Source: Enterococcus sp. DIV0660C
Lineage (GTDB): Bacteria; Bacillota; Bacilli; Lactobacillales; Enterococcaceae
DNA length: 60,974 bases
Assembly (NCBI RefSeq): GCF_017316125.1
Contig: NZ_JAFLWA010000021.1
Coordinates: forward strand, 1 to 60,974
Direction of reading: 5' to 3'
Shown: positions 1 to 60,974 of the stretch, piece by piece
Numbering within the stretch: position 1 is the first letter of the stretch
How the letters are laid out: every line of letters begins with the position of its first letter
Notes under the pieces: model-generated
Seen by the model: only the letters and a program-made list of their open reading frames with translations
Told to the model about the DNA's origin: nothing
Database searches by the model: none
Made by a program: the position numbers and the translations under genes

Positions 1-11
1 TTGCCTGTTTT

Positions 12-1775
12 TTATTGATGTGTAAATTGTGCTTGATAAAGCTGATTGTAATAGCCTGCTTTTTTCACTAATTCATCATGCGTTCCCATTTCGACGATGT
101 GTCCTTGATCCATGACTAAAATCTGATCAGCATTTTTAATGGTAGAAAGCCGATGTGCAATCACAAAACTAGTTTTACCTTCCATCATTGTCAAGAATGC
201 TTGTTGAATCTTCTTTTCAGTTAGTGTATCAACAGAACTAGTTGCCTCGTCTAAGATCAACATAGGTGGATTACTGATCATTGTTCGTGCAATAGTCAAT
301 AGTTGTCGCTGACCATCAGAAATTTTTAGTCCTTGACCGCCAATTTTGGTGGAAAGCTTTTCAGGTAACCGCTCGACAAATTCATACATATAGGCAGCTT
401 TTAACGCTTCATTGATTTCTTCATCACTAGCATTTGGATTGCCGTAGCGTAGGTTTGCCCGTAAGGAACTATCAAATAACCAAGTGTCTTGTAAAACCAT
501 CCCAAAGCTTTTACGCAAAGTCGTTCGCTTGATATCACGAATATCGTGACCATCAATCAGGATTTTTCCACTATTCGTATCATAAAAACGCATTAAAAGA
601 TTGACTAGTGTCGATTTTCCAGCTCCTGTTTTTCCAACAATCGCAATTGTTTGCCCGGGTTTTGCTCTAAAATTGAAGTCTTCAATCAAACGTTGATCTG
701 GGTCATATGAAAAGGAAACGTGTTCGAAAACGACTTCTCCTTTGATCGTTTGGGGATCTAAAGCAAATGCATCAGAGGCATCAGGTGTCTCTTCTGGTTG
801 ATCGATCAACTCAAACGCTCGATCTAATCCAGCAAAGGCAGTTTGAATTTGCGTAGTGATACCAGATAATTCGATAAAAGGTTTTGAGAATTGACTCGAA
901 TAGATAGTGAAACTTGAGATAACACCAACGGTAATTGCTGAACCGCTTCGTAAAGCGAGTAATCCGCCAACTAAACCAATTGAGAGATAAGCTAAATGAT
1001 CAACAAATCGCGAAGAAGGATTTGTCAAAGAAGAAGAAAATTGAGCACGTTGTCCTTTGACGTAAAGTTCCTGATTCAATGTTTCAAATGCCTGTTGACT
1101 AGCTGACTCTTGTTGAAAAGCTTTCACGATTTTTTGATTGCCAATTCGTTCAGTAACAAATCCAGAAATATCCCCAATAATTTTTTGCTGTTGATTAAAG
1201 TCGTTTTGAGAAGAACGTGCAACCAGAAAGCTGACTAAAAAGATAATTGGGGTGGCACACAAGACGACAACAGTTAACAACGGACTCAAATGAATCATAA
1301 AGATAAAAGATAAAACAATGATTGCAACACCAGAAAATAATTGATTGAACGCTGCTGCAATGGCAATCGAAATATTATCCATATCATTGGTAAAACGGCT
1401 GACGATATTTCCATGAGCAGTCTGGTCATAATAACGAAGAGGCAAACGGTTCAATCGTTCAAAAGCATCTTTTCTTAGCGCCGCTACGGAGAGATAAGCA
1501 AGGCGATTACTTAAGACTTGGATCAACCACTGACTAAGGACATTAACAAGTACTACGCTACCAAAGAGTAACAATAAGTGAAAGAGTTCTTGAAACTGGA
1601 CGCGGCCGATACCAATCATCAAATCAATACTTTGGCCAATTTGTAACGTCATGACTACTGTCGCAATCCCATTCAATAAACCAAAGAAAATTGCTAAAGC
1701 AATTTCTTTAGGATAAGCCATCAAGTAGGGGATAAATCGCTTGAATAACTGCATTGAGAATTTTTTTTGTTTCAT
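12..1775 (-). CDS. ABC exporter subunit, catalytically complete half (EfrB/BmrD/LmrD-like)
   Basis: Half-size ABC exporter of 587 aa: an N-terminal six-helix membrane domain followed by a nucleotide-binding domain. Walker A is GKTGAGKST and Walker B ends in ILDEATSSVD, so the catalytic Glu is present, and the switch His is kept (IAHRLST). The signature is unusual (ISDGQ instead of LSGGQ). The partner gene just upstream has the opposite pattern: intact LSGGQ-type signature but no catalytic Glu or switch His. Together they make one working and one degenerate ATP site, as in TM287/288, LmrCD, BmrCD and EfrAB. An ATG longer upstream is possible, but AGGAGGAGGA lies 5 nt before the chosen ATG, two bases beyond the partner's stop. 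Substrate unknown; multidrug export is inferred from the family. Confidence 0.9.
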   Translation of the reverse strand: MKQKKFSMQLFKRFIPYLMAYPKEIALAIFFGLLNGIATVVMTLQIGQSIDLMIGIGRVQFQELFHLLLLFGSVVLVNVLSQWLIQVLSNRLAYLSVAALRKDAFERLNRLPLRYYDQTAHGNIVSRFTNDMDNISIAIAAAFNQLFSGVAIIVLSFIFMIHLSPLLTVVVLCATPIIFLVSFLVARSSQNDFNQQQKIIGDISGFVTERIGNQKIVKAFQQESASQQAFETLNQELYVKGQRAQFSSSLTNPSSRFVDHLAYLSIGLVGGLLALRSGSAITVGVISSFTIYSSQFSKPFIELSGITTQIQTAFAGLDRAFELIDQPEETPDASDAFALDPQTIKGEVVFEHVSFSYDPDQRLIEDFNFRAKPGQTIAIVGKTGAGKSTLVNLLMRFYDTNSGKILIDGHDIRDIKRTTLRKSFGMVLQDTWLFDSSLRANLRYGNPNASDEEINEALKAAYMYEFVERLPEKLSTKIGGQGLKISDGQRQLLTIARTMISNPPMLILDEATSSVDTLTEKKIQQAFLTMMEGKTSFVIAHRLSTIKNADQILVMDQGHIVEMGTHDELVKKAGYYNQLYQAQFTHQ

Positions 1776-1776
1776 T

Positions 1777-3492
1777 TTATTCCTCCTCCTGTGATGCCAC
1801 GATTTCTTGGTACTCTTTTGATGTGCGTAATAGTTCATCATTTGTTCCCTGAGCAACAATCTGTCCTTGATCCATGACTAAAATAGTTTCTGCTTCTTGA
1901 ATCGAACGAACTCGTTGAGAAATAATCAATACGGTACAATCAAGAGAAGTCTTCAATGCTTTGCGTAAATTCAAATCCGTTTGATAGTCAAGTGCGCTTA
2001 ATGAATCATCAAGAATCAGTAAGGATGGTTTCGCAATCAAGGCGCGTGCGATAGTCAGTCTTTGTTTTTGCCCACCAGAAAAGTTTTTTCCATTTTCCAT
2101 CACTCTGGTATCCAGACCATCAGGAAGTTGACGAACAAACTCATCAGCTTGTGCAATTGCTAAAGCTTCCCAGCATTCCTCATCTGTGGCGTTTGCTTTG
2201 CCCCAATGTAAGTTGTCGCGGATAGAGCCAGTGAAGAGCACAGCTGTTTGAGGAACCATAGCAATTTGCTCTCGTAATTTTTCCGTTTCCCACTGTCGGA
2301 CATCTAATTCGTCAACGAGCACTTCGCCACTACTGACATCATAAAAGCGAGGAATTAGTTGAGTCAGAGTGGTTTTACCACTACCAGTGGGTCCAATGAC
2401 TCCAACGACAGTATTTTTCTTCACTTGAAAATTGATATTTTCTAAAGACAAACCAGAAGCTGGTGTATAGCGGAAATCTACATGTTTGAATTCAACGATT
2501 ATCTTACTATCAAGTTCAGGCGTACTTGCATCTGATGCTTCTTGAATCGAATTTTCCATGGCTAAGACTTCTTTGACGCGTTTTCCTGAAGCTTCAGCTC
2601 GGGTAAAAATCACGACTAAGTTAGAAACAACGATCAAAGCTAACAACATTTGGTTCATATAGTTGATCAACGCTAAAACTTGTCCTTGTTGTAGTCCACC
2701 AATATTGACTTTGATGCCGCCAACTGTCAATAGACAAATAATTCCTATATTCATAATCAAAGTGGTGGCAGGGGTCAAAAGTGCGGAAATATTGGAAACC
2801 AGTAAATAATTCTTGGCTAGATCATCGGTACTCTCGTCAAAACTTTTGACTTCCGTTTTTGTTCGACCAAAGGCCCGAATCACGCGAACACCACTCAGAT
2901 TTTGACTAACGATTTCGTTTAAATAATCTAATTTTTCTTGAACTTTTTGGTAAAGAGGAATTGTCTTTTTAATAATAAAATACAAGATAACCGCAAAAAT
3001 AGGTAAAAAAAGTAAGAAGAATAAACCAATTTGCCAATCAATGATAAAGGCCATCACGACAGAACCGATGCTTAAAAATGGTGCACGGATCAATAATCGG
3101 ATAACCATTGCCAACGCTAATTGCAATTGATTGATATCGTTGGTCATTCGAGTAATCAAGGTGTCTGTTCCAAAATGATTTAGCTCACTGTGAGAAAGTG
3201 TATTGATTTTTTTCATGAGTTGATTACGCAATTCTGTACCAAAACCTTGCGAAGCGATCGAAGAATAGTATTGACAAATGATGGCACAAATCAGTCCGAT
3301 AATTGACATGACAACCATCCAAACGCCCATTTGAATGACCACACCTGTATCATTTTTTTTAAGTCCGTTATCAATCAACGAAGCCATCAATAAGGGAAGA
3401 ACTAATTCAAAAACTGCTTCAAGAAATTTGAAAAAGGGTCCTAAAATGATTTGCTTACGATAGTCTTTTGCATAACGCAATAATTGAATCAT
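1777..3492 (-). CDS. ABC exporter subunit with degenerate ATP site (EfrA/BmrC/LmrC-like)
   Basis: First gene of the two-gene exporter operon, 571 aa, with a six-helix membrane domain and a C-terminal nucleotide-binding domain. Walker A is GPTGSGKTT and the signature is canonical (FSGGQKQR). After Walker B the catalytic Glu is Asp (ILDDSLSALD), and the switch-loop His is Gln (ISQRVRS). These are the hallmark substitutions of the degenerate half of a heterodimeric exporter. The start has AGGAGG six bases upstream. The downstream partner begins two bases after this stop, so the two are probably translated together and work as an obligate heterodimer in the cell membrane. EfrA-like naming is a family inference, not a proven orthology. 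Confidence 0.9.
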   Translation of the reverse strand: MIQLLRYAKDYRKQIILGPFFKFLEAVFELVLPLLMASLIDNGLKKNDTGVVIQMGVWMVVMSIIGLICAIICQYYSSIASQGFGTELRNQLMKKINTLSHSELNHFGTDTLITRMTNDINQLQLALAMVIRLLIRAPFLSIGSVVMAFIIDWQIGLFFLLFLPIFAVILYFIIKKTIPLYQKVQEKLDYLNEIVSQNLSGVRVIRAFGRTKTEVKSFDESTDDLAKNYLLVSNISALLTPATTLIMNIGIICLLTVGGIKVNIGGLQQGQVLALINYMNQMLLALIVVSNLVVIFTRAEASGKRVKEVLAMENSIQEASDASTPELDSKIIVEFKHVDFRYTPASGLSLENINFQVKKNTVVGVIGPTGSGKTTLTQLIPRFYDVSSGEVLVDELDVRQWETEKLREQIAMVPQTAVLFTGSIRDNLHWGKANATDEECWEALAIAQADEFVRQLPDGLDTRVMENGKNFSGGQKQRLTIARALIAKPSLLILDDSLSALDYQTDLNLRKALKTSLDCTVLIISQRVRSIQEAETILVMDQGQIVAQGTNDELLRTSKEYQEIVASQEEE

Positions 3493-3617
3493 ATGATTCC
3501 TCCTGAGTAGTAAAATTTTTTCTATATTTATAGTAGAAGAAAAGTGATAAGTACATTACACATTGTAGCTTATGAAATTTGGAATGAAAAGTCAGCAAGC
3601 TCTTTCATTAGAGTTTC

Positions 3618-3646
3618 TTTTCATTTTTTCAGCTTATTGATACAAT
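3618..3646 (+). promoter_or_regulatory. sigma-A type promoter for CmpB-like gene
   Basis: TTTTCA and TACAAT are separated by 17 nt, placed just upstream of the RBS of the CmpB-like gene and divergent from the ABC exporter operon. Hexamer matches are 4/6 and 5/6; no expression evidence. Confidence 0.5.
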
Positions 3647-3668
3647 GAAAAGAAAAAAGGAGGTACTT

Positions 3669-4505
3669 ATGAACGAGTTTATTCGTGTAGTATTGCTATT
3701 TTTTATTTACTCATTTGTCGGTTGGTTATGGGAAACCATTTATTGTTCCATTAAGGCCAAGCATTTCGTCTATCGAGGATTTTTGGTTGGGCCAATTACG
3801 CCAATCTATGGATTTGGAATTTTGGGCGTCTTGTATTTTATCGAGCCCTTCCAATCGAACCTTATTTTATTGTATGTTTTATCAACAGTTCTGGTCACGA
3901 TTTTGGAGTACTTGACGAGCTTTGGCTTGGAAAAATTGTTTCATGCTACTTGGTGGGATTATCATGATGTTCCGTTGAATATCAATGGGAGAGTTGCTGT
4001 ACCGGTCTCACTTTTTTGGGGCGTTGGCTGTGTCTTGATCGTGAAAGTAATCCATCCACATATTTTAGTTTTAGAACAATTGTTGGCGGAACACTTTGGT
4101 TTTTATTTACCAGTTATCTTGATTGGGGTAACCATGATGGATCTTGGTTACACATTGGCAAACTTGCAAAGTTTCCAAAAAGCAGTCACAGATTTGCAAA
4201 AAGCAATCAATGAACAAAAAGCAAACTTGCAAGAAGCCTTTGAAAAAACCAAAGACGAATGGGAAGAACGTCAAAAAACTTCAGGTACAGTTTTCGGTAA
4301 GGGCATTATCTCAAAACCAGAGAAAAAAGCTGCTACTGATTGGTTACAGGCATTTAAAGAGTCAGCAAAAACGAATGATTATTTGCCACGCTTGAACTAT
4401 ACGCAACGTCGCTTCTTGAAGAATTTCCCACAACTATCGTTGAAAGAAGGCAAAGATGTGAATGAAATTCGTCAATTAGTAAAAGAATTGCGTAAGAAAA
4501 AATAA
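3669..4505 (+). CDS. CmpB-like putative ABC-type membrane protein (PF06541 family)
   Basis: A 278-aa integral membrane protein. The N-terminal half has about five hydrophobic segments with the conserved stretches FVGWLWETIY, YRGFLVGPI and TPIYGFG, typical of the CmpB/YmcC-like family annotated as a putative ABC transporter. The C-terminal third (from about residue 170) is charged, largely helical and basic, and probably cytoplasmic. An earlier in-frame ATG exists 24 nt upstream, but AAAAAAGGAGGT sits correctly spaced for the ATG chosen here (MNEFIRVV). It stands alone between its own promoter and a strong terminator. Function in the family is not established. Confidence 0.8.
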   Translation: MNEFIRVVLLFFIYSFVGWLWETIYCSIKAKHFVYRGFLVGPITPIYGFGILGVLYFIEPFQSNLILLYVLSTVLVTILEYLTSFGLEKLFHATWWDYHDVPLNINGRVAVPVSLFWGVGCVLIVKVIHPHILVLEQLLAEHFGFYLPVILIGVTMMDLGYTLANLQSFQKAVTDLQKAINEQKANLQEAFEKTKDEWEERQKTSGTVFGKGIISKPEKKAATDWLQAFKESAKTNDYLPRLNYTQRRFLKNFPQLSLKEGKDVNEIRQLVKELRKKK

Positions 4506-4520
4506 CTTATATCATTGCTC

Positions 4521-4559
4521 AAAAAAGCAGTTGAACGAAAAAGTTCAATTGCTTTTTTA
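4521..4559 (+). terminator. rho-independent terminator
   Basis: AAAAGCAGTTGAAC pairs with GTTCAATTGCTTTT around a short A-rich loop, followed by a T-run, directly after the CmpB-like gene. Confidence 0.85.
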
Positions 4560-4594
4560 TTTTGTCCAATAGTTCATTGGTCACGAATTGTATT

Positions 4595-4648
4595 TGTAAT
4601 AAATTGTAATATTTTTGACATATAAATTGTAATAATCATTTGTATAAT
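4595..4648 (+). promoter_or_regulatory. candidate WalR-type repeats and -10 for the 3D-domain gene
   Basis: Three TGTAAT hexamers lie at 4595, 4605 and 4628, ahead of a TATAAT at 4643. WalR (YycF) of low-GC Gram-positives recognises two TGTWAH half-sites five bases apart. The first two copies here are only four bases apart, so the match is imperfect. The downstream gene encodes a wall protein with a 3D domain, the class (YocH) controlled by WalR in Bacillus, which makes the reading attractive. A TTGACA at 4615 lies 22 nt from the -10, too far for a standard promoter. Confidence 0.35.
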
Positions 4649-4674
4649 GTAAGAGTTGGTATTTTAGGAGAAAG

Positions 4675-5829
4675 GTGTTGGAGTTCGTGAAGGCAAAAAA
4701 AGCCTTAGTTATGCTTGCTGTCTTATTGTCAGCAAATTTAGCACTACCCTTAGTGGCTCAAGCAGAATCGCTTGATTCTTTAAATGAAAAAGAACAAGTT
4801 GCAAAACGTCGGGGTGAAGAAATCAGTGTTGAAGTACAAATGACATTAAATGATGTCAATGAAAAGTATCAAGAAGTTGAGAAAATAAAACAAGAAATTG
4901 ATCAAAATAAGCAAACGATTGATAAATCAAAACAAGAAATCAAGGAAACAGAAGCAACGATTGATAAGCGCAAAGAAGCGGTTGCGCAACGACTAAAAGA
5001 TGTGCAAATCAATGGTTCGAACGAGCGAAATCTACAAGCACTTTTAGAAGCTGATACAGTTGCTGAATTTATCAACCGTGCATATGCCGTTCGTGTTCTT
5101 CACCAAGCAGAAAAAGATAAAATCGCTAGTTTGGATAGTCAAAGACAAAAATTAGTTGATCTTAATCAAAAGTTGGAGGACACACAGACCTCACTAAAAA
5201 AGAATCGAGCTTCTTTAGAAGTTGAAGCGAAGGCTTTGAATGAAAAAGTTGATTCTTTAAAACAAAAGCTAGCAGACAATCAAGTGATACTTAGCGAAAT
5301 TGCTAAAAACAAAGAGGCCGAAACAACGCGAATCGCTACCGAAAAAGCAAAACAAGAAGCGGCTGAACAGGAAGCAAAAAAACGAGCAAAAGAACAAGAA
5401 GTGAAAAGGCAAGCTGAAGTAAAAGAGCAAGAAGCTGCTCAAAAAGCAGAAGCAGAAAAATTGGCGACTGAAAAAGCAAAACAAGAGACTGAACTAGCTA
5501 AGGAAGAATCAAAAGAAAAGCCAAAAGAGGAAGTACCAACATCAGGTGCTACCCGTATGATGGAATCTACAGCATATTCTTATTCAGAACCGGGTTCAGG
5601 ACATATCACTGCCAGTGGGTTAGATTTATATGATAATCCGCAAGCAATTGCCGTTGACCCTAGTGTGATTCCACTAAATTCAATCGTGAATGTTGAAGGT
5701 TATGGTGTGGCGATCGCTGCTGACACAGGAGGCGCAATCAAAGGAAACATTATTGATGTTCACTTTACAACGGTTGCAGAATGTGTTGCTTGGGGACGTC
5801 GACAAGTAAAAGTAACTGTAATGAGTTAA
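4675..5829 (+). CDS. secreted coiled-coil protein with C-terminal 3D domain
   Basis: A 384-aa secreted protein. Residues 1-30 form a signal peptide ending in AQA. Residues about 31-290 are a long charged coiled coil rich in Lys, Glu, Gln and Ala, like the N-terminal regions of CwlO/PcsB/SagA wall proteins. The last 75 residues are a 3D domain (MltA/YocH-like double-psi barrel) with the three Asp residues in AVDPSVIP, AADTGG and IDVHF. The 3D domain is found in lytic transglycosylase-like or resuscitation factors, so a peptidoglycan-remodelling role is inferred. The start is ambiguous among GTG 4675, TTG 4678 and GTG 4687; AGGAG at 4666-4670 favours one of the first two. No NlpC/P60 domain is present. 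Confidence 0.85.
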   Translation: MLEFVKAKKALVMLAVLLSANLALPLVAQAESLDSLNEKEQVAKRRGEEISVEVQMTLNDVNEKYQEVEKIKQEIDQNKQTIDKSKQEIKETEATIDKRKEAVAQRLKDVQINGSNERNLQALLEADTVAEFINRAYAVRVLHQAEKDKIASLDSQRQKLVDLNQKLEDTQTSLKKNRASLEVEAKALNEKVDSLKQKLADNQVILSEIAKNKEAETTRIATEKAKQEAAEQEAKKRAKEQEVKRQAEVKEQEAAQKAEAEKLATEKAKQETELAKEESKEKPKEEVPTSGATRMMESTAYSYSEPGSGHITASGLDLYDNPQAIAVDPSVIPLNSIVNVEGYGVAIAADTGGAIKGNIIDVHFTTVAECVAWGRRQVKVTVMS

Positions 5830-5830
5830 T

Positions 5831-5879
5831 AAAAAGGGCTAAGGCAAAACGTACAAGCGTTTGCCTTAGCCCTTTTTTA
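5831..5879. terminator. bidirectional terminator
   Basis: A long near-perfect inverted repeat (AAAAAGGGCTAAGGCAAA paired with TTTGCCTTAGCCCTTTTTT) lies between two convergent genes and can end transcription from both the 3D-domain gene and the LPMO gene. Confidence 0.9.
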
Positions 5880-6524
5880 TTATTGTGCTAAATTAGTCAA
5901 GCGATCTCCTTGTTTGACATTTACATCTATGACGTTATAAAACGCATTTGGTGTGTCATCAATATCCCAAACAGCTAAAACAACATGATAGCCTAGATGG
6001 TCAGCAGGGATCGTTACTTTGTGAGTTGCATCTGTTGAAGCAACTTCTCCCCCATGATCGATTGTATCAATCAATTGTAATTCATCTCGAGTTAATGGTT
6101 TGTTTTGATCCCAACCATTTTTTGTAATATAGTAATGCCATTTTGTTGTTGCATGATCAGCAGTAAATGTCCAAGAAAAATTATTTTTTCCAGTGAATAC
6201 AGTATGTTTTGTCCAACGATCAGCGGTTTGTTTGTCTAAAGTATAATCTCCTAATACGCCATCAGCTGAAGCAATGTGACCGTCTGCAGGTCCAGCTTGC
6301 GGAAAGCCTTTTTTTGCTTCCAATGATTGAGGATCATCAATAACTGCACCATATTTATCATGAGCGCCGCTCCAACCTAGATTGCTTTTGTCTAAAAAGC
6401 CTTGATAACCACGACTTGCTGGTTCCTTAACATAGCCATGTGCATCAACAGAAACAGTCGTTAATGCAGTAAATCCAGTTGTAACTAAAATGAAACTTAA
6501 TCCTAACAATGTACTCTTTTTCAT
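5880..6524 (-). CDS. AA10 lytic polysaccharide monooxygenase (chitin-active, CBM33)
   Basis: A 214-aa secreted copper enzyme of the CBP21/EfaCBM33A family that oxidatively cleaves crystalline chitin. The signal peptide ends in VDA, so the mature protein begins HGYVKEPASRG with the N-terminal His29 of the copper histidine brace. The second brace His is His124 in ADHATTKW, and the conserved NAFY near the C-terminus supplies the axial Phe. KGFPQAGPADGHIASADG and VLAVWDIDDTPNAFY are family signatures. Single domain, no extra CBM. GGAGGG precedes the chosen ATG; an upstream TTG overlaps that RBS and is rejected. It shares a promoter box with the nearby chitinase, so the two are probably co-induced. 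Confidence 0.95.
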   Translation of the reverse strand: MKKSTLLGLSFILVTTGFTALTTVSVDAHGYVKEPASRGYQGFLDKSNLGWSGAHDKYGAVIDDPQSLEAKKGFPQAGPADGHIASADGVLGDYTLDKQTADRWTKHTVFTGKNNFSWTFTADHATTKWHYYITKNGWDQNKPLTRDELQLIDTIDHGGEVASTDATHKVTIPADHLGYHVVLAVWDIDDTPNAFYNVIDVNVKQGDRLTNLAQ

Positions 6525-6588
6525 CTTGAAACCCTCCAAAATAAATATTCTATTTGAGAGATAAAACTCAAATCTCTCAACAACAAGT

Positions 6589-6641
6589 AGTATAAAATGG
6601 AACAGTTTTAAAAAATTATTTTGTATGTTATTGCAACAAAA
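6589..6641 (-). promoter_or_regulatory. LPMO promoter with shared 23-bp chitin box
   Basis: On the minus strand, the 23-bp box at 6641-6619 (TTTTGTTGCAATA + ACATACAAAA) is followed after exactly 24 nt by the -10 TATACT (6594-6589). The same box, differing at two positions, precedes the chitinase -10 by exactly 24 nt. The box ends are an inverted repeat (TTTTGT/ACAAAA). Its position just upstream of a poor -35 suggests an activator site. Confidence 0.7.
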
Positions 6642-6652
6642 AAATTATGTGA

Positions 6653-7495
6653 TCAACTATAAGTGCTCTTTAATCGAAGGATGAAGTCCGTCATTGTCGT
6701 TAGACCTAACCAATTGAAAAAATGAATTCCTTGATCGATTTCGGGAATCACGCTTTGATCCCCTTGAGATAAACGATCCAAGGCAGAAAAGATTTTATAA
6801 TAAGCCATATTTAAGCTATTCGTATGTAATTCTGCTAGTTTTTTAAGTTCAGCAAGAAAAAGTGTTCTTAAAGTGTTTGATGAGCGAGTGAAAGATAGTC
6901 TAACGCCATTTAAAATAAAATTGGCTAATAAGTTTTGTTGAACAGCAGTATCTTGGTAAATTCCCATTTTAGTAACACTATGATAGAAGGAACGTACGAT
7001 ATAGTCCGTTTTAAAAACAAAAAGACATCTTGAAAATACTGAAAGCTCAAAATGCCCCCAAGTATCGATATGTTCTAAATAATTCATAATTAGTTGAGCT
7101 TCTTTTTTGACCTCAGGAGTAATTGCTTCGTTGTCTAAATGATTAAGAATGATTTTCCGTTGGGCGTAAAGCAAACGATAAAAAATATTTCCAGTTTTTT
7201 CATATTCTTTTAGTAATTCGTCTTCTTGTGCAGAAGTGAGTGCAGGAGTTGTAAGAAAATAATTGGTTAATTTTTGTTTTGGTGACAGAGAACCATCGTT
7301 TAGTAAAAATTCGTATTCCTCTAAAGTCACATTCATTTTTTCTAGATAACTAATCAAAAGCTCAAAACTGATTTTTGTACCACGAGATTCGAAAGCAGCG
7401 AGTGTTCCTCGTTGGGAAATTCCCATGGTCAACTGTTCCTGAGTAAAACCACGTTCTTTCCTTAACTTCCGAATCAAAAAAGCATGTTTTGGCAT
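6653..7495 (-). CDS. Rgg/GadR/MutR-family transcriptional regulator
   Basis: A 280-aa stand-alone regulator. Residues 1-65 form an XRE-type helix-turn-helix (IRKLRKERGFTQEQL...SRGTLAAFESRG). The rest is a helical repeat domain of the kind that binds short peptide pheromones in Rgg proteins. The length is usual for Rgg (about 280-300 aa). AAAGGGAG lies 8 nt before the ATG; an in-frame GTG nine bases upstream abuts the RBS and is unlikely. The gene lies between the LPMO gene (same strand) and the divergent chitinase gene, so it is the obvious candidate to bind the shared box in both promoters. That link is inference. No small pheromone gene was found next to it. Confidence 0.85.
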   Translation of the reverse strand: MPKHAFLIRKLRKERGFTQEQLTMGISQRGTLAAFESRGTKISFELLISYLEKMNVTLEEYEFLLNDGSLSPKQKLTNYFLTTPALTSAQEDELLKEYEKTGNIFYRLLYAQRKIILNHLDNEAITPEVKKEAQLIMNYLEHIDTWGHFELSVFSRCLFVFKTDYIVRSFYHSVTKMGIYQDTAVQQNLLANFILNGVRLSFTRSSNTLRTLFLAELKKLAELHTNSLNMAYYKIFSALDRLSQGDQSVIPEIDQGIHFFNWLGLTTMTDFILRLKSTYS

Positions 7496-7621
7496 ACCAA
7501 ACACTCCCTTTGTTATTTTATTTCTAGTTTAAGATAACACACTCCGATTCGAATAAAGAAATTCTTCTTTTATGTTGCTTTTTTATTAAAAAGTGTAAAA
7601 TTCCTTTTGTTTTAAGGAATA

Positions 7622-7674
7622 TTTTGTTGCAATAGCGTACAAAAAAGTCTTTTTTATAAGAGGTAATTTATAAT
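7622..7674 (+). promoter_or_regulatory. chitinase promoter with shared 23-bp chitin box
   Basis: The 23-bp box at 7622-7644 (TTTTGTTGCAATA + GCGTACAAAA) is followed after exactly 24 nt by a consensus TATAAT at 7669-7674. The -35 region (AGTCTT) is poor, so the promoter probably needs an activator. It matches the LPMO promoter box at 21 of 23 positions with identical spacing. Confidence 0.75.
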
Positions 7675-7716
7675 TGAGGAGGATTTTAAAATAAAATAAA
7701 TGTTGGAGGGAAAAGA

Positions 7717-9453
7717 ATGCAAAAAAAATTATTGTTATTTTCAATTGGTATCATTGGAGGAATATTTGGTTGTGCAAATGGTGTCGCTGCGGATACAGCA
7801 GATGAAATGCCAAGTATTGCAAACAAGCAAATCTCGGTTGGTTATTATCATAATTGGCCTGGAGAAATGGGGGCAGGTTATATGGGCGGAGCTCCCGCTG
7901 ATGTCCAATTAGACCAGATCAATCCCTTTTACAATGTCATTTCTGTTGCCTTTATGAAAGGGGAAGGAATACCTACTTTCAAACCGTATAATATGAGTGA
8001 TCAAGCATTCAGAAACCAAGTGGCAACTTTAAATGCGCAAAATCGTGCGGTTCTTTTATCACTAGGTGGCGCAGATTCACATATTGAACTTTCAACTGGA
8101 CAAGAACAGGCTTTTGCAAATGAAATTATTCGCTTGGTCGATACATATGGCTTTGATGGCTTGGATATTGATTTAGAACAAACGGCTGTAGCAGCAGGAG
8201 ATAATGCAAAAGTCATCCCAGCAGCGTTAAAAATTGTGCGTAACCATTATGAACAACAAAATAAACACTTTATTATTTCAATGGCGCCAGAATTTCCGTA
8301 TTTGAGAACAGCAGGGAAATATGTACCTTATATCACTGCTTTAGAAAACGACTATGATTTTATTGCGCCACAGCTTTATAATCAAGCTGGAGATGGTATT
8401 AGTGTTGGCTCAGAATGGATTGCTCAAAACAACGATAGTAAAAAGTTTGAATTCTTATATGGAATCTCAGATGCCTTTGATAAAGGGGATAATGGCTTTA
8501 TTCATATTCCAGCAAGTAAATTAGCTTTAGGACTTCCAGCCAACCAAGATGCAGCAGCAAATGGTTATGTCAAAGATCCGAATGTTGTCTATCAAGTGTT
8601 TGAAACGCTAGCGAAAAAAGGGACTCCTTTAAAAGGGATCATGACGTGGAGTGTGAACTGGGATGAAGGAAAAAATTCAGCGGGGATTGGTTACAATGAA
8701 TCATTTGCACGTGCTTATCAAGGATTATTTGAAGAACAGGTGCCTGATACAGAGAAACCAACTGTTCCAACAAATTTAACAGCATCTGCAACCTCAAACA
8801 GTGTTTCGTTGTCTTGGAAAGCTTCTACTGATAATGTCAAAGTAGATCATTACAATATTTATGAAAAAGATCAGTTAGTTGGCACAAGTAAAACAACAGA
8901 TTTTGTGCATACTGGTTTATCAGCAGCAACAAACTATAGCTATACAGTCGTAGCAGTAGACACGTCAAATAATCAATCTGCGCACTCAACTAAGCTAGAT
9001 GTGGTTACAAAAGAGGCATCCGAGTTAAGCAAGCCTTCTGCACCTACGAATGTAAAAATTAGCAAAGCTACAGCAAATAGTTTAACTTTAACATGGGACA
9101 ACAACGCTTCAGAAGAAGAAGTGACCACCTATGAGATTTATCGTGAGAATAAAAAAGTGGCAACGACAACTGACAACCAATTCACGGATCAAAATTTGAC
9201 ACCAGAAACAACATACATGTATCAAATCAAAGCAGTGAATCGAGTTGGTCTTTCTGATTTCAGTCAACAAGTAACAGGCACAACAACTTCTGATAGTAGC
9301 GAAGTCCAAGAGTGGAAAGTTGGGGTCACGTACCATGCGGGGGATGTGGTAATTCATCAAGGGCATCAATATAAATGCTTGCAGACACACACATCGATAG
9401 CTGTTTGGAGTCCGGATCAAGCACCTGCTTTATGGGAAAAGTTAAGCAAATAA
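7717..9453 (+). CDS. secreted modular GH18 chitinase (GH18-FnIII-FnIII-CBM5/12)
   Basis: A 578-aa secreted endo-acting chitinase candidate. Residues 1-25 form a signal peptide. Residues about 37-345 form the GH18 barrel with the motif DGLDIDLE at 147-154 (Glu154 is the acid/base), plus SLGG at 115-118 and MTWSVNWD near the barrel end. Two fibronectin type III modules follow (about 348-433 and 438-522). A C-terminal CBM5/12 (about 530-576) has the aromatic pattern WKVGVTYHAGDVV and LWEKL. GGAGGG precedes the ATG. With the LPMO it forms a chitin-degrading pair known in enterococci (EF0361/EF0362-like); here the two are separated by a regulator and transcribed apart. E. faecalis EfChi18A has a similar catalytic domain; orthology is not proven. 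Confidence 0.95.
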   Translation: MQKKLLLFSIGIIGGIFGCANGVAADTADEMPSIANKQISVGYYHNWPGEMGAGYMGGAPADVQLDQINPFYNVISVAFMKGEGIPTFKPYNMSDQAFRNQVATLNAQNRAVLLSLGGADSHIELSTGQEQAFANEIIRLVDTYGFDGLDIDLEQTAVAAGDNAKVIPAALKIVRNHYEQQNKHFIISMAPEFPYLRTAGKYVPYITALENDYDFIAPQLYNQAGDGISVGSEWIAQNNDSKKFEFLYGISDAFDKGDNGFIHIPASKLALGLPANQDAAANGYVKDPNVVYQVFETLAKKGTPLKGIMTWSVNWDEGKNSAGIGYNESFARAYQGLFEEQVPDTEKPTVPTNLTASATSNSVSLSWKASTDNVKVDHYNIYEKDQLVGTSKTTDFVHTGLSAATNYSYTVVAVDTSNNQSAHSTKLDVVTKEASELSKPSAPTNVKISKATANSLTLTWDNNASEEEVTTYEIYRENKKVATTTDNQFTDQNLTPETTYMYQIKAVNRVGLSDFSQQVTGTTTSDSSEVQEWKVGVTYHAGDVVIHQGHQYKCLQTHTSIAVWSPDQAPALWEKLSK

Positions 9454-9472
9454 GTTAAAAAAACAAATTATG

Positions 9473-9540
9473 CAAACATCTAACTAGTGCAAAAAAGGCA
9501 ACTGTTCTTTTAGTTCATAGTTAGATGTTTGTTTTGTTAT
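9473..9540 (+). terminator. terminator of the chitinase gene
   Basis: CAAACATCTAACTA (9473-9486) pairs perfectly with TAGTTAGATGTTTG (9518-9531), with a 31-nt loop and a T-rich tail. Apart from this, 9541-9760 holds no gene that I can see. Confidence 0.75.
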
Positions 9541-9760
9541 ATAACGTTCATCTTATTGGGGGAAAAGAGTTAAAAAGTATTTCTTGTTGTAGGTGGGTGA
9601 TTAAAAAACGGAATGTGATTTTATTATTTTCAGCTAAAAAATAACGATTATCAAAATATTTTTCTTTACGAATGAGTCTTTTATGTTAAAAAAACATTAC
9701 GTGATTGTTTCTCGGATATTACACATGACGAATCACCTTTTAATCATCTATATTGTTCTG

Positions 9761-9854
9761 TATAATTAAATCAAATATTGCCTTTTTAAAGACCGAAAAT
9801 TGATTTTTATCGATTGTTTTTTATGCGTTTCGTGGATAAAACAATCGATAAAAA
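9761..9854 (+). promoter_or_regulatory. WTA operon leader: -10 element and 17-bp hairpin
   Basis: A consensus TATAAT (9761-9766, weak -35) is followed by a perfect 17-bp inverted repeat, TTTTTATCGATTGTTTT (9804-9820) and AAAACAATCGATAAAAA (9838-9854), with a 17-nt loop. It ends about 50 nt before tagB. No T-run follows, so it is not a simple terminator. An operator or mRNA-stability hairpin in the leader of the teichoic acid operon is more likely. Confidence 0.5.
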
Positions 9855-9903
9855 ATAGTGATCAGGTGACAAAATTGTTAGGTTGGGAAGGAGTAGATCA
9901 GCA

Positions 9904-11028
9904 ATGGATATAGTGAAAAATGGATATATGACTGCTGCAATGCTTTGGCCTAAAAGAAAACTGACCGCGACGATTGTGTACATCATGAGTTTTTCGTTTA
10001 ATGAAGGCGACTTAATCAAACAGCTTCACTTGAACTATCCAGGAAAGGTGACTGTTTTTTTTGTAGATAAGTGCCGCGAGTATGCGGAAAAGTTAAAGAG
10101 TGAAGGGGTCGATGTTCGCCCATTTACGCCCAAAAGTCTGTTTTTAGGAAGAAACCTTTCTTTATTAAAACAAGCAAAAGTGATTATCGTTGATAACTAT
10201 TTTCCTGAATTAGCAGTGATGGCTTCCGACCAGATAGTCATTCAAGTATGGCATGCTGATGGTGCAATCAAAAAATTTGGTTGGGATGATCCGCAGACGA
10301 AGCAACGTAGTCGACAAGACCAAAAGAGGTTTCAAAAAGTTTATAACTCTTTCAACTATGTAGTAGTCAATTCAGATAAGATGGCAGGTATTTTTCAAAA
10401 AAGCTATGATCTAAATTTAAACGTGATTAAAAAGGTAGGTTCTCTAAGATTAGAAACAGTTCATAAAGTAGCAAAAACGGTGAAACAAACAAAAAAATTT
10501 ATTTTATATGCACCGACGTACCGTCCTGAACAAAAAGATATGGAGCACATTTTTACACAAGCATTAGCTACGTTTTCTAAACTATCGGGAGAACAATTTT
10601 ATGTACATCTACATCCAACGATCAATCAAGAAAATTGGACCTTACCTGAAAATGTACATTGGTGGAATCAAAACATCATGGAAAGTTACCCAAATGTAAA
10701 ATTATTGATTACGGATTACTCAGCAAGTACCTTTGAGTATCTTACTATACAGGAACAGCCAAAAATTATTTTTTTCTGTCCTGATTTTGATAAATATAAA
10801 AATAATCCAGGAATTCAAGATGATTTTCTTGAATGGGCACCTGGACCAGTCGTGAAGAGCCAGGAATTGTTGGGGCAAACAATTCAATCATATTCATATG
10901 AAGCAAATGAACAATTGGTAAAAAAAACAAAACTGTTATGGAATCAGTATGAAAATGGCGAAACTGTTGGAGAGATAATGGCGTTAGTGAAAAAGGAACT
11001 GGGTGAGATTGGTGGAAAAAACAAATAG
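9904..11028 (+). CDS. tagB: TagB/TarB-type CDP-glycerol glycerophosphotransferase (WTA primase)
   Basis: A 374-aa member of the CDP-glycerol glycerophosphotransferase family. TagB adds the first glycerol phosphate to the ManNAc-GlcNAc-PP-undecaprenol linkage unit at the inner membrane face. The diagnostic stretch is VWHADGAIKKFGWDDP, close to the TagB form (WHAxGAIKKFG) rather than the HGTP of TarF/TagF. Also present are YAPTYRP, the second catalytic His in HLHP and the ITDYSASTFEY loop. AAGGAG lies 10 nt before the ATG used here. It is first in a run of genes with small gaps or overlaps that ends at gpsA. The following tagA starts inside its 3' end. Primase is preferred over polymerase on motif and position. 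Confidence 0.85.
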   Translation: MDIVKNGYMTAAMLWPKRKLTATIVYIMSFSFNEGDLIKQLHLNYPGKVTVFFVDKCREYAEKLKSEGVDVRPFTPKSLFLGRNLSLLKQAKVIIVDNYFPELAVMASDQIVIQVWHADGAIKKFGWDDPQTKQRSRQDQKRFQKVYNSFNYVVVNSDKMAGIFQKSYDLNLNVIKKVGSLRLETVHKVAKTVKQTKKFILYAPTYRPEQKDMEHIFTQALATFSKLSGEQFYVHLHPTINQENWTLPENVHWWNQNIMESYPNVKLLITDYSASTFEYLTIQEQPKIIFFCPDFDKYKNNPGIQDDFLEWAPGPVVKSQELLGQTIQSYSYEANEQLVKKTKLLWNQYENGETVGEIMALVKKELGEIGGKNK

Positions 11029-11812
11029 GACTGAATACATAAGTGGAGTCCCTGTCGATGATTTAACCTATCAAACAATCGTGGAGGATATTCCAAAATA
11101 TTTAGCTGCAAATAAAAAAATGTTGATTACAAGTGTTAATCCTCAAATTACCTTGCAAGCTTACCAGTATCCAGAAGTGAAAGCTTATTTGGAGCGGGCG
11201 ACACATAGGATTGCTGACGGGATTGGTGTGGTCAAGGCTTCTAAAATGTTACGAGGGAATATTCGTGAACGGATAACTGGTATTGAAGTGATGGAAAGAA
11301 GCTTGCAGTTTGCGAATCAATTTGGTTACCGAATTTTTTTATATGGAGCCAAAAAGGATGTAGTGAACCAAGCAGCACGAAATATTCAAGAAAAATATCC
11401 GAATATTGAAGTGGCGGGCACACTTCATGGCTACACGAGCAGAAATACAGAAGAAGTAATTAAAAAAATTAATCAAGCAAACTGTACCTTTCTCTTTGTT
11501 GCCTTGGGATCACCTAAGCAAGAAATCTTTTTGGAAAGAAACGTAGATCAATTGAATGCCAAAGTTTTTCTAGACGTAGGAGGCACCTTTGATGTCCTTG
11601 CGGGAGTAGTCAAGCGGGCACCAAAATTTTATTTAGACAATAATCTTGAATGGCTTTATCGATCACTTTCGATGAAGCGTTATGATCGTTTGGTGCAGAT
11701 TCCGAAGTATTTATATTCGATTCTGCGGCATAGGGACGTCAAAGTGGTCAATAAGACACAACAATTAGATGTAGAAATCAAAAAAGAGTTAAAAGAGTGG
11801 AGACATGAGTGA
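11003..11812 (+). CDS. tagA: TagA/TarA N-acetylmannosaminyltransferase (WTA linkage unit)
   Basis: WecG/TagA/CpsF-family glycosyltransferase (GT26), about 269 aa, that adds ManNAc from UDP-ManNAc to GlcNAc-PP-undecaprenol. Family signatures are visible: TSVNPQITLQA near residue 45, RIADGIGVV (the conserved Asp) near residue 70, RITGIEVM, LGSPKQE and DVGGTFDVLAG. The start is uncertain (GTG 11003, TTG 11009 or GTG 11012), all inside the tagB 3' end. Its stop overlaps the next gene's GTG by four bases, so coupled translation is likely. No UDP-GlcNAc epimerase (mnaA) or tagO is in the window; these must be elsewhere. Confidence 0.92.
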   Translation: MRLVEKTNRTEYISGVPVDDLTYQTIVEDIPKYLAANKKMLITSVNPQITLQAYQYPEVKAYLERATHRIADGIGVVKASKMLRGNIRERITGIEVMERSLQFANQFGYRIFLYGAKKDVVNQAARNIQEKYPNIEVAGTLHGYTSRNTEEVIKKINQANCTFLFVALGSPKQEIFLERNVDQLNAKVFLDVGGTFDVLAGVVKRAPKFYLDNNLEWLYRSLSMKRYDRLVQIPKYLYSILRHRDVKVVNKTQQLDVEIKKELKEWRHE

Positions 11813-12987
11813 GTACATTGCGAAGAAATCTTGAAATAATTTATCATCGATGGGTGAAAAAAGTTTTTTCTTTACTTAACAAACATCCGAAAGAGAAACT
11901 AATCTTTTTTGAAAGTTTTCACGGCAAACAATATAGTGATAACCCACGTGCTATTTATGAATATATTCGGGAAAATTATCCGGAGTACACATGTGTTTGG
12001 GCGGTAAAGAAAGGCTTTGAAACTCCTTTCATTGAAAATGACGTTCCTTATGTAAGGCGAATGGGCTTGAAGTGGCTGCTGACAATGCCAAGATCAAAAT
12101 ATTGGTTTTTCAATACTAGGATGCCTGGGTGGATGGTTAAAGGTAAAAATATTTACGTTCAAACATGGCATGGAACGCCACTAAAAAGATTAGGATTAGA
12201 CATCAAGAATGTGACGATGCCAGGAACGGATACACATAAGTATCGGGAAAATTTTAAAAATGAGGCTGCTCGTTGGGATTATTTGATTTCACCGAATGCC
12301 TATAGTACGGAAATCTTTCGAAGTGCATTTGCATATGAAGGAGAGATACTAGAAATCGGTTATCCAAGAAATGATATTCTTCTGTTGCCTGATAAAGATG
12401 GAAGAATAAAGCAAATCAGGAAAAAACTAGCTATTGCTGACAATCAAAAAGTTATCCTCTATGCGCCCACTTGGCGAGATAACCAATTTATAAAAAAAGG
12501 TGCTTACAAATTTGATAATCAATTTCCTTTCGCTGAAATTTTAGAGCAAGAATCAGATACGGTCATTTTGACTAGACTGCATTACTTAGTGGCAGAACAC
12601 TTTGATCCTAAACAATATGGCAATCGTGTGATAGATGTTTCTAGTTATGAAGATATCAGTCATTTGTATTTGATTGCAGATTTGCTAATTACTGATTATT
12701 CTTCTGTCATGTTTGACTTTGCTTTAACGAAAAAGCCAATAATCTTTTATATGTATGATTTAGACTCTTACGGAAAAGAAATCAGAGGCTTTTATGAGGG
12801 AGTACTGGATAAGTTGCCGGGGCCAATCATTCAGAAAAAAGATGAACTTATTTCTGAAATCCATGCAGTAAAGGCAACGTCTTTTAAATCCAGTAGTAAG
12901 TATTATGCATTTTATCAACGTTTTTGTATTGATGATATTGATGCGACTGAAAAATTATTAACGAAAATTTTAGGAGGAACAAAATGA
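11809..12987 (+). CDS. TarF/TagF-like CDP-glycerol glycerophosphotransferase (short form)
   Basis: A 392-aa glycerophosphotransferase. Motifs include TWHGTPLKRLGLDI (catalytic His in HGTP), YAPTWRDNQF, TRLHY and ITDYSSVMFDF, as in TarF and the catalytic half of TagF. It lacks the long N-terminal extension of the three later enzymes. A GTG start with GGAG six bases upstream overlaps the tagA stop (GTGA), and its own stop overlaps the tagD start (ATGA). It probably adds the next glycerol-phosphate unit or units after TagB. Whether it primes or polymerises cannot be told from sequence. Confidence 0.85.
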   Translation: MSTLRRNLEIIYHRWVKKVFSLLNKHPKEKLIFFESFHGKQYSDNPRAIYEYIRENYPEYTCVWAVKKGFETPFIENDVPYVRRMGLKWLLTMPRSKYWFFNTRMPGWMVKGKNIYVQTWHGTPLKRLGLDIKNVTMPGTDTHKYRENFKNEAARWDYLISPNAYSTEIFRSAFAYEGEILEIGYPRNDILLLPDKDGRIKQIRKKLAIADNQKVILYAPTWRDNQFIKKGAYKFDNQFPFAEILEQESDTVILTRLHYLVAEHFDPKQYGNRVIDVSSYEDISHLYLIADLLITDYSSVMFDFALTKKPIIFYMYDLDSYGKEIRGFYEGVLDKLPGPIIQKKDELISEIHAVKATSFKSSSKYYAFYQRFCIDDIDATEKLLTKILGGTK

Positions 12988-13382
12988 AACGAGTAATTAC
13001 TTATGGAACATTTGATTTATTACATTATGGTCACATCAATTTATTAAAGAGAGCGAAAGAACAAGGTGATTATCTAGTTGTAGCCCTATCAACAGATGAA
13101 TTTAACTGGAACCAAAAGCAAAAAAAATGCTATTTTTCTTATGAAAAAAGAAAACAATTGCTAGAAGCTGTGCGTTATGTTGATTTGGTCATTCCAGAAA
13201 ATGACTGGAGTCAAAAAGCGTCTGACATTAAAGAATATCATATTGATACTTTTGTGATGGGAGACGATTGGGCAGGTAAGTTTGATTTTCTGGAAACAGA
13301 AACAACTGCTGAAGTTTTCTACTTACCAAGAACACCTGAAATCTCAACAACACAAATCAAGAAAGACTTGAATAAAGTGTAA
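12984..13382 (+). CDS. tagD: glycerol-3-phosphate cytidylyltransferase TagD/TarD
   Basis: A 132-aa nucleotidyltransferase that makes CDP-glycerol from CTP and sn-glycerol-3-phosphate, the donor for every glycerophosphotransferase in this operon. The HxGH motif is at YGTFDLLHYGHINLL, and the C-terminal signature is RTPEISTTQIK (RTEGISTT in Bacillus TagD). Length matches TagD (about 129 aa). It overlaps the upstream gene by four bases. The gap of 36 nt after it marks the change from the conserved linkage-unit block to the variable polymerase block. Confidence 0.95.
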   Translation: MKRVITYGTFDLLHYGHINLLKRAKEQGDYLVVALSTDEFNWNQKQKKCYFSYEKRKQLLEAVRYVDLVIPENDWSQKASDIKEYHIDTFVMGDDWAGKFDFLETETTAEVFYLPRTPEISTTQIKKDLNKV

Positions 13383-13418
13383 TTTAAGTGATGCTGCAAA
13401 GTTGAAAGAGGTGTTTTT

Positions 13419-15776
13419 TTGAAGTACGAATGTTCATTCATATCATTGAATAATAACAACTTGCGAGGTAGTTTGAAAGACGCCTCGCTTCTTGGCGTTT
13501 TCTCGGAGAATTACTCATTACAAGTCAATCAAGAAAATTTTCAGATCGTCAATGTAACGGAAATGCTACTAGCTGATGAACTTATTTTTCAAATTGAAGT
13601 CGATCGAGAATTACCGTCTGACATTCAAACCAACTCAATAGTTAAACTAGTTGATTTAAATACGACAATAATAGAATTAAGGACGCATAATTGGTCCATT
13701 GAACAGAGGATTAGTCAAGAAAACAAGATACCTATATTTGATTGTTTGATTGAAAATCAGCAATTAAAATTTTCCTTTTTTGATCTGTCTCAAACAGACT
13801 TTACAATAAACGTTCGCTCAAAGTCTGGAAAATTATACGAAAAAATTCGTTACTTTAGAAGTCAAACAGCTGGAATAACAACCATTTCAATAAATAATCT
13901 TGACTTAATTGACCAGATAAATGAATTAGGTAGGTACCATTTTTACCTTGAAACTGAAGGGAAGAGTTATGAATTTTTACTAGCTAAGATTCATACAAAA
14001 AAAAATAAATATCTTGATTTTATATATAAGGATGCTACTCGTGAAGTAATGATCTATGCCTCTCAAAAAACATCGTTATCATTTACAATACAGCCACCAG
14101 TTAAAATGAATGAATTTCGTTACCATAAAAAAGCGAAGTTGTTAGCCTTGAGGAAAAAAACATCGTTGGTTATAGAAATTAAGATTCCAATAGAGTATAG
14201 AGAAGGCTTTACCTATTTGTTGAAAATCCAACACAGAGGAACGCTAACAGCTGCATATCAATTAGAACCAATAAAAAGAATCGGAAAGAAACTTGTTTTT
14301 TCTATTGATTTAACTGCCTATGACTGGGCGTATTATTACTGGGATTTATATTTAGAATGCCAAGGTGAGCAAGAAACATATGCTTGTAGAATAATCAATA
14401 AGTCATTCTTTCTGTACTTAAAATTACAGTACTTTTCGGGACGTTATCAGTCAAAAATAGATGAGAACATCGTGTATCCATATCAAACAATGAAGTACGC
14501 CATCAGTCTTAATTATCGTCCTTTTAGCGAGTATGAGACGAAAAAATACAAACGAAATGAATGGATTGCTTATGTCCTAGCTCATACGATAGGTCTCTTT
14601 TTTTTAGGGAACGATATTTGGTTGATTCATGAAAAATACTCAAATACAGCACAAGATAATTCATATTATTTTTTCAATTATTTACAAGAAAAAACTAATC
14701 AACGTGCATATTTTGTAATAAAAAAAGAATCACCAGAGTACAACAAGTTAGATCACTATCAACGACGTCGAGTTGATTTTATGAGTGTGAAACATCTCTT
14801 TTTGCTACTTATAGCCAGAAGAGTGGTTGCTTCGGAATCTAAGGGTCATGGTTACGCCTGGCGGGTACAAACAGGACCAATCAAGCCCATTCTAGATAAA
14901 AAAAGATATGTCTTTCTTCAACATGGTGTTTTAGGTCTTAAGAAACTTGACAATACATTTAATGCAACACGTTCAAATAATCAAGCAGAACTTTTTATCA
15001 CATCAGCAGAGTGGGAGAAAAAAATAGTTCAGAAATACTTGGAATATACTCCTCAAAATATTGTAGTGACAGGGCTAGCTAGATGGGATGAGTTACAAAA
15101 AAATAAAGGTAAATTGATAAAGAAAAAACAATTTTTGATTATGCCAACTTGGCGAACTTGGTTAGAAGATTTAACTCAAGAAGAATTTATCAAATCAGAT
15201 TTTTTTCAACAATATTCTCAACTGCTTTCCAATCAGGAGCTCCTAAAGTTCTTGGAGATGGAAAGCTACACTATCATTTTTTATATTCATCCCAAATTAG
15301 CGGAATATATTCAATTGTTTGATGTTTCTGCACATAGAAATCTACGTATTATTCCAATGGGCGACGTTCCATTAAACGAACTTCTTTCTGAGAGCGAATG
15401 TTTAATAACAGATTATTCTAGCATTTATTGGGAAGCCTTGTACCAAGGAATACCAACAATATTTTTCCAATTTGACATAGAAAAATATCAACAACTGCAA
15501 GGAAGTTATCTCGATCTTAATAAAGAGTTACAAGAAACTCGCTGTTTTGATGTACAATCTTTGATTTTAGAGATGAAGCAAAGAGGTTATCTTTCAAACG
15601 ATGTAAACTTACATGCAAAAACAATCTTTCCCTATATAGATAATCAAAATTCAGCCAGAATTTTTGAAGAAATCAAACGATATGAACCTAATTTAATAAA
15701 TAGACTAAAACAAAGAATTAAAAGGAATCGACTAGTTGAAATGGTTAGAATACGTATCAACGATATAGTCAGATAG
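13419..15776 (+). CDS. large TagF-like glycerophosphotransferase 1
   Basis: A 785-aa protein. The C-terminal ~400 residues are a CDP-glycerol glycerophosphotransferase domain with FLQHGVLGLKK, MPTWRTWLEDL, FYIHPKLAEY and ITDYSSIYWEALYQG. The N-terminal ~350 residues are beta-rich with no familiar motif. The junction carries YYWDLYLE followed by VYPYQTMKY, a segment repeated in the two following paralogues. A TTG start has AGAGGTG six bases before it. It probably elongates or branches the teichoic acid using CDP-glycerol. Paralogy with the next two genes is clear from motif identity; the particular acceptor is unknown. The DNA is AT-rich relative to tagD. Confidence 0.82.
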   Translation: MKYECSFISLNNNNLRGSLKDASLLGVFSENYSLQVNQENFQIVNVTEMLLADELIFQIEVDRELPSDIQTNSIVKLVDLNTTIIELRTHNWSIEQRISQENKIPIFDCLIENQQLKFSFFDLSQTDFTINVRSKSGKLYEKIRYFRSQTAGITTISINNLDLIDQINELGRYHFYLETEGKSYEFLLAKIHTKKNKYLDFIYKDATREVMIYASQKTSLSFTIQPPVKMNEFRYHKKAKLLALRKKTSLVIEIKIPIEYREGFTYLLKIQHRGTLTAAYQLEPIKRIGKKLVFSIDLTAYDWAYYYWDLYLECQGEQETYACRIINKSFFLYLKLQYFSGRYQSKIDENIVYPYQTMKYAISLNYRPFSEYETKKYKRNEWIAYVLAHTIGLFFLGNDIWLIHEKYSNTAQDNSYYFFNYLQEKTNQRAYFVIKKESPEYNKLDHYQRRRVDFMSVKHLFLLLIARRVVASESKGHGYAWRVQTGPIKPILDKKRYVFLQHGVLGLKKLDNTFNATRSNNQAELFITSAEWEKKIVQKYLEYTPQNIVVTGLARWDELQKNKGKLIKKKQFLIMPTWRTWLEDLTQEEFIKSDFFQQYSQLLSNQELLKFLEMESYTIIFYIHPKLAEYIQLFDVSAHRNLRIIPMGDVPLNELLSESECLITDYSSIYWEALYQGIPTIFFQFDIEKYQQLQGSYLDLNKELQETRCFDVQSLILEMKQRGYLSNDVNLHAKTIFPYIDNQNSARIFEEIKRYEPNLINRLKQRIKRNRLVEMVRIRINDIVR

Positions 15777-15819
15777 AAGGAATTTTTAACATTCCTATAT
15801 TGCTTATGAGGTGAACAAA

Positions 15820-18800
15820 TTGAAAACAACGTTAGTAGCTAAGAAGTTAATTTATGATAATCAATCAATTTATATTGAATTATCTGGTGAAGAGAGAATT
15901 GAAGAATTGTACTTGACAGAATGTATATCTGGAAAAACATATGAAATACTTGCAAGTAAAGAAGGAATGGGGTATCGCTTTTCTATTCAAGGATTAAACA
16001 TTTTTAATCGTCCCTTACAAATAGTCACTCTTTTTGGAACAATTAAGGTCAATGAGTTAACAGATAGCTCAGATAGTTCGTTACCTATCCATTTATTAGA
16101 AGAAAAATATTTCTTTATTTCTGAATCGAAGATATTTAACTACATGATCTCACCAAATCAAATCATAAAAAATGATGAACAAATCATAGCTCGATTGACA
16201 AATAATCATTTGACAATTGAAGAAATCGCAAACTATCGGCAAGTCGATTTCTTTGTGAAAAATGAATCTGGTTACTATTTGAGGATCAATGGTCATCAAA
16301 AAGACAATAAACTTTCTGTTGATCTAACCGAAATGATTCAGGAGTTAGAAGTTATTCAAAGCTTCAGCAGTTCTTCTTTTTATCTTGTTGAATATGTATT
16401 AGATCAATACGTCGCTACCAAAATCGTTACTTCAAAAGTAGAAAATGAACATGCTCAATTTTATCCTTTATCAGAATCATTCTTTCTACTAGAGAATGTA
16501 CAACAAACAATGCTTATTCGAAACAAAGCATTTGTAACCTCTGTACAGGATATTCAAAATTTAAAAAATGTATATATTAAAACGCAACAAACAGATTATT
16601 CTCAGTTGACAAAAGAAGGTCTTACTTTGCTACCAAGTCAACAAATCCAGCTGTTTAAAAAAGAGAATCAAGCGTTCGTACCTTATAAGTTCTCCAAAAA
16701 GGAATTACATGTTTTAAAAAACTATCCCGAGATACTCGGGAACCAAGTGAAATTTTTTATTAAAGGTAATTCTATTTGGATCGAACCACTCACAAACTTA
16801 CAACCGGTTTTAAAAAATAATTTTAGTAGCTTAGAAATCAGAATAAATAATCTAGAAGAAATCGCTTTGGAAGGCAAAACAAAAGAACGTTACATTCCTT
16901 GGCAAAAATCGGGTGAGCGATTCACATTAGATTTATTGAAGACACCACTTTCTCCAAATCAAGAATATAAAATTATAGGGATCAATGGTATCACAAAGCA
17001 AAAAATTTATTTGGACTTAAAAGTTCAGCCACAGAATGTATTAAGCTATTCACTCATTCAACACCACAAGCAAACCATGTTGATAACTTATGATTATGAA
17101 ACTTTTATAGCTAAGAATTATCCAGTCAAAGTTACGAAACCTGTAGGAATCAAGAATATCTGGTCTGAAGGGGAAAAATTATTTTTAGTACCAGAAAAAA
17201 GATTCTCTTTAAAACAAAATTTAATAATGAAACGTCGTGGAAAAACTGACTTGATTTTAATTCATTTATCCCTGATGGAAGACGGTAGCTATTTTGCTGA
17301 TCTCTCGGATATAAAGAACGAATTGGAACAAGATACAAAACTTTATGGTGATTTTTATCTTCAAGAAATCGCATCTGAAGCAATCAAACGTTCGCCATTA
17401 AAAATCAAGGATAGTGTAGTTGAAAAACTTCCCGGTAAATTACTGATGGAGTTTGCACATCATAATGAGCAACCTGAGAAATATAATGTTGGTTTGTATG
17501 TCAATAAGGACAAAGGAATCAGTTTATTGCAAGATGTTTATCCAGCATACTTAAGATTCATGAAAAAAGTGATTACGAAAGACTTAGATGTAACAGAACT
17601 AACGATTGAGAAGCAATTTCTAAACTTAACTATTCCTGAGCTGGATGGCATCAAATCTCCTATCCAGTTAAAAGTTATCAAACGTGCAACGAAGGAAGAA
17701 ATTATTTTAGAAAGTAAGGTTCGAACAGAAGATGATCCAGCTATTGGGTTTGACTTGTCCCCACTTATCGAAAACTCAGTAGGAGCATTTCCACGTCTTG
17801 ATTTTCGTCTTTCTCTTGAGACGACCTACTCAAAATATGAGGAATGCAAGTTACGTATGAAAAAGAGCAAAAAGCGTAAAGAAGGGTTGAGTCTAACTCG
17901 ACTAACTGAAGAGCAATCATTTTTAATTTACACAACAAAAAGTAATATTATTTGTGGTGTGTTTTCAACCTATACTGCTGGTGCGAGAGAGTATTTTCAA
18001 GTACAAACAAAATTAAAAGGTATGAAAAAAGCTGGAAACGGCTATGTATTCAAAATAGTACTAAACAGTCAAGAACATTTTGAAGTGGAAAATGCTTATT
18101 TGCAACTACGAAGTAAAGAATATAACATGCAAATCAATTGTAAAATGATCAACCAAACAAAAAATGAAGTTGAATTTTCTTTTGAAATGGATTGGAATAA
18201 GTTTTTCCCACTGTATTGGGATCTGTTCGTTGGAATGAAATTCAATGGAGTGGTTTATCCAATTAAAATAAAAGGGACGCAAAAAGAAATATTGGATCAA
18301 GTGGAAGCCGATTATTTGAATAATAGTTTGTTGAGTGACGATAAATCTAAAATCATCTACCCATATGTTACATTCTCTAACGATATCGCATTTATGATCA
18401 GAGAAAAAGAAAATTACGAAAACAAGTGGACAAGTTTTAAAGATAAAGCAGGTTACTTAACTTATCGTTTATTCAAAGGATATTTAGATAAAAAACGTAT
18501 TTGGTTAGGATTTGAAAAATTTTCTCAAACGGCGCAAGATAACGGTTATGCAATGTTTGATTATGTACAGAAAAATAATCTCAAACAGCAGTATTACTAT
18601 GTATTATCGAAAGATTCAAAAGATTATTTAAATGCCAAAAAAGAACATAAAAATATTCTTACCCATATGTCGTATCGCTACTTTGTTATGTTATATGCTT
18701 CTAAATTATTGATTGCGTCTGAAACACCGCGACATGTGCATAATATTCGAGTGAGATCTGGACGTGCTGCGAAAGCAATTCAAGAAAAGAAAAGTGTATT

Positions 18801-19587
18801 TTTACAGCATGGTGTTACCGCATTAAAACGTTCAGATGTATTTAAGAAAAGCAAAGGACGAGGCAATTTTGATATGGTAGTTGCAACATCCGACTTTGAG
18901 AAAGAAATTTTACATGAAAATTGGCTGTACGATGAAGATGAGATTGCAGTTACTGGTTTTTCTCGTTGGGATTTATTGGAAGATCGTTCGAGTCAACAAG
19001 AACGTAAAAAAATATTTGTTATGCCAACTTGGCGTTCGTGGATGGAAGATATGCCTAAAGAAGAGTTTATCAAAACAGATTACTATAATAACTACATGGG
19101 CTTTTTAGCTTCAAGTAAGTTAGAGACAATGCTAAAAGAGAATGACTTAGAGATTATCTTTTTCTTACATCCTAAATTCAAAAATTACATTTCAGAATTT
19201 AGTGCACCGAGTGAGCGAATCAAGCTTTATGCTTTTGGCGATATTAAGGTAAACGAAATGATTATGGCATCTTCATTAATGATTAGTGACTATTCATCTG
19301 TTACATGGGATATGTTTTATATGGGAAAACCAGTTATCTTTTTCCAATTTGATTATGAAAAATATAATGAATATGAAGGAAGCTATATTGACATGGAAAC
19401 GGAATTATTCGGTAAACGTGCCACAACAGTTGATCAACTAATCAGTACAATTGAACAAACAATTTCTCAAAATTTTATTTTAGAAGAGCCTTATCAAGTG
19501 TTGCGTGAAAAATATTTTAATTATCATGACCGTGGAAATAGTCAAAGAATTTATGAAACAATAGTCAAAGAAAGAGTGGATCAATAA
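15820..19587 (+). CDS. large TagF-like glycerophosphotransferase 2 (giant N-terminal region)
   Basis: About 1255 aa, far longer than TagF (about 720-750 aa). The catalytic region occupies the last ~400 residues: FLQHGVTALKR, MPTWRSWMEDM, FFLHPKFKNY, ISDYSSVTWDMFYMG. The first ~850 residues are beta-rich and appear to hold several modules of roughly 100-130 residues; the last one ends in LYWDLFVGMKF then YPYVTFSNDI. Such N-terminal modules may bind acceptor chains or partners. TTG 15820 follows GAGGTG by six bases; an in-frame GTG at 15811 is part of the RBS. The next gene starts within its stop codon. Confidence 0.82.
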   Translation: MKTTLVAKKLIYDNQSIYIELSGEERIEELYLTECISGKTYEILASKEGMGYRFSIQGLNIFNRPLQIVTLFGTIKVNELTDSSDSSLPIHLLEEKYFFISESKIFNYMISPNQIIKNDEQIIARLTNNHLTIEEIANYRQVDFFVKNESGYYLRINGHQKDNKLSVDLTEMIQELEVIQSFSSSSFYLVEYVLDQYVATKIVTSKVENEHAQFYPLSESFFLLENVQQTMLIRNKAFVTSVQDIQNLKNVYIKTQQTDYSQLTKEGLTLLPSQQIQLFKKENQAFVPYKFSKKELHVLKNYPEILGNQVKFFIKGNSIWIEPLTNLQPVLKNNFSSLEIRINNLEEIALEGKTKERYIPWQKSGERFTLDLLKTPLSPNQEYKIIGINGITKQKIYLDLKVQPQNVLSYSLIQHHKQTMLITYDYETFIAKNYPVKVTKPVGIKNIWSEGEKLFLVPEKRFSLKQNLIMKRRGKTDLILIHLSLMEDGSYFADLSDIKNELEQDTKLYGDFYLQEIASEAIKRSPLKIKDSVVEKLPGKLLMEFAHHNEQPEKYNVGLYVNKDKGISLLQDVYPAYLRFMKKVITKDLDVTELTIEKQFLNLTIPELDGIKSPIQLKVIKRATKEEIILESKVRTEDDPAIGFDLSPLIENSVGAFPRLDFRLSLETTYSKYEECKLRMKKSKKRKEGLSLTRLTEEQSFLIYTTKSNIICGVFSTYTAGAREYFQVQTKLKGMKKAGNGYVFKIVLNSQEHFEVENAYLQLRSKEYNMQINCKMINQTKNEVEFSFEMDWNKFFPLYWDLFVGMKFNGVVYPIKIKGTQKEILDQVEADYLNNSLLSDDKSKIIYPYVTFSNDIAFMIREKENYENKWTSFKDKAGYLTYRLFKGYLDKKRIWLGFEKFSQTAQDNGYAMFDYVQKNNLKQQYYYVLSKDSKDYLNAKKEHKNILTHMSYRYFVMLYASKLLIASETPRHVHNIRVRSGRAAKAIQEKKSVFLQHGVTALKRSDVFKKSKGRGNFDMVVATSDFEKEILHENWLYDEDEIAVTGFSRWDLLEDRSSQQERKKIFVMPTWRSWMEDMPKEEFIKTDYYNNYMGFLASSKLETMLKENDLEIIFFLHPKFKNYISEFSAPSERIKLYAFGDIKVNEMIMASSLMISDYSSVTWDMFYMGKPVIFFQFDYEKYNEYEGSYIDMETELFGKRATTVDQLISTIEQTISQNFILEEPYQVLREKYFNYHDRGNSQRIYETIVKERVDQ

Positions 19588-22583
19588 TGAATAGTGTGCG
19601 GATTTTTGAGGATAGACTCTATATCACATGGGAAAACCCTTGTGAACTAATTTCAGTCTCTGGGGAAAAATTTCCTTTTAGAAAAGAAAATACGGATACG
19701 TATAGTTTAAATATTGAACATTTTATTACAGGTGAATTCAAAATTATCGATAACGTGGGTAATGAAATTCTTCTTGTAGAGGATGGCAGCAAACTGTTTT
19801 TAACGGATGAACAAAACAACAGCTATAGAGTTATTTCAAAGACGAAAGTAGGATTTTGTGTTCAGACTGTGCCATATCGAAATAAAAATTTCAATGGAGT
19901 AATGGCTGAGCCTCTTATAATTGGGAGAAAGGATAATGAACTAGCGACTATTAATCTAAATAGAACTGATGAAAATCCTCAAATATTTTTCTGTTTGGGT
20001 GAAGATATCAGTGCAATTGATTTTTTAGTTGATCGTAATTATGAGGTATCTATTGCACAACATTATGTTGCTCACATCAGTGGACGATTAATTGTATTTG
20101 ACGGTGTTAAATTTTTAGCAAATACTAAAATGAAACATACAGAATATCACAATTTAGAGCTGAAAGTAACTAATATAGATGTAGTGAATGAATCCATCGT
20201 TCTGACTGCACCAGCTACTCACTCAATGGTTGAAGCTTCTCTCTTAATAGGGAAACGATGGCTATTTGGTAAAGTGAGAGATGGACAAATCACCTTTAAT
20301 CGAAGCTTATTTCCTGAATTATGTGGGAGAGTAAAATTATATCTTGGAAATCAACAACTACTTACTTCAGTCAAAAAAATCTTTCTAGAAGGAGATAATT
20401 TTGCCGAAGATCTACTTATAGAAAATAATCAACTGTATTTGTTGAAGAAAACGGAAATTCCAACTAATTTCACAAATCAAGAATTAAAAAAACATGGTAA
20501 AATCAAGTTTTCTAATTTGAGATTGGTAGATTATCAGCTTAGTTTCAAATTAGAAAGGCAGTTTAAAAATGCACAATTAATCATCAATAAAAGAGGACAG
20601 GGATTAAATTATACTCTTCCTTTGAATAATGAGGATGATTATTATCACAGTAATTTACGTAGTTTCATGGAGGATGAGGTAGCTGAATTAAAAAAAGCTC
20701 GTTTCGATTTTTACCTATATGTTTTTAGTGAAGGTCAATATAAATTGATGCGTTTAGCAAATAAAGAAAAATTACCTAAAGATAAAAAGAATCGTTTTTT
20801 TGGAGTAATAACTTATGGTCAGCATAAAACAGCGTATTCTCAACATTTTGAATTGTATTTGACTAACAGCAATACCTTGTCACTTGTAAAAAATAACTTA
20901 TCTAACTTAGCTAAAGAGCGCTATGAAATAAAAACGCAAGTAGCCGATTTTGTTTATAAAAAACCCGAAGTAAGGTTAACTTGTAAGCTAGAAACAAAAA
21001 ACAAAGAGGACATATCTGTTCAAAGTGTTTTACTGGTGAAACGTAACAAGGATATGCTAGAACGAATAAAAATAACTGATTTTACTATTGATCAAAAGAA
21101 AAATCATCTTTTAATCAAAACAACAATTGATTTATCAATGTATGATTTTGAGCCATTATATTGGGATCTGTATGTTGAGATAAATGTAAATGAACAACGT
21201 TATTTTGTACGTATAAATAAAGCAAGTAAAGCTGCTAAACGAAATATTAGAAGTAACACACTTAAATATCAATACCATACGCAAGACGATTTTTTAATGT
21301 ACCCGTATATTACAATTAGTGAGGATATTTCTTTTACTTATCGAAAAAGAGAAAGCTATGAAACCAAATGGAATAACTTTAAGGAACAATCTGCTTACTA
21401 TTTAGCTCGATTGATGAAACCGTATTTTGCTAAAAAAGATATTTGGATAGGTTTTGAAAAACTAGCTTCCTCAGCTCATGACAGTGGTTATCACTTTTTT
21501 AATTATTGCTATGAAAACAAAAAACATGATCAGTTTTATTATGTGATTGATAAACATGCAACCGAAGCAAAATTCTTGGATGATAAGAAAGATCGTACAT
21601 TGAACTTTATGTCATTTAAGTATTTCTTGTATTTGTTTTCTTCAACTTTACTGATTTCTTCTGACACTAAGCGTAATGTTTATAATTTGAAGCAAAAAGA
21701 AACCTATATGGGACGTGTTTTAACAGAAAAACCGTTAGCTTACTTACAACATGGTGTGAATGGGTTGAAGAAAGTTCCTGACTTCTATAAAAATAGAAAT
21801 GTATTTGACTTAGTAATTGTACCTTCAGAATACGAAAAACGCTTAGTAATCAATGAGTGGGGATATGAGGAAGAAGAAGTAGCTGTAACTGGATTGGCTC
21901 GTTGGGATGTCATGCGGGATAGGACAAGTGAAATTCCGTATCGTCAAATTTTTGTAATGCCAACTTGGCGGACTTGGATGGACGGTCTACCTAAAGAAAA
22001 ATTTATTCAAACGGATTATTTTAAAGAATATAGTCAATTTTTAGCTTCGAAGGAATTAAAAGAATTACTTGTAGCGAATAATGTAAGAATCGCTTTTTTC
22101 TTACATCCAAAGTTCAAAGAATATATTGATCTATTTGAAATTGATCCAGAAATAATCGATAAATATGAATTTTTAGAGGTTCCAATGGACGAGTTAATTA
22201 TGAAGAGTTCGATGATGATTTCAGATTATTCAAGTGTGATCTGGGAAATGTATTACTTAAAGAAACCTTGTGTCTTTTTCCAATTTGATATAGAAAAATA
22301 TTTACAATATGAAGGACTCTACATGGATCCGAAAAAAGATTTATTTGGGGATGTAGCTTACACATCAGATAAGTTGATCATGCTTATCCAAGAAACGATA
22401 GAAAATGGTTTTGTAGAAAAAGAAGTTTATGCGAATATGCGTAAGGATTATTTCTCATTGATGGATCATGACAATTCGAAGCGGATTTATGATGCAATCA
22501 TTGATTCTAATGTTCAATCGAAAAAAAATGGTGGTATTAAGCTTATAACTAAAAAAAACTTGTTAAAAAAAATAGTAAAATAG
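19587..22583 (+). CDS. large TagF-like glycerophosphotransferase 3
   Basis: A 998-aa paralogue of the two upstream enzymes. The catalytic domain is in the last ~400 residues: YLQHGVNGLKK, MPTWRTWMDGL, FFLHPKFKEY, ISDYSSVIWEMYYLKK. The junction segment is LYWDLYVEINV followed by YPYITISEDI. About 600 residues of beta-rich sequence precede it. The ATG overlaps the previous stop (TAATG), suggesting coupled translation. Having three such enzymes next to a TagB and a TarF-like protein suggests a polymer with more than one kind of glycerol-phosphate linkage, or a multi-enzyme complex. That is inference; each copy keeps both catalytic His motifs. Confidence 0.82.
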   Translation: MNSVRIFEDRLYITWENPCELISVSGEKFPFRKENTDTYSLNIEHFITGEFKIIDNVGNEILLVEDGSKLFLTDEQNNSYRVISKTKVGFCVQTVPYRNKNFNGVMAEPLIIGRKDNELATINLNRTDENPQIFFCLGEDISAIDFLVDRNYEVSIAQHYVAHISGRLIVFDGVKFLANTKMKHTEYHNLELKVTNIDVVNESIVLTAPATHSMVEASLLIGKRWLFGKVRDGQITFNRSLFPELCGRVKLYLGNQQLLTSVKKIFLEGDNFAEDLLIENNQLYLLKKTEIPTNFTNQELKKHGKIKFSNLRLVDYQLSFKLERQFKNAQLIINKRGQGLNYTLPLNNEDDYYHSNLRSFMEDEVAELKKARFDFYLYVFSEGQYKLMRLANKEKLPKDKKNRFFGVITYGQHKTAYSQHFELYLTNSNTLSLVKNNLSNLAKERYEIKTQVADFVYKKPEVRLTCKLETKNKEDISVQSVLLVKRNKDMLERIKITDFTIDQKKNHLLIKTTIDLSMYDFEPLYWDLYVEINVNEQRYFVRINKASKAAKRNIRSNTLKYQYHTQDDFLMYPYITISEDISFTYRKRESYETKWNNFKEQSAYYLARLMKPYFAKKDIWIGFEKLASSAHDSGYHFFNYCYENKKHDQFYYVIDKHATEAKFLDDKKDRTLNFMSFKYFLYLFSSTLLISSDTKRNVYNLKQKETYMGRVLTEKPLAYLQHGVNGLKKVPDFYKNRNVFDLVIVPSEYEKRLVINEWGYEEEEVAVTGLARWDVMRDRTSEIPYRQIFVMPTWRTWMDGLPKEKFIQTDYFKEYSQFLASKELKELLVANNVRIAFFLHPKFKEYIDLFEIDPEIIDKYEFLEVPMDELIMKSSMMISDYSSVIWEMYYLKKPCVFFQFDIEKYLQYEGLYMDPKKDLFGDVAYTSDKLIMLIQETIENGFVEKEVYANMRKDYFSLMDHDNSKRIYDAIIDSNVQSKKNGGIKLITKKNLLKKIVK

Positions 22584-22596
22584 GAGTTGATAATTG

Positions 22597-25248
22597 ATGG
22601 TAGAGAATTTTATTGATTTTCCAGTCATAATAAAAAAAAGATTGCATCAAACTGTATTTGCTTATGACAAGAGTGAGACTTATAAAATATCTTCAGCAGA
22701 AGAGTTAATGAAGATTATTAGTGAAGAAACAGTTGATGGAACGATTTATGATTTTTTTAAAGAAATCGATAATAAGGAAAAAACATACAAGGTAGATATC
22801 CCAGATACGATGAATCAGTTCCAGCATATATCTGATTTGTTAACATATCGTTTTTATAACGCTAAGCGAAATGTTGCACTACATTTTAAAAGTACAAAGA
22901 ACATTCTATTAACTCAATTACAGATAAAAGGTGAGCAAGCTGAAATTCAATTAGAATCTCCATTGGACTTAGCATTTGCTACGAATTTAATTTTTGTTGA
23001 TGCGTTAGGGGAAAGGTACATAATGACGGAGTTTATGAATGTACCTATAACACCAATACCTTTGAAAGATAAGGGAATGTATAAAATTATTGTCGATCGC
23101 ATGTATCGCTTTAAAACCGTGAATGCTAAAAGAAGGTATTCACTCTTTTTACAGTTTTCTGATGGAACGATGGTTAGAATAAAATATTCTAAAAGTAATA
23201 AATCAAAGGAAGTAGTAGAAGGTGGGAAAGGAGAAGCTCTTTTATCTTTTAATGCTACGAAAAAAGATAAGCTAAAAATTGCAATATTTGGTTCATGTTA
23301 TTCAAGACGGGCATTTACATCAACTGACTTCTACAATCCAGATTATAAAAATAAATATAATATCGTCCTTACTCAATTTCAAAGTTCATTATGTACATTT
23401 GGAGCGAATGTCTCTAAGACTGTGGACGATCCAACTCTGAATAAAGAGATGAATATTAATCCACAGATATGGTCTAAAACTGAGAGAAATAAACTATTCT
23501 TCAAACAACTGGCTGAAGTTCAACCTGATTACTTGATTATCGATCTTCATGGTGATATTCAAAGAGGTTACGTTGAATACCCAGATGGATCTCGATTGAC
23601 AAATGCGTATTTTAATTATGAATATATGAAAAAATATCCAGAGTTTACTTTGTATCAGGCAAAGGAAAATTTTGCTGATTATTTCGAAGAATTTAAGAAA
23701 AATGCAAAGTATTTTCTCTCAGAAGTTTTAAAGGTGGTTCCTGAAAATCGAATCATTGTAAATCGGACAAATTCTGCAAGTCATTACCTAAATGAAAAGC
23801 GTGAACTGGTGCCTTTTCCTAAAAAAGACACAGAGGTAAAGACTTTTAATATGATTGCAAATGTTTTTTCTGATTATCTGATTTCATTGGTTCCTTTAGC
23901 GAATACTATAGATAGTTATGACTATGGATACCACGCTGACGTTATGGCTCCAGGAGACCATAGCATTAATCATTTTGAATCAAACTTTTATAAACATTTT
24001 ATGAAAGATATAGATCAGGCTGTTATTTCAAATGAAGCCCAAAATATTAAGAAACAAAAACAAATCACCGACTATAATACCTCGTTAATTGAAAAGAAAG
24101 ATAAGTATAGTATTGATTCGTTTGATATCATAGTTCCTTCAGGGGCAGCAATTGATGATAATTTTCCAGTAGCACGACGAGCGCCACGACCATTTAAAGA
24201 AAGACAAAAAGATTATGTAAAAAAATTTGACTATAAAACAATATATTATGATGCCTTTGAATCAGATGGAAAAGTGATTTTTTCAGGTCCGGCATTTAGA
24301 AATTTGGAAAGTCTTTTCCAAATGGCTGAATATACACTTTTTGGATCAAAACGTACTGATTTTCCTTTGATAGAAAATGGATGGAAAGAACAAAAGGTCA
24401 TTTTTCCTCTAAGTTATCATGAAAGTTATAATAAAACAGATAGAAGTTTTAGAATTGATGCAGGAAGATTTCATGCTAGCGGAACTATTGGGGCGGATAT
24501 TCTAGATAATTTTGAGGATTTAAATTGTTTAGTAACAATTAATAAGGACAATAATTTGAGTTGGATAAAGGACTGGGCAACTTTCTATGTGAAAAACCAC
24601 AATGTAGATTGTGTGATTGTGTATAATAATAATTCGGAGACCTATACAAACGAAGAGTTACTCATGACCCTCCAAAGTGTCAATGGTTTAAAAAAAGGAT
24701 ATGTTGTCGATTGGCATTATAAATTTGGACCAATCGGAACTAGACCAGGTAACCATGATTCAGATTATGCACAATACGTAATGTTAGAACATTCTAGAAA
24801 TAGGTTTTTTCTAAAAAGTGCAGGAGTAATCAACTGTGATATTGATGAACTAATTGTTTGTGACGATAAACGGACAATTTTTGATCATGTTAAAGAAAGT
24901 GCTTCAGGCGCAGTCCGATTCAATGGCAGATGGATAGAGAATATACGTTCAAATTATGATTCAATTCCTAAATTCTCGGATTTCTACTATTATGATATAG
25001 AGCGTCCAGCTACGACATATAAATATGCGTTTGATCCTAGAAGAATACCGACAAATATCCAGCTTTGGCTTCATAAATTTGCACCTGGATTTGTTCCCGA
25101 TGAGATTGAAGGAATTCATCACAGACACTTTAAGGGAATTAGTAATGATTGGCGAAAAAATGATCGATCTAATACAGTTGATTTTGATGAAAGTAGACAT
25201 AAAGTGGATCAACTATGGAAAGAGATTCTTGAAAGTACCTTTGACTAA
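22597..25248 (+). CDS. DUF6270/SGNH-like plus GT-A glycosyltransferase fusion
   Basis: An 883-aa cytosolic-looking protein with no signal peptide or clear membrane segment. Three parts can be seen. Residues 1-225 are a beta-rich region of unknown type. Residues about 226-480 begin IAIFGSCYSRRAF (GSC at 232-234) and include QFQSSLCTFG and APGDHSINHFE (Asp454, His455); this resembles DUF6270 and SGNH-hydrolase layouts. Residues about 640-883 form a GT-A-like glycosyltransferase (GT2/GT92 type) with INKDNNLSWIKDW, VIVYNNNSE and the DxD motif CDIDELIV (Asp748, Asp750). A role in decorating WTA with a sugar and possibly an acyl or other group is inferred from its place before tagHG. TTG 22594 is an alternative start. 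Confidence 0.65.
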   Translation: MVENFIDFPVIIKKRLHQTVFAYDKSETYKISSAEELMKIISEETVDGTIYDFFKEIDNKEKTYKVDIPDTMNQFQHISDLLTYRFYNAKRNVALHFKSTKNILLTQLQIKGEQAEIQLESPLDLAFATNLIFVDALGERYIMTEFMNVPITPIPLKDKGMYKIIVDRMYRFKTVNAKRRYSLFLQFSDGTMVRIKYSKSNKSKEVVEGGKGEALLSFNATKKDKLKIAIFGSCYSRRAFTSTDFYNPDYKNKYNIVLTQFQSSLCTFGANVSKTVDDPTLNKEMNINPQIWSKTERNKLFFKQLAEVQPDYLIIDLHGDIQRGYVEYPDGSRLTNAYFNYEYMKKYPEFTLYQAKENFADYFEEFKKNAKYFLSEVLKVVPENRIIVNRTNSASHYLNEKRELVPFPKKDTEVKTFNMIANVFSDYLISLVPLANTIDSYDYGYHADVMAPGDHSINHFESNFYKHFMKDIDQAVISNEAQNIKKQKQITDYNTSLIEKKDKYSIDSFDIIVPSGAAIDDNFPVARRAPRPFKERQKDYVKKFDYKTIYYDAFESDGKVIFSGPAFRNLESLFQMAEYTLFGSKRTDFPLIENGWKEQKVIFPLSYHESYNKTDRSFRIDAGRFHASGTIGADILDNFEDLNCLVTINKDNNLSWIKDWATFYVKNHNVDCVIVYNNNSETYTNEELLMTLQSVNGLKKGYVVDWHYKFGPIGTRPGNHDSDYAQYVMLEHSRNRFFLKSAGVINCDIDELIVCDDKRTIFDHVKESASGAVRFNGRWIENIRSNYDSIPKFSDFYYYDIERPATTYKYAFDPRRIPTNIQLWLHKFAPGFVPDEIEGIHHRHFKGISNDWRKNDRSNTVDFDESRHKVDQLWKEILESTFD

Positions 25249-25283
25249 TAGATAATGTTTTAGTTAAATGAAAGGACCAAAAA

Positions 25284-26642
25284 ATGAGTGATTTAGATAA
25301 AAAAATAAAAGTTCATGCAAGTTATATAACTAAGGAATATGATCTAATCCAAAAAAAATCTGACAAATTAAAAAGCTTGTTTGGAACTAGCAAAGAAGAA
25401 ATTCCGCAGTTTTGGGCGCTTAAAGGTGTATCTTTTGATGTTTTTGCAGGAGAAGCTGTCGGCTTAATTGGTATAAATGGTTCCGGCAAATCAACTCTCT
25501 CTAACATTATCGGCGGAATAATTCCTCCAACTTCTGGAGAGCTAATAATTTCGGGTGAAACATCAATTGTGACAATAGGAGCTGGACTAAAAAATCCCTT
25601 GAGTGGAATAGAAAATATTCGCTTAAAGTGTACAATGTCTGGGATGAACAACAAGGAAATCAATGAAAATATTGAAGAGATTATAAATTTTGCTGACTTG
25701 GGAGATTTTATTTATCAACCTGTTAAAAGTTATTCAAGTGGTATGAAGTCCCGTTTGGGGTTTTCTATAGCTGTACATCAAAATCCTGATATTTTAATTA
25801 TTGATGAGGCTCTTTCTGTAGGAGATGATACTTTCTATCAAAAATGTGTTGATAAAATTTTAGATTTTAAAAAAGAAGGAAAGACTATTTTCTTTGTAAG
25901 TCATTCATTAGGTCAAGTAACAAAACTTTGTGACAAAACGATTTGGATGCATTATGGTGACCTAAAAGCATTCGGACCTACTAATGAAGTAATTGATGAA
26001 TATAAAAAATTTACAAAGTGGTTTAAGTCGTTATCTAAGGAAGAAAAAAAAGAATATCAAACAAAATATAAATCTGAGCAAAGTAGTTTTAGTTTAGAAA
26101 ATTTATATGATAAGGAAGTAACAAAAAAACAAGAATCAACTCTTTTACTGAGATCCGAGCGAAAGGACCTGCAAAGTAAATTACAACGCAACCAAGTTGG
26201 AGATAATATGAAAAACTCAACTAAGATAATTTTAGTGTGTTTAATTCTTTTAACATTATTATTTTCAGTAATTAGTTTTTCGGGAAAATCGTTGACATTT
26301 TTCTTAGAGAATCCCATTGTTTTTATTCAAAAGCATGTAACTAAGAGTAAAAAATCTCTAACAGAAAACAAAGTTAAGTCGAGTACTCAAAAACCTGTAA
26401 GTGAATCGACGACAGAAAAAGAAAAAAGCTCTACAGTTGAATCATCTGAAGTGTTTCAGTCCAGTAACGAAATGAAAAAATATACTGTTCTTCCAGGAGA
26501 TACATGGAGCCAAATTGCTTACACTAATAATATATCTGTCGAAGAACTATTGGAAGCAAATGACCGGCTAGAGACAGATTCTTTACACTCAGGAGAAGTA
26601 ATCAATATACCTGAAATATTTAATCAGAGTGGGGAGAATTAA
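25284..26642 (+). CDS. tagH: TagH/TarH teichoic acid export ATPase with C-terminal TM and LysM
   Basis: A 452-aa protein. Residues 1-245 are an ABC ATPase of the polysaccharide/teichoic acid export type: Walker [10 protein letters not shown] (63-71), signature YSSGMKSRL (150-158), Walker [12 protein letters not shown] (171-181), switch His in SHSLGQV. A charged linker follows, then one membrane segment (about 313-333), a Ser/Thr/Lys-rich stretch (355-395) and a LysM domain (399-444, [20 protein letters not shown] ending INIPE). TagH of Bacillus also has a C-terminal membrane segment, but a LysM at the end is notable. It should place a peptidoglycan-binding module outside the cell next to the exporter. 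It precedes tagG by two bases, the reverse of the usual tagGH order. Confidence 0.9.
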
Positions 26643-26644
26643 TT

Positions 26645-27454
26645 ATGAAAGAAGTACAAATTATTATAAAAGAACAAATTAATAATTTACAAACTATTCT
26701 AAGAATGTCGCGATATGAAGAAAAAGCCACCTATCAGAATCATTACTTAGGACTTCTTTGGCAGTTTTTAAATCCTATTATCCAAATTGCAATTTACTAT
26801 TTAGTTTTTGGTTTGGGTCTTAATGGTGGTAGATCGGTATCTGGAATTCCGTTTATTTTATGGATGCTTCCAGGAATTACTACTTGGTTTTTCATGCAAT
26901 CAACAATTTTAAAATCCTCAAATAGTATCTATAAACAAGTAGGATTAGTTTCTAAAATGAAATTTCCGGTTAGTATATTGCCTTCAATTTCGATCACTAG
27001 CAATCTCATTTCGTATTTCTGGATGACAACTTTTGTAGTGATTCTCTTAATCATAGGCGGAATATTCCCTTCACTTTATTGGTTACAATATGTATATTAT
27101 TTGTTTTCAATGATTGTCTTTTTATTTGCATTTGGGTTGTTTAATGCAACTATCAGTACATTAATTAGAGATTATCACGTTATGCTACAGTCAACAATTA
27201 GACTATTTTTGTACATCTCAGGAGCAATTTGGAATTTTGATACGAAAAATTTACCTGAAGGATTGGTAAAAATTTTAAAATTGAATCCTATTTATTATTT
27301 AATTGACGGTTTTAGAGATACATTCTTATCAAGAGAGTGGTTTTGGAATAAAGGGACATATGGTTTAATATTCTGGTGTATCACACTTATCTTTTTGATT
27401 ATTGGATCGCACATCCATTTGAAATTTCGAGCAAAATTTGTTGACTATATTTAG
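26645..27454 (+). CDS. tagG: TagG/TarG teichoic acid export permease (ABC-2 type)
   Basis: A 269-aa ABC-2 permease with an amphipathic N-terminus and six hydrophobic segments. Family features include NHYLGLLWQFLNPIIQIAIYY at the start of the membrane region, GIPFILWMLPGITTWFF, KMKFPVSILPS and LNPIYYLIDGFRD near the end. It pairs with the ATPase two bases upstream to flip undecaprenyl-linked teichoic acid to the outer face. GGGGAG lies just before the ATG. Confidence 0.92.
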   Translation: MKEVQIIIKEQINNLQTILRMSRYEEKATYQNHYLGLLWQFLNPIIQIAIYYLVFGLGLNGGRSVSGIPFILWMLPGITTWFFMQSTILKSSNSIYKQVGLVSKMKFPVSILPSISITSNLISYFWMTTFVVILLIIGGIFPSLYWLQYVYYLFSMIVFLFAFGLFNATISTLIRDYHVMLQSTIRLFLYISGAIWNFDTKNLPEGLVKILKLNPIYYLIDGFRDTFLSREWFWNKGTYGLIFWCITLIFLIIGSHIHLKFRAKFVDYI

Positions 27455-27466
27455 GAGGAAATTTAG

Positions 27467-28120
27467 ATGGGGACTTTACTAATTATTGATGATAATCAAA
27501 ATAGTACTTTTTATTATTATTGTTCGACTGGTAAAAAATATATTTTAATGCGATTTCTTCCAGAAACAGTCACAGAAAATAAAGTATACTTGAGTGAACA
27601 GTTTACTTTACTTGATAAATCAGAGTTCATGCTATGGTTTGCGAAAGAGTTCAATTTACCAGTGAAAAATTATATTGTTGTTACCAAAGAAAACCTGTTA
27701 AAAATCATTATGGAAGAATTATCGCAAAATGGAGTAATTACTATCTCAAATCCTTCTGAATTTAGTCAAGAGGGAGTTGATTTTAAACGTGGTAAGCAGA
27801 AAGTAACATTTGAAGAGTTAGAAATATTTTTTACATGTTATCCGGATAGTTCTGAACGTTTTACTGTTTTTTCAAGACAAGAGCACGTGATACGCTTATA
27901 TAAGCAAAAAATTCTGGAAAAAAAGAACCCCATTTCGTTAGTCAAAAAATTTAATCAGTTAAAAAAGTCCATAGATACGAATCTAACTCTTACTGGAGTT
28001 ACGCGAGAAGTAGGAGAGTTATTTAAAGTTGGCGGGAAGGGATTAACGAAATTGAACCTTCCAAGAAATAATTTTTCTGAAACAAAAGCAGAAATATTAC
28101 GACTTATGACTGAACAATAA
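27467..28120 (+). CDS. putative cytoplasmic degenerate LCP-like protein (pseudo-ligase)
   Basis: A 217-aa protein with no signal peptide or membrane segment, immediately after tagG with GGAGG upstream. It lines up by eye with LytR-CpsA-Psr domains. LLIIDDNQNS matches the first strand (LLLGVDTGD in the true LCP at 33.9 kb). LPVKNYIVVTKENLLKII matches the IPIDHYAEINMKG segment, and GVITISNPSEF...FKRGKQKVT matches GGVDVNN...FPIGKQTLN. SRQEHVIRLYKQKILEK matches RQDRQRQVISGIINK. Conserved catalytic pieces are lost: the PRD of SIPRDT is PET here, and the RxxR is reduced to one Arg. If correct, it cannot act as an external ligase and may regulate or scaffold. This assignment is my own alignment and needs a profile search. 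Confidence 0.5.
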   Translation: MGTLLIIDDNQNSTFYYYCSTGKKYILMRFLPETVTENKVYLSEQFTLLDKSEFMLWFAKEFNLPVKNYIVVTKENLLKIIMEELSQNGVITISNPSEFSQEGVDFKRGKQKVTFEELEIFFTCYPDSSERFTVFSRQEHVIRLYKQKILEKKNPISLVKKFNQLKKSIDTNLTLTGVTREVGELFKVGGKGLTKLNLPRNNFSETKAEILRLMTEQ

Positions 28121-28148
28121 AAAATCATATTAAAAAAGGGGCATAGTT

Positions 28149-28763
28149 ATGACTAAAAGAACTAAAAAAGAAAAATCCAAAGGGTGGATCATTGCTGGTA
28201 TTGTGTTAATATTGATAGTACTAGTTGGTGGTGGTGGTTTATGGTATTACCAAAATATTCATTCTAAACTATCACCAGTGGCTGATTTTTCAACTGTTAG
28301 TGGGAAATTTTATCTTTCAGAAGGAAATTATCGTGGAGAAGAATTAGCAACGTTTGATCATGTGAAGTGGGAAAAAACTGCTAAAAAATTAAGTTTCTCA
28401 CCGATTGATCAGTCAAATATATTTATAGGAACATACACAGATAATAAATTATTTACTGGACGTATCATGGCTACAATTAAGCAAAAAGATAATTATCTAG
28501 GTTTGAAACAAGAAAGCTTCATTGTTTCTGATGAGTATTATAATTCAAAGGTGAAAAAAGAAGACCAAGCCTCTTTTGAAAAATTAGATAATAAAAATAT
28601 TCCGGATTTGGTCAACAGCAAAGATACTTATTATATTTCAAAAACATTCCATATTAATTCGGAAATCAAGAGTTATAAATTCTACCTGAAAGGTAAGGAA
28701 TTGATTCGTGAGAATGCTCCTGACAATGATTCTTACTATTACATGAAATATGAGCAACAGTAA
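28149..28763 (+). CDS. membrane-anchored hypothetical protein of the WTA operon
   Basis: A 204-aa protein that I do not recognise. It has a basic N-terminus, one transmembrane helix (about residues 13-34, ending in a Gly run) and an extracellular domain of ~165 residues rich in Lys, Tyr, Ser and Asp, with no Cys and no known motif (FSTVSGKFYLSEGNYRGEEL at its start). AAAAAGGGG is upstream of the ATG. It lies 28 nt after the LCP-like gene and 63 nt before gpsA, so it is very likely part of the same transcript. A role in export or attachment of the polymer is possible but only by position. Confidence 0.7.
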   Translation: MTKRTKKEKSKGWIIAGIVLILIVLVGGGGLWYYQNIHSKLSPVADFSTVSGKFYLSEGNYRGEELATFDHVKWEKTAKKLSFSPIDQSNIFIGTYTDNKLFTGRIMATIKQKDNYLGLKQESFIVSDEYYNSKVKKEDQASFEKLDNKNIPDLVNSKDTYYISKTFHINSEIKSYKFYLKGKELIRENAPDNDSYYYMKYEQQ

Positions 28764-28826
28764 GGTAAAATGTTAATATTTTGGATTAAGTAATTTTCAG
28801 ATTCACAATTGAAAGGAAGAAATTTA

Positions 28827-29837
28827 ATGAAAAAAATCGCAGTTTTAGGTCCAGGTTCTTGGGGGACTGCCTTAGCACAAACCTTAGCAGAAAATGGGCA
28901 TGATGTTCGAATTTGGGGAAATGTTCCTGAACAAATTGATGAGATCAATGAATATCATACCAATAAACATTTTTTGCCAGATTTGCAAATTCCTGAATCA
29001 ATTGTAGGATATAAAGAATTAGCGGAAGCTGTTGATGGTGTTGATGCTGTATTATTCGTTGTCCCAACAAAAGCTATTCGTTCAGTTGCGCAAGAATTGC
29101 TAGAAAAAATGAATACAAAACCAATCATCATTCATGCAAGTAAGGGATTAGAACAAGGCACACACAAACGCATTTCAGAAGTGATTGCAGAAGAACTTCC
29201 AGAAGAAAAACGCCAAGCAATCGTTGTTCTTTCTGGTCCAAGTCATGCAGAAGAAGTTGCCGTTCACGACATCACGACGATTACGGCTGCAAGTATTGAT
29301 CAAAATGCAGCAGAATTTGTTCAAGATTTATTTATGAATGATTATTTCCGAATCTATACAAATAACGATGTAATTGGCGTGGAAACAGGTGCTGCATTAA
29401 AAAATATTATTGCAATCGGCGCTGGCGCTATTCATGGACTAGGATTTGGTGATGACGCAAAAGCGGCTATCATGACTCGAGGTTTAGCTGAAATCAGTCG
29501 TCTAGGGGTGGCTATGGGTGCTAACCCACTGACATTTATTGGATTAAGCGGTGTGGGCGATTTGATTGTTACGTGTACGAGTGTTCATTCTCGTAATTGG
29601 CGTGCAGGAAACTTATTGGGTCAAGGACATAAATTGGCTGAGGTTCTAGAAAATATGGGGATGGTTGTTGAAGGTGTTTCAACGACAAAAGCCGCTGTTG
29701 AACTAGCTAAGCAATTAAATGTGGAGATGCCAATCACTGAGACCATCTATAGTGTGTTATATGAAGATAAAGATATCAAGCAAGCTGCAAAAGATATCAT
29801 GTTGCGTGATGGCAAGACGGAAAATGAATTTATGTAA
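28827..29837 (+). CDS. gpsA: NAD(P)H-dependent glycerol-3-phosphate dehydrogenase
   Basis: A 336-aa enzyme making sn-glycerol-3-phosphate from dihydroxyacetone phosphate, for phospholipids and for TagD. The Rossmann motif is [12 protein letters not shown] (residues 5-16). Other signatures are [34 protein letters not shown] (catalytic Lys), [11 protein letters not shown] and [19 protein letters not shown] precedes the ATG; an in-frame TTG 18 nt upstream overlaps the RBS. It closes the WTA operon, which makes sense as precursor supply. A strong terminator follows. Confidence 0.96.
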
Positions 29838-29842
29838 ATATT

Positions 29843-29884
29843 AAAAAGTAGAACAAAACGGTAATCGTTTTGTTCTACTTTTTT
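29843..29884 (+). terminator. terminator of the WTA operon
   Basis: AAAAGTAGAACAAAACG and CGTTTTGTTCTACTTTTTT form a perfect 17-bp stem around GTAAT, with a T-run. Confidence 0.92.
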
Positions 29885-29928
29885 GTGGAGCATAAAACAG
29901 AAAGAAAGTAGGTTTCCTATTTTACCTC

Positions 29929-29937
29929 TGCTATAAT
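29929..29937 (+). promoter_or_regulatory. extended -10 promoter for galU
   Basis: TGCTATAAT is an extended -10 element with no good -35, located 58 nt before galU and after the WTA operon terminator. Confidence 0.5.
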
Positions 29938-29994
29938 AGTTCAATGAGTAATATTATTTTAAATGAATGATTGTGAGAAAGGAACGAACAGATC

Positions 29995-30870
29995 ATGACA
30001 AAAGTTAGAAAAGCTGTGATTCCAGCAGCAGGATTGGGGACACGTTTTTTACCTGCAACAAAAGCAATGGCAAAGGAAATGTTACCAATTGTTGACAAGC
30101 CAACGATTCAATTTATTGTTGAAGAGGCTTTGGCTTCAGGAATCGAAGATATTTTAATTGTTACAGGAAAAGCAAAACGACCAATTGAAGACCATTTTGA
30201 TTCAAATGTTGAATTGGAAACAAACTTACGTGAAAAAGAAAAAAATGAATTATTGAAATTAGTGGAAGAAACGACTAACGTCAATTTACACTTTATTCGT
30301 CAATCTCATCCAAAAGGGTTAGGGCATGCCGTGTTACAGGCAAAAGCTTTCGTAGGAGATGAACCTTTTATTGTGATGCTGGGTGATGATTTGATGGTGG
30401 ATGACATTCCTTTGACAAAACAATTGATGAACGATTACGAGCAAACAACCTCTTCGACAATTGCTGTTATGAGTGTTCCGCATGAAGATACGTCGAAATA
30501 TGGCATTATCAATCCTGGTGAATTAGTTTCAGATGACGTTTATAGTGTGAAAAATTTTGTAGAGAAACCAGATCCAACTGACGCACCAAGTGATCTGGCT
30601 ATTATTGGCCGTTATTTGTTAAATCCAGAAATCTTTACTATTTTGGAAACACAAAAACCTGGTGCGGGAAATGAAATTCAGCTAACTGATGCGATTGATG
30701 AACTGAATAAAAGTCAACGTGTATTTGCACATGAATTTAAAGGAACACGCTATGATGTTGGCGATAAGTTTGGTTACATGAAGACGAGTATCGAGTATGG
30801 ATTGCAACATCCAGAAATTGGTGAAACATTAAGAGAATATCTGATTGAACTAGGAAAAAAATTAAATTAA
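29995..30870 (+). CDS. galU: UTP-glucose-1-phosphate uridylyltransferase
   Basis: A 291-aa nucleotidyltransferase that forms UDP-glucose. Signatures: [21 protein letters not shown] at the N-terminus with the nucleotide-binding Gly-rich loop and Arg/Lys, [39 protein letters not shown] and the C-terminal [20 protein letters not shown] precedes the ATG. It has its own extended -10 promoter and a terminator, so it is a separate unit although adjacent to the WTA operon. UDP-glucose could feed teichoic or lipoteichoic acid glucosylation; that is inference. Confidence 0.96.
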
Positions 30871-30889
30871 TTGATCTTGTAATGATTTG

Positions 30890-30926
30890 AAGTAGAGACT
30901 AAGTCATTTTGGGCTCTACTTTTTTG
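30890..30926 (+). terminator. terminator after galU
   Basis: AAGTAGAG pairs with CTCTACTT across a ~17-nt loop, followed by a T-run. Confidence 0.75.
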
Positions 30927-31071
30927 TGTTTAGATGAATTGCTTAAGTGCTTTCTGATAATTTATCCTTATTTATTGGATGTCAACATGTCGTTGACATC
31001 CTCTTTCTATTTGACACTTGCGTGGTTTACTATAAAATAAATAGAGTGCATAATTTTGTTGCTAAAAACAA

Positions 31072-31698
31072 GTGGAGGGAAGTGTCAGCGGCTTAGAATT
31101 TCAATGGCCGATTGAGATGACTAAACAAGATAAAGATTTAAAAAAAGCTGCTAGAATACAGTTGCTTGAACTCTTGAATGAAAATCCTGACTGGTATCAT
31201 TCTCAAAAGGAAACACCTCAAAGAGTGAAACAGTTAGCCACACTTTTAGTAGATAAGCAGAAAATACCAAAACATAGTACAAAAAAAGAGACGGTAATCA
31301 ATCCTCGCTATTTTTTATTACTTCATTTTTTGGGTTTTAACAATAAAGAAGTACAAGAGATATTATTTCCAACGAAACAAAGTTATATTTTGTGGAAAGA
31401 GGAATATGGATATGATAAATTAAGGAGTTCAGCCATCGTGAAAAAGAAACAGCTATTGATTCAGACTTTGGCTGACCAATGGCGTATATATGATCTCATA
31501 GAAGACTCGGTACAGACTATCAGCGATTTTTGGCGAGAACAAAGGGCATTGGTTCAAGCTGGGCATAAAGCTGTGGATGGTTTGAATGAACAAGAAATCG
31601 ATGAAATTTTAGGTTTTTATGAAGTGCTAGATACTATTACTGATTTCTCTCGCGTCCAAAAGCAGCTAATATTAGAAAAAAAGAATCGATTCGTTTAA
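31072..31698 (+). CDS. hypothetical protein, start uncertain
   Basis: Up to 208 aa, soluble, helical and charged; no family recognised. The open frame is clear from about 31117 onward. The region holds LKKAARIQLLELLNENPDWY and YFLLLHFLGFNNKEVQEILF, which look like packed helices, perhaps a DNA-binding fold at FNNKEVQEIL; this is only a guess. The start is odd: a strong GGAGGG (31074-31079) has no in-frame start codon at the right distance. Candidates are GTG 31072, with no RBS, or ATG 31117, with a weak one. A four-codon reading frame (GTG TCA GCG GCT TAG) starts just after the GGAGGG in another frame. Confidence 0.55.
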   Translation: MEGSVSGLEFQWPIEMTKQDKDLKKAARIQLLELLNENPDWYHSQKETPQRVKQLATLLVDKQKIPKHSTKKETVINPRYFLLLHFLGFNNKEVQEILFPTKQSYILWKEEYGYDKLRSSAIVKKKQLLIQTLADQWRIYDLIEDSVQTISDFWREQRALVQAGHKAVDGLNEQEIDEILGFYEVLDTITDFSRVQKQLILEKKNRFV

Positions 31699-31858
31699 GT
31701 CTTGAACCGATTGTATACCTAAAAGAAGCTTTAATTTTTACTTAAGTGTACAAAAATAGCATAAGATAAAAGAAGAAAAATCAACATTTTTTTTGAATTA
31801 GTAGTAAAATGATGAAGAGTTTTTGTCAAACGGAATTTAAATAGAAGGTGTGGATTTC

Positions 31859-32203
31859 ATGGAAAAACTAATAGCAATTGCTCAATCATTGCTTGATGGA
31901 TTGAAGTGGTTACTGGAAGGAAGCAATTGGTTAATCTTATTACCTTTCATTTGTGTCAGTTTTTATGTCATGTATCAGATGGTAAAGCGCAAAGAAAAAG
32001 GATTGATTTTAATTTGGTATTTAGCAACGATTGCGATTGGCAGTTTGATGTTACAAATTGCAGTTGATGCACAAACCGCATTAATTTTTGCAGCTGTATT
32101 GATAGGGTTGTATGTGGTGATTTATATTCGCTATTTGGGTCATCGAATGCACTTGATCAAAAAAGGAAAGCATGCGGCTCCGTATCGTTCAGTAAAAGAA
32201 TAA
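31859..32203 (+). CDS. small membrane protein, hypothetical
   Basis: A 114-aa integral membrane protein with three hydrophobic segments (about residues 22-42, 52-70 and 73-93), a basic loop (VKRKEKG) and a basic C-terminal tail (LGHRMHLIKKGKHAA). AAGGTG lies 8 nt before the ATG; an in-frame GTG nine bases upstream is part of that RBS. Function unknown. It is monocistronic and followed by a large double hairpin. Confidence 0.7.
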   Translation: MEKLIAIAQSLLDGLKWLLEGSNWLILLPFICVSFYVMYQMVKRKEKGLILIWYLATIAIGSLMLQIAVDAQTALIFAAVLIGLYVVIYIRYLGHRMHLIKKGKHAAPYRSVKE

Positions 32204-32280
32204 AAAAGAGGCTGGATAGCTGTAGTCAACCAAAAATCAGGATTTTTGGTTGAAATACAAGATTCCAGCCTTTTTCTTAG
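32204..32280 (+). terminator. nested-hairpin terminator
   Basis: The outer stem AAAGAGGCTGGAT/ATTCCAGCCTTTTT encloses an inner perfect stem CAACCAAAAATC/GATTTTTGGTTG. A T-rich tail follows. Confidence 0.85.
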
Positions 32281-32460
32281 AATTTTATTTGAGAATATAT
32301 GTGTACAAAATTTATTTAATTAAATTTTGACTGCTTGTTATTTGAAAAAACGTTATGATAAGTTGTTTAGAATAGCTAAGAAGTGGGGAAAGTTAGAATA
32401 TAATAACAAGATTATAATTATGAAAAGATGTCGTACTCTTGTTTTTTGATGATTCACCTC

Positions 32461-32735
32461 TTGCACTCAGCAAATAGTTTCCTTACAATGAGAACAGATA
32501 GAAACAGCTGAATAAAAAAAGGCTCCCTGTTTCTTAGTTGGCGCTAAGAAACAGGGAATGACTTGTCAGTACGCGCTGACCAATCATTTTGCCATAGTCA
32601 ATGCAGTGCATCGACCTTTTTATTGTACCTAATCTAAGGTGAAATTTCTACCCCTATGTAGATTTTTATGAAGGTTGCACGCTTGTTTATTTGCTATGTC
32701 AAGGTATTGGGCTAGACGCTCAATACCTTTTTTTG
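32461..32735 (+). ncRNA. candidate sense RNA of an antisense pair (~240 nt)
   Basis: A near-consensus promoter (TTGCAC, 17 nt, TACAAT at 32484-32489) predicts a start near 32496. The transcript would run to a hairpin terminator at 32701-32734 (AAGGTATTG/CAATACCTT plus seven Ts). It contains a 14-bp hairpin (32524-32557), a possible 24-codon frame at 32558-32632 whose weak SD lies in that hairpin, and a 15-codon frame at 32668-32715. No homology recognised. The rest of 32281-32842 holds no gene that I can see. Confidence 0.4.
32514..32615 (-). ncRNA. candidate ~100-nt antisense RNA
   Basis: On the minus strand TAGAAA-17 nt-TACAAT (32650-32622) predicts a start near 32615. A perfect 14-bp hairpin (arms 32557-32544 and 32537-32524, loop CGCCAA), followed by GCC and seven Ts, ends it at about 32514. 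It lies entirely inside the predicted plus-strand transcript. No protein frame seen; function unknown. Confidence 0.45.
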
Positions 32736-32842
32736 TTGGGGAAAAATAACGACGAGTACAAAGTAAGTTGGCAACTGCCGTTTTGTTGTTTTCACTTTAT
32801 TAGGCAGCTGTTTCTATTGATTTTGATTCGTGGGGGAGACTT

Positions 32843-33460
32843 ATGAGTTTACGTTATTTTGATTATTATCAACAGCTGGAAGAAAAACTACGTGTAGAAG
32901 AACCATTAATGATTCAAGCAGGAACTTGGATTGCTCAGCGAATAGCTGCCGGAGGTCGGTTACAGATTTTCGCTAGCCGAACGTTAAGCGGTGTGGCTTT
33001 TGAATTTTGGGAACAGCTTCCAGATATCGTCCCAGGGAAATTGATCAAAAATCCAGCTGATGGTATTTACGAGAGATTAGAGGGAACCGGTCAAGCAATT
33101 ATTGAACAGATAGAGACAAACCCTCAAGATATTTTTTTACTGTTATCAAATGAAGGACGTAACCCGGCTATTATTGAACTCGCGCAGTGGATCAAAGAGC
33201 ATGAGTATCCAGTAATCATCGTGACGGGTTTTGATTTATCTAGAAGTATAAAATCGCAGCATAGTAGTGGATTACGATTATTTGAAATTGCAGATTTGGT
33301 TTTAGATAATCATGCAAAATTGCATGACGCGGTATTGACTATACCTGAATTGGATCCATCAATTTGTGGAACAGCCTCTGTTTCTACCATGTTTTTACTT
33401 CAGCAAATGCTCTATTTTATTGCTCAGTTTTTACTTAAAAAAGAGGTGTCTTCTGATTAA
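32843..33460 (+). CDS. SIS-domain protein (UPF0309-like)
   Basis: A 205-aa single SIS (sugar isomerase) domain protein. The N-terminal helix MSLRYFDYYQQLEEKL is followed by strand-helix units GRLQIFASRTLSGVAFEFW, DIFLLLSNEGRNPAIIELAQWIKE and YPVIIVTGFDLSRSI. SIS domains bind phosphosugars, for example N-acetylmuramate or glucosamine phosphates, so an enzyme or regulator of sugar metabolism is likely. The usual SIS Ser/Thr-rich loop is SNEGRNP here. GGGGGAG lies nine bases before the ATG. Monocistronic by spacing. Confidence 0.75.
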   Translation: MSLRYFDYYQQLEEKLRVEEPLMIQAGTWIAQRIAAGGRLQIFASRTLSGVAFEFWEQLPDIVPGKLIKNPADGIYERLEGTGQAIIEQIETNPQDIFLLLSNEGRNPAIIELAQWIKEHEYPVIIVTGFDLSRSIKSQHSSGLRLFEIADLVLDNHAKLHDAVLTIPELDPSICGTASVSTMFLLQQMLYFIAQFLLKKEVSSD

Positions 33461-33478
33461 AGGCCACTATTCAGAGAG

Positions 33479-33692
33479 TTTTCCACAGTAATCAACTGTA
33501 TAAAAGAAAAAAAGCTTGTGTTCCACAGCTACAGAAACAGTTTTATGAAAAGAAAACGATTTTCTTAGTCGATAATTATTGATGAATAATGGCTTGATAG
33601 TTATTTTTAATGATTTAATAGTTTTTCATAATAGTATTTATTTCTATTTTGTTAGTTATTTATATAGGTGTTTCACGAAGGGGTGTGGATAA
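33479..33692. promoter_or_regulatory. group of DnaA-box-like 9-mers
   Basis: One perfect DnaA box (TTATCCACA, reverse strand at 33684-33692) and two near matches (TTTTCCACA at 33479-33487 and TGTTCCACA at 33519-33527) lie in 215 nt of AT-rich intergenic DNA. No dnaA or dnaN gene is near, so this is not oriC. It may be a DnaA-titration or regulatory cluster. Otherwise 33461-33911 shows only AT-rich leader sequence, with GTTATCT repeats at 33831 and 33862 ahead of the LCP gene. Confidence 0.4.
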
Positions 33693-33911
33693 CAGTCGCC
33701 CCAATTATTGATGGAGAGAAATGATTAGGTGAAAGAAATATCAATAAAAAATTAACTCATTTTTACAGACTTTAAAGCAAACCTTTAATTGTTTGAAATC
33801 TCATTGAAAAGTTAGAATCATTTTGGTATCGTTATCTAAGAAAGATAAACGAGATCAACTTGTTATCTTAATAACTGTTGAGAAAAATTAAAGGATAAGT
33901 GGGAAAAAAAG

Positions 33912-34871
33912 ATGAGAAGAGCTGAGAAAAAACGAATGAGCACGGGACGAAAAGTTTTTTTATGGATTTTAAGTATTTTGTTGATTATTATTGCGGGGAT
34001 TGCTGTTTATGCAGGAAAAATTTATTTTGATGTGAAGTCCACAGCAGACAAGACTTATGCAACGGTCGATCGAATCACTGAATCAAAACGGGACAAAGCA
34101 ATCAATTATGATGCTGGCGATCCATTTTCAATTTTACTACTAGGTGTGGATACAGGAGATTTTGGTCGCACAGATCAAGGTCGCTCAGATTCAATTATGG
34201 TTGCAACGGTTAATCCACAAAAGAAGAAAACGACTTTAGTAAGTATTCCTCGTGATACCTACACAGAGATTGTTGGGCATGGAACGAGTGATAAGATCAA
34301 TCACGCCTATGCGTTTGGAGGCGTGGCAATGTCTATTGCAACAGTTGAAAACATGTTAGATATTCCCATTGACCACTACGCGGAAATCAATATGAAAGGA
34401 ATGCAAGAGTTGGTTGACGCAGTTGGTGGTGTTGATGTAAATAATAAATTGACATTTAGCTACGATGGAACTGATTTCCCAATCGGCAAACAAACGTTAA
34501 ATGGTTCAGAGGCCGTGAAATATGCACGGATGCGATACGATGATCCCAAAGGAGATTATGGACGTCAAGATCGTCAACGTCAGGTGATTTCTGGAATTAT
34601 CAACAAAACAAAGTCAGTGGATACATTGACGAACTATACAAATTTGTTGGACGCTTTGGGCAACAATGCAGCAACGGATGTTTCATGGGATACAATCAAA
34701 GTTTTAGCAACTAATTACCGTGATGCCTTTTCAACGATTCGTTCAGAACAACTAGCAGGAGATTCATTTACTGGTGACGGTACAACTGGAGAAAATGGCA
34801 TTTCTTATCAACGAGCAAGTAGTGACGAACTCGCTCGAATCCAAAAAGAACTAAAAGAACAATTAAAATAG
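33912..34871 (+). CDS. LytR-CpsA-Psr (LCP) family cell-wall polymer ligase
   Basis: A 319-aa membrane-anchored LCP protein that transfers undecaprenyl-linked polymers such as WTA to peptidoglycan. It has a short basic cytoplasmic tail, one membrane helix (about 14-33) and an external LCP domain (about 70-225). Conserved pieces: ILLLGVDTGD (Asp80), SDSIMVATV (Asp93), SIPRDTYTEI (Arg114, Asp115), GGVDVNN and GRQDRQRQVI. The catalytic set is complete, in contrast to the LCP-like protein inside the WTA operon. It is monocistronic, with a strong terminator. A link to the WTA made by the nearby operon is likely but not proven; enterococci have several LCPs. Confidence 0.92.
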   Translation: MRRAEKKRMSTGRKVFLWILSILLIIIAGIAVYAGKIYFDVKSTADKTYATVDRITESKRDKAINYDAGDPFSILLLGVDTGDFGRTDQGRSDSIMVATVNPQKKKTTLVSIPRDTYTEIVGHGTSDKINHAYAFGGVAMSIATVENMLDIPIDHYAEINMKGMQELVDAVGGVDVNNKLTFSYDGTDFPIGKQTLNGSEAVKYARMRYDDPKGDYGRQDRQRQVISGIINKTKSVDTLTNYTNLLDALGNNAATDVSWDTIKVLATNYRDAFSTIRSEQLAGDSFTGDGTTGENGISYQRASSDELARIQKELKEQLK

Positions 34872-34898
34872 TGCAAAGAAAAAATACCTAACAAAAAA

Positions 34899-34937
34899 CT
34901 CAGAGCAACCGTGCAAATGGTTGCTCTGAGTTTTTTT
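34899..34937 (+). terminator. terminator after LCP gene
   Basis: ACTCAGAGCAACC and GGTTGCTCTGAGT form a perfect 13-bp stem, followed by seven Ts. Confidence 0.93.
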
Positions 34938-35026
34938 AGCGATACACTGATACGCTGATAAAGAAAAAAATAAGGATCGGTTGAAAGAATGTCTTCTTTT
35001 ACCGAATCCTAAAATTTTATTTACTG

Positions 35027-35197
35027 TTAGATTAGACCAAAAAATAAAGCAAAAGCAGCCAAGAAAAATGCTTTTGTAAAAGACATGATTTTCCGTGGAT
35101 CTCGTACGATCGTTTTGGCATCAATAAATGCTTCAGAACTTAGAATATAAGAACTTACAATAATCAATAAAACAGTAATTAGTAATAGTAATAACAT
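35027..35197 (-). CDS. small two-helix membrane protein (56 aa)
   Basis: A 56-aa protein translated from the minus strand: an N-terminal hydrophobic helix (MLLLLLITVLLIIVSSYIL), a short polar loop with AKTIVRDPRKIMS, and a second hydrophobic helix ending FFGLI. AAGGAG lies 8 nt before the ATG, and a TATACT -10-like sequence lies further upstream, supporting expression. No family recognised. It is transcribed toward the LCP terminator. It could be a small membrane regulator or a toxin-like peptide; nothing in the sequence decides. Confidence 0.65.
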   Translation of the reverse strand: MLLLLLITVLLIIVSSYILSSEAFIDAKTIVRDPRKIMSFTKAFFLAAFALFFGLI

Positions 35198-35303
35198 AAC
35201 TCTCACTCCTTCAAGTTCTTAGCAATAGTATAGCATGTTGACATAGAAGTTACGAGTTACTGGCAATTTCTTAAATAAATTTATAACAAAATTCGTAAAT
35301 GAT

Positions 35304-36044
35304 TTAACATGGCCCCTGTTCAAAATCTTGTTGCCCTTCCTGAAAAATAATTTGTTGATACTGACGAAAAAAAGTGCCACGGTGATAATGCTGCTGATGT
35401 GCCAAAACTTGTTGAAAAGGACGAGCCAACCATTTTGCTTGTGGAAAGAATGGAAAAAAGATTGGACTATAAAGTGGTGAAAAATCTGTGTGGATCATTA
35501 AATGACAAGAAAACGCGAGGCGAATTCTTTTTGTTAAATTTCGTTTCTTGATTGGAGAAAGAAAACGAAGCTGATTTGTTAACTGGATCGTTGTTTGAAA
35601 GGAGTGTTCTTCAACCAACTGCACCTGTAATGGATTGAACCAAATGGTAGTTACCTTTTTTGCAGATTCCAGCGGTAGTAAACTCTGTGTTCGAATCGCT
35701 GCTGGTAATTTGTAGTGGTTGACAGGAAGAAGTGTACGCATTGTTTTGAGATACCAGCTTAATTTTAACTGGTGATGGCTGTCTAGTAGATAAGTAATGA
35801 TCTCTTGCGCCGAGCTTGCGACCAACATACACTCATGCTGAAAAACGATCCAACAACGATTGAATTTTGTGGTTGTGTCTGGAAGCAGTGCATAAATTTC
35901 GATATCTAAAGGAATTTGGTATAAAAAATAAAGCTGTTCAGATTTAAAAAGGGATTCTTTTTTTATAGAAGAAACAAATGACGATTCACAATAAATAGTC
36001 GTTAAATCATTGATGGTAAAACGATTTTTGCTGGTTTCAATCAT
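35304..36044 (-). CDS. putative ComK-like competence regulator
   Basis: A 246-aa soluble protein. By eye, its middle resembles ComK of Bacillus: SWYLKTMRTLLPVNHYKLPAAI against the SSYAGRKAGTYEV...HKPPIMV region, followed by QSLLPLESAKKVTTIWFNPL against FLFPTLSSTRPQCGWISHVH. The order of segments agrees. It is about 50 aa longer than Bacillus ComK, with an extra C-terminal tail rich in Gln, His and Phe. GGAGG lies 6 nt before the ATG. It is divergent from a gene for a ComX/SigH-like sigma factor, which supports a competence or late-gene regulatory role. The ComK link is a weak motif reading and needs a profile search. Confidence 0.5.
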   Translation of the reverse strand: MIETSKNRFTINDLTTIYCESSFVSSIKKESLFKSEQLYFLYQIPLDIEIYALLPDTTTKFNRCWIVFQHECMLVASSAQEIITYLLDSHHQLKLSWYLKTMRTLLPVNHYKLPAAIRTQSLLPLESAKKVTTIWFNPLQVQLVEEHSFQTTIQLTNQLRFLSPIKKRNLTKRIRLAFSCHLMIHTDFSPLYSPIFFPFFPQAKWLARPFQQVLAHQQHYHRGTFFRQYQQIIFQEGQQDFEQGPC

Positions 36045-36208
36045 AAACTACCTCCAAGAATAATGTCATAATTCCTCGTGTAGCTAAAGTTTAGCATATG
36101 GGCATGGAACTTTTTTTGACCCAAAAAAACTCTTTTTCTTTTTTACAGTGGCTATATTTTTCCTTAAGCTACAAGTACCGGCCGGAAAAAAGAAAAAGGC
36201 AGAAAAGG

Positions 36209-36733
36209 ATGGAACAAAAAGAATTAGAAGATTTATGTCAGAAATATGAAAAGCTGTATCACAAAGTGGTAAAGAAATGTGGAGTTTATCAAAACAATCA
36301 GGAATATGAGGAATATGTTCAATTAGCGCGGATTGCTTTCTTTGAAGTGGCAAGGGATTTTGCAACGTCAAAAAAATTTGAAGAAGCTTATCCTATAGGC
36401 TATTTATTTCAAAAAATTGTCTGGGAAATAAAAACATACCAACGAAAAATCTGGCGTCAACAAGACATTTTAGTAGCGGTAAATGAGGAACAAGGACGAC
36501 AATCAATGAGTAGTCTTACTACTGGATCGTCTGATGTTTCGCATGAATACGCTGATCAGAGACTGATGCTTTGCTTTCTTTGGCACAAATTAACGGCGAA
36601 GGAACAATGTTTTTTAGCGTATCGTTTGGAAAAAGCTCGAAGTAGTGATTACCTAGCACCAGCAAGTAGACAAACAATAGCGAATTGGCGAAAGAAACTA
36701 AAAAAACGATGGCAGGATGAAAAAATCAATTAA
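36209..36733 (+). CDS. ComX/SigH-like alternative sigma factor
   Basis: A 174-aa protein of sigma-70 type. The N-terminal half (LCQKYEKLYHKVVKKCG... EEYVQLARIAFFEVARDF) resembles region 2 of SigH/ComX. The C-terminal part has a region-4-like helix-turn-helix (LTAKEQCFLAYRLE... SRQTIANWRKKLKKRW). Length fits the ComX class (about 160-190 aa). The frame is open upstream to 36098, but the AAAAAGG before MEQKELEDL supports this start. The divergent neighbour is a ComK-like protein, and the following two small genes may be its targets. SigH-like versus ECF assignment is uncertain. Confidence 0.65.
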   Translation: MEQKELEDLCQKYEKLYHKVVKKCGVYQNNQEYEEYVQLARIAFFEVARDFATSKKFEEAYPIGYLFQKIVWEIKTYQRKIWRQQDILVAVNEEQGRQSMSSLTTGSSDVSHEYADQRLMLCFLWHKLTAKEQCFLAYRLEKARSSDYLAPASRQTIANWRKKLKKRWQDEKIN

Positions 36734-36737
36734 AATT

Positions 36738-36766
36738 TTGACATTGTGTGTTCTGAACACGTTACT
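36738..36766 (+). promoter_or_regulatory. promoter with palindromic spacer
   Basis: A consensus -35 TTGACA is followed 17 nt later by a weak -10 (GTTACT). The spacer contains the perfect 13-bp palindrome GTGTTCTGAACAC (36748-36760). This suggests a repressor operator controlling the DUF1659/DUF2922 pair. Confidence 0.4.
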
Positions 36767-36846
36767 AGTAGTGTGAGTAAATGAATGACGAATGAACCGG
36801 TGCAGGCGTGGTTTCATTTACTTATAAATCAAGAAGGGAGAAACTT

Positions 36847-37059
36847 ATGGAGAAAAAATTAGAAAGTACAAAATTAACGATTTATTTTGCCAATTTGGAA
36901 ACAGAAAAAGAATATCGACAAACGATTGGATCGATTATTCCTAATCCAGAAGATGAAAAAGTATTGGCATTAGGTGACGTTTTTCAATTATTGGCACCAA
37001 AAGAAGTGCAAGTTGCGTCTGTTTTGAAAACGGAAGCAACGAGTTATCGAAAGAGTTAA
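36847..37059 (+). CDS. DUF1659-like small protein
   Basis: A 70-aa protein (MEKKLESTKLTIYFANLETE...) with the features of DUF1659: short, beta-rich, ending in a Lys/Ser tail, and immediately followed by a DUF2922 gene, its usual partner in Firmicutes. The frame is open for 13 more codons upstream, but AGAAGGGAG precedes this ATG. Function unknown. Confidence 0.7.
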   Translation: MEKKLESTKLTIYFANLETEKEYRQTIGSIIPNPEDEKVLALGDVFQLLAPKEVQVASVLKTEATSYRKS

Positions 37060-37072
37060 AGGAGAAGAGAAA

Positions 37073-37285
37073 ATGAAAAAACTACAGTTGATCTTTTCAG
37101 ATAGTGAAGGGAAAAATCAAAGAGTCAATCCTGTAATTGCGTCCAATTCATTGACAGCAGAAGAAGTTCAGGAAATGATGCATCGCTTAAGTGAGTTGGA
37201 TCTTTCAGTCAAAGAGGGTGTGACACTGTACGCGCATCCATTAGGTGCAAAGTATATTGAAACAATCGAAACGATCTTGTTTTAG
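37073..37285 (+). CDS. DUF2922 small protein
   Basis: A 70-aa protein with the DUF2922 pattern: KLQLIFSDSEGKNQRVNP, a helix with EEVQEMMHRLSELD, then GAKYIETIETILF at the C-terminus. It lies 13 nt after the DUF1659-like gene with GGAGAAGAG upstream of the ATG. The pair is common in Firmicutes and of unknown function. Confidence 0.8.
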   Translation: MKKLQLIFSDSEGKNQRVNPVIASNSLTAEEVQEMMHRLSELDLSVKEGVTLYAHPLGAKYIETIETILF

Positions 37286-37300
37286 CGAAAAATAAAAGGA

Positions 37301-37344
37301 AAAGAGAGAAGAAAGAATTGTTAACAATTCTTTCTTCTCTCTTT
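37301..37344. terminator. 44-bp perfect palindrome, probable terminator
   Basis: AAAGAGAGAAGAAAGAATTG meets its exact complement around GTTAAC, giving 22-bp arms with no loop. The T-run is short. The rest of 37345-37764 has no gene, only the leader described for the YfcC gene. Confidence 0.7.
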
Positions 37345-37659
37345 ATACACGTTGATGAAAGAGTCTTCCCCAAAACTCTTTACACCATGATTATAATACA
37401 TTTGTTATCAATTATGCAACGAAGTTTACCTTTTGTAATGAAAAAGTTTATAGCTCAAGGCTTTATAGATAATGATCGTTATTTTTATTGGTTATAAAAA
37501 AGAAATGTTAAGAATATTCGTTTATTTTTAATGAAACGGTATGAGAAATGTGTGGGAATTTTGACTTAAATTTACTTGGTGATAAAATATTTTCTAATGA
37601 ATCATCAGATTAATGTAATAAAATCAACGATTTGTATCGTATGATTCACTTATTATTTT

Positions 37660-37729
37660 CTAATAAATTATTCATGTGAGTGAAGGGGTTTTCCTGTATA
37701 ATCTTTTTGATTATCCATTTTTTATTCAT
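37660..37729 (+). promoter_or_regulatory. YfcC promoter with possible ARG boxes
   Basis: The -10 TATAAT is at 37697-37702. Two sequences resembling Gram-positive ARG boxes (CATGAATAAAAATTCAAG type) flank it on the reverse strand: CATGAATAATTTATTAG (37676-37660) and ATGAATAAAAAATGGATAA (37729-37711). AT-rich DNA can give chance matches, so this is tentative. Confidence 0.3.
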
Positions 37730-37764
37730 CACAATATCATTGTGAACAGAAAGGAAGAAATTAC

Positions 37765-39504
37765 TTGAAGAAAAATCCTTCTTCGGAAAAAAACAAGCGA
37801 GACCTCACCAAGCTAACGACGCCACACACGTACGTGATTATTTTTGGTGTAGTAATCTTTGCTTGGATCTTAACGTTTTTGGTACCAGCTGGTCGCTTTA
37901 GTACACAGGAAATCGAATATCAAGACGCAAACGGAGAAACAAGTACACGAACAGTACTTCGCCAAGACTCTTTCCGTTATGCCTATGCACTTGATAAAGG
38001 GTATGTTTTTGATCAATTAGAGAAATTACAAGATAATCCAGCGGAACGTGAGAAATTGGATGTTCCAGAAGCCGGGCTAGAAGACGTGCTTGCCGCTGGT
38101 GAAAAACAGTTAACACAAGAAAAACTAGATGAGATTGCTTTAACAGATGATGTACTTTATGACGAGTATGGAGATAATATCTATGACACGTCGAAAAAAC
38201 TACACAAAACAGCAAAAGTTTGGGGAACAGACGATTTTGGTGGATTTGGCTTCCTGAACTTCGTGTTTGAAGGGTTAGTTTCTGGTGACAAATATGGTTC
38301 TGCAGTTGGGATTGCGGCACTGATTTTGGTTGTCGGTGGTGCTTTTGGGATTATTATGCGTACGGGCGCAATTGATGCAGGAATCTATGCGATTATTAGT
38401 AGAACAAAAGGACTTGAACGTTTAGCCTTGCCGCTATTATTTTTTGCTTTTTCTTTTGGAGGTGCGACGTTTGGAATGGCTGAAGAAGTTATTCCATTCT
38501 CAATGGTGATGGTACCTTTCGTTATTGCGCTAGGGTATGACTCGATTGTCGCAGTGACGGTCACTTATGTTGCTTCGCAGATTGGGAATGCGACATCTTG
38601 GATGAGTCCGTTTAGTGTTGCTGTCGCGCAGGGAATTGCTGGAATCCCAGTGTTGTCTGGGGCAACTTTCCGTTTGATCATGTGGGTGATTGTGACTGGT
38701 TTATCAGCGATTTACTTAATGATTTATGCAGAACGAATTCGTAAAAATCCAGCAAGTTCTGTGACCTACAAGTCAGATGCTTACTTCCGTGATCATCTTG
38801 AAAAAACAACAGACGAGAAAAAAGCTTTCACACTTGGACATAAATTGATTCTAGCCGAAATGTTGATTGTTTTAGTCTGGATCATTTGGGGAGTCACACA
38901 AAAAGGATATTATATTCCAGAAATTGCTTCGCAATTCTTTGTCATGGGATTAGCTGCAGGGATCATTGCAGTAATCTTTAATCTAAATGATATGAAGATC
39001 AATGATGTTGCTTCTTCTTTCCAATCAGGTGCAGCTGATTTAGCTGGAACAGCGATTGTTGTTGGTATGGCAAAAGGGATCTTACTTGTATTGGGTGGTT
39101 CAGATGCTTCCATTCCTTCCGCGCTGAATACGATATTACACAGTATTGGAACAGTCTTAACAGGTGTACCGGCTGTGATTGGTGCATGGGCAATGTACTT
39201 GTTCCAAAGTTTGTTCAATTTAGTGGTCACATCGAACTCCGGTCAAGCAGCATTAACGATGCCAATCATGGCACCACTTGCTGACTTGGTAGGTGTTTCA
39301 AGACAAGTTGCTGTCTTGGCTTATCAGCTTGGTTCTGGATTTATGGATGCTTTCACGCCAGTTTCGGCTAGTTTGATTGGTGTACTAGGTGTTGCTCGGA
39401 TCGAATGGGCAAAATGGGCGAAATTCCAAATCAAGATGCAAGGATTCTTATTTATTTTGGGAACGATTTTTATTATGATTGCGATTGCAATTGGGTTACA
39501 ATAG
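37765..39504 (+). CDS. YfcC-family transporter (putative basic amino acid or dicarboxylate carrier)
   Basis: A 579-aa integral membrane protein. The first helix (about 22-42, ILTFLVPAGRF following) is followed by a polar external loop of ~100 residues, then about ten membrane segments with GGAFGIIMRTGAIDAGI, FGGATFGMAEEVIPF and the family end GSGFMDAFTPVSASLIGVLGVARI. YfcC proteins are annotated as C4-dicarboxylate-like or arginine/ornithine antiporter-like; the true substrate is not known. The TTG start has AAAGGAAG upstream. The isoaspartyl dipeptidase gene follows after a weak hairpin, so import of a peptide or amino acid coupled to its breakdown is plausible. Confidence 0.85.
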   Translation: MKKNPSSEKNKRDLTKLTTPHTYVIIFGVVIFAWILTFLVPAGRFSTQEIEYQDANGETSTRTVLRQDSFRYAYALDKGYVFDQLEKLQDNPAEREKLDVPEAGLEDVLAAGEKQLTQEKLDEIALTDDVLYDEYGDNIYDTSKKLHKTAKVWGTDDFGGFGFLNFVFEGLVSGDKYGSAVGIAALILVVGGAFGIIMRTGAIDAGIYAIISRTKGLERLALPLLFFAFSFGGATFGMAEEVIPFSMVMVPFVIALGYDSIVAVTVTYVASQIGNATSWMSPFSVAVAQGIAGIPVLSGATFRLIMWVIVTGLSAIYLMIYAERIRKNPASSVTYKSDAYFRDHLEKTTDEKKAFTLGHKLILAEMLIVLVWIIWGVTQKGYYIPEIASQFFVMGLAAGIIAVIFNLNDMKINDVASSFQSGAADLAGTAIVVGMAKGILLVLGGSDASIPSALNTILHSIGTVLTGVPAVIGAWAMYLFQSLFNLVVTSNSGQAALTMPIMAPLADLVGVSRQVAVLAYQLGSGFMDAFTPVSASLIGVLGVARIEWAKWAKFQIKMQGFLFILGTIFIMIAIAIGLQ

Positions 39505-39580
39505 AAAATAAAGCGGAGGATGGACAGGTCAGTGAACTGATCTTCGTTCATCCTTTTTTGAAAAGAAATGAGGGAAATTC

Positions 39581-40765
39581 ATGAAGATCATTCGACAAGC
39601 ACAAGTTTATGCACCAGATTATTTAGGTGTGATGGATGTTTTACTTTCAGGAAACGAAATCATTGCCATGGAAGAACAATTGACTAGTGATTTTGCGGAA
39701 GTGACATTGGAAGAAATCGATGGACGAGGGAAAATCTTGACTCCAGGTTTTATTGATGGTCACTTTCATATTTTAGGTGGTGGAGGTGAGGGTGGCTTCC
39801 AAAACCGAACTCCGGAAGTGACGCTTAGTCAGTTGACCAGTGCGGGTGTGACGACAGTCGTTGGGTGTTTAGGAACAGATGGACAAGGGCGAGATATGAC
39901 TGCACTCATTAGTAAAGCACGTGGACTAGAAGCAGAGGGAATCACGACTTACGTGTATGAAGGTTCCTATCGTTTACCAGTCAAAACAGTGACAGATTCA
40001 TTGATCAAAGATTTCTTAGTGATTGATAAAGTAATTGGGATTGGAGAAATTGCGGTTTCTGATCATCGTTCTTCCCAACCAACATTTGAAGAATTTTCTC
40101 GAGCAGTTGCAGACGCTCGAGTTGGCGGTATGTTATCTGGCAAGGCAGGAATCACGAATGTTCATTTAGGTGGTGGGGCAAGAAAATTAGAATTGTTAAC
40201 ACGTGTTGTGGAAGAAACTGAAATTCCCATTACCCAATTTTGGCCAACCCATGCGAATCGAACAGCCGATTTATTTGAATCTTGTTTAGCCTTTGCTAAA
40301 GAAGGGGGAACCATTGATTTTACCGCAAGTGAAGATCCCGATTTTTGGGAAAAAACTGATGGTGAAATTCGTTTCAGCCAAGCGCTAAAACGAGTGATTG
40401 AAGAAGGCGTTTCTCTAGACAACTTTACAATGACTTCTGATGGGCAGGGGAGTTTACCTTATTTTGATGAAAATAATCATTTCTTAGGAATGGGTATCGG
40501 AAGTGCTAAAGCATTATTAGTTGGAATCAAAGAAGCTGTTGAAAGAGAAAATATTCCATTGGAAATCGCACTAAGAGCAATCACATCTAATCCAGCACGT
40601 GTATTGAAACTAGCTAAAAAGGGCCAAATAAAAGTCGGAAATGATGCTGATTTGTGTTTATTGGATGCAGATACACTGGCAATTGATACAGTGATTGCCA
40701 AAGGGGAAGTGATGGTTCAAGGAAAAGAAGTCAAGGTTTGGGGGACATTTGAACAATTGCGTTAA
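39581..40765 (+). CDS. iadA: isoaspartyl dipeptidase (beta-aspartyl peptidase)
   Basis: A 394-aa amidohydrolase-superfamily zinc peptidase that cleaves beta-aspartyl dipeptides from damaged proteins. Metal-binding HxH is at FIDGHFHILGGGGEGG; other signatures are GVTTVVGCLGTDG, YEGSYRLPVKTVT, GIGEIAVSDHRSSQP, NVHLGGG and TMTSDGQGSLP with the catalytic Asp. GAAATGAGGG precedes the ATG. Its position after the YfcC transporter gene suggests shared regulation. IadA normally has ~390 residues, so it is full length. Confidence 0.92.
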   Translation: MKIIRQAQVYAPDYLGVMDVLLSGNEIIAMEEQLTSDFAEVTLEEIDGRGKILTPGFIDGHFHILGGGGEGGFQNRTPEVTLSQLTSAGVTTVVGCLGTDGQGRDMTALISKARGLEAEGITTYVYEGSYRLPVKTVTDSLIKDFLVIDKVIGIGEIAVSDHRSSQPTFEEFSRAVADARVGGMLSGKAGITNVHLGGGARKLELLTRVVEETEIPITQFWPTHANRTADLFESCLAFAKEGGTIDFTASEDPDFWEKTDGEIRFSQALKRVIEEGVSLDNFTMTSDGQGSLPYFDENNHFLGMGIGSAKALLVGIKEAVERENIPLEIALRAITSNPARVLKLAKKGQIKVGNDADLCLLDADTLAIDTVIAKGEVMVQGKEVKVWGTFEQLR

Positions 40766-40869
40766 TGAAAAAAATAAGCGTCTGAGGTGTTCTATTTGTC
40801 TGAATAATTGGTTGATGTTACTCTATAAGTAGATTAAAAATAATCATTATTTATCAAGGAGGAAGAATC

Positions 40870-41088
40870 ATGGCAGATTTAAAAGGACGTTCAGAAGACT
40901 TGAAGGACAAAGTAGTCGGTGAAGGTAAAGAAGCTTATGGTAAAGCAACTGATGATAAATCAAAAGAGGTTGAAGGAAAAGCACAATCTTTAGGCGCAGA
41001 CATCAAAGAAAAAGCGCGTGATCTTGGTGATGACATCAAAGAAGGTTTTGAAGATATCAAAGATAAATTTTCAAAAAAAGATAAATAA
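40870..41088 (+). CDS. CsbD-family stress protein
   Basis: A 72-aa highly charged, Lys/Asp/Glu-rich helical protein with repeated KGKAE/KEKARD-type segments, typical of the CsbD family of general stress proteins. AAGGAGGAAG precedes the ATG. Monocistronic with a strong terminator. Function not known in the family. Confidence 0.85.
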
Positions 41089-41113
41089 TTTTTACTTGCC
41101 TGGACTAAAAAAT

Positions 41114-41157
41114 AAAGGGTGGAACAAAACGAAATGACGTTTTGTTCCACCCTTTTT
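41114..41157. terminator. bidirectional terminator
   Basis: AAAGGGTGGAACAAAACG pairs perfectly with CGTTTTGTTCCACCCTTT, T-run on both strands, between convergent genes. The stem core GAACAAAACG/CGTTTTGTTC also occurs in the gpsA terminator. Confidence 0.93.
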
Positions 41158-41165
41158 GCTGTTGA

Positions 41166-42152
41166 TCATTCAAACATACTTGTAATTGAATCCCAAAGAC
41201 CACTGAAAAAGTTTTTGATTTGCGCCCATAGTCCTTTAGATTTTTCTTCAATTTGTTTTTTAGTTTCTGTTAAGTCTAGTTCATTCACGAAGTCTTCAAA
41301 GATATTTTTATCTTTCATATCGCTCATGAGTGAAGTTAGTTCACTGACTTGATCCGTCGTCATGATATCAGCAAGTCCGTGATCTTTTAAAGCTGTTTCG
41401 ACAGTTTGCTGGATTTCTTCTTTAGTTAATTTCTGACCGTCTTTCGTTTTGGTTGCTAGTTCAGCTTTTGCTTGCTCTTGTGCGGCATTCAAAGCCTCAT
41501 CAGAGTAACCTTCTTTGTCTTTGTTTTCTTCTGTGATTGAAGAAAGGACGTTCATCTCATCTTGCGCGACTTCTACACGGTCTTTATTGATGATTCCGCC
41601 AGATTCTTCAACGATTTTGTAAACACCTGCTAGTGCACCAGAGCCATCAATTGGAACGGCAGAAGCAATCGTTAATTGGGCATCCGTGATCCCAGCAGTC
41701 AAAGCAGCGTTTTGATATTGCGCTGCGGTAATTTTCGTAATATTTTCGGGTGTAGCGATATCAACGTTGATTCCTTTTCCTTCTGCCAAAGTTTGCATAC
41801 GGACGGAACTGTAGACTGCCCATTCTTGGTTGAAGCCACCATCAGGAATATAGTTCATTAGGTCTGTTCCATTTGTTGTATAAATCGGTGTTTCGCCTTT
41901 GATTCCTAATTTGTTTAACGTATAGTCTTGTTGTTCTTTAGTTAGTGCGTTACCGAGTGCAACAGCATTAACTTGAATTTTTTCTGCTTGGTTTGTAGAC
42001 TGACTTGTTTCTTGGTTCGTTGTTGAAGTGGTCGCAACGGTTTCACTTGTTGCTGAATCTTGAGCAAATGCTAAGGGTGTACTTAATAGAACTTGGCTTG
42101 CGATTAAAGTCGTAGCAAGTAGTGTCCATGTTTTTGGTTGATTTTTTTTCAT
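41166..42152 (-). CDS. secreted DUF1002 (YpuA-like) protein
   Basis: A 328-aa secreted protein. The signal peptide ends near AFA (residue 30), then a Ser/Thr/Gln-rich linker to about residue 58. The DUF1002 domain (about 60-290) starts VNAVALGNALTKEQQDYTLNKLGI and contains NYIPDGGFNQEWAVYSSVRM and GSGALAGVYKIVE. The C-terminus is an amphipathic segment rich in Trp and Phe (LWAQIKNFFSGLWDSITSMF). GGAGG precedes the ATG; a start four codons earlier is rejected. The family occurs in wall-active stress regulons but has no proven function. Confidence 0.88.
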   Translation of the reverse strand: MKKNQPKTWTLLATTLIASQVLLSTPLAFAQDSATSETVATTSTTNQETSQSTNQAEKIQVNAVALGNALTKEQQDYTLNKLGIKGETPIYTTNGTDLMNYIPDGGFNQEWAVYSSVRMQTLAEGKGINVDIATPENITKITAAQYQNAALTAGITDAQLTIASAVPIDGSGALAGVYKIVEESGGIINKDRVEVAQDEMNVLSSITEENKDKEGYSDEALNAAQEQAKAELATKTKDGQKLTKEEIQQTVETALKDHGLADIMTTDQVSELTSLMSDMKDKNIFEDFVNELDLTETKKQIEEKSKGLWAQIKNFFSGLWDSITSMFE

Positions 42153-42431
42153 GTTGACCTCCAAAAGTTGTAGAAAATTATTTGAATAATTAATTCAATG
42201 ATTTTACTTAGTTTACTACAAGGTACTTGAGAAAACTTGGGACTAGAGGCGGATTTAGGGAAATTTAAAAAAGGTTGTGACTCCAAGTCCTTAGCTTCAA
42301 GTAATAAGGAGTTTTTTTCTAAAAATAGCTTTTCATATTTTTCGACAGTTGTAAATTATTTTGCGAAGCAGCTTGGTGAGCACCGTGGCTATGGTTATAA
42401 CGCAAAATAGTGTAGACCATTTATTCAGCAA

Positions 42432-42470
42432 AGAAGGCCGCGACAATACTTTTGTCACAGCCTTCTTTCT
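42432..42470 (-). terminator. terminator of MacB-type operon
   Basis: AAGAAGGC...GACAA pairs with TTGTC...GCCTTCTT. It lies right after the ABC ATPase stop on the minus strand. The rest of 42153-42431 holds a short open frame (see findings) and the promoter side of the DUF1002 gene. Confidence 0.75.
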
Positions 42471-42471
42471 T

Positions 42472-43152
42472 TTAGTCATCGTTGGGTAAAGCGAGCATTT
42501 TACGAGTGAATTCTTTGTTTTTTAACTCATAAACTTCATCACATTTTTTGGCAACGTCTAGTTCATGAGTAACAAGGATGATACAACGATCTTGTTCATG
42601 TGCGATTTCTTGGAATAACTGAACAATTTCTTGAGACGTTGTTTCATCCAGATTTCCAGTTGGCTCATCCGCGACAATCAATTGGTGATCACAACAGATT
42701 GCACGAACGATAGCTACTCGTTGTTGTTGACCACCGGAAAGTAATGTTACTTTCTTTTGGGCCATTTGTTCATCAATGCCGACCCGTGCTAAGTGTTCAA
42801 GTGCGATTTGACGTCGATTTTTTTGTTTGGTTTGAGAAATTTCCATGGCTGCAACGACATTGTCAACTGCAGAAAGATAAGGAAGTAAGTTATATGCTTG
42901 GAAAATAATCGAAACGCTATTCTTACGATAATTTCTCAGACCGATTTTTGCTAAGGGACGATCTTCATAATACACGGTTCCTTCTCTAGGATTATCCAAA
43001 CCAGAGATCAGTGAGAGAAAGGTCGTTTTACCAGAACCACTGGCACCTAAAATCGCGTATATTTTGCCTGTTTCAAAAGTTAATGAGACTTCTTGGTAAA
43101 GTGCATCTTCTGGATTTTGATACCAAAATCCTAAGTTTTCTGTTCGTAACAT
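42472..43152 (-). CDS. ABC transporter ATPase, MacB/LolD type
   Basis: A 226-aa ATPase. Walker A GASGSGKTT (about 35-43), Q-loop IIFQAYNLLPYLSAVDNV, signature LLSGGQQQRVAI, Walker B LIVADEPTGNLDE, switch His in LVTHE. The ADEPTGNLD and LLPYLSAVDN strings are typical of the LolD/MacB group that drives FtsX-like permeases. AAAGGAGGT precedes the ATG. It follows its permease by 13 nt. These mechanotransmission pumps export peptides, antibiotics or signals or sense them; the substrate is unknown. Confidence 0.92.
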   Translation of the reverse strand: MLRTENLGFWYQNPEDALYQEVSLTFETGKIYAILGASGSGKTTFLSLISGLDNPREGTVYYEDRPLAKIGLRNYRKNSVSIIFQAYNLLPYLSAVDNVVAAMEISQTKQKNRRQIALEHLARVGIDEQMAQKKVTLLSGGQQQRVAIVRAICCDHQLIVADEPTGNLDETTSQEIVQLFQEIAHEQDRCIILVTHELDVAKKCDEVYELKNKEFTRKMLALPNDD

Positions 43153-43165
43153 ATGTGTACCTCCT

Positions 43166-44680
43166 TTAATTTAATAAAATTTTTCGTGGATTCAAACGCA
43201 AGATGCCAATGGAAGCTAAGCAAACAGAAAGCAAACTGATTCCTAAAGCAACCAAGGCAAGAAAACCGATTTGCGTTGGTGTTACATTGATTGAAAGCTC
43301 GCTGACTTCATTAGAAACGGTGAACGGATTATTGTTGCCACCCGGTGTGCCCATTTGACCACGTCCACCAGGATTTTCTCCGTTTGGTCGTTGGGTTCCT
43401 TCATCGTTTGTTTGTGTGTTTTGATCAGTGCTTGTTTGTTGCTCTATCAGCTGTTGTCCCACCACATTTGCCACTACGTTTCCGCTAACTGCTGCCACGC
43501 CTAGTGCTAAAATCATACATAAAGCTACTTCAGTAAATAATTGTAAAATAATTTTGATTCGAGATTCGCCTAATGAAAGTAAGACACCAAGTTCATGGCG
43601 ACGTTCACGAATAGTGATCATGATGATCAATGTCAAGATAATAATGCCAGCAACGGCAACTAACAAGACGACATTTTTGGAAAAACTGGCTACATTGTTC
43701 AAAGGTTCGAGCATTGATTGATAAGCTGCATCATTTGATTGTAAGCTGAAAGTATCTGTGTCAATAAGTTTCTCAGCTTCTGCTACAAATTCATCCATGT
43801 TTTCTGGGTCTGCGAGTGTATAGACGGCAGAATCAACGGTATTGTCCTCGGCTGTTCCATTTAATTCATTGGCTAATGTGTAGGAAGTGTACAAAGTATT
43901 GGAAGGGTTCATCATACTGAATTGCATTTCCATACTATTACTACTTTCGCTAGATTTATAAATGCCTTTCACAGTCAGTTCATAAGTTGTTTCTTCGTCC
44001 TCAGAACTAGTAATCGTAAATGTATCTCCAACTGCTAAATCATTGGCAGTTGCTAATGTTTCTTCAATAAGAACATGGTTCGTATCTTTGTCGCTTTCAT
44101 CAATTCCTTCACCATCAGTAATTGTTGCTGTTCCACTTGAAAAAGTACTATTTTGCGCGGAGGCTAACACACCAGTAACTTGAAAGTCTGCTTGTGTCAT
44201 TTGACCACCACCAGGCATTCCGCCTCCCATTGGCTGATTTGCATCGGTTGTTTCAGTAGAACTATCTGTTGAATCAGAACTTGAAATAGCTGTGATTCCA
44301 TCGCTTGCTAATGCAGAAGCGGAACTTTCAAAAGAGTAGCTCTTAACATCTGCTAAATCAGCAATCTTTTGTGCATCTTCTAATGAAACTGGTGTTAATG
44401 AAAAGCTTCCCGGGTCAATTCTTTCTTGGGTTGTGTCATCTGAATCTGTTCCGCTAGTTGCTGTTTCATCTGGTTTTTGGAAACTTGCCTCGCGATTAGC
44501 GCTTAACGTAACGGTTGCACCAACTTCTTTTTGTGCTTCGCTGGCAGCTTGCTCGGCTGCACTACGAATAGTTAGACCCGCGAGAACAAAGACTAAAATC
44601 GCTGTAAAAACAGCGAATAAGAGGAGCGAGCGGCCCCATTTCACTTTGGTACTTTTTAGTGCGCGTTTGATAAAGTTCAT
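43166..44680 (-). CDS. FtsX-like (MacB-type) ABC permease
   Basis: A 504-aa permease. The N-terminal helix (about 18-40) is followed by a large external domain (~45-330) and three more helices, the usual MacB layout. Two low-complexity external stretches are notable: a Gly/Met-rich one (PMGGGMPGGGQM) and a Asn/Gly/Gln-rich one in the loop before the last helix (NGENPGGRGQMGTPGGNNNP). The core helix motif RRHELGVLLSLGESRIKI is conserved. GGAGGG lies ten bases before the ATG; an in-frame TTG nine bases upstream abuts the RBS and is not preferred. Operon with the ATPase. Confidence 0.9.
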   Translation of the reverse strand: MNFIKRALKSTKVKWGRSLLLFAVFTAILVFVLAGLTIRSAAEQAASEAQKEVGATVTLSANREASFQKPDETATSGTDSDDTTQERIDPGSFSLTPVSLEDAQKIADLADVKSYSFESSASALASDGITAISSSDSTDSSTETTDANQPMGGGMPGGGQMTQADFQVTGVLASAQNSTFSSGTATITDGEGIDESDKDTNHVLIEETLATANDLAVGDTFTITSSEDEETTYELTVKGIYKSSESSNSMEMQFSMMNPSNTLYTSYTLANELNGTAEDNTVDSAVYTLADPENMDEFVAEAEKLIDTDTFSLQSNDAAYQSMLEPLNNVASFSKNVVLLVAVAGIIILTLIIMITIRERRHELGVLLSLGESRIKIILQLFTEVALCMILALGVAAVSGNVVANVVGQQLIEQQTSTDQNTQTNDEGTQRPNGENPGGRGQMGTPGGNNNPFTVSNEVSELSINVTPTQIGFLALVALGISLLSVCLASIGILRLNPRKILLN

Positions 44681-44689
44681 TGTTTTCAA

Positions 44690-45348
44690 TCCCTCCTATA
44701 GTGTTGCATTGCCAAATTGTAAAAGGTCTAACTTAAATGAACCTTAATGATGAAGAGCACCAAAGGAAATCAACGAATAGGAATAAAAACAAGCTATAGT
44801 TATCGTTCGAAATGTGCTAGAATGTAACAAGTATGTTTCGAGCAAGTGGCAAAAAATCAGTAAAAGCAAGAAGTGTAAGAAAAATGTGGTTATAGGTCTA
44901 GTGAAGTCTTTCCTGTCTTTGGTTATGTGCAATGAAAAGAAAAGGTCTGGTACTTTTTTAAGAAGGCCGTAGGAAACGATTGTAGATGCTAGCGATTTGC
45001 TGATTTTGTTGTATAATGATAGCGACAGCTAAATTATTTGGCTTGGATGCAATCAGTTATTGCGTAAAGAAGATTCATTGTAGAGCGAGAAACACTTATC
45101 CAAAAACGACAAGATGAACAATGGCAAAAGAATAGATAGGAAAGCACCAGTTCTATGTAAGGATTGCCTTTAGAGTCTCGTTGACTTTTGTATAAGCAAC
45201 CAAAAAACAATTTTTTAGTTATTTACTACAATGGAGTAGTTGGCAATAAAGTAATTCGTTAATCAATTAGTAGTTAAATAGATTAGTAATCAATATAAGT
45301 AGAGAATGGACATCATTTGAAAGTGATGCCATAGAAGAGGTGAAATTT
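44690..45348 (+). promoter_or_regulatory. intergenic region and long rnjB leader
   Basis: No gene seen here. A consensus TATAAT (45012-45017, weak -35) would give rnjB a 5' leader of about 320 nt. Within it an A/T-rich inverted repeat (AACCAAAAAACAATTTTTTAG, 45200-45220) and several short start-stop frames are present. The other side of the region carries the promoter of the MacB-type operon, not clearly defined. Confidence 0.35.
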
Positions 45349-47028
45349 GTGAGTACCATTAAAATCATTCCATTAGGCGGTGTCCGCGAAAATGGAAAAA
45401 ATATGTATGTCGCAGAAGTTGGAGAAGATATTTTTGTATTAGACTGTGGATTGAAATATCCAGAAAATGAACTTTTGGGAATCGATGTTGTCATTCCTGA
45501 CTTCACATATTTAGAAGAAAATATAGATCGAGTGGCTGGCGTGTTTTTAACACACGGACATGCAGATGCAATTGGCGCTTTGCCTTATTTCTTATCTAAA
45601 TTAGCTGTTCCAGTTTTTGGAACGGAGTTAACGATCGAATTAGCTAAAATAAGTGTTAGTCGCAATGAAGATTCAAAAGGATTCAAAGATTTCCATGTTG
45701 TGGATGAACATACTGAGATTGATTTTGGTGAAACAATCGTCAGTTTCTTCCGCACAACACATTCGATTCCAGATTCTGTGGGAATCAATTTAAAAACACC
45801 AGAAGGAAATATTGTTTATACAGGCGATTTTAAATTTGATCAAACAGCGATTCCAATGTATCAAACAGATTATGCACGTTTGACAGAAATTGGTAAAGAA
45901 GGCGTACTAGCACTTCTAAGTGAGTCTGCGAACGCTGAGAATCCAGCACCCGTTGCTTCTGAATTGCAAATTGCTGATGAAGTTTTTGATACAATCGAAT
46001 ATTGGGAAGGTCGTATCATTGTTGCTTGCGTGGCAAGTAATTTACAACGAGTACAGCAAGTGCTAGATGCTGCAGCAAAAGCTAACCGTAAAGTGGTCTT
46101 AACAGGACAAGATTTTGAACGAATTATTCGGACGGCAATGCGTTTAGAAAAGGTTCAATTACCAAGTGAAGACTTATTGGTTACCTTAAAAGAAATGAAA
46201 AATTATGAACCAGAAGAATTAATTATTCTTGAGACAGGTCGAATGGGTGAACCAATTAAGTCATTACAAAAAATGGCGAATGGCACACACCGCAATCTGA
46301 AAATCGAAGACGGTGACTTAGTCTATATCACAACTACGCCAAGCACAGCAATGGAGACAATGGTTGCTAAAACGGAAGATATGATTTATCGTGCGGGCGG
46401 AACAGTGAAATTGATTTCAGAAAACATGCGTGTTTCGGGTCATGCAAATCCGAACGACTTGCAACTAATGTTAAACTTCATGCGTCCAACTTACTTTATT
46501 CCTGTTCAAGGAGAATATCGTGAATTAGCAGCACATGCGGATTTGGCACATGCCGTTGGAATGCCATACAAAAATATCTACATCACCGGTCGTGGAGATA
46601 TTTTAGAATATAAGAATAAACGAATGAGCGTTGCTGGTACAACTAGTGCCGAAAACGTGATGATCGATGGACTTGGTGTTGGTGACATTGGGAATATCGT
46701 GTTACGCGACCGCAAAATTTTATCGGAAGATGGGATTTTTGTGGCAGTCGTTACAATCAGTCGTCGAGAAAAGAAAATCGTTTCAAAACCACAAATCACT
46801 TCACGTGGATTTGTTTATGTCAAAGCCAGTCGTGATTTGATGAAAGAATGCACAGGAATGATTGAAGAGATCGTCAATAAACATTTAGAAAGTGATGACT
46901 TTGAGTGGAGTAAATTAAAACAAGATATCCGCGATCAATTGGGTCGTTACTTATTTGAACAAACAAAACGTCGTCCAGTGATTTTACCAGTCATTATGGA
47001 AGCAACACAACGACGTGGCAAAAAGTAA
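45349..47028 (+). CDS. rnjB: ribonuclease J2
   Basis: A 559-aa metallo-beta-lactamase/beta-CASP RNase. It forms a complex with RNase J1 in mRNA turnover and rRNA maturation. The metal motif reads THGHADAIGAL (residues 68-78). The final His of the HxHxDH motif is Ala, as is usual for the weakly active J2 paralogue and unlike J1 (HGHEDHIGG). Later motifs TGDFKFDQ, SESANAENP, and RVSGHANPNDL near the beta-CASP end are kept. GTG 45349 lies six bases after AAGAGGTG; GTG 45340 is part of that RBS. In E. faecalis rnjB affects pilus gene expression. Its own terminator follows. Confidence 0.93.
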   Translation: MSTIKIIPLGGVRENGKNMYVAEVGEDIFVLDCGLKYPENELLGIDVVIPDFTYLEENIDRVAGVFLTHGHADAIGALPYFLSKLAVPVFGTELTIELAKISVSRNEDSKGFKDFHVVDEHTEIDFGETIVSFFRTTHSIPDSVGINLKTPEGNIVYTGDFKFDQTAIPMYQTDYARLTEIGKEGVLALLSESANAENPAPVASELQIADEVFDTIEYWEGRIIVACVASNLQRVQQVLDAAAKANRKVVLTGQDFERIIRTAMRLEKVQLPSEDLLVTLKEMKNYEPEELIILETGRMGEPIKSLQKMANGTHRNLKIEDGDLVYITTTPSTAMETMVAKTEDMIYRAGGTVKLISENMRVSGHANPNDLQLMLNFMRPTYFIPVQGEYRELAAHADLAHAVGMPYKNIYITGRGDILEYKNKRMSVAGTTSAENVMIDGLGVGDIGNIVLRDRKILSEDGIFVAVVTISRREKKIVSKPQITSRGFVYVKASRDLMKECTGMIEEIVNKHLESDDFEWSKLKQDIRDQLGRYLFEQTKRRPVILPVIMEATQRRGKK

Positions 47029-47054
47029 TTACTAGAGATTTTTGTTCTAAAAAA

Positions 47055-47103
47055 TCAAAAAAGGTAGAAGATTTCCCCTGTTTGGTGGTCTTCTACTTTT
47101 TTA
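47055..47103 (+). terminator. terminator after rnjB
   Basis: GTAGAAGA pairs with TCTTCTAC, loop of about 17 nt, followed by six Ts. Confidence 0.8.
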
Positions 47104-47159
47104 TTATGTAGGAGAATGAATCTGTACGCATAGAGAATCAAGGAAGGGATTGATGATGG

Positions 47160-47642
47160 ATGACTAAAACTAAAGTAGAACAATATTTAGAAGAAAAAGC
47201 AATTTCTTTTGAAATTATTGACCTAGTAGGTGTCGAGGAAGTAGACTTTTTATCTGCACTAGCAGCAAAAGGCTTATCTGCTGATCTTGTTTGTAAAAAT
47301 CTAGTATTAAAAGGAGATAAAACAGGTTTTATTATTGCCTTAATACCACTGACTGCACGTCTTGATTATAAAAAAACGCGAGAAGTAACAAAAAATCATA
47401 AAGTTGGACTACCTGATATGGATGTTGTTTTTGCGCACACAGGGTATGTACACGGTGCAAATACCCCAGTGGGAATCAAACGCCAGCACCCTGAAGATCT
47501 TTTTGTATTTGATCATTCTCTAAAAAAACAATCAAAACTTTTGATTTCTAGTGGAGAATTAGGACGCGGTATCTTATTATCACGAACAGACTTAGAGGCA
47601 ATTGTCCAACCAATCTACGCCGATCTGATCAAAGACTCGTAA
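47160..47642 (+). CDS. YbaK/EbsC-family aminoacyl-tRNA deacylase
   Basis: A 160-aa single-domain trans-editing factor. YbaK-type proteins hydrolyse Cys-tRNA(Pro) or similar mischarged tRNAs. The fold is shown by VCKNLVLKGDKTGFIIALIPLTARLDYKKTRE (the catalytic Lys lies in the VCKNLVL strand), followed by the GYVHGANTPVGIK loop and ISSGELGRGILLS. AAGGAAGGG precedes the ATG. EbsC of E. faecalis belongs to this family. Full length. Confidence 0.88.
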   Translation: MTKTKVEQYLEEKAISFEIIDLVGVEEVDFLSALAAKGLSADLVCKNLVLKGDKTGFIIALIPLTARLDYKKTREVTKNHKVGLPDMDVVFAHTGYVHGANTPVGIKRQHPEDLFVFDHSLKKQSKLLISSGELGRGILLSRTDLEAIVQPIYADLIKDS

Positions 47643-47736
47643 ACTTCAAGAATGCACAAAAATAGTTAATCATCGTTTTATGAAAAAAATTTTATTATCG
47701 AAGGCGCTGCTTGGAAAATATTGGCTATTCGGAAAC

Positions 47737-47777
47737 AGGAGGAATGACAAGCTATTTGTCATTCCTCCTTCTTTTTC
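47737..47777 (+). terminator. terminator
   Basis: AGGAGGAATGACAA and TTGTCATTCCTCCT form a perfect 14-bp stem with a GCTAT loop and a T-rich tail. Confidence 0.9.
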
Positions 47778-47891
47778 ACTATGAGTGTTTATCGGAATGA
47801 AACGCTATTTATGTGAGAAAAAGCAGGAGGGATTCTTAAGATTTGATTCGATAAATTCTATTTTTATCTGAAAAAATAAGAAGAGGTCTGC

Positions 47892-47991
47892 TTGGTGAAT
47901 TCTGTGTTATCTGTTACAATAAAAAGGAACATACTGTACTAAAATTTCAAAAAAAAACAAGTGGAGGAAGCGGTTTGTTTCATTGAAACAA
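47892..47991 (+). promoter_or_regulatory. promoter and palindrome upstream of the UPF0173 gene
   Basis: TTGGTG-17 nt-TACAAT (47892-47920) is followed in the leader by the perfect palindrome TTGTTTCATTGAAACAA (47975-47991). The leader also has AAGTGGAGGAAG, an RBS-like sequence with only a very short frame after it. No other gene in 47643-48054. Confidence 0.45.
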
Positions 47992-48054
47992 TGAGATTGA
48001 AATCGTTTTATTTATTTTAGGTACACAAACCAAAAATCTGTGAGGAGTGAAGAA

Positions 48055-48735
48055 ATGAAAATTACTTATCATGGTCATTCTTGTCTTTCAATTGAGATGA
48101 AAAACAAGCAACGCTTGTTGATTGATCCTTTTATTACTGGAAATAAATTAACGGATTTAACAGTCGATGAAGTCCAAACAGATTGGATTTTAGTAACTCA
48201 CGGTCATAGCGACCATATTGGAGATATGATTCCAATTGCACAAAAGAACCAAGCAACAATTATTAGTATCGTTGAAATTGCCGACTATGCCCAAACAAGA
48301 GGTGTGAACGCATTTGGGATGAATCTTGGTGGTAAACATGCGTTTCCATTTGGTGAAGTAAAACTTGTTCCCGCGCTGCATAGTTCAAGTTATGAGGTCA
48401 ATGGAATCGTTCAATATATGGGAGAAGCCAGTGGGATCATTCTTCAAGCAGAAGGAAAAACGATTTACCATGCGGGAGATACAGCGGATTTTAGTGACTT
48501 AGCTTTGCTGGCAGAACAATTTGCGATTGATGTTGCTTTCTTACCGATTGGCGATAACTACACGATGGGACCAGAAGATGCAGCGCGCGCAGCCAAACGA
48601 ATTGGTGCAAAGCAAGTTGTACCGATTCATTACAATACTTTTCCGGTAATCGAGCAAGAACCACAAGCGTTTCTTGACTTATTACCAGCAAATGTCGGAA
48701 AAATAATGAGCGTATCAGATACGCTGGAAGTGTAG
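48055..48735 (+). CDS. UPF0173 metal-dependent hydrolase
   Basis: A 226-aa metallo-beta-lactamase-fold protein, short form, with the HxHxDH motif LVTHGHSDHIGDM and further ligands ALHSSSYE, YHAGDTADFSDL and VPIHYNTFP. Family name UPF0173; substrate unknown. AGGAG lies 7 nt before the ATG. It is directly followed, eight bases on, by ytoI, so the two and nrnA may form an operon. Confidence 0.9.
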   Translation: MKITYHGHSCLSIEMKNKQRLLIDPFITGNKLTDLTVDEVQTDWILVTHGHSDHIGDMIPIAQKNQATIISIVEIADYAQTRGVNAFGMNLGGKHAFPFGEVKLVPALHSSSYEVNGIVQYMGEASGIILQAEGKTIYHAGDTADFSDLALLAEQFAIDVAFLPIGDNYTMGPEDAARAAKRIGAKQVVPIHYNTFPVIEQEPQAFLDLLPANVGKIMSVSDTLEV

Positions 48736-48742
48736 GGGAAAA

Positions 48743-50074
48743 ATGGCGACAAAACATGATTTGATTTTAGAATATATCGAAAGTTTACCAGTAGGCAATC
48801 GAATTTCTGTTCGGAGCATTGCAAAAGAACTGAATGTCAGTGAGGGGACAGCTTACCGAGCAATCAAAGATGCCGAAAACATTGGTTTAGTATCAACTAT
48901 CCAACGTGTCGGAACGATTCGGATCGAGCGGAAATTAAAGAAACATATTGAACGTTTGACCTTTGGTGAAGTTGTCCGAATCATTGAAGGGGATGTATTA
49001 GGAGGCGCAGCAGGTCTAGACAAAGATCTCAATAAGTTTGTGATTGGTGCAATGACGAAGCATGCGATGGAACGCTATATCACTCCCGGTTCGCTAATGA
49101 TCGTGGGGAATCGAACGGATGTCCAAAAGCTCGCATTAGAAGATGGTGCAGCTGTCTTGATTACTGGGGGATTTGAAACAACGCCAGAAATCTCTCAATT
49201 GGCAGATGAATTAGCAATGCCCATTTTACGAACAACTTATGATACATTTACGGTTGCGACCATGATCAATCGTGCATTGAGCGATCAATTGATCAAAAAA
49301 GATATTATGTTAGTTAGTGATATTTATATGCCGGCAGAAAAAACGTACCATCTTTTGCCGACGGAAACCGTCGCTGATTTTCAACGATTGTCAGAAGAAA
49401 CGCAACATTCACGTTTCCCAGTTGTCAATCGCCACCAACGGTTGATGGGCATCGTGACAGCCAAGGACATTTTGGGAAAATCTGAAAGTCAACTCATTGA
49501 ACGGGTAATGACGAAAGAACCAATTAGTGTCAAGAAAACGATGAGTGTTGCTTCAGTAAGTCATCAAATGATTTGGGATGGACTTGAAGTGATGCCTGTG
49601 GTCTCGGATGATTTGACGTTGGAAGGCGTAATTACGCGTCAAGATGTGATGAAAGCTATGCAGCTTGTTCAGCGACAACCACAAATTGCCGATACGATTT
49701 CTGATCAAATTTCAGGTGATATCCAAACGATTGAAACAGATCGTGAAGGAAATCGTCTAGAAAATCCTAAATTCAAATTTACGGTAACACCACAAATGGT
49801 TAACGGCGTAGGAACGATTTCATTTGGGGTATTGAGTGAGATTATTTCAGATGTTGCTCAAAAAACGATGTTACTGAACCAACGACGGAATATCTTGATT
49901 GAACAAATGAACCTCCATTATTTACGTTTAATTCAATTAGAGAGTGAATTAGATATCCAACCACGTGTGCTAGAAATTGGGCGCCGTTCAGCAAAACTAG
50001 ATATTGAAGTGTATATTGAAAATATTATTGTGGCAAAAGCAATTGTTGTTTGCCAAGTAATGGAACGTTCTTAG
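48743..50074 (+). CDS. YtoI-like HTH-DRTGG-CBS-hotdog regulator
   Basis: A 443-aa multidomain protein. Residues 1-62 form a winged helix-turn-helix (GNRISVRSIAKELNVSEGTAYRAIKDAE). Residues about 70-185 form a DRTGG domain. Residues about 190-310 are two CBS motifs (SRFPVVNRHQRLMGIVTAKDIL and MPVVSDDLTLEGVITRQDV) that usually bind adenylates. Residues about 330-440 form a hotdog thioesterase-like domain. The same order is found in Bacillus YtoI, which also sits next to nrnA (ytqI). A nucleotide-sensing transcription factor is likely; target genes unknown. Confidence 0.88.
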   Translation: MATKHDLILEYIESLPVGNRISVRSIAKELNVSEGTAYRAIKDAENIGLVSTIQRVGTIRIERKLKKHIERLTFGEVVRIIEGDVLGGAAGLDKDLNKFVIGAMTKHAMERYITPGSLMIVGNRTDVQKLALEDGAAVLITGGFETTPEISQLADELAMPILRTTYDTFTVATMINRALSDQLIKKDIMLVSDIYMPAEKTYHLLPTETVADFQRLSEETQHSRFPVVNRHQRLMGIVTAKDILGKSESQLIERVMTKEPISVKKTMSVASVSHQMIWDGLEVMPVVSDDLTLEGVITRQDVMKAMQLVQRQPQIADTISDQISGDIQTIETDREGNRLENPKFKFTVTPQMVNGVGTISFGVLSEIISDVAQKTMLLNQRRNILIEQMNLHYLRLIQLESELDIQPRVLEIGRRSAKLDIEVYIENIIVAKAIVVCQVMERS

Positions 50075-50088
50075 AAAGCAGGGAAGAC

Positions 50089-51060
50089 ATGAGAAACACA
50101 GCAGAACCAACGATTCAACAAGAAATTTTAACAGCGATTCAGGCAGCAGAACGAATCATCATTCATCGTCACCAACGTCCTGACCCAGATGCAATCGGTT
50201 CGCAGGTTGGCTTAGCAGAAATTTTACGGGAAAGCTTTCCAACAAAAGAAATTTATCAAGTAGGCGAAACTGTTGAGGGACTTCGTTTTTTAGCAGAGAT
50301 GCAAACAATTGATGATGCATTGTATCAAGGCGCATTAGTTATCGTGACGGACACAGCGAATTCGCCACGAATCAGTGATGACCGTTATCCACTAGGTGAT
50401 CAGTTGATCAAGATCGACCACCATCCCAATGATGAGCCTTACGGAGATCTCGTTTGGGTAGATACGACGGCAAGCAGTTGTAGTGAAATGATTGCTTCAT
50501 TTGCTTTGATGTTTCCAGATGAACTAACGATCAATGCAACTGCAGCCCGTTTACTCTATGGAGGGATTGTAGGTGACACCGGAAGATTTTTATACCCAGC
50601 AACAACGCCACGAACATTAGAAATTGCAGCTGTCTTAATGAGCTATCCATTTGATGCAGGGCAATTAAATCGTGAATTAGAACAAATGCCAATGAAAGTT
50701 GCTAAACTTTCAGGGTATTTATACCAACATCTTGAGGTCGATCATAACGGTGCTGGTCGAGTGCTTTTGTCGAAGGAATTGTTGACTGACTATGGAATCG
50801 ATGATTCTGAAACTGCAGCAATCGTTGCTTTGCCCGGTGTTGTCGATGAAGTATTGGCTTGGGGAATCTTTGTTCAACAACCGGAAGGACATTACCGTGT
50901 TCGTTTGCGTTCAAAAGGGCCAGTAATCAATGAGCTAGCAAAGCGTCATCACGGGGGCGGACATCCATTAGCAAGTGGTGCAAATGCAAAAGATCTACGT
51001 GAGGTAGAAGAAATCTATCAAGAAATCCAATCTTTGTGTCGAGAGTACCAACAAAAATAA
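50089..51060 (+). CDS. nrnA: DHH-family oligoribonuclease / pAp-phosphatase
   Basis: A 323-aa enzyme of the NrnA family. It degrades nano-RNA and, in several species, c-di-AMP products and pAp. Manganese motifs: HRHQRPDPDAIGSQ, VTDTANSPR, KIDHHPNDEPYG (DHH), GDTGRF; DHHA1 ends in HHGGGHPLASGA. AGGGAAG precedes the ATG. It starts 14 nt after ytoI, matching the Bacillus ytoI-ytqI order. Confidence 0.93.
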   Translation: MRNTAEPTIQQEILTAIQAAERIIIHRHQRPDPDAIGSQVGLAEILRESFPTKEIYQVGETVEGLRFLAEMQTIDDALYQGALVIVTDTANSPRISDDRYPLGDQLIKIDHHPNDEPYGDLVWVDTTASSCSEMIASFALMFPDELTINATAARLLYGGIVGDTGRFLYPATTPRTLEIAAVLMSYPFDAGQLNRELEQMPMKVAKLSGYLYQHLEVDHNGAGRVLLSKELLTDYGIDDSETAAIVALPGVVDEVLAWGIFVQQPEGHYRVRLRSKGPVINELAKRHHGGGHPLASGANAKDLREVEEIYQEIQSLCREYQQK

Positions 51061-51077
51061 TCGAAAAAGACATTAAG

Positions 51078-51143
51078 GGAGTAAAGAAAAGCGACTTTTG
51101 GAAGAAGAACAGCACATCAGTCACTTTCTTTACTCTTTTTTTG
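51078..51143 (+). terminator. terminator after nrnA
   Basis: GGAGTAAAGAAAAGCGAC pairs with GTCACTTTCTTTACTC (one mismatch, one bulge) and seven Ts follow. Confidence 0.75.
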
Positions 51144-51226
51144 TACAAAATTCACAAGCACTCTTTTCAAAGGCTCTTTTTTTCGTTACAATGATGCTCA
51201 ATAATAGATTTTAAAGGAGAAAGAAG

Positions 51227-51562
51227 ATGACATTACCAAATTGCCCAACTTGTGGGTCTGAGTATACTTATGAAGACAGAGGATTATTTATTTGTCCAGA
51301 ATGTGGCCATGAATGGAGCGCCGAACAAATAGAAAACGTGGAAGAAGGACTTGTTGTGCTTGACGCAAACGGAAATCCTTTGACAGAAGGTGACAGTGTC
51401 ACAGTCATCAAAGATTTAAAAGTCAAAGGTGCTTCTGGCGCAATTAAGCAAGGAACAAAAGTCAAAAATATTCGTTTAGTTGAAGGCGACCATAATATTG
51501 ATTGCAAAGTTGATGGCTTTGGTCCAATGAAGTTAAAGTCTGAGTTCGTTAAGAAAAACTAA
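51227..51562 (+). CDS. PhnA/YjdM-family zinc-ribbon protein
   Basis: A 111-aa protein with an N-terminal zinc ribbon (CPTCG at 6-10, CPECG at 25-29) and a C-terminal PhnA domain ([24 protein letters not shown]... [11 protein letters not shown] type). Despite the phnA name the family has no proven phosphonate role. AAAGGAGAAAG precedes the ATG. Full length, monocistronic. Confidence 0.93.
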
Positions 51563-51637
51563 AAGCTTCAAAGTCTCTTCACATTTTTTTCTCTCTTCTC
51601 ATGGTAGAATAAAGAAAATGAAAAGGAGTGAGCTTAA

Positions 51638-52342
51638 ATGTATGGGTTCTACAATTTTTTTGATCCAACGTTTATCTTAGTCATCATCGGGTTAGCCATT
51701 TCAGGAATCGCTTCGGCATATGTCAACAGCACATTCAAGAAATATGATAAAATCCGTAGCAAAAATAATGTAACAGGAACACAAGCTGCACAATACATTT
51801 TGAGCAGTCAAAACATCCAAAACGTTGGCGTTCAACCAATCGCTGGGAATTTAACAGATAATTATAATTCAGGGAATAAAATGCTAAGCTTATCACAAGC
51901 AACAGCGCAATCGACTTCAGTTGCTGCAATTGGTGTAGCTGCCCATGAATGCGGTCACGCAGTCCAAGATGCTGTTGGGTATGCACCGTTAAAAATTCGT
52001 GCAGCATTGGTTCCAGTAGCTAATTTTGGCTCTGCAATTTCGTTGCCATTGATTATGGTTGGCGTTTTGTTTAGTTGGAATTATACGTTAATCCATATCG
52101 GGATTTTCGCTTTTTCATTGGCGTTGTTATTCCAATTAGTGACCTTGCCAGTTGAATTCAATGCGTCAAGACGTGCGTTACAGATATTAAGTGAGGGTGG
52201 CTTATTGACTGAAGACGAAGTGCCAATGGCGCGTCACGTTTTGTTTGCGGCAGCATTGACTTATGTCGCTGCAGCGCTGGCAACCTTCTTACAGTTACTC
52301 CGCTTGATTCTGTTGTTTGGCGGAAATAACCGTCGAGACTAA
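51638..52342 (+). CDS. YugP-family zinc metallopeptidase (membrane)
   Basis: A 234-aa membrane zinc peptidase. N-terminal helix (about 9-29), zinc motif AAHECGHAVQ (HEXXH at 103-107), then hydrophobic segments (about 120-175 and 205-232). The third ligand region is VEFNASRRAL. Family Zn_peptidase_2 (YugP). AAAAGGAGTG precedes the ATG. Substrate unknown; membrane protein quality control is plausible. Confidence 0.93.
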   Translation: MYGFYNFFDPTFILVIIGLAISGIASAYVNSTFKKYDKIRSKNNVTGTQAAQYILSSQNIQNVGVQPIAGNLTDNYNSGNKMLSLSQATAQSTSVAAIGVAAHECGHAVQDAVGYAPLKIRAALVPVANFGSAISLPLIMVGVLFSWNYTLIHIGIFAFSLALLFQLVTLPVEFNASRRALQILSEGGLLTEDEVPMARHVLFAAALTYVAAALATFLQLLRLILLFGGNNRRD

Positions 52343-52372
52343 AGGCTAACTAGCAAAGCAATAGATAAAAAT

Positions 52373-52424
52373 AAAAAAGAAGCACCGCTTTTGTCAATTG
52401 ATAAAAGCCGGTGCTTCTTTTTGC
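52373..52424. terminator. bidirectional terminator overlapping a stop codon
   Basis: AAAAAAGAAGCACCG...CTTTT pairs with AAAAG...CGGTGCTTCTTTTT. It covers the last codons of the Mga-type regulator on the minus strand and ends the YugP gene on the plus strand. Confidence 0.88.
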
Positions 52425-53932
52425 TTATGTGCCACAGGTAGCAATGTTTGCTTTGAATTGCGTTGTGTTTTTTTGTCATAGAGTGTCTGGATAAATAGGA
52501 CAAGTTTTTGCCAGCTGATTTCTTCATTTGTTAGATCCCAGTAAAAAGAAGGCGTGGTTTGCTGTGCTGCTTCAAACCAATCAGTAACGATTAAGTCCGC
52601 GTTTTCTGGCGAAAAGGTGAGAAGAATTGTTTCATGATTGAACAATTTTTCCAAACGATTTTTTAGATGATAGTTGCCAGTTAGAGTCTTCGTCATTTTT
52701 AAATAGATCAAAAGTTGTGTATCTGTCTCAGAGCAAACCAATTGATAAATCAGCGAACTCAAGTAATGAATAACGTGAGCTGAACGCAACCTCGTTGGAC
52801 AAAGAGCACTGATTTCTTTGAGAATCGATTGGAATTGGACATCATCTTCTGATATCGGTTCTGTCACAACAGGGAAATAAAGTGTGTGAAATTCAATGAT
52901 TGATTCTCCTAATAATGAAACAAGTGTAAGCGCAAGGGTGATGAAATAGTGATAGAAGGCGAGTTTTTCAGTCGTCTCAATTGTCGGGAAATACTTAGTT
53001 AATCGAATAGTTAATTTTTGTGCGAATTGACAAAAAGGATGGTCCACTTGTCTGAAATATTTACCGATGAGTAGTTTTTGTTGCACATGTATCCAGCTGG
53101 GGAAGAAACAAAGAACCATGAAATTGAACACGAGTAATTCGTTCTCAGCATGTTTTTCAGATTGTTCCATTGTCATGTTTTTAAACGAACCAGAAAAATC
53201 ATATGTGTGAAAGAGTAGCCTCAGTAACTTTTGAATATCGCTTGTGGGGGCTTCTAAGAAAGAAGCTTGCTTGATTCTAAGTTTGAACACCGCATAGAGC
53301 AAATAAATATTTTTTTGCTCCGTTTCAGAATGAGTGGAAAGCTGGAACGCATCTGACAAAGTGATTTCCTGCTTCATAGCGGCTAAATCAATCGTCGTAA
53401 ACGGCCATTCAGTTCCTTGAAAAGCATCAGATAGAAATATGTATAGGTAGATTCGGATCAATTGTTCATCCCCAGATAAAGTGTAACAATTATTTGAGGA
53501 AATAATTTGTAGGTGAAATTTTTTTAAGTCCTTATTGATTCGAGTAGTTAATTTTTCTAAGTAAGAAGAAGAAATATATAATTTTTGGCTCAACTCTTCC
53601 TTGGCGACGGAAACATCAGGGCTGTCCATCAAAAGTAATAAGTAATTAAACCGTTGTGATTCACGTAAAAAGACTAATTTCAAGCGATAAAATACTTCCA
53701 TTTTTGTTTCTTCGTAGTCTTCACTGATTTGAATCTCTCCTTTATGATTCGAGTAAATAAACGTATGAAATTCAAATAACTGACTAATTGCTTGGTTAAG
53801 TTTTCGTATCAAATCTTTCACTGTGCGTTTGGGGATCACGAGTTTATTTGAAAGATCTTGTAAGGAACATGTATCACTTTGGATAATTTCATAAAGAACG
53901 AGTAGCTCCTTTTTTTTTGCATCAACTAACAT
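52394..53932 (-). CDS. Mga/AtxA-type transcriptional regulator
   Basis: A 512-aa regulator of the Mga/AtxA kind: two N-terminal helix-turn-helix parts (CSLQDLSNKLVIPKRTVKDLIRKL and VAKEELSQKLYISSSYLEKLTTRI), a central PRD-like helical region (about 165-380) and a C-terminal EIIB-like domain (about 390-495). In E. faecalis EbpR (pilus regulator) has similar architecture, but neighbours do not show a pilus locus here. The start has AGAAAGGAG upstream. The last ~12 codons lie inside the terminator stem. Targets unknown. Confidence 0.8.
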   Translation of the reverse strand: MLVDAKKKELLVLYEIIQSDTCSLQDLSNKLVIPKRTVKDLIRKLNQAISQLFEFHTFIYSNHKGEIQISEDYEETKMEVFYRLKLVFLRESQRFNYLLLLMDSPDVSVAKEELSQKLYISSSYLEKLTTRINKDLKKFHLQIISSNNCYTLSGDEQLIRIYLYIFLSDAFQGTEWPFTTIDLAAMKQEITLSDAFQLSTHSETEQKNIYLLYAVFKLRIKQASFLEAPTSDIQKLLRLLFHTYDFSGSFKNMTMEQSEKHAENELLVFNFMVLCFFPSWIHVQQKLLIGKYFRQVDHPFCQFAQKLTIRLTKYFPTIETTEKLAFYHYFITLALTLVSLLGESIIEFHTLYFPVVTEPISEDDVQFQSILKEISALCPTRLRSAHVIHYLSSLIYQLVCSETDTQLLIYLKMTKTLTGNYHLKNRLEKLFNHETILLTFSPENADLIVTDWFEAAQQTTPSFYWDLTNEEISWQKLVLFIQTLYDKKTQRNSKQTLLPVAHKQKEAPAFIN

Positions 53933-54395
53933 TAGAAACTCCTTTCTCCTAAATATGTACAGGATAGGCCATAAAGTGTGAGTGGTAAGTGTTTTTATAC
54001 TATGTTATTCTCACAGGGTATTAGACCGTGATAATATAACTTGTTATTTTAAGGTTATTGTTTAGTTGTTTATTCTATTGTTTATGTCCAAGCGCGTTTT
54101 GTCAAGTTAGAAAAAAGTAATGAAATTTCTTTTAGACGTATGAAATATAACACTATAGTCAAGCTTGATATGAATGGTTTATTGGCTATGTTCTACCGAA
54201 TCATCCTAGTCACAGGTCTATTACGTGAGATGACAGCTACTATTTTATTGGATGATTGATGTTATATTTATCATAAAAGATAGCGACTTTTTCTATACGC
54301 TTTCCCCCTACATAAAGTTACGCAGGATATTGACAAAGAATCGTTAGAGAAAATATTACTGTGAAGAATAAAATCAAATGAAAAGGGTGAAAGAA
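53933..54395 (+). promoter_or_regulatory. regulator intergenic region
   Basis: No gene found. TTGACA (54331-54336) with TATTAC 18 nt later is a likely promoter for the TetR gene. The other end is the AT-rich upstream region of the Mga-type gene. No repeats stand out. Confidence 0.4.
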
Positions 54396-54941
54396 ATGGG
54401 TAGAGTAACCAATTTTAGTAAAGAATATTTGCTATTTAAAAGTATGGTCTATGCAGAAGAATTTGGTTTGCATTCGATTACTGCTAGAAAATTAGCTGCG
54501 TATTGTGGCTGTTCAACATATCCGATTTATGCACATTTTGATTCTATTGGCGTATTAAAAGAAACGATTATCGACGAGATCAAGAAAAGCTTTGAAAAAT
54601 ATTTAGACACTTATCAGATGACTGACTTTTTTAGTATTGTTCACTTGTTGAAAGAATTTTTTGCAGTGAACGAAAGCGTTCGTGGAATCGTTTTCCAATC
54701 TGATTTAGACTTAGCTGCTTTATTCAAAACAAGTTTTAAAAACCATCTCAAGGAGCATACTAGGGTTAATGAGGTTTATTTAGTTGAGCTTTTATGGTTG
54801 AATATTTTAGGAAGTTTAAATTCTGACGAAAATTCTCGTGAGTTTTATGAAACAATGACAACCATCTGGAGTAAGTTAGCCGAACTAGATGATGATTTAC
54901 CAGAAGTTTTAACGGATATTCGTTTAGTTGCAGCTAAGTAA
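54396..54941 (+). CDS. TetR/AcrR-family regulator
   Basis: A 181-aa one-component regulator. N-terminal helix-turn-helix at AEEFGLHSITARKLAAYCGCSTYPIYAHFDSIGVLKETI, the usual TetR placement, and a helical ligand domain. AAAAGGG lies 8 nt before this ATG (MGRVTNFS); an ATG six codons upstream has a weak RBS. Next gene, a small anchored protein, follows 85 nt later. Ligand and targets unknown. Confidence 0.85.
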   Translation: MGRVTNFSKEYLLFKSMVYAEEFGLHSITARKLAAYCGCSTYPIYAHFDSIGVLKETIIDEIKKSFEKYLDTYQMTDFFSIVHLLKEFFAVNESVRGIVFQSDLDLAALFKTSFKNHLKEHTRVNEVYLVELLWLNILGSLNSDENSREFYETMTTIWSKLAELDDDLPEVLTDIRLVAAK

Positions 54942-55026
54942 TGGTGATTCATGAGTCGAGTGTAATAGTTCGTTTATTTTTTTGTCTATGCTATGATAGA
55001 AGTAGATAAAAAGGAGCTGAAGACTT

Positions 55027-55362
55027 ATGAAAACATCAACAAAAGTAACAATTGGTTTAGGTATTATGGCAGCTGCCGGCGTAGCAACTACAGCAGTTGT
55101 GTCAGGTAAAGTGGTGGAAAAAATTCGTCATATGTCTAATCGTTGCAAAGTCAAAAAATTTGTTAATGATAAGTTTGACGGAAACGAAAAACTGTTAGGT
55201 TTAGTTGACGACTTATCTGATAGTGATTTGGACTCTTTGATGGGTGTTTTAGAAAAAATCAAAAAAGGTCGTAAAAAAATCTCTGTTTATGGCGATACAC
55301 TGAAAGATTCAACAGATGATCTACGCGAACGTTTGATGACTTTAGTTGACAAGATCATGTAA
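55027..55362 (+). CDS. small anchored hypothetical protein
   Basis: A 111-aa protein with an N-terminal hydrophobic segment (about 7-26, IGLGIMAAAGVATTAVV) and a helical charged rest (VKKFVNDKFDGNEKLLGLVDDLSDSDLDSL). Resembles short YtxH-like anchored proteins in composition but the match is not firm. AAAAGGAGC precedes the ATG. Function unknown. Confidence 0.7.
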   Translation: MKTSTKVTIGLGIMAAAGVATTAVVSGKVVEKIRHMSNRCKVKKFVNDKFDGNEKLLGLVDDLSDSDLDSLMGVLEKIKKGRKKISVYGDTLKDSTDDLRERLMTLVDKIM

Positions 55363-55385
55363 TTTTTTGCGTTAAAAAAGTATAA

Positions 55386-55437
55386 TAAAAAAGTGAGCAT
55401 TGGGCTGATTTGGTCAGTTACAATGCTCACTTTTTTT
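55386..55437. terminator. bidirectional terminator
   Basis: AAAAAGTGAGCATTG and CAATGCTCACTTTTTTT pair perfectly around an 18-nt loop that itself can pair (GCTGA/TCAGT), between convergent genes. Confidence 0.92.
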
Positions 55438-56308
55438 AATTTTTTTTCTGTATAGGACGTTTTTGAATGATTAGAAGATAACAAAAAAGGAGATCATTTG
55501 CTTGCTTTAAATTGAAGCCAGTTGCTTCTTGAAATTTTTCTATCCGATATTTCAACGTATTGCGGTGAAGAAAAAGATTTTTAGCAGCAGAACTAATATT
55601 TCCTAAATGGTTCCACAATGCGAGGATAATTTCTTCCATATCCATTTCCTCAAGCAAACGCTGATAAGTTTGGACAAGTAAGTGATCTTTGATTCCTTCT
55701 GTTGTAAAGTAATGAAGAGCAACATCTTGTAAGGAAAACACCGCTTGGCTATTTTGTGGGGAACGTTTTTCTGTAAGAAAAATTTTCCTTTCTTCGGCAA
55801 ATAATGTTCTAAAATCTTGTGAAGGCTCATGAAAAGCGCCGACAAAAACATTTGTTGTAATCTCAAAGTCAATATCTAATGTTTGAAAAATACCATTGAG
55901 CTCAGAGGCAGGGAGAAAATTTTTTCCTTTAGGCTCAATCAGTAGTGCGTCTTGCTCGCTATAAAAAAAGAAATCTGCAGGTTCATAAAACATGGCTAAT
56001 AGTGTTTCTTGCCATTCTTGTTGCAAAAAATCATCATTTGCTGAAACATGTAATTGGATGATTCGATAGGAACGATCCAGTGTGAGCACTTGTTGTTCAA
56101 ATAAATAATGGTACCAAGGATGATTTTTTGGATTAGTTGCCATCGGGAATAACGCTTTCAAAAGACTGATTTCAGATGGAGATAACGATTTTTTTTCAAA
56201 CCAAAGAAAGGCATCTCCAGTAGCCAAAGAAAGAATGCTTGGTGATGCGGAAGGAAATTCTTTTAGTTGGGCAGTTGGATATAACTCTAATAATTGTGCT
56301 TGGTTCAT
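55436..56308 (-). CDS. PucR/CdaR-type helix-turn-helix regulator
   Basis: A 290-aa protein with a C-terminal PucR-type HTH: LWNHLGNISSAAKNLFLHRNTLKYRIEKFQEATGFNL, the signature of HTH_30. The N-terminal ~210 residues have no recognised domain and may be a degenerate GGDEF-like or sensor part. GAGGTGAAG lies upstream of the ATG. Such regulators respond to metabolites; nothing nearby points to a target. Confidence 0.85.
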   Translation of the reverse strand: MNQAQLLELYPTAQLKEFPSASPSILSLATGDAFLWFEKKSLSPSEISLLKALFPMATNPKNHPWYHYLFEQQVLTLDRSYRIIQLHVSANDDFLQQEWQETLLAMFYEPADFFFYSEQDALLIEPKGKNFLPASELNGIFQTLDIDFEITTNVFVGAFHEPSQDFRTLFAEERKIFLTEKRSPQNSQAVFSLQDVALHYFTTEGIKDHLLVQTYQRLLEEMDMEEIILALWNHLGNISSAAKNLFLHRNTLKYRIEKFQEATGFNLKQANDLLFCYLLIIQKRPIQKKN

Positions 56309-56434
56309 TTACTTCACCTCATCGCTATTTTACCATAAAAAACGTTGACGAAAGGGAGCAACTAGTTACAAGTTTTTTTTAATATGGTAAAGTTATGCTG
56401 AAGAAAATAATGAAAGAAAAAGTGAGGGAATTCA

Positions 56435-56932
56435 TTGAACGAAGAACAGCTATCACAACAAGAAAAAGAAAAATGGATGCGCCTCGCCCTTGAAGAAGCC
56501 AAGAAAGCGGAACAGTTAGCGGAGGTTCCAATCGGTGCAGTGGTGGTTTTAGATAATCAAGTAATTGGTCGCGGGCATAATTTACGAGAAACAACGCAAG
56601 ACGCCACAACTCATGCAGAGATGCTTGCAATCAAAGAAGCGTGCGCAACTGTGGGTAGTTGGCGTTTGGAAAAAGCACAGCTATTTGTAACACTGGAGCC
56701 TTGTCCAATGTGTAGTGGTGCAATGATCTTATCACGTGTCAAGGAAGTTTATTTTGGGGCTTATGATCCAAAGGGTGGAACGGCCGGAACGTTGATGAAT
56801 TTATTGACGGATGAACGCTTCAATCATCAAGCAGTAGTAGAAGGCGGTATTTTGGAAGAGGAATGTGGAGAAGTTTTGTCAACATTCTTCCGTCAGTTGC
56901 GTGCGAAAAAAAAGAAATTGAAAAAAAGCTAG
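56435..56932 (+). CDS. tadA: tRNA-specific adenosine deaminase
   Basis: A 165-aa zinc deaminase converting A34 to inosine in tRNA-Arg(ACG). HAE at 60-62 (TTHAEMLAIKEAC) and PCPMC with Cys90 and Cys93 (LEPCPMCSGAM). The TTG start is preceded by GTGAGGGAA. A tail rich in Lys follows the core. Its stop overlaps the SRP RNA promoter. Confidence 0.95.
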   Translation: MNEEQLSQQEKEKWMRLALEEAKKAEQLAEVPIGAVVVLDNQVIGRGHNLRETTQDATTHAEMLAIKEACATVGSWRLEKAQLFVTLEPCPMCSGAMILSRVKEVYFGAYDPKGGTAGTLMNLLTDERFNHQAVVEGGILEEECGEVLSTFFRQLRAKKKKLKKS

Positions 56933-56958
56933 TCAGAATGAAAAAAATGCGGTATACT
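56930..56958 (+). promoter_or_regulatory. promoter of the SRP RNA
   Basis: TAGTCA-17 nt-TATACT; the -35 overlaps the tadA stop codon. Predicted start near 56965. Confidence 0.65.
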
Positions 56959-56964
56959 ATTTCT

Positions 56965-57055
56965 TGCCGAAAGGCTAGGACAATGGTGGGCTTATGAAGC
57001 GTGTCAGATCCGGAAGGAAGCAGCACTAAGTAGGCTCCACCATGTGTCTGAATAA
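56965..57055 (+). ncRNA. ffs: signal recognition particle RNA, small bacterial type (4.5S-like)
   Basis: The invariant helix-8 tip is present: GTGTCAGATCCGGAAGGAAG then CAGCACTAAG. The flanks pair as GGACAATGGTGG with CCACCATGTGTC. It gives a ~90-nt hairpin without an Alu domain, as in enterococci. It lies after tadA; dnaX, often the next gene in Firmicutes, is not here. Confidence 0.92.
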
Positions 57056-57070
57056 AAATAGCTGATTGAT

Positions 57071-57101
57071 GAACAGGGATGCGATGCCTGTTTTTTTTTT
57101 G
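57071..57101 (+). terminator. terminator of the SRP RNA
   Basis: AACAGG.GATGCGATG.CCTGTT hairpin followed by ten Ts. Confidence 0.85.
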
Positions 57102-57139
57102 TCCAAAAAATAAGTGGACCAACTAAATGATAGAGATAA

Positions 57140-57187
57140 ACGTGTGCCAACTGCTTCTTTTGAAGTCAAAGGCACGCTTTTTTATTT
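57140..57187 (+). terminator. second terminator-like hairpin
   Basis: CGTGTGCC pairs with GGCACGC (with one G-U/mismatch) and an inner CTTC/GAAG; T-rich tail. May back up the SRP RNA terminator. The rest of 57102-57414 has no gene. Confidence 0.6.
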
Positions 57188-57191
57188 TTTT

Positions 57192-57232
57192 TATCAAAAA
57201 AGACCAGCCTCAATAGAAAGAATGAGGCTGGC
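57192..57232 (-). terminator. orphan minus-strand terminator
   Basis: GCCAGCCTCA and TGAGGCTGG pair; on the minus strand the hairpin is followed by TCTTTTTT. No gene on the minus strand ends here. Confidence 0.6.
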
Positions 57233-57383
57233 AAGGTTGGAGGTAAAGAATGAAAAAATGAATGTTTTGGGAATGACTTAATAATAACTAGGTTAGCTTA
57301 AAGAAACCATAAACGCTTTTTTATTCCATTTTTCTGAAGTAAATAGTACTCAGAATTATTATTGGAAGAAAAAAATAGCTCTG

Positions 57384-57392
57384 TGGTATGAT
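57384..57392 (+). promoter_or_regulatory. extended -10 promoter for yunD-type operon
   Basis: TGGTATGAT is an extended -10 located 22 nt before the start codon, giving a very short leader. Confidence 0.4.
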
Positions 57393-57414
57393 GATCGGGA
57401 AGAGAGGCGAGAAG

Positions 57415-58800
57415 ATGGAAAAAATAATGTTATTACACACGAATGATCTCCATTCACATCTGGAAAACTGGCCCAGAATCAGACGCTTTTTAGAGCAACG
57501 GAAACGCGAAAGTGAAAAGAAAGTACAGACAACGACTATTACCGTGGATTTAGGAGATTTTGTTGATCGGTGGCATCCGTTATCGGAAGCAACGAACGGT
57601 CAAGCCAATGTTTTGCTGATGAATGAAATTGGTTACGATGCCGCAACGATTGGCAATAATGAAGGTGTTGGTCATTCAAAACAGGAGTTGAATCATCTAT
57701 ATGATGAAGCTAATTTTGATGTTTTATTAGCAAATTTATTTGACAAACAAACATTGCAACCGCCAGCATGGGCGAAGCCATACAAGATTATTGAAACGAA
57801 GCAACAGACAAAAATCGGTCTGATGGCATTCACAGCACCTTTTCCTTTAACATATAGTCCAAACGGCTGGGATATCCGAAACCCCTATGATATTTTACCT
57901 GAAATGGTGGAAGAATTACGACCAAAAGTCGATGTTTTAGTGTTGATGAGTCATCTGGGTATTCAAGATGATAGCCAAATTGCAAGAGAGTTACCAGCAA
58001 TAGATGTTATCTTAGGTTCCCATACACATCATCTCTTTCCTAATGGGAAAGTGGTCAACGGCGTTCAATTAGCCGCGGCTGGTCGTTATGGTCAGTATGT
58101 AGGAGAAGTCCAATTGACGTTAGATGAGAATAAAAAAATTGTGAAGCATTCTGCACAAGCAATTCCAACCGAGTCGTTGACAGTTTTTCCTGAAGATGCG
58201 CAAGAAATTGCTAGTTATTTGGCAGAAGGGCATGCTCTTTTGAAAGCTAAAAAAGTCGCTGATCTACCATTTCCCCTAACGATGGAAGTTTTTGGTGAAG
58301 AACCCTTTATTCAATTAGCATTAGAAGCAATCAAAGAACGTGGAAAGACGAAGGCGGCAATTTTGAATAGTGGCTTGTTTTTAACGGATATACCAGCTGG
58401 AATTGTCAACCAAGATGAGCTACACACTGCGTTGCCACATCCAATGCACTTATTAAATGTAACAGTTAAAGGATCAGATTTGATTCGATTAATTTTGGAA
58501 ATGGAAAAAAATCGCAATTTTTTACGTAACTTTCCTATGAATGGGATGGGTTTTCGAGGCAAAATATTTGGACAAATCGTTTATAATGGCATTACCTACG
58601 ATGAAGTAAATCACCAAGTGCTGTTTCAAAATCAACCAATCAATGAAAAAGAGCGCTATACGTTTACAACCGTTGACCATTTCATGTTTGTGCCGTTTTT
58701 CCCAACGATTGAAATTGCCGGCGAAAATGAATTTCTGTTTCCAGAATTTATTCGTAGTGTCGTGGGTGATTACTTGAAAGCTCACTACCCAATCAAATAA
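57415..58800 (+). CDS. YunD-like metallophosphatase (5'-nucleotidase/UDP-sugar hydrolase family)
   Basis: A 461-aa two-domain enzyme of the UshA/5'-nucleotidase family, without a signal peptide, like Bacillus YunD. Metallophosphoesterase motifs: HTNDLHSHL, DLGDFVDRW, GNNEGVGH, MSHLGIQDD, GSHTHHLF. C-terminal 5_nucleotid_C domain from about 300. AGAGG lies 7 nt before this ATG (MEKIMLLHT); a start nine codons earlier has no RBS. It starts an apparent operon with yutD, yutF and TIGR01906. Substrate uncertain. Confidence 0.88.
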   Translation: MEKIMLLHTNDLHSHLENWPRIRRFLEQRKRESEKKVQTTTITVDLGDFVDRWHPLSEATNGQANVLLMNEIGYDAATIGNNEGVGHSKQELNHLYDEANFDVLLANLFDKQTLQPPAWAKPYKIIETKQQTKIGLMAFTAPFPLTYSPNGWDIRNPYDILPEMVEELRPKVDVLVLMSHLGIQDDSQIARELPAIDVILGSHTHHLFPNGKVVNGVQLAAAGRYGQYVGEVQLTLDENKKIVKHSAQAIPTESLTVFPEDAQEIASYLAEGHALLKAKKVADLPFPLTMEVFGEEPFIQLALEAIKERGKTKAAILNSGLFLTDIPAGIVNQDELHTALPHPMHLLNVTVKGSDLIRLILEMEKNRNFLRNFPMNGMGFRGKIFGQIVYNGITYDEVNHQVLFQNQPINEKERYTFTTVDHFMFVPFFPTIEIAGENEFLFPEFIRSVVGDYLKAHYPIK

Positions 58801-58837
58801 AAACAAGGTATAATGACTAGGAATAGGTGGTGAAAGT

Positions 58838-59533
58838 ATGTCTGCAAAATCAAAAGAAAAGAAACAGCAGCCAGTTGCAAGTAAAGAAATGAAAGAAACA
58901 CCTGTAGCAACAGCTGAAAGTGAAGCAACAAATCTTGTCACAGATGAACTAACGAATGCTTTAGAAGAAATCGTTGAAGAAAAGCCTAAAGCAGAAAAAA
59001 TCAAAGGGGAGCTTGTGACACCTTTAGATGATAGTAATTTTTTAGTTGGTGATCGACAATTTCGTCTAGTAGCCAATCACCGTGAAGGATTTGACGCACA
59101 AAAACTTGGCGAGCGATACAGTGATGTGTTATCTCGTTATGATTATATCGTTGGGGACTGGGGCTATGAACAGCTTCGCCTGAAAGGATTTTTCCGTGCA
59201 GACAATCGACGTGCCCATCCGGATCAACGGATTGATTCATTAGAGGATTATCTTTATGAATACTGCAATTTTGGTTGTGCCTATTTTGTTATCGAACGCA
59301 TAGGTGGGGGAGACAAAAAGGAAAAGCCAACACAACGTCGTAAAAAGAAAAAAAATTACAATCAGACAGCGTATATTGATGAAAAGAAAGGTCCAGTATC
59401 TTCTAGTCATAAGAAACCTGTCATTAAAAAACGTAAAGAAGCACCAAAAAAAGCGACTGCTGCGAAAGAATCAGTCCAGCAACCAGCAAATGAAAAAGCG
59501 AACTTTACGATAAGAAAAAGAAAAGAGTCGTGA
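58838..59533 (+). CDS. YutD-family protein with extended tails
   Basis: A 231-aa protein. The conserved YutD (DUF1027) core is residues about 68-152 (FRLVANHREGFDAQKLGERYSDVL; YDYIVGDWGYEQLRLKGFF; DYLYEYCNFGCAYFVIER). Both tails are low complexity: acidic/Thr at the N-terminus and a very basic Lys/Arg-rich C-terminus (RRKKKKNYNQ), which is longer than in Bacillus YutD (~100 aa) and may bind RNA. AGGTGG precedes the ATG. Operon with yutF. Confidence 0.88.
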   Translation: MSAKSKEKKQQPVASKEMKETPVATAESEATNLVTDELTNALEEIVEEKPKAEKIKGELVTPLDDSNFLVGDRQFRLVANHREGFDAQKLGERYSDVLSRYDYIVGDWGYEQLRLKGFFRADNRRAHPDQRIDSLEDYLYEYCNFGCAYFVIERIGGGDKKEKPTQRRKKKKNYNQTAYIDEKKGPVSSSHKKPVIKKRKEAPKKATAAKESVQQPANEKANFTIRKRKES

Positions 59534-59535
59534 GT

Positions 59536-60300
59536 ATGAGTTATAAAGGATATTTGATTGATTTAGACGGAACGATTTATCGCGGAACAGAACCAATTCC
59601 GGCAGGAAAACGTTTTGTCGAGGAATTACAACAACGTGAGTTACCCTTTTTATTCGTTACGAATAATACAACGAAAACCCCTGCTACAGTTGCCAAACGG
59701 CTAGCAGATGAATTCGATATTCATGTCGCAGCTGAAACTGTATATACAGCAAGCTTAGCGACGATTGATTTTATGTTAACCGATGGAAAGGGTAAGAAGG
59801 TTTTCGTTATCGGAGAATCAGGATTGATTGACTTGATATTGGAAGCTGGATTTGAATGGGAAGAAGAAACCCCAGATTATGTTGTTGTGGGGTTAGATAA
59901 TTATTTGACTTACGAAAAAGTGGTGACAGCAACCCTTGCAATTCAAAAAGGGGCAACTTTTATTGGAACAAACCCAGACAAAAATATTCCTACAGAACGT
60001 GGATTGCTGCCAGGGGCAGGTTCAGTGGTCTCCTTCGTCGAAACAGCTACGCAAACAACGCCAATTTATATTGGTAAGCCAGAAGCAATCATCATGGATA
60101 AAGCAGTAAAAATCTTGGGACTCCAAAAAGAGGAAGTAATCATGGTTGGTGATAACTATGAAACAGATATCCAAGCAGGTATCCAAAATGGTATTGATAC
60201 ATTGTTAGTTCTATCAGGGTTTACCAAAGCTGAAGATGTACCTCATTTACCAGCTCCACCTACGTTTATCAAAAATTCTTTAGATGAGTGGCAGTTCTAA
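59536..60300 (+). CDS. HAD-superfamily hydrolase, NagD/YutF type
   Basis: A 254-aa HAD-IIA phosphatase (TIGR01457, YutF). Motif I DLDGTIYRG, motif II VTNNTT, motif III GKPEAI, motif IV MVGDNYETDIQAG. GTG 59530 overlaps the yutD stop; ATG 59536 starts the form matching Bacillus YutF (MSYKGYLIDLDGT). Likely dephosphorylates small phosphometabolites. Confidence 0.92.
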   Translation: MSYKGYLIDLDGTIYRGTEPIPAGKRFVEELQQRELPFLFVTNNTTKTPATVAKRLADEFDIHVAAETVYTASLATIDFMLTDGKGKKVFVIGESGLIDLILEAGFEWEEETPDYVVVGLDNYLTYEKVVTATLAIQKGATFIGTNPDKNIPTERGLLPGAGSVVSFVETATQTTPIYIGKPEAIIMDKAVKILGLQKEEVIMVGDNYETDIQAGIQNGIDTLLVLSGFTKAEDVPHLPAPPTFIKNSLDEWQF

Positions 60301-60945
60301 ATGGGCAAGCGTAAAGGACAATGGCTTGAATTTTTAGGGTTGACTAGCTTATTTTTGACCTTGATCAGTTTAGCGATTGCCTTGACTATCAACTTTCGAC
60401 CGCTCTATGTATTTGATATCAATTATTTGCATATTTTGCGGTACACGTCTCTTGATCAGCAAACGTTACTTCAAAATTTCGATGAATTGATGAAATATTT
60501 GAATAATCCATTTCAATCTGTACTGAGTTTGCCAGATTTTCCTGTTTCGGCCAGTGGCGCACATCATTTTCGTGAAGTACGTGCTCTTTTTTTCATTGAT
60601 TATGCTGTGTTACTAGTCACGTTGATACCAAGTAGCTTGTTTGTTTTTTCGTTATGGAAAAATAAACGTTTCTGGCGATTGATACGTCCGTTTCAATTTG
60701 GGATGCTTGCGCCAGTAGTTATTGGATTTTTTATGTTAATCGGTTTTGATCGATTTTTTATTGTTTTTCACGAAACATTTTTCAATAATGACGACTGGTT
60801 GTTTGATCCGCGAACTGATCCAATTATCAATGTGTTACCAGAAGCATTTTTTATGCATAGTTTTGTTCTCTTTTTTATTTTACTTGAGCTCTTTTTCGCT
60901 TTTTTCCTATTCCTTGGAAAACATGAGTTAAGGAAGAAAAGATAA
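60301..60945 (+). CDS. TIGR01906 family integral membrane protein
   Basis: A 214-aa membrane protein with about four hydrophobic segments (12-32, 100-119, 130-155, 185-207) and the family segment HHFREVRALF. It begins directly after the yutF stop, so the genes are coupled, as in other Firmicutes where TIGR01906 follows yutF. Function unknown. The window ends 29 bases later. Confidence 0.85.
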   Translation: MGKRKGQWLEFLGLTSLFLTLISLAIALTINFRPLYVFDINYLHILRYTSLDQQTLLQNFDELMKYLNNPFQSVLSLPDFPVSASGAHHFREVRALFFIDYAVLLVTLIPSSLFVFSLWKNKRFWRLIRPFQFGMLAPVVIGFFMLIGFDRFFIVFHETFFNNDDWLFDPRTDPIINVLPEAFFMHSFVLFFILLELFFAFFLFLGKHELRKKR

Positions 60946-60974
60946 CCATTCAGCAAGAAACACCCTCAAAGATA

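Follow-up and report, generated by a model that had tools for sequence, protein, structure and literature searches.

To our knowledge, the control of chitinase and LPMO genes in enterococci is poorly understood. The Rgg/SHP and ComRS systems form the peptide-sensing class of regulators. In the related RopB/LCP system, activation is described at promoters with a defective -35 (PMC10518010), and the survey of the RopB clan in the same paper, the main text of which does not contain the word chitin, searched 450 bp on either side of each receptor gene. In Listeria, the Rgg-like protein Lmo0325 is required for chitinolytic activity (PMC5666140).

Here we consider a stretch of 60,974 nucleotides of Enterococcus sp. 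DIV0660C, analysed over its whole length (the window; Table 1), in which a chitinase gene and an LPMO gene lie on opposite strands (LPMO and rgg minus, chitinase plus) with an Rgg-like regulator gene between them, as an earlier reading made without database searches (the sequence-only reading) had described. The two enzymes have AA10 and GH18 Pfam matches above cut-off. The regulator is of the Rgg/GadR/MutR type, with an N-terminal HTH and the Rgg C-terminal helical domain (PF21259, 67.4 bits for a cut-off of 27; HTH_3, 28 bits for 23; TIGR01716, 53.5 bits for 36.9). Its AlphaFold2 model, built on an alignment of 14 sequences, is all-helical (pLDDT 81, pTM 0.65), and a profile search recovered the RopB structures 6dql/5dl2 over the C-terminal domain (E 4e-10 to 6e-10), 4ryk, the structure of Lmo0325, being the second-best PDB match. 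Beyond the chitinase, positions 9883-19587 hold by eye several large glycerophosphotransferase-like, teichoic-acid-type genes. The LPMO leader (6536-6588, minus strand) starts with a short stem-loop, as do those of many relatives despite differing sequences; 11 of 17 LPMO leaders fold at -4 kcal/mol or lower, a count made without a shuffle control, and this structure is possibly a 5' stabiliser.

Table 1. Features of the window (positions in the 60,974-nucleotide stretch) and tiny ORFs of related genomes
Feature	Position or genome	Strand	Remark
AA10 LPMO gene	5880..6539	-	PF03067 (LPMO_10), E=2.4e-42
Probable LPMO start codon	near 6524	-	internal ATG, by eye
-10 TATACT, LPMO promoter	6589..6594	-	24 nt after box
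23-bp box of LPMO promoter, TTTTGTTGCAATAACATACAAAA	6619..6641	-	putative Rgg operator
Rgg/MutR-type regulator gene (rgg)	6653..7504	-	Rgg_C + HTH_3; recognition helix RGTLAAFE
Probable rgg start codon	near 7495	-	ATG, by eye
23-bp box of chitinase promoter, TTTTGTTGCAATAGCGTACAAAA	7622..7644	+	putative Rgg operator
-10 TATAAT, chitinase promoter	7669..7674	+	24 nt after box
GH18 chitinase gene	7717..9453	+	GH18 + fn3 (2 stretches) + CBM5/12
Intergenic stretch 3' of chitinase	9454..9882	.	boxed tiny ORF of relatives not found in the window
gpsA	28824..29831	+	away from the cluster in the window, no tiny ORF before it
Tiny ORF MWSVTPPM	G007, G008, G011
Tiny ORF MWSVTPPF	G005
Tiny ORFs MWDITPPM, MWDVSPPM, MWNVTPPK	G003
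Tiny ORF MGEEWSISPPM	G009
Tiny ORF MGEEWSVSPPV	G013
Tiny ORF MDWSVTLPVVL	G002
Tiny ORF MLPLPLSGGTWDVTPPSPMK	G010
Tiny ORF MFPLPLPLGGWEVSPNNP	G006

The two enzyme genes are preceded by boxes that are identical at 21 of 23 positions and each point at their own gene. The other details given in the sequence-only reading are borne out as well: exactly 24 nt separate each box from its -10 hexamer (TATACT and TATAAT), and the box ends TTTTGT/ACAAAA form an inverted repeat, with arms 11 nt apart. Both promoters had been said to lack a -35, and a sigma-70-type consensus scan of positions 5800-9900 gave 8 pairs against a shuffle mean of 14.1, with none at either boxed promoter. At up to three mismatches the window contains two box matches for 0.02 expected, a number reached by 0 of 100 shuffles, and the whole 2.60 Mb genome contains two, both at the cluster promoters, for none with the reversed pattern; a wider box regulon in this genome is therefore not supported.

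We compared 15 genomes of the genus, that of the window included. Fourteen of them retain the chitinase-rgg-LPMO cluster, and the Rgg was matched in the same 14 (58-96% identity to that of the window in the 13 others); the chitinase is found there at 72-97% identity and a close LPMO beside it at 58-95%, the LPMO copy of G003 having one stop within its frame. The fifteenth genome, G004, has no Rgg, no chitinase and no box at up to two mismatches and therefore provides no independent test. This threshold gives 24 box sites, spread over 13 of the 15 genomes and lying in clusters in 21 cases (reversed control, 7 places). Its exact core, TGTTGYAATANNNNACAAA, occurs at 27 places in 14 of the 15 genomes against a single place for the reversed control; nine of the 27 lie outside the clusters and are of mixed quality, several having no -10 at 24 nt. 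A looser box pattern gave 236 places, little above the 182 of its control, and in 90 genomes from outside the genus the box was at chance level (20 places, in 14 of the genomes; reversed control, 29 places).

From the 14 cluster genomes we assembled 31 promoters (14 of chitinase, 17 of LPMO genes). They show 0-6 mismatches to the 20 fixed bases of the box (median 2), against typically 7-8 in 620 dinucleotide shuffles, although the values of 5-6 mismatches seen in six promoters are also reached by 76 of the shuffles. In 25 of the 31 promoters the top-scoring -10 hexamer is found 24 nt from the box (18 of 596 in shuffles); the distance is 23 or 25 nt in four and 19 nt in two. In two chitinase promoters, those of G010 and G006, a hexamer elsewhere scores as well or better. 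The sequence-only reading had staked its proposal on the box being present in orthologous promoters, and the core was found there in 30 of the 31 promoters, across 14 genomes, under a relaxed rule, the exception being the degenerate site of the G003 LPMO gene (5 mismatches). In a column profile that left out the G010 chitinase promoter, TGTTG, an A and ACA are the best-kept box columns and no -35 is conserved; by column information the box core and the -10 are constant and the flanks and most of the spacer variable. E. villorum (L063) has three consecutive LPMO copies, all of them boxed; the box of the middle copy is weaker (5 mismatches).

Scanning the fetched loci for the box together with its spacing exposed boxed promoters before very short ORFs preceded by a Shine-Dalgarno sequence. 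There are 12 such ORFs, of 8-20 codons, in 10 of the 14 cluster genomes (Table 1), with the pattern W-x-[VI]-[ST], mostly W-x-[VI]-[ST]-P-P; PP is missing from MDWSVTLPVVL and WEVSPNNP. Ten of the 12 are leaderless and of 8-11 residues, the other two having 18 and 20 codons. All have a Shine-Dalgarno sequence and a TGTTG box, which is weakest in G009 and in the first of the G003 copies. The -10 follows the box after 24 nt in 11 cases and after 23 nt in one, and three of the 12 show a second candidate -10 hexamer. The tiny ORFs are located behind the chitinase and not adjacent to rgg, and they adjoin gpsA in nine of the ten genomes that have one. A scan of 269 kb gave just two further frames matching W.[VI][ST][PL], the first an extended version of a tiny ORF already counted, the second with neither box nor Shine-Dalgarno sequence; over the 15 genomes, the peptide codon pattern gave 25 places (11 of them tiny ORFs) against 18 for its control. 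No terminator was found 3' of the tiny ORF on its strand in the three of the 12 that were scanned, and the 14 genomes have no conserved SHP-like small ORF next to rgg. Divergent tiny ORFs with a related W-[DE]-[VIL] core (MYSLDEFSWDVVPPRLF, MNPYTWEIEPPQKIEK, MFDFFEEKIWEVVPPQ, MYPNSPWEVEVF, MYLYAVGDNIWELVPSL) accompany several paralogous Rggs. The predicted product of the boxed tiny gene behind the chitinase resembles the leaderless peptides of RopB-type Rggs and is probably the signal of the regulator, a candidate co-inducer. In open-licence papers (main texts without supplements), six peptide strings had no match, and none of the papers listed concerned control of enterococcal chitinase or LPMO by this system.

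Some sites outside the clusters keep the spacing. Boxed promoters (loci L066:4631-6169 and L213:1441-2031) precede an L-type lectin gene in G010, with TATCAT at 24 nt, and a ricin-B-like gene in E. mundtii G008, with a weak CATACT at 24 nt; the twin of the latter in E. mundtii G011 has no -10 at that distance. The lectins of these two genomes are perhaps, by analogy, part of the peptide-switched set. Core sites near spx and murC in relatives were set aside, having no -10 at 24 nt; those some 350 nt upstream of a spx-like gene have the exact core in three species (L202, L207, L211), with no good -10 at this distance. Near birA, the exact core is also found in three species (L198, L214, L220), where a -10-like hexamer follows at 24 nt and a common TGTTGTTGT stretch lies downstream. 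One core variant recurs about 1.5-2.5 kb from a distant LPMO copy (G007:C1:789180, G008:C10:79161, G009:C3:22098), and one of these sites, L225, has no -10 at 24 nt. Other candidates were rejected: the remaining LPMO copies and the second GH18 gene of G014 (L083, L086-L097, L113), with at least 5 mismatches in their best box match; the sites G007:C1:1690850 and G008:C29 (2 mismatches), with no gene at the right spacing; and the one match in a plasmid collection, an E. mundtii record at 37.5% identity that is not this Rgg.

Two comparisons separate the regulator from the enzyme. Outside the genus, 18 of 105 family genomes have a GH18 homologue (17 in g13 and one in g2), none of them among the 28 genomes that match the Rgg at E<=1e-30; in the 16 of these 18 loci that we examined the box core is absent (0/16), and their best box matches are like those of the reversed control. 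Conversely, an Rgg paralogue at an unlinked locus of G001 (L018/L143, G001:C23), with a C-terminal domain about 25% identical to that of the window Rgg, has a divergent tiny ORF preceded by the TGTTG core, 24 nt and TATAAT, which is the geometry of the clusters, and no chitinase is found among the ORFs listed there. Comparison of these loci supports the view that the box accompanies the Rgg and not the chitinase, and with it the proposal of the sequence-only reading that the Rgg-like protein is the probable regulator. The L143 locus (2600-10451) also contains radical-SAM, ABC-transporter and integrase genes near the boxed paralogue and looks like a mobile, peptide-controlled RiPP cassette.

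The paralogue L018 and the window Rgg have in common the recognition helix RGTLAAFE, the position of which we take from homology. We compared 27 fetched paralogue loci, a subset of all matches from which the duplicate L026 was left out. Among 22 paralogues with an R[STN]TL[SAN][STN]FE helix, a pattern search matched a GACG-type box in 17 and a GTTG box in none; 14 of these 17 also keep the geometry, their top -10 beginning 43-44 nt from the G of GxxG. Of the five left unmatched, three (L017, L019, L116) fit by eye as well and two (L027, L115) do not. The remaining five paralogues have other helices; among them a GTTG match was obtained for one, L023 (REALNKFE), where the distance is not the same. 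In a tree built from the C-terminal domains, a single change (support 88/74) accounts for the GTTG set, so that GTTG/GACG would be one evolutionary switch; three GACG labels of this tree were assigned by eye, and the placement of L018, which has a long branch, is unsure. These sequences suggest a helix-to-operator rule for Rggs of this family, RGTLAAFE going with GTTG and R[ST]TLSSFE with GACG.

The best explanation, to which we give a probability of about 0.77, is that the box is the operator of the Rgg encoded between the two genes, in a peptide-controlled chitinolytic regulon. The Rgg would bind the 23-bp box just upstream of the missing -35, with the box centre about 36 nt before the -10, and would recruit RNA polymerase to the promoters of both enzyme genes, giving joint production of chitinase and LPMO. 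The operator would also drive the tiny, apparently leaderless peptide gene in most of the sister species that were examined; the peptide would be exported, re-imported and bound by the C-terminal domain of the Rgg, giving positive feedback as in RopB systems. By this analogy, accumulated peptide may enter the cell and induce the peptide gene itself together with those of the chitinase and the LPMOs. The promoters and their -10 hexamers, the binding of the Rgg to the box, activation, translation of the tiny ORFs and the role of the peptide as ligand are what we infer from sequence. The sequence-only reading spoke of two promoters, which is the number in the window; most relatives have three or more boxed ones.

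That the Rgg would activate, as the sequence-only reading put forward, and not repress is suggested by the missing -35. The Rgg might instead bind the box as a repressor or a dual switch relieved by peptide or another ligand, and SIP-free RopB is indeed reported to repress speB (PMC10071013); we think this unlikely, as neither promoter has a -35 and the box sits upstream of where a -35 would be, clear of the core promoter, which is the layout usual for an activator. The box could also belong to another regulator (carbon catabolite control, a GlcNAc/chitobiose sensor or a two-component system), with the Rgg a bystander or indirect. A catabolite-response (cre) consensus has a central CG, which neither box contains, and two sites in a whole genome are unlike a global regulator; the absence of the box from 16 of 16 examined chitinase loci without this Rgg and its presence at the unlinked Rgg locus also make this reading quite unlikely, even though chitinase control in Listeria involves several factors, namely sigma B, PrfA, agr and LhrA (PMC5666140).

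Descent without function deserves consideration too, since the genomes are related and one duplication could have given both promoters of the locus, the box matches then being the architecture of a duplicated promoter. This is hardly credible: box core and -10 persist while the flanks and most of the spacer vary, and the box recurs at lectin genes, at peptide genes and at the paralogous Rgg locus. As for the tiny ORFs, they might be untranslated or short leader transcripts sharing the promoter by chance, an idea to which the two ORFs of 18 and 20 codons and the two peptides with no PP lend some weight; we consider it quite unlikely, given that the amino-acid pattern is kept through some synonymous codon changes, that a Shine-Dalgarno sequence precedes 12 of 12 and that paralogous Rggs have tiny ORFs of the W-[DE]-[VIL] type.

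A signal, either a peptide or a chito-oligosaccharide, had also been suggested in the sequence-only reading; the peptide finds its counterpart in the boxed tiny ORFs of 10 of the 14 cluster genomes, with none found in the window genome itself. Codon-pattern and ORF scans gave no tiny W-peptide ORF in the three genomes of the clade of the window (G000, which is the window genome, G001 and G012), and none was found in G014, so that four of the 14 clusters are, as far as seen, without the proposed inducer. The single codon-pattern place in G000 is not a tiny ORF of this kind; also set aside was an ORF of nine codons on the minus strand in G000 and G012, which is not listed for G001. By eye, the gene after the cluster is of the teichoic-acid type, not gpsA, in G000, G001 and G012, and the gene after the chitinase is transposase-like in G014. 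The window genome has an Rgg paralogue (L020, G000:C2:90249) with a divergent tiny ORF, MNPYTWEIEPPQKIEK; the product of the next gene begins, by eye, with a signal peptide. In this clade the signal gene may have been lost, it may lie elsewhere in a diverged form, or the peptide of a paralogue may act as inducer. More tentatively, chitin digestion may be a quorum-sensed public good controlled through the Rgg and an unlinked leaderless W-x-V-T-P-P peptide, the clade of the window having retained receptor and operators while losing its signal gene, and either hearing the peptides of its neighbours or using the related MNPYTWEIEPPQKIEK of a paralogous system; we regard this scenario as possible but doubtful.

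Under the operator reading, bacteria with the boxed peptide gene may time the digestion of chitin collectively. The analysis yields a named candidate regulator, a putative operator of exact geometry and a short list of candidate peptides. It also indicates that the gene of a signal peptide need not lie beside that of the receptor and can then be traced through the shared operator, where surveys of the immediate neighbourhood would miss it.

Among the known arrangements, the enterococcal LPMO-chitinase loci of the g13 type (16 examined) have a GH18 56-58% identical to that of the window and, in the two loci with ORFs listed, an LPMO-like gene just upstream on the same strand; unlike the window, the chitinase is short (about 350 aa), with no Rgg match at E<=1e-30 and no box. 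These pairs presumably resemble the E. faecalis operon. With Rgg/SHP and ComRS, our locus has the receptor family in common by domain (PF21259, TIGR01716), but no conserved SHP- or ComS-like small ORF is found beside rgg. The Listeria Lmo0325-Lmo0327 locus also has an Rgg-like regulator, whose structure 4ryk is a sequence relative of ours, and by analogy Lmo0325 is a hint, from an independent side, that such regulators control chitinolysis; it adjoins lmo0326-lmo0327 and not chitinases, with no operator or peptide given in the text concerned (PMC5666140). Unlike RopB/LCP, there is no ultrasmall ORF in the immediate vicinity of the receptor gene, the chitinase, LPMO and peptide genes each have a separate boxed promoter, and the box is unlike GTTACGTNT, the half-site of RopB in PMC10518010. 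The range of that survey, 450 bp on either side of the receptor gene, means that a peptide behind the chitinase could not have been paired with this receptor. Like RopB/LCP, the locus has a putative operator upstream of a defective -35 in both peptide and target promoters, together with short leaderless ORFs, and the promoter of the peptide gene itself carries the operator.
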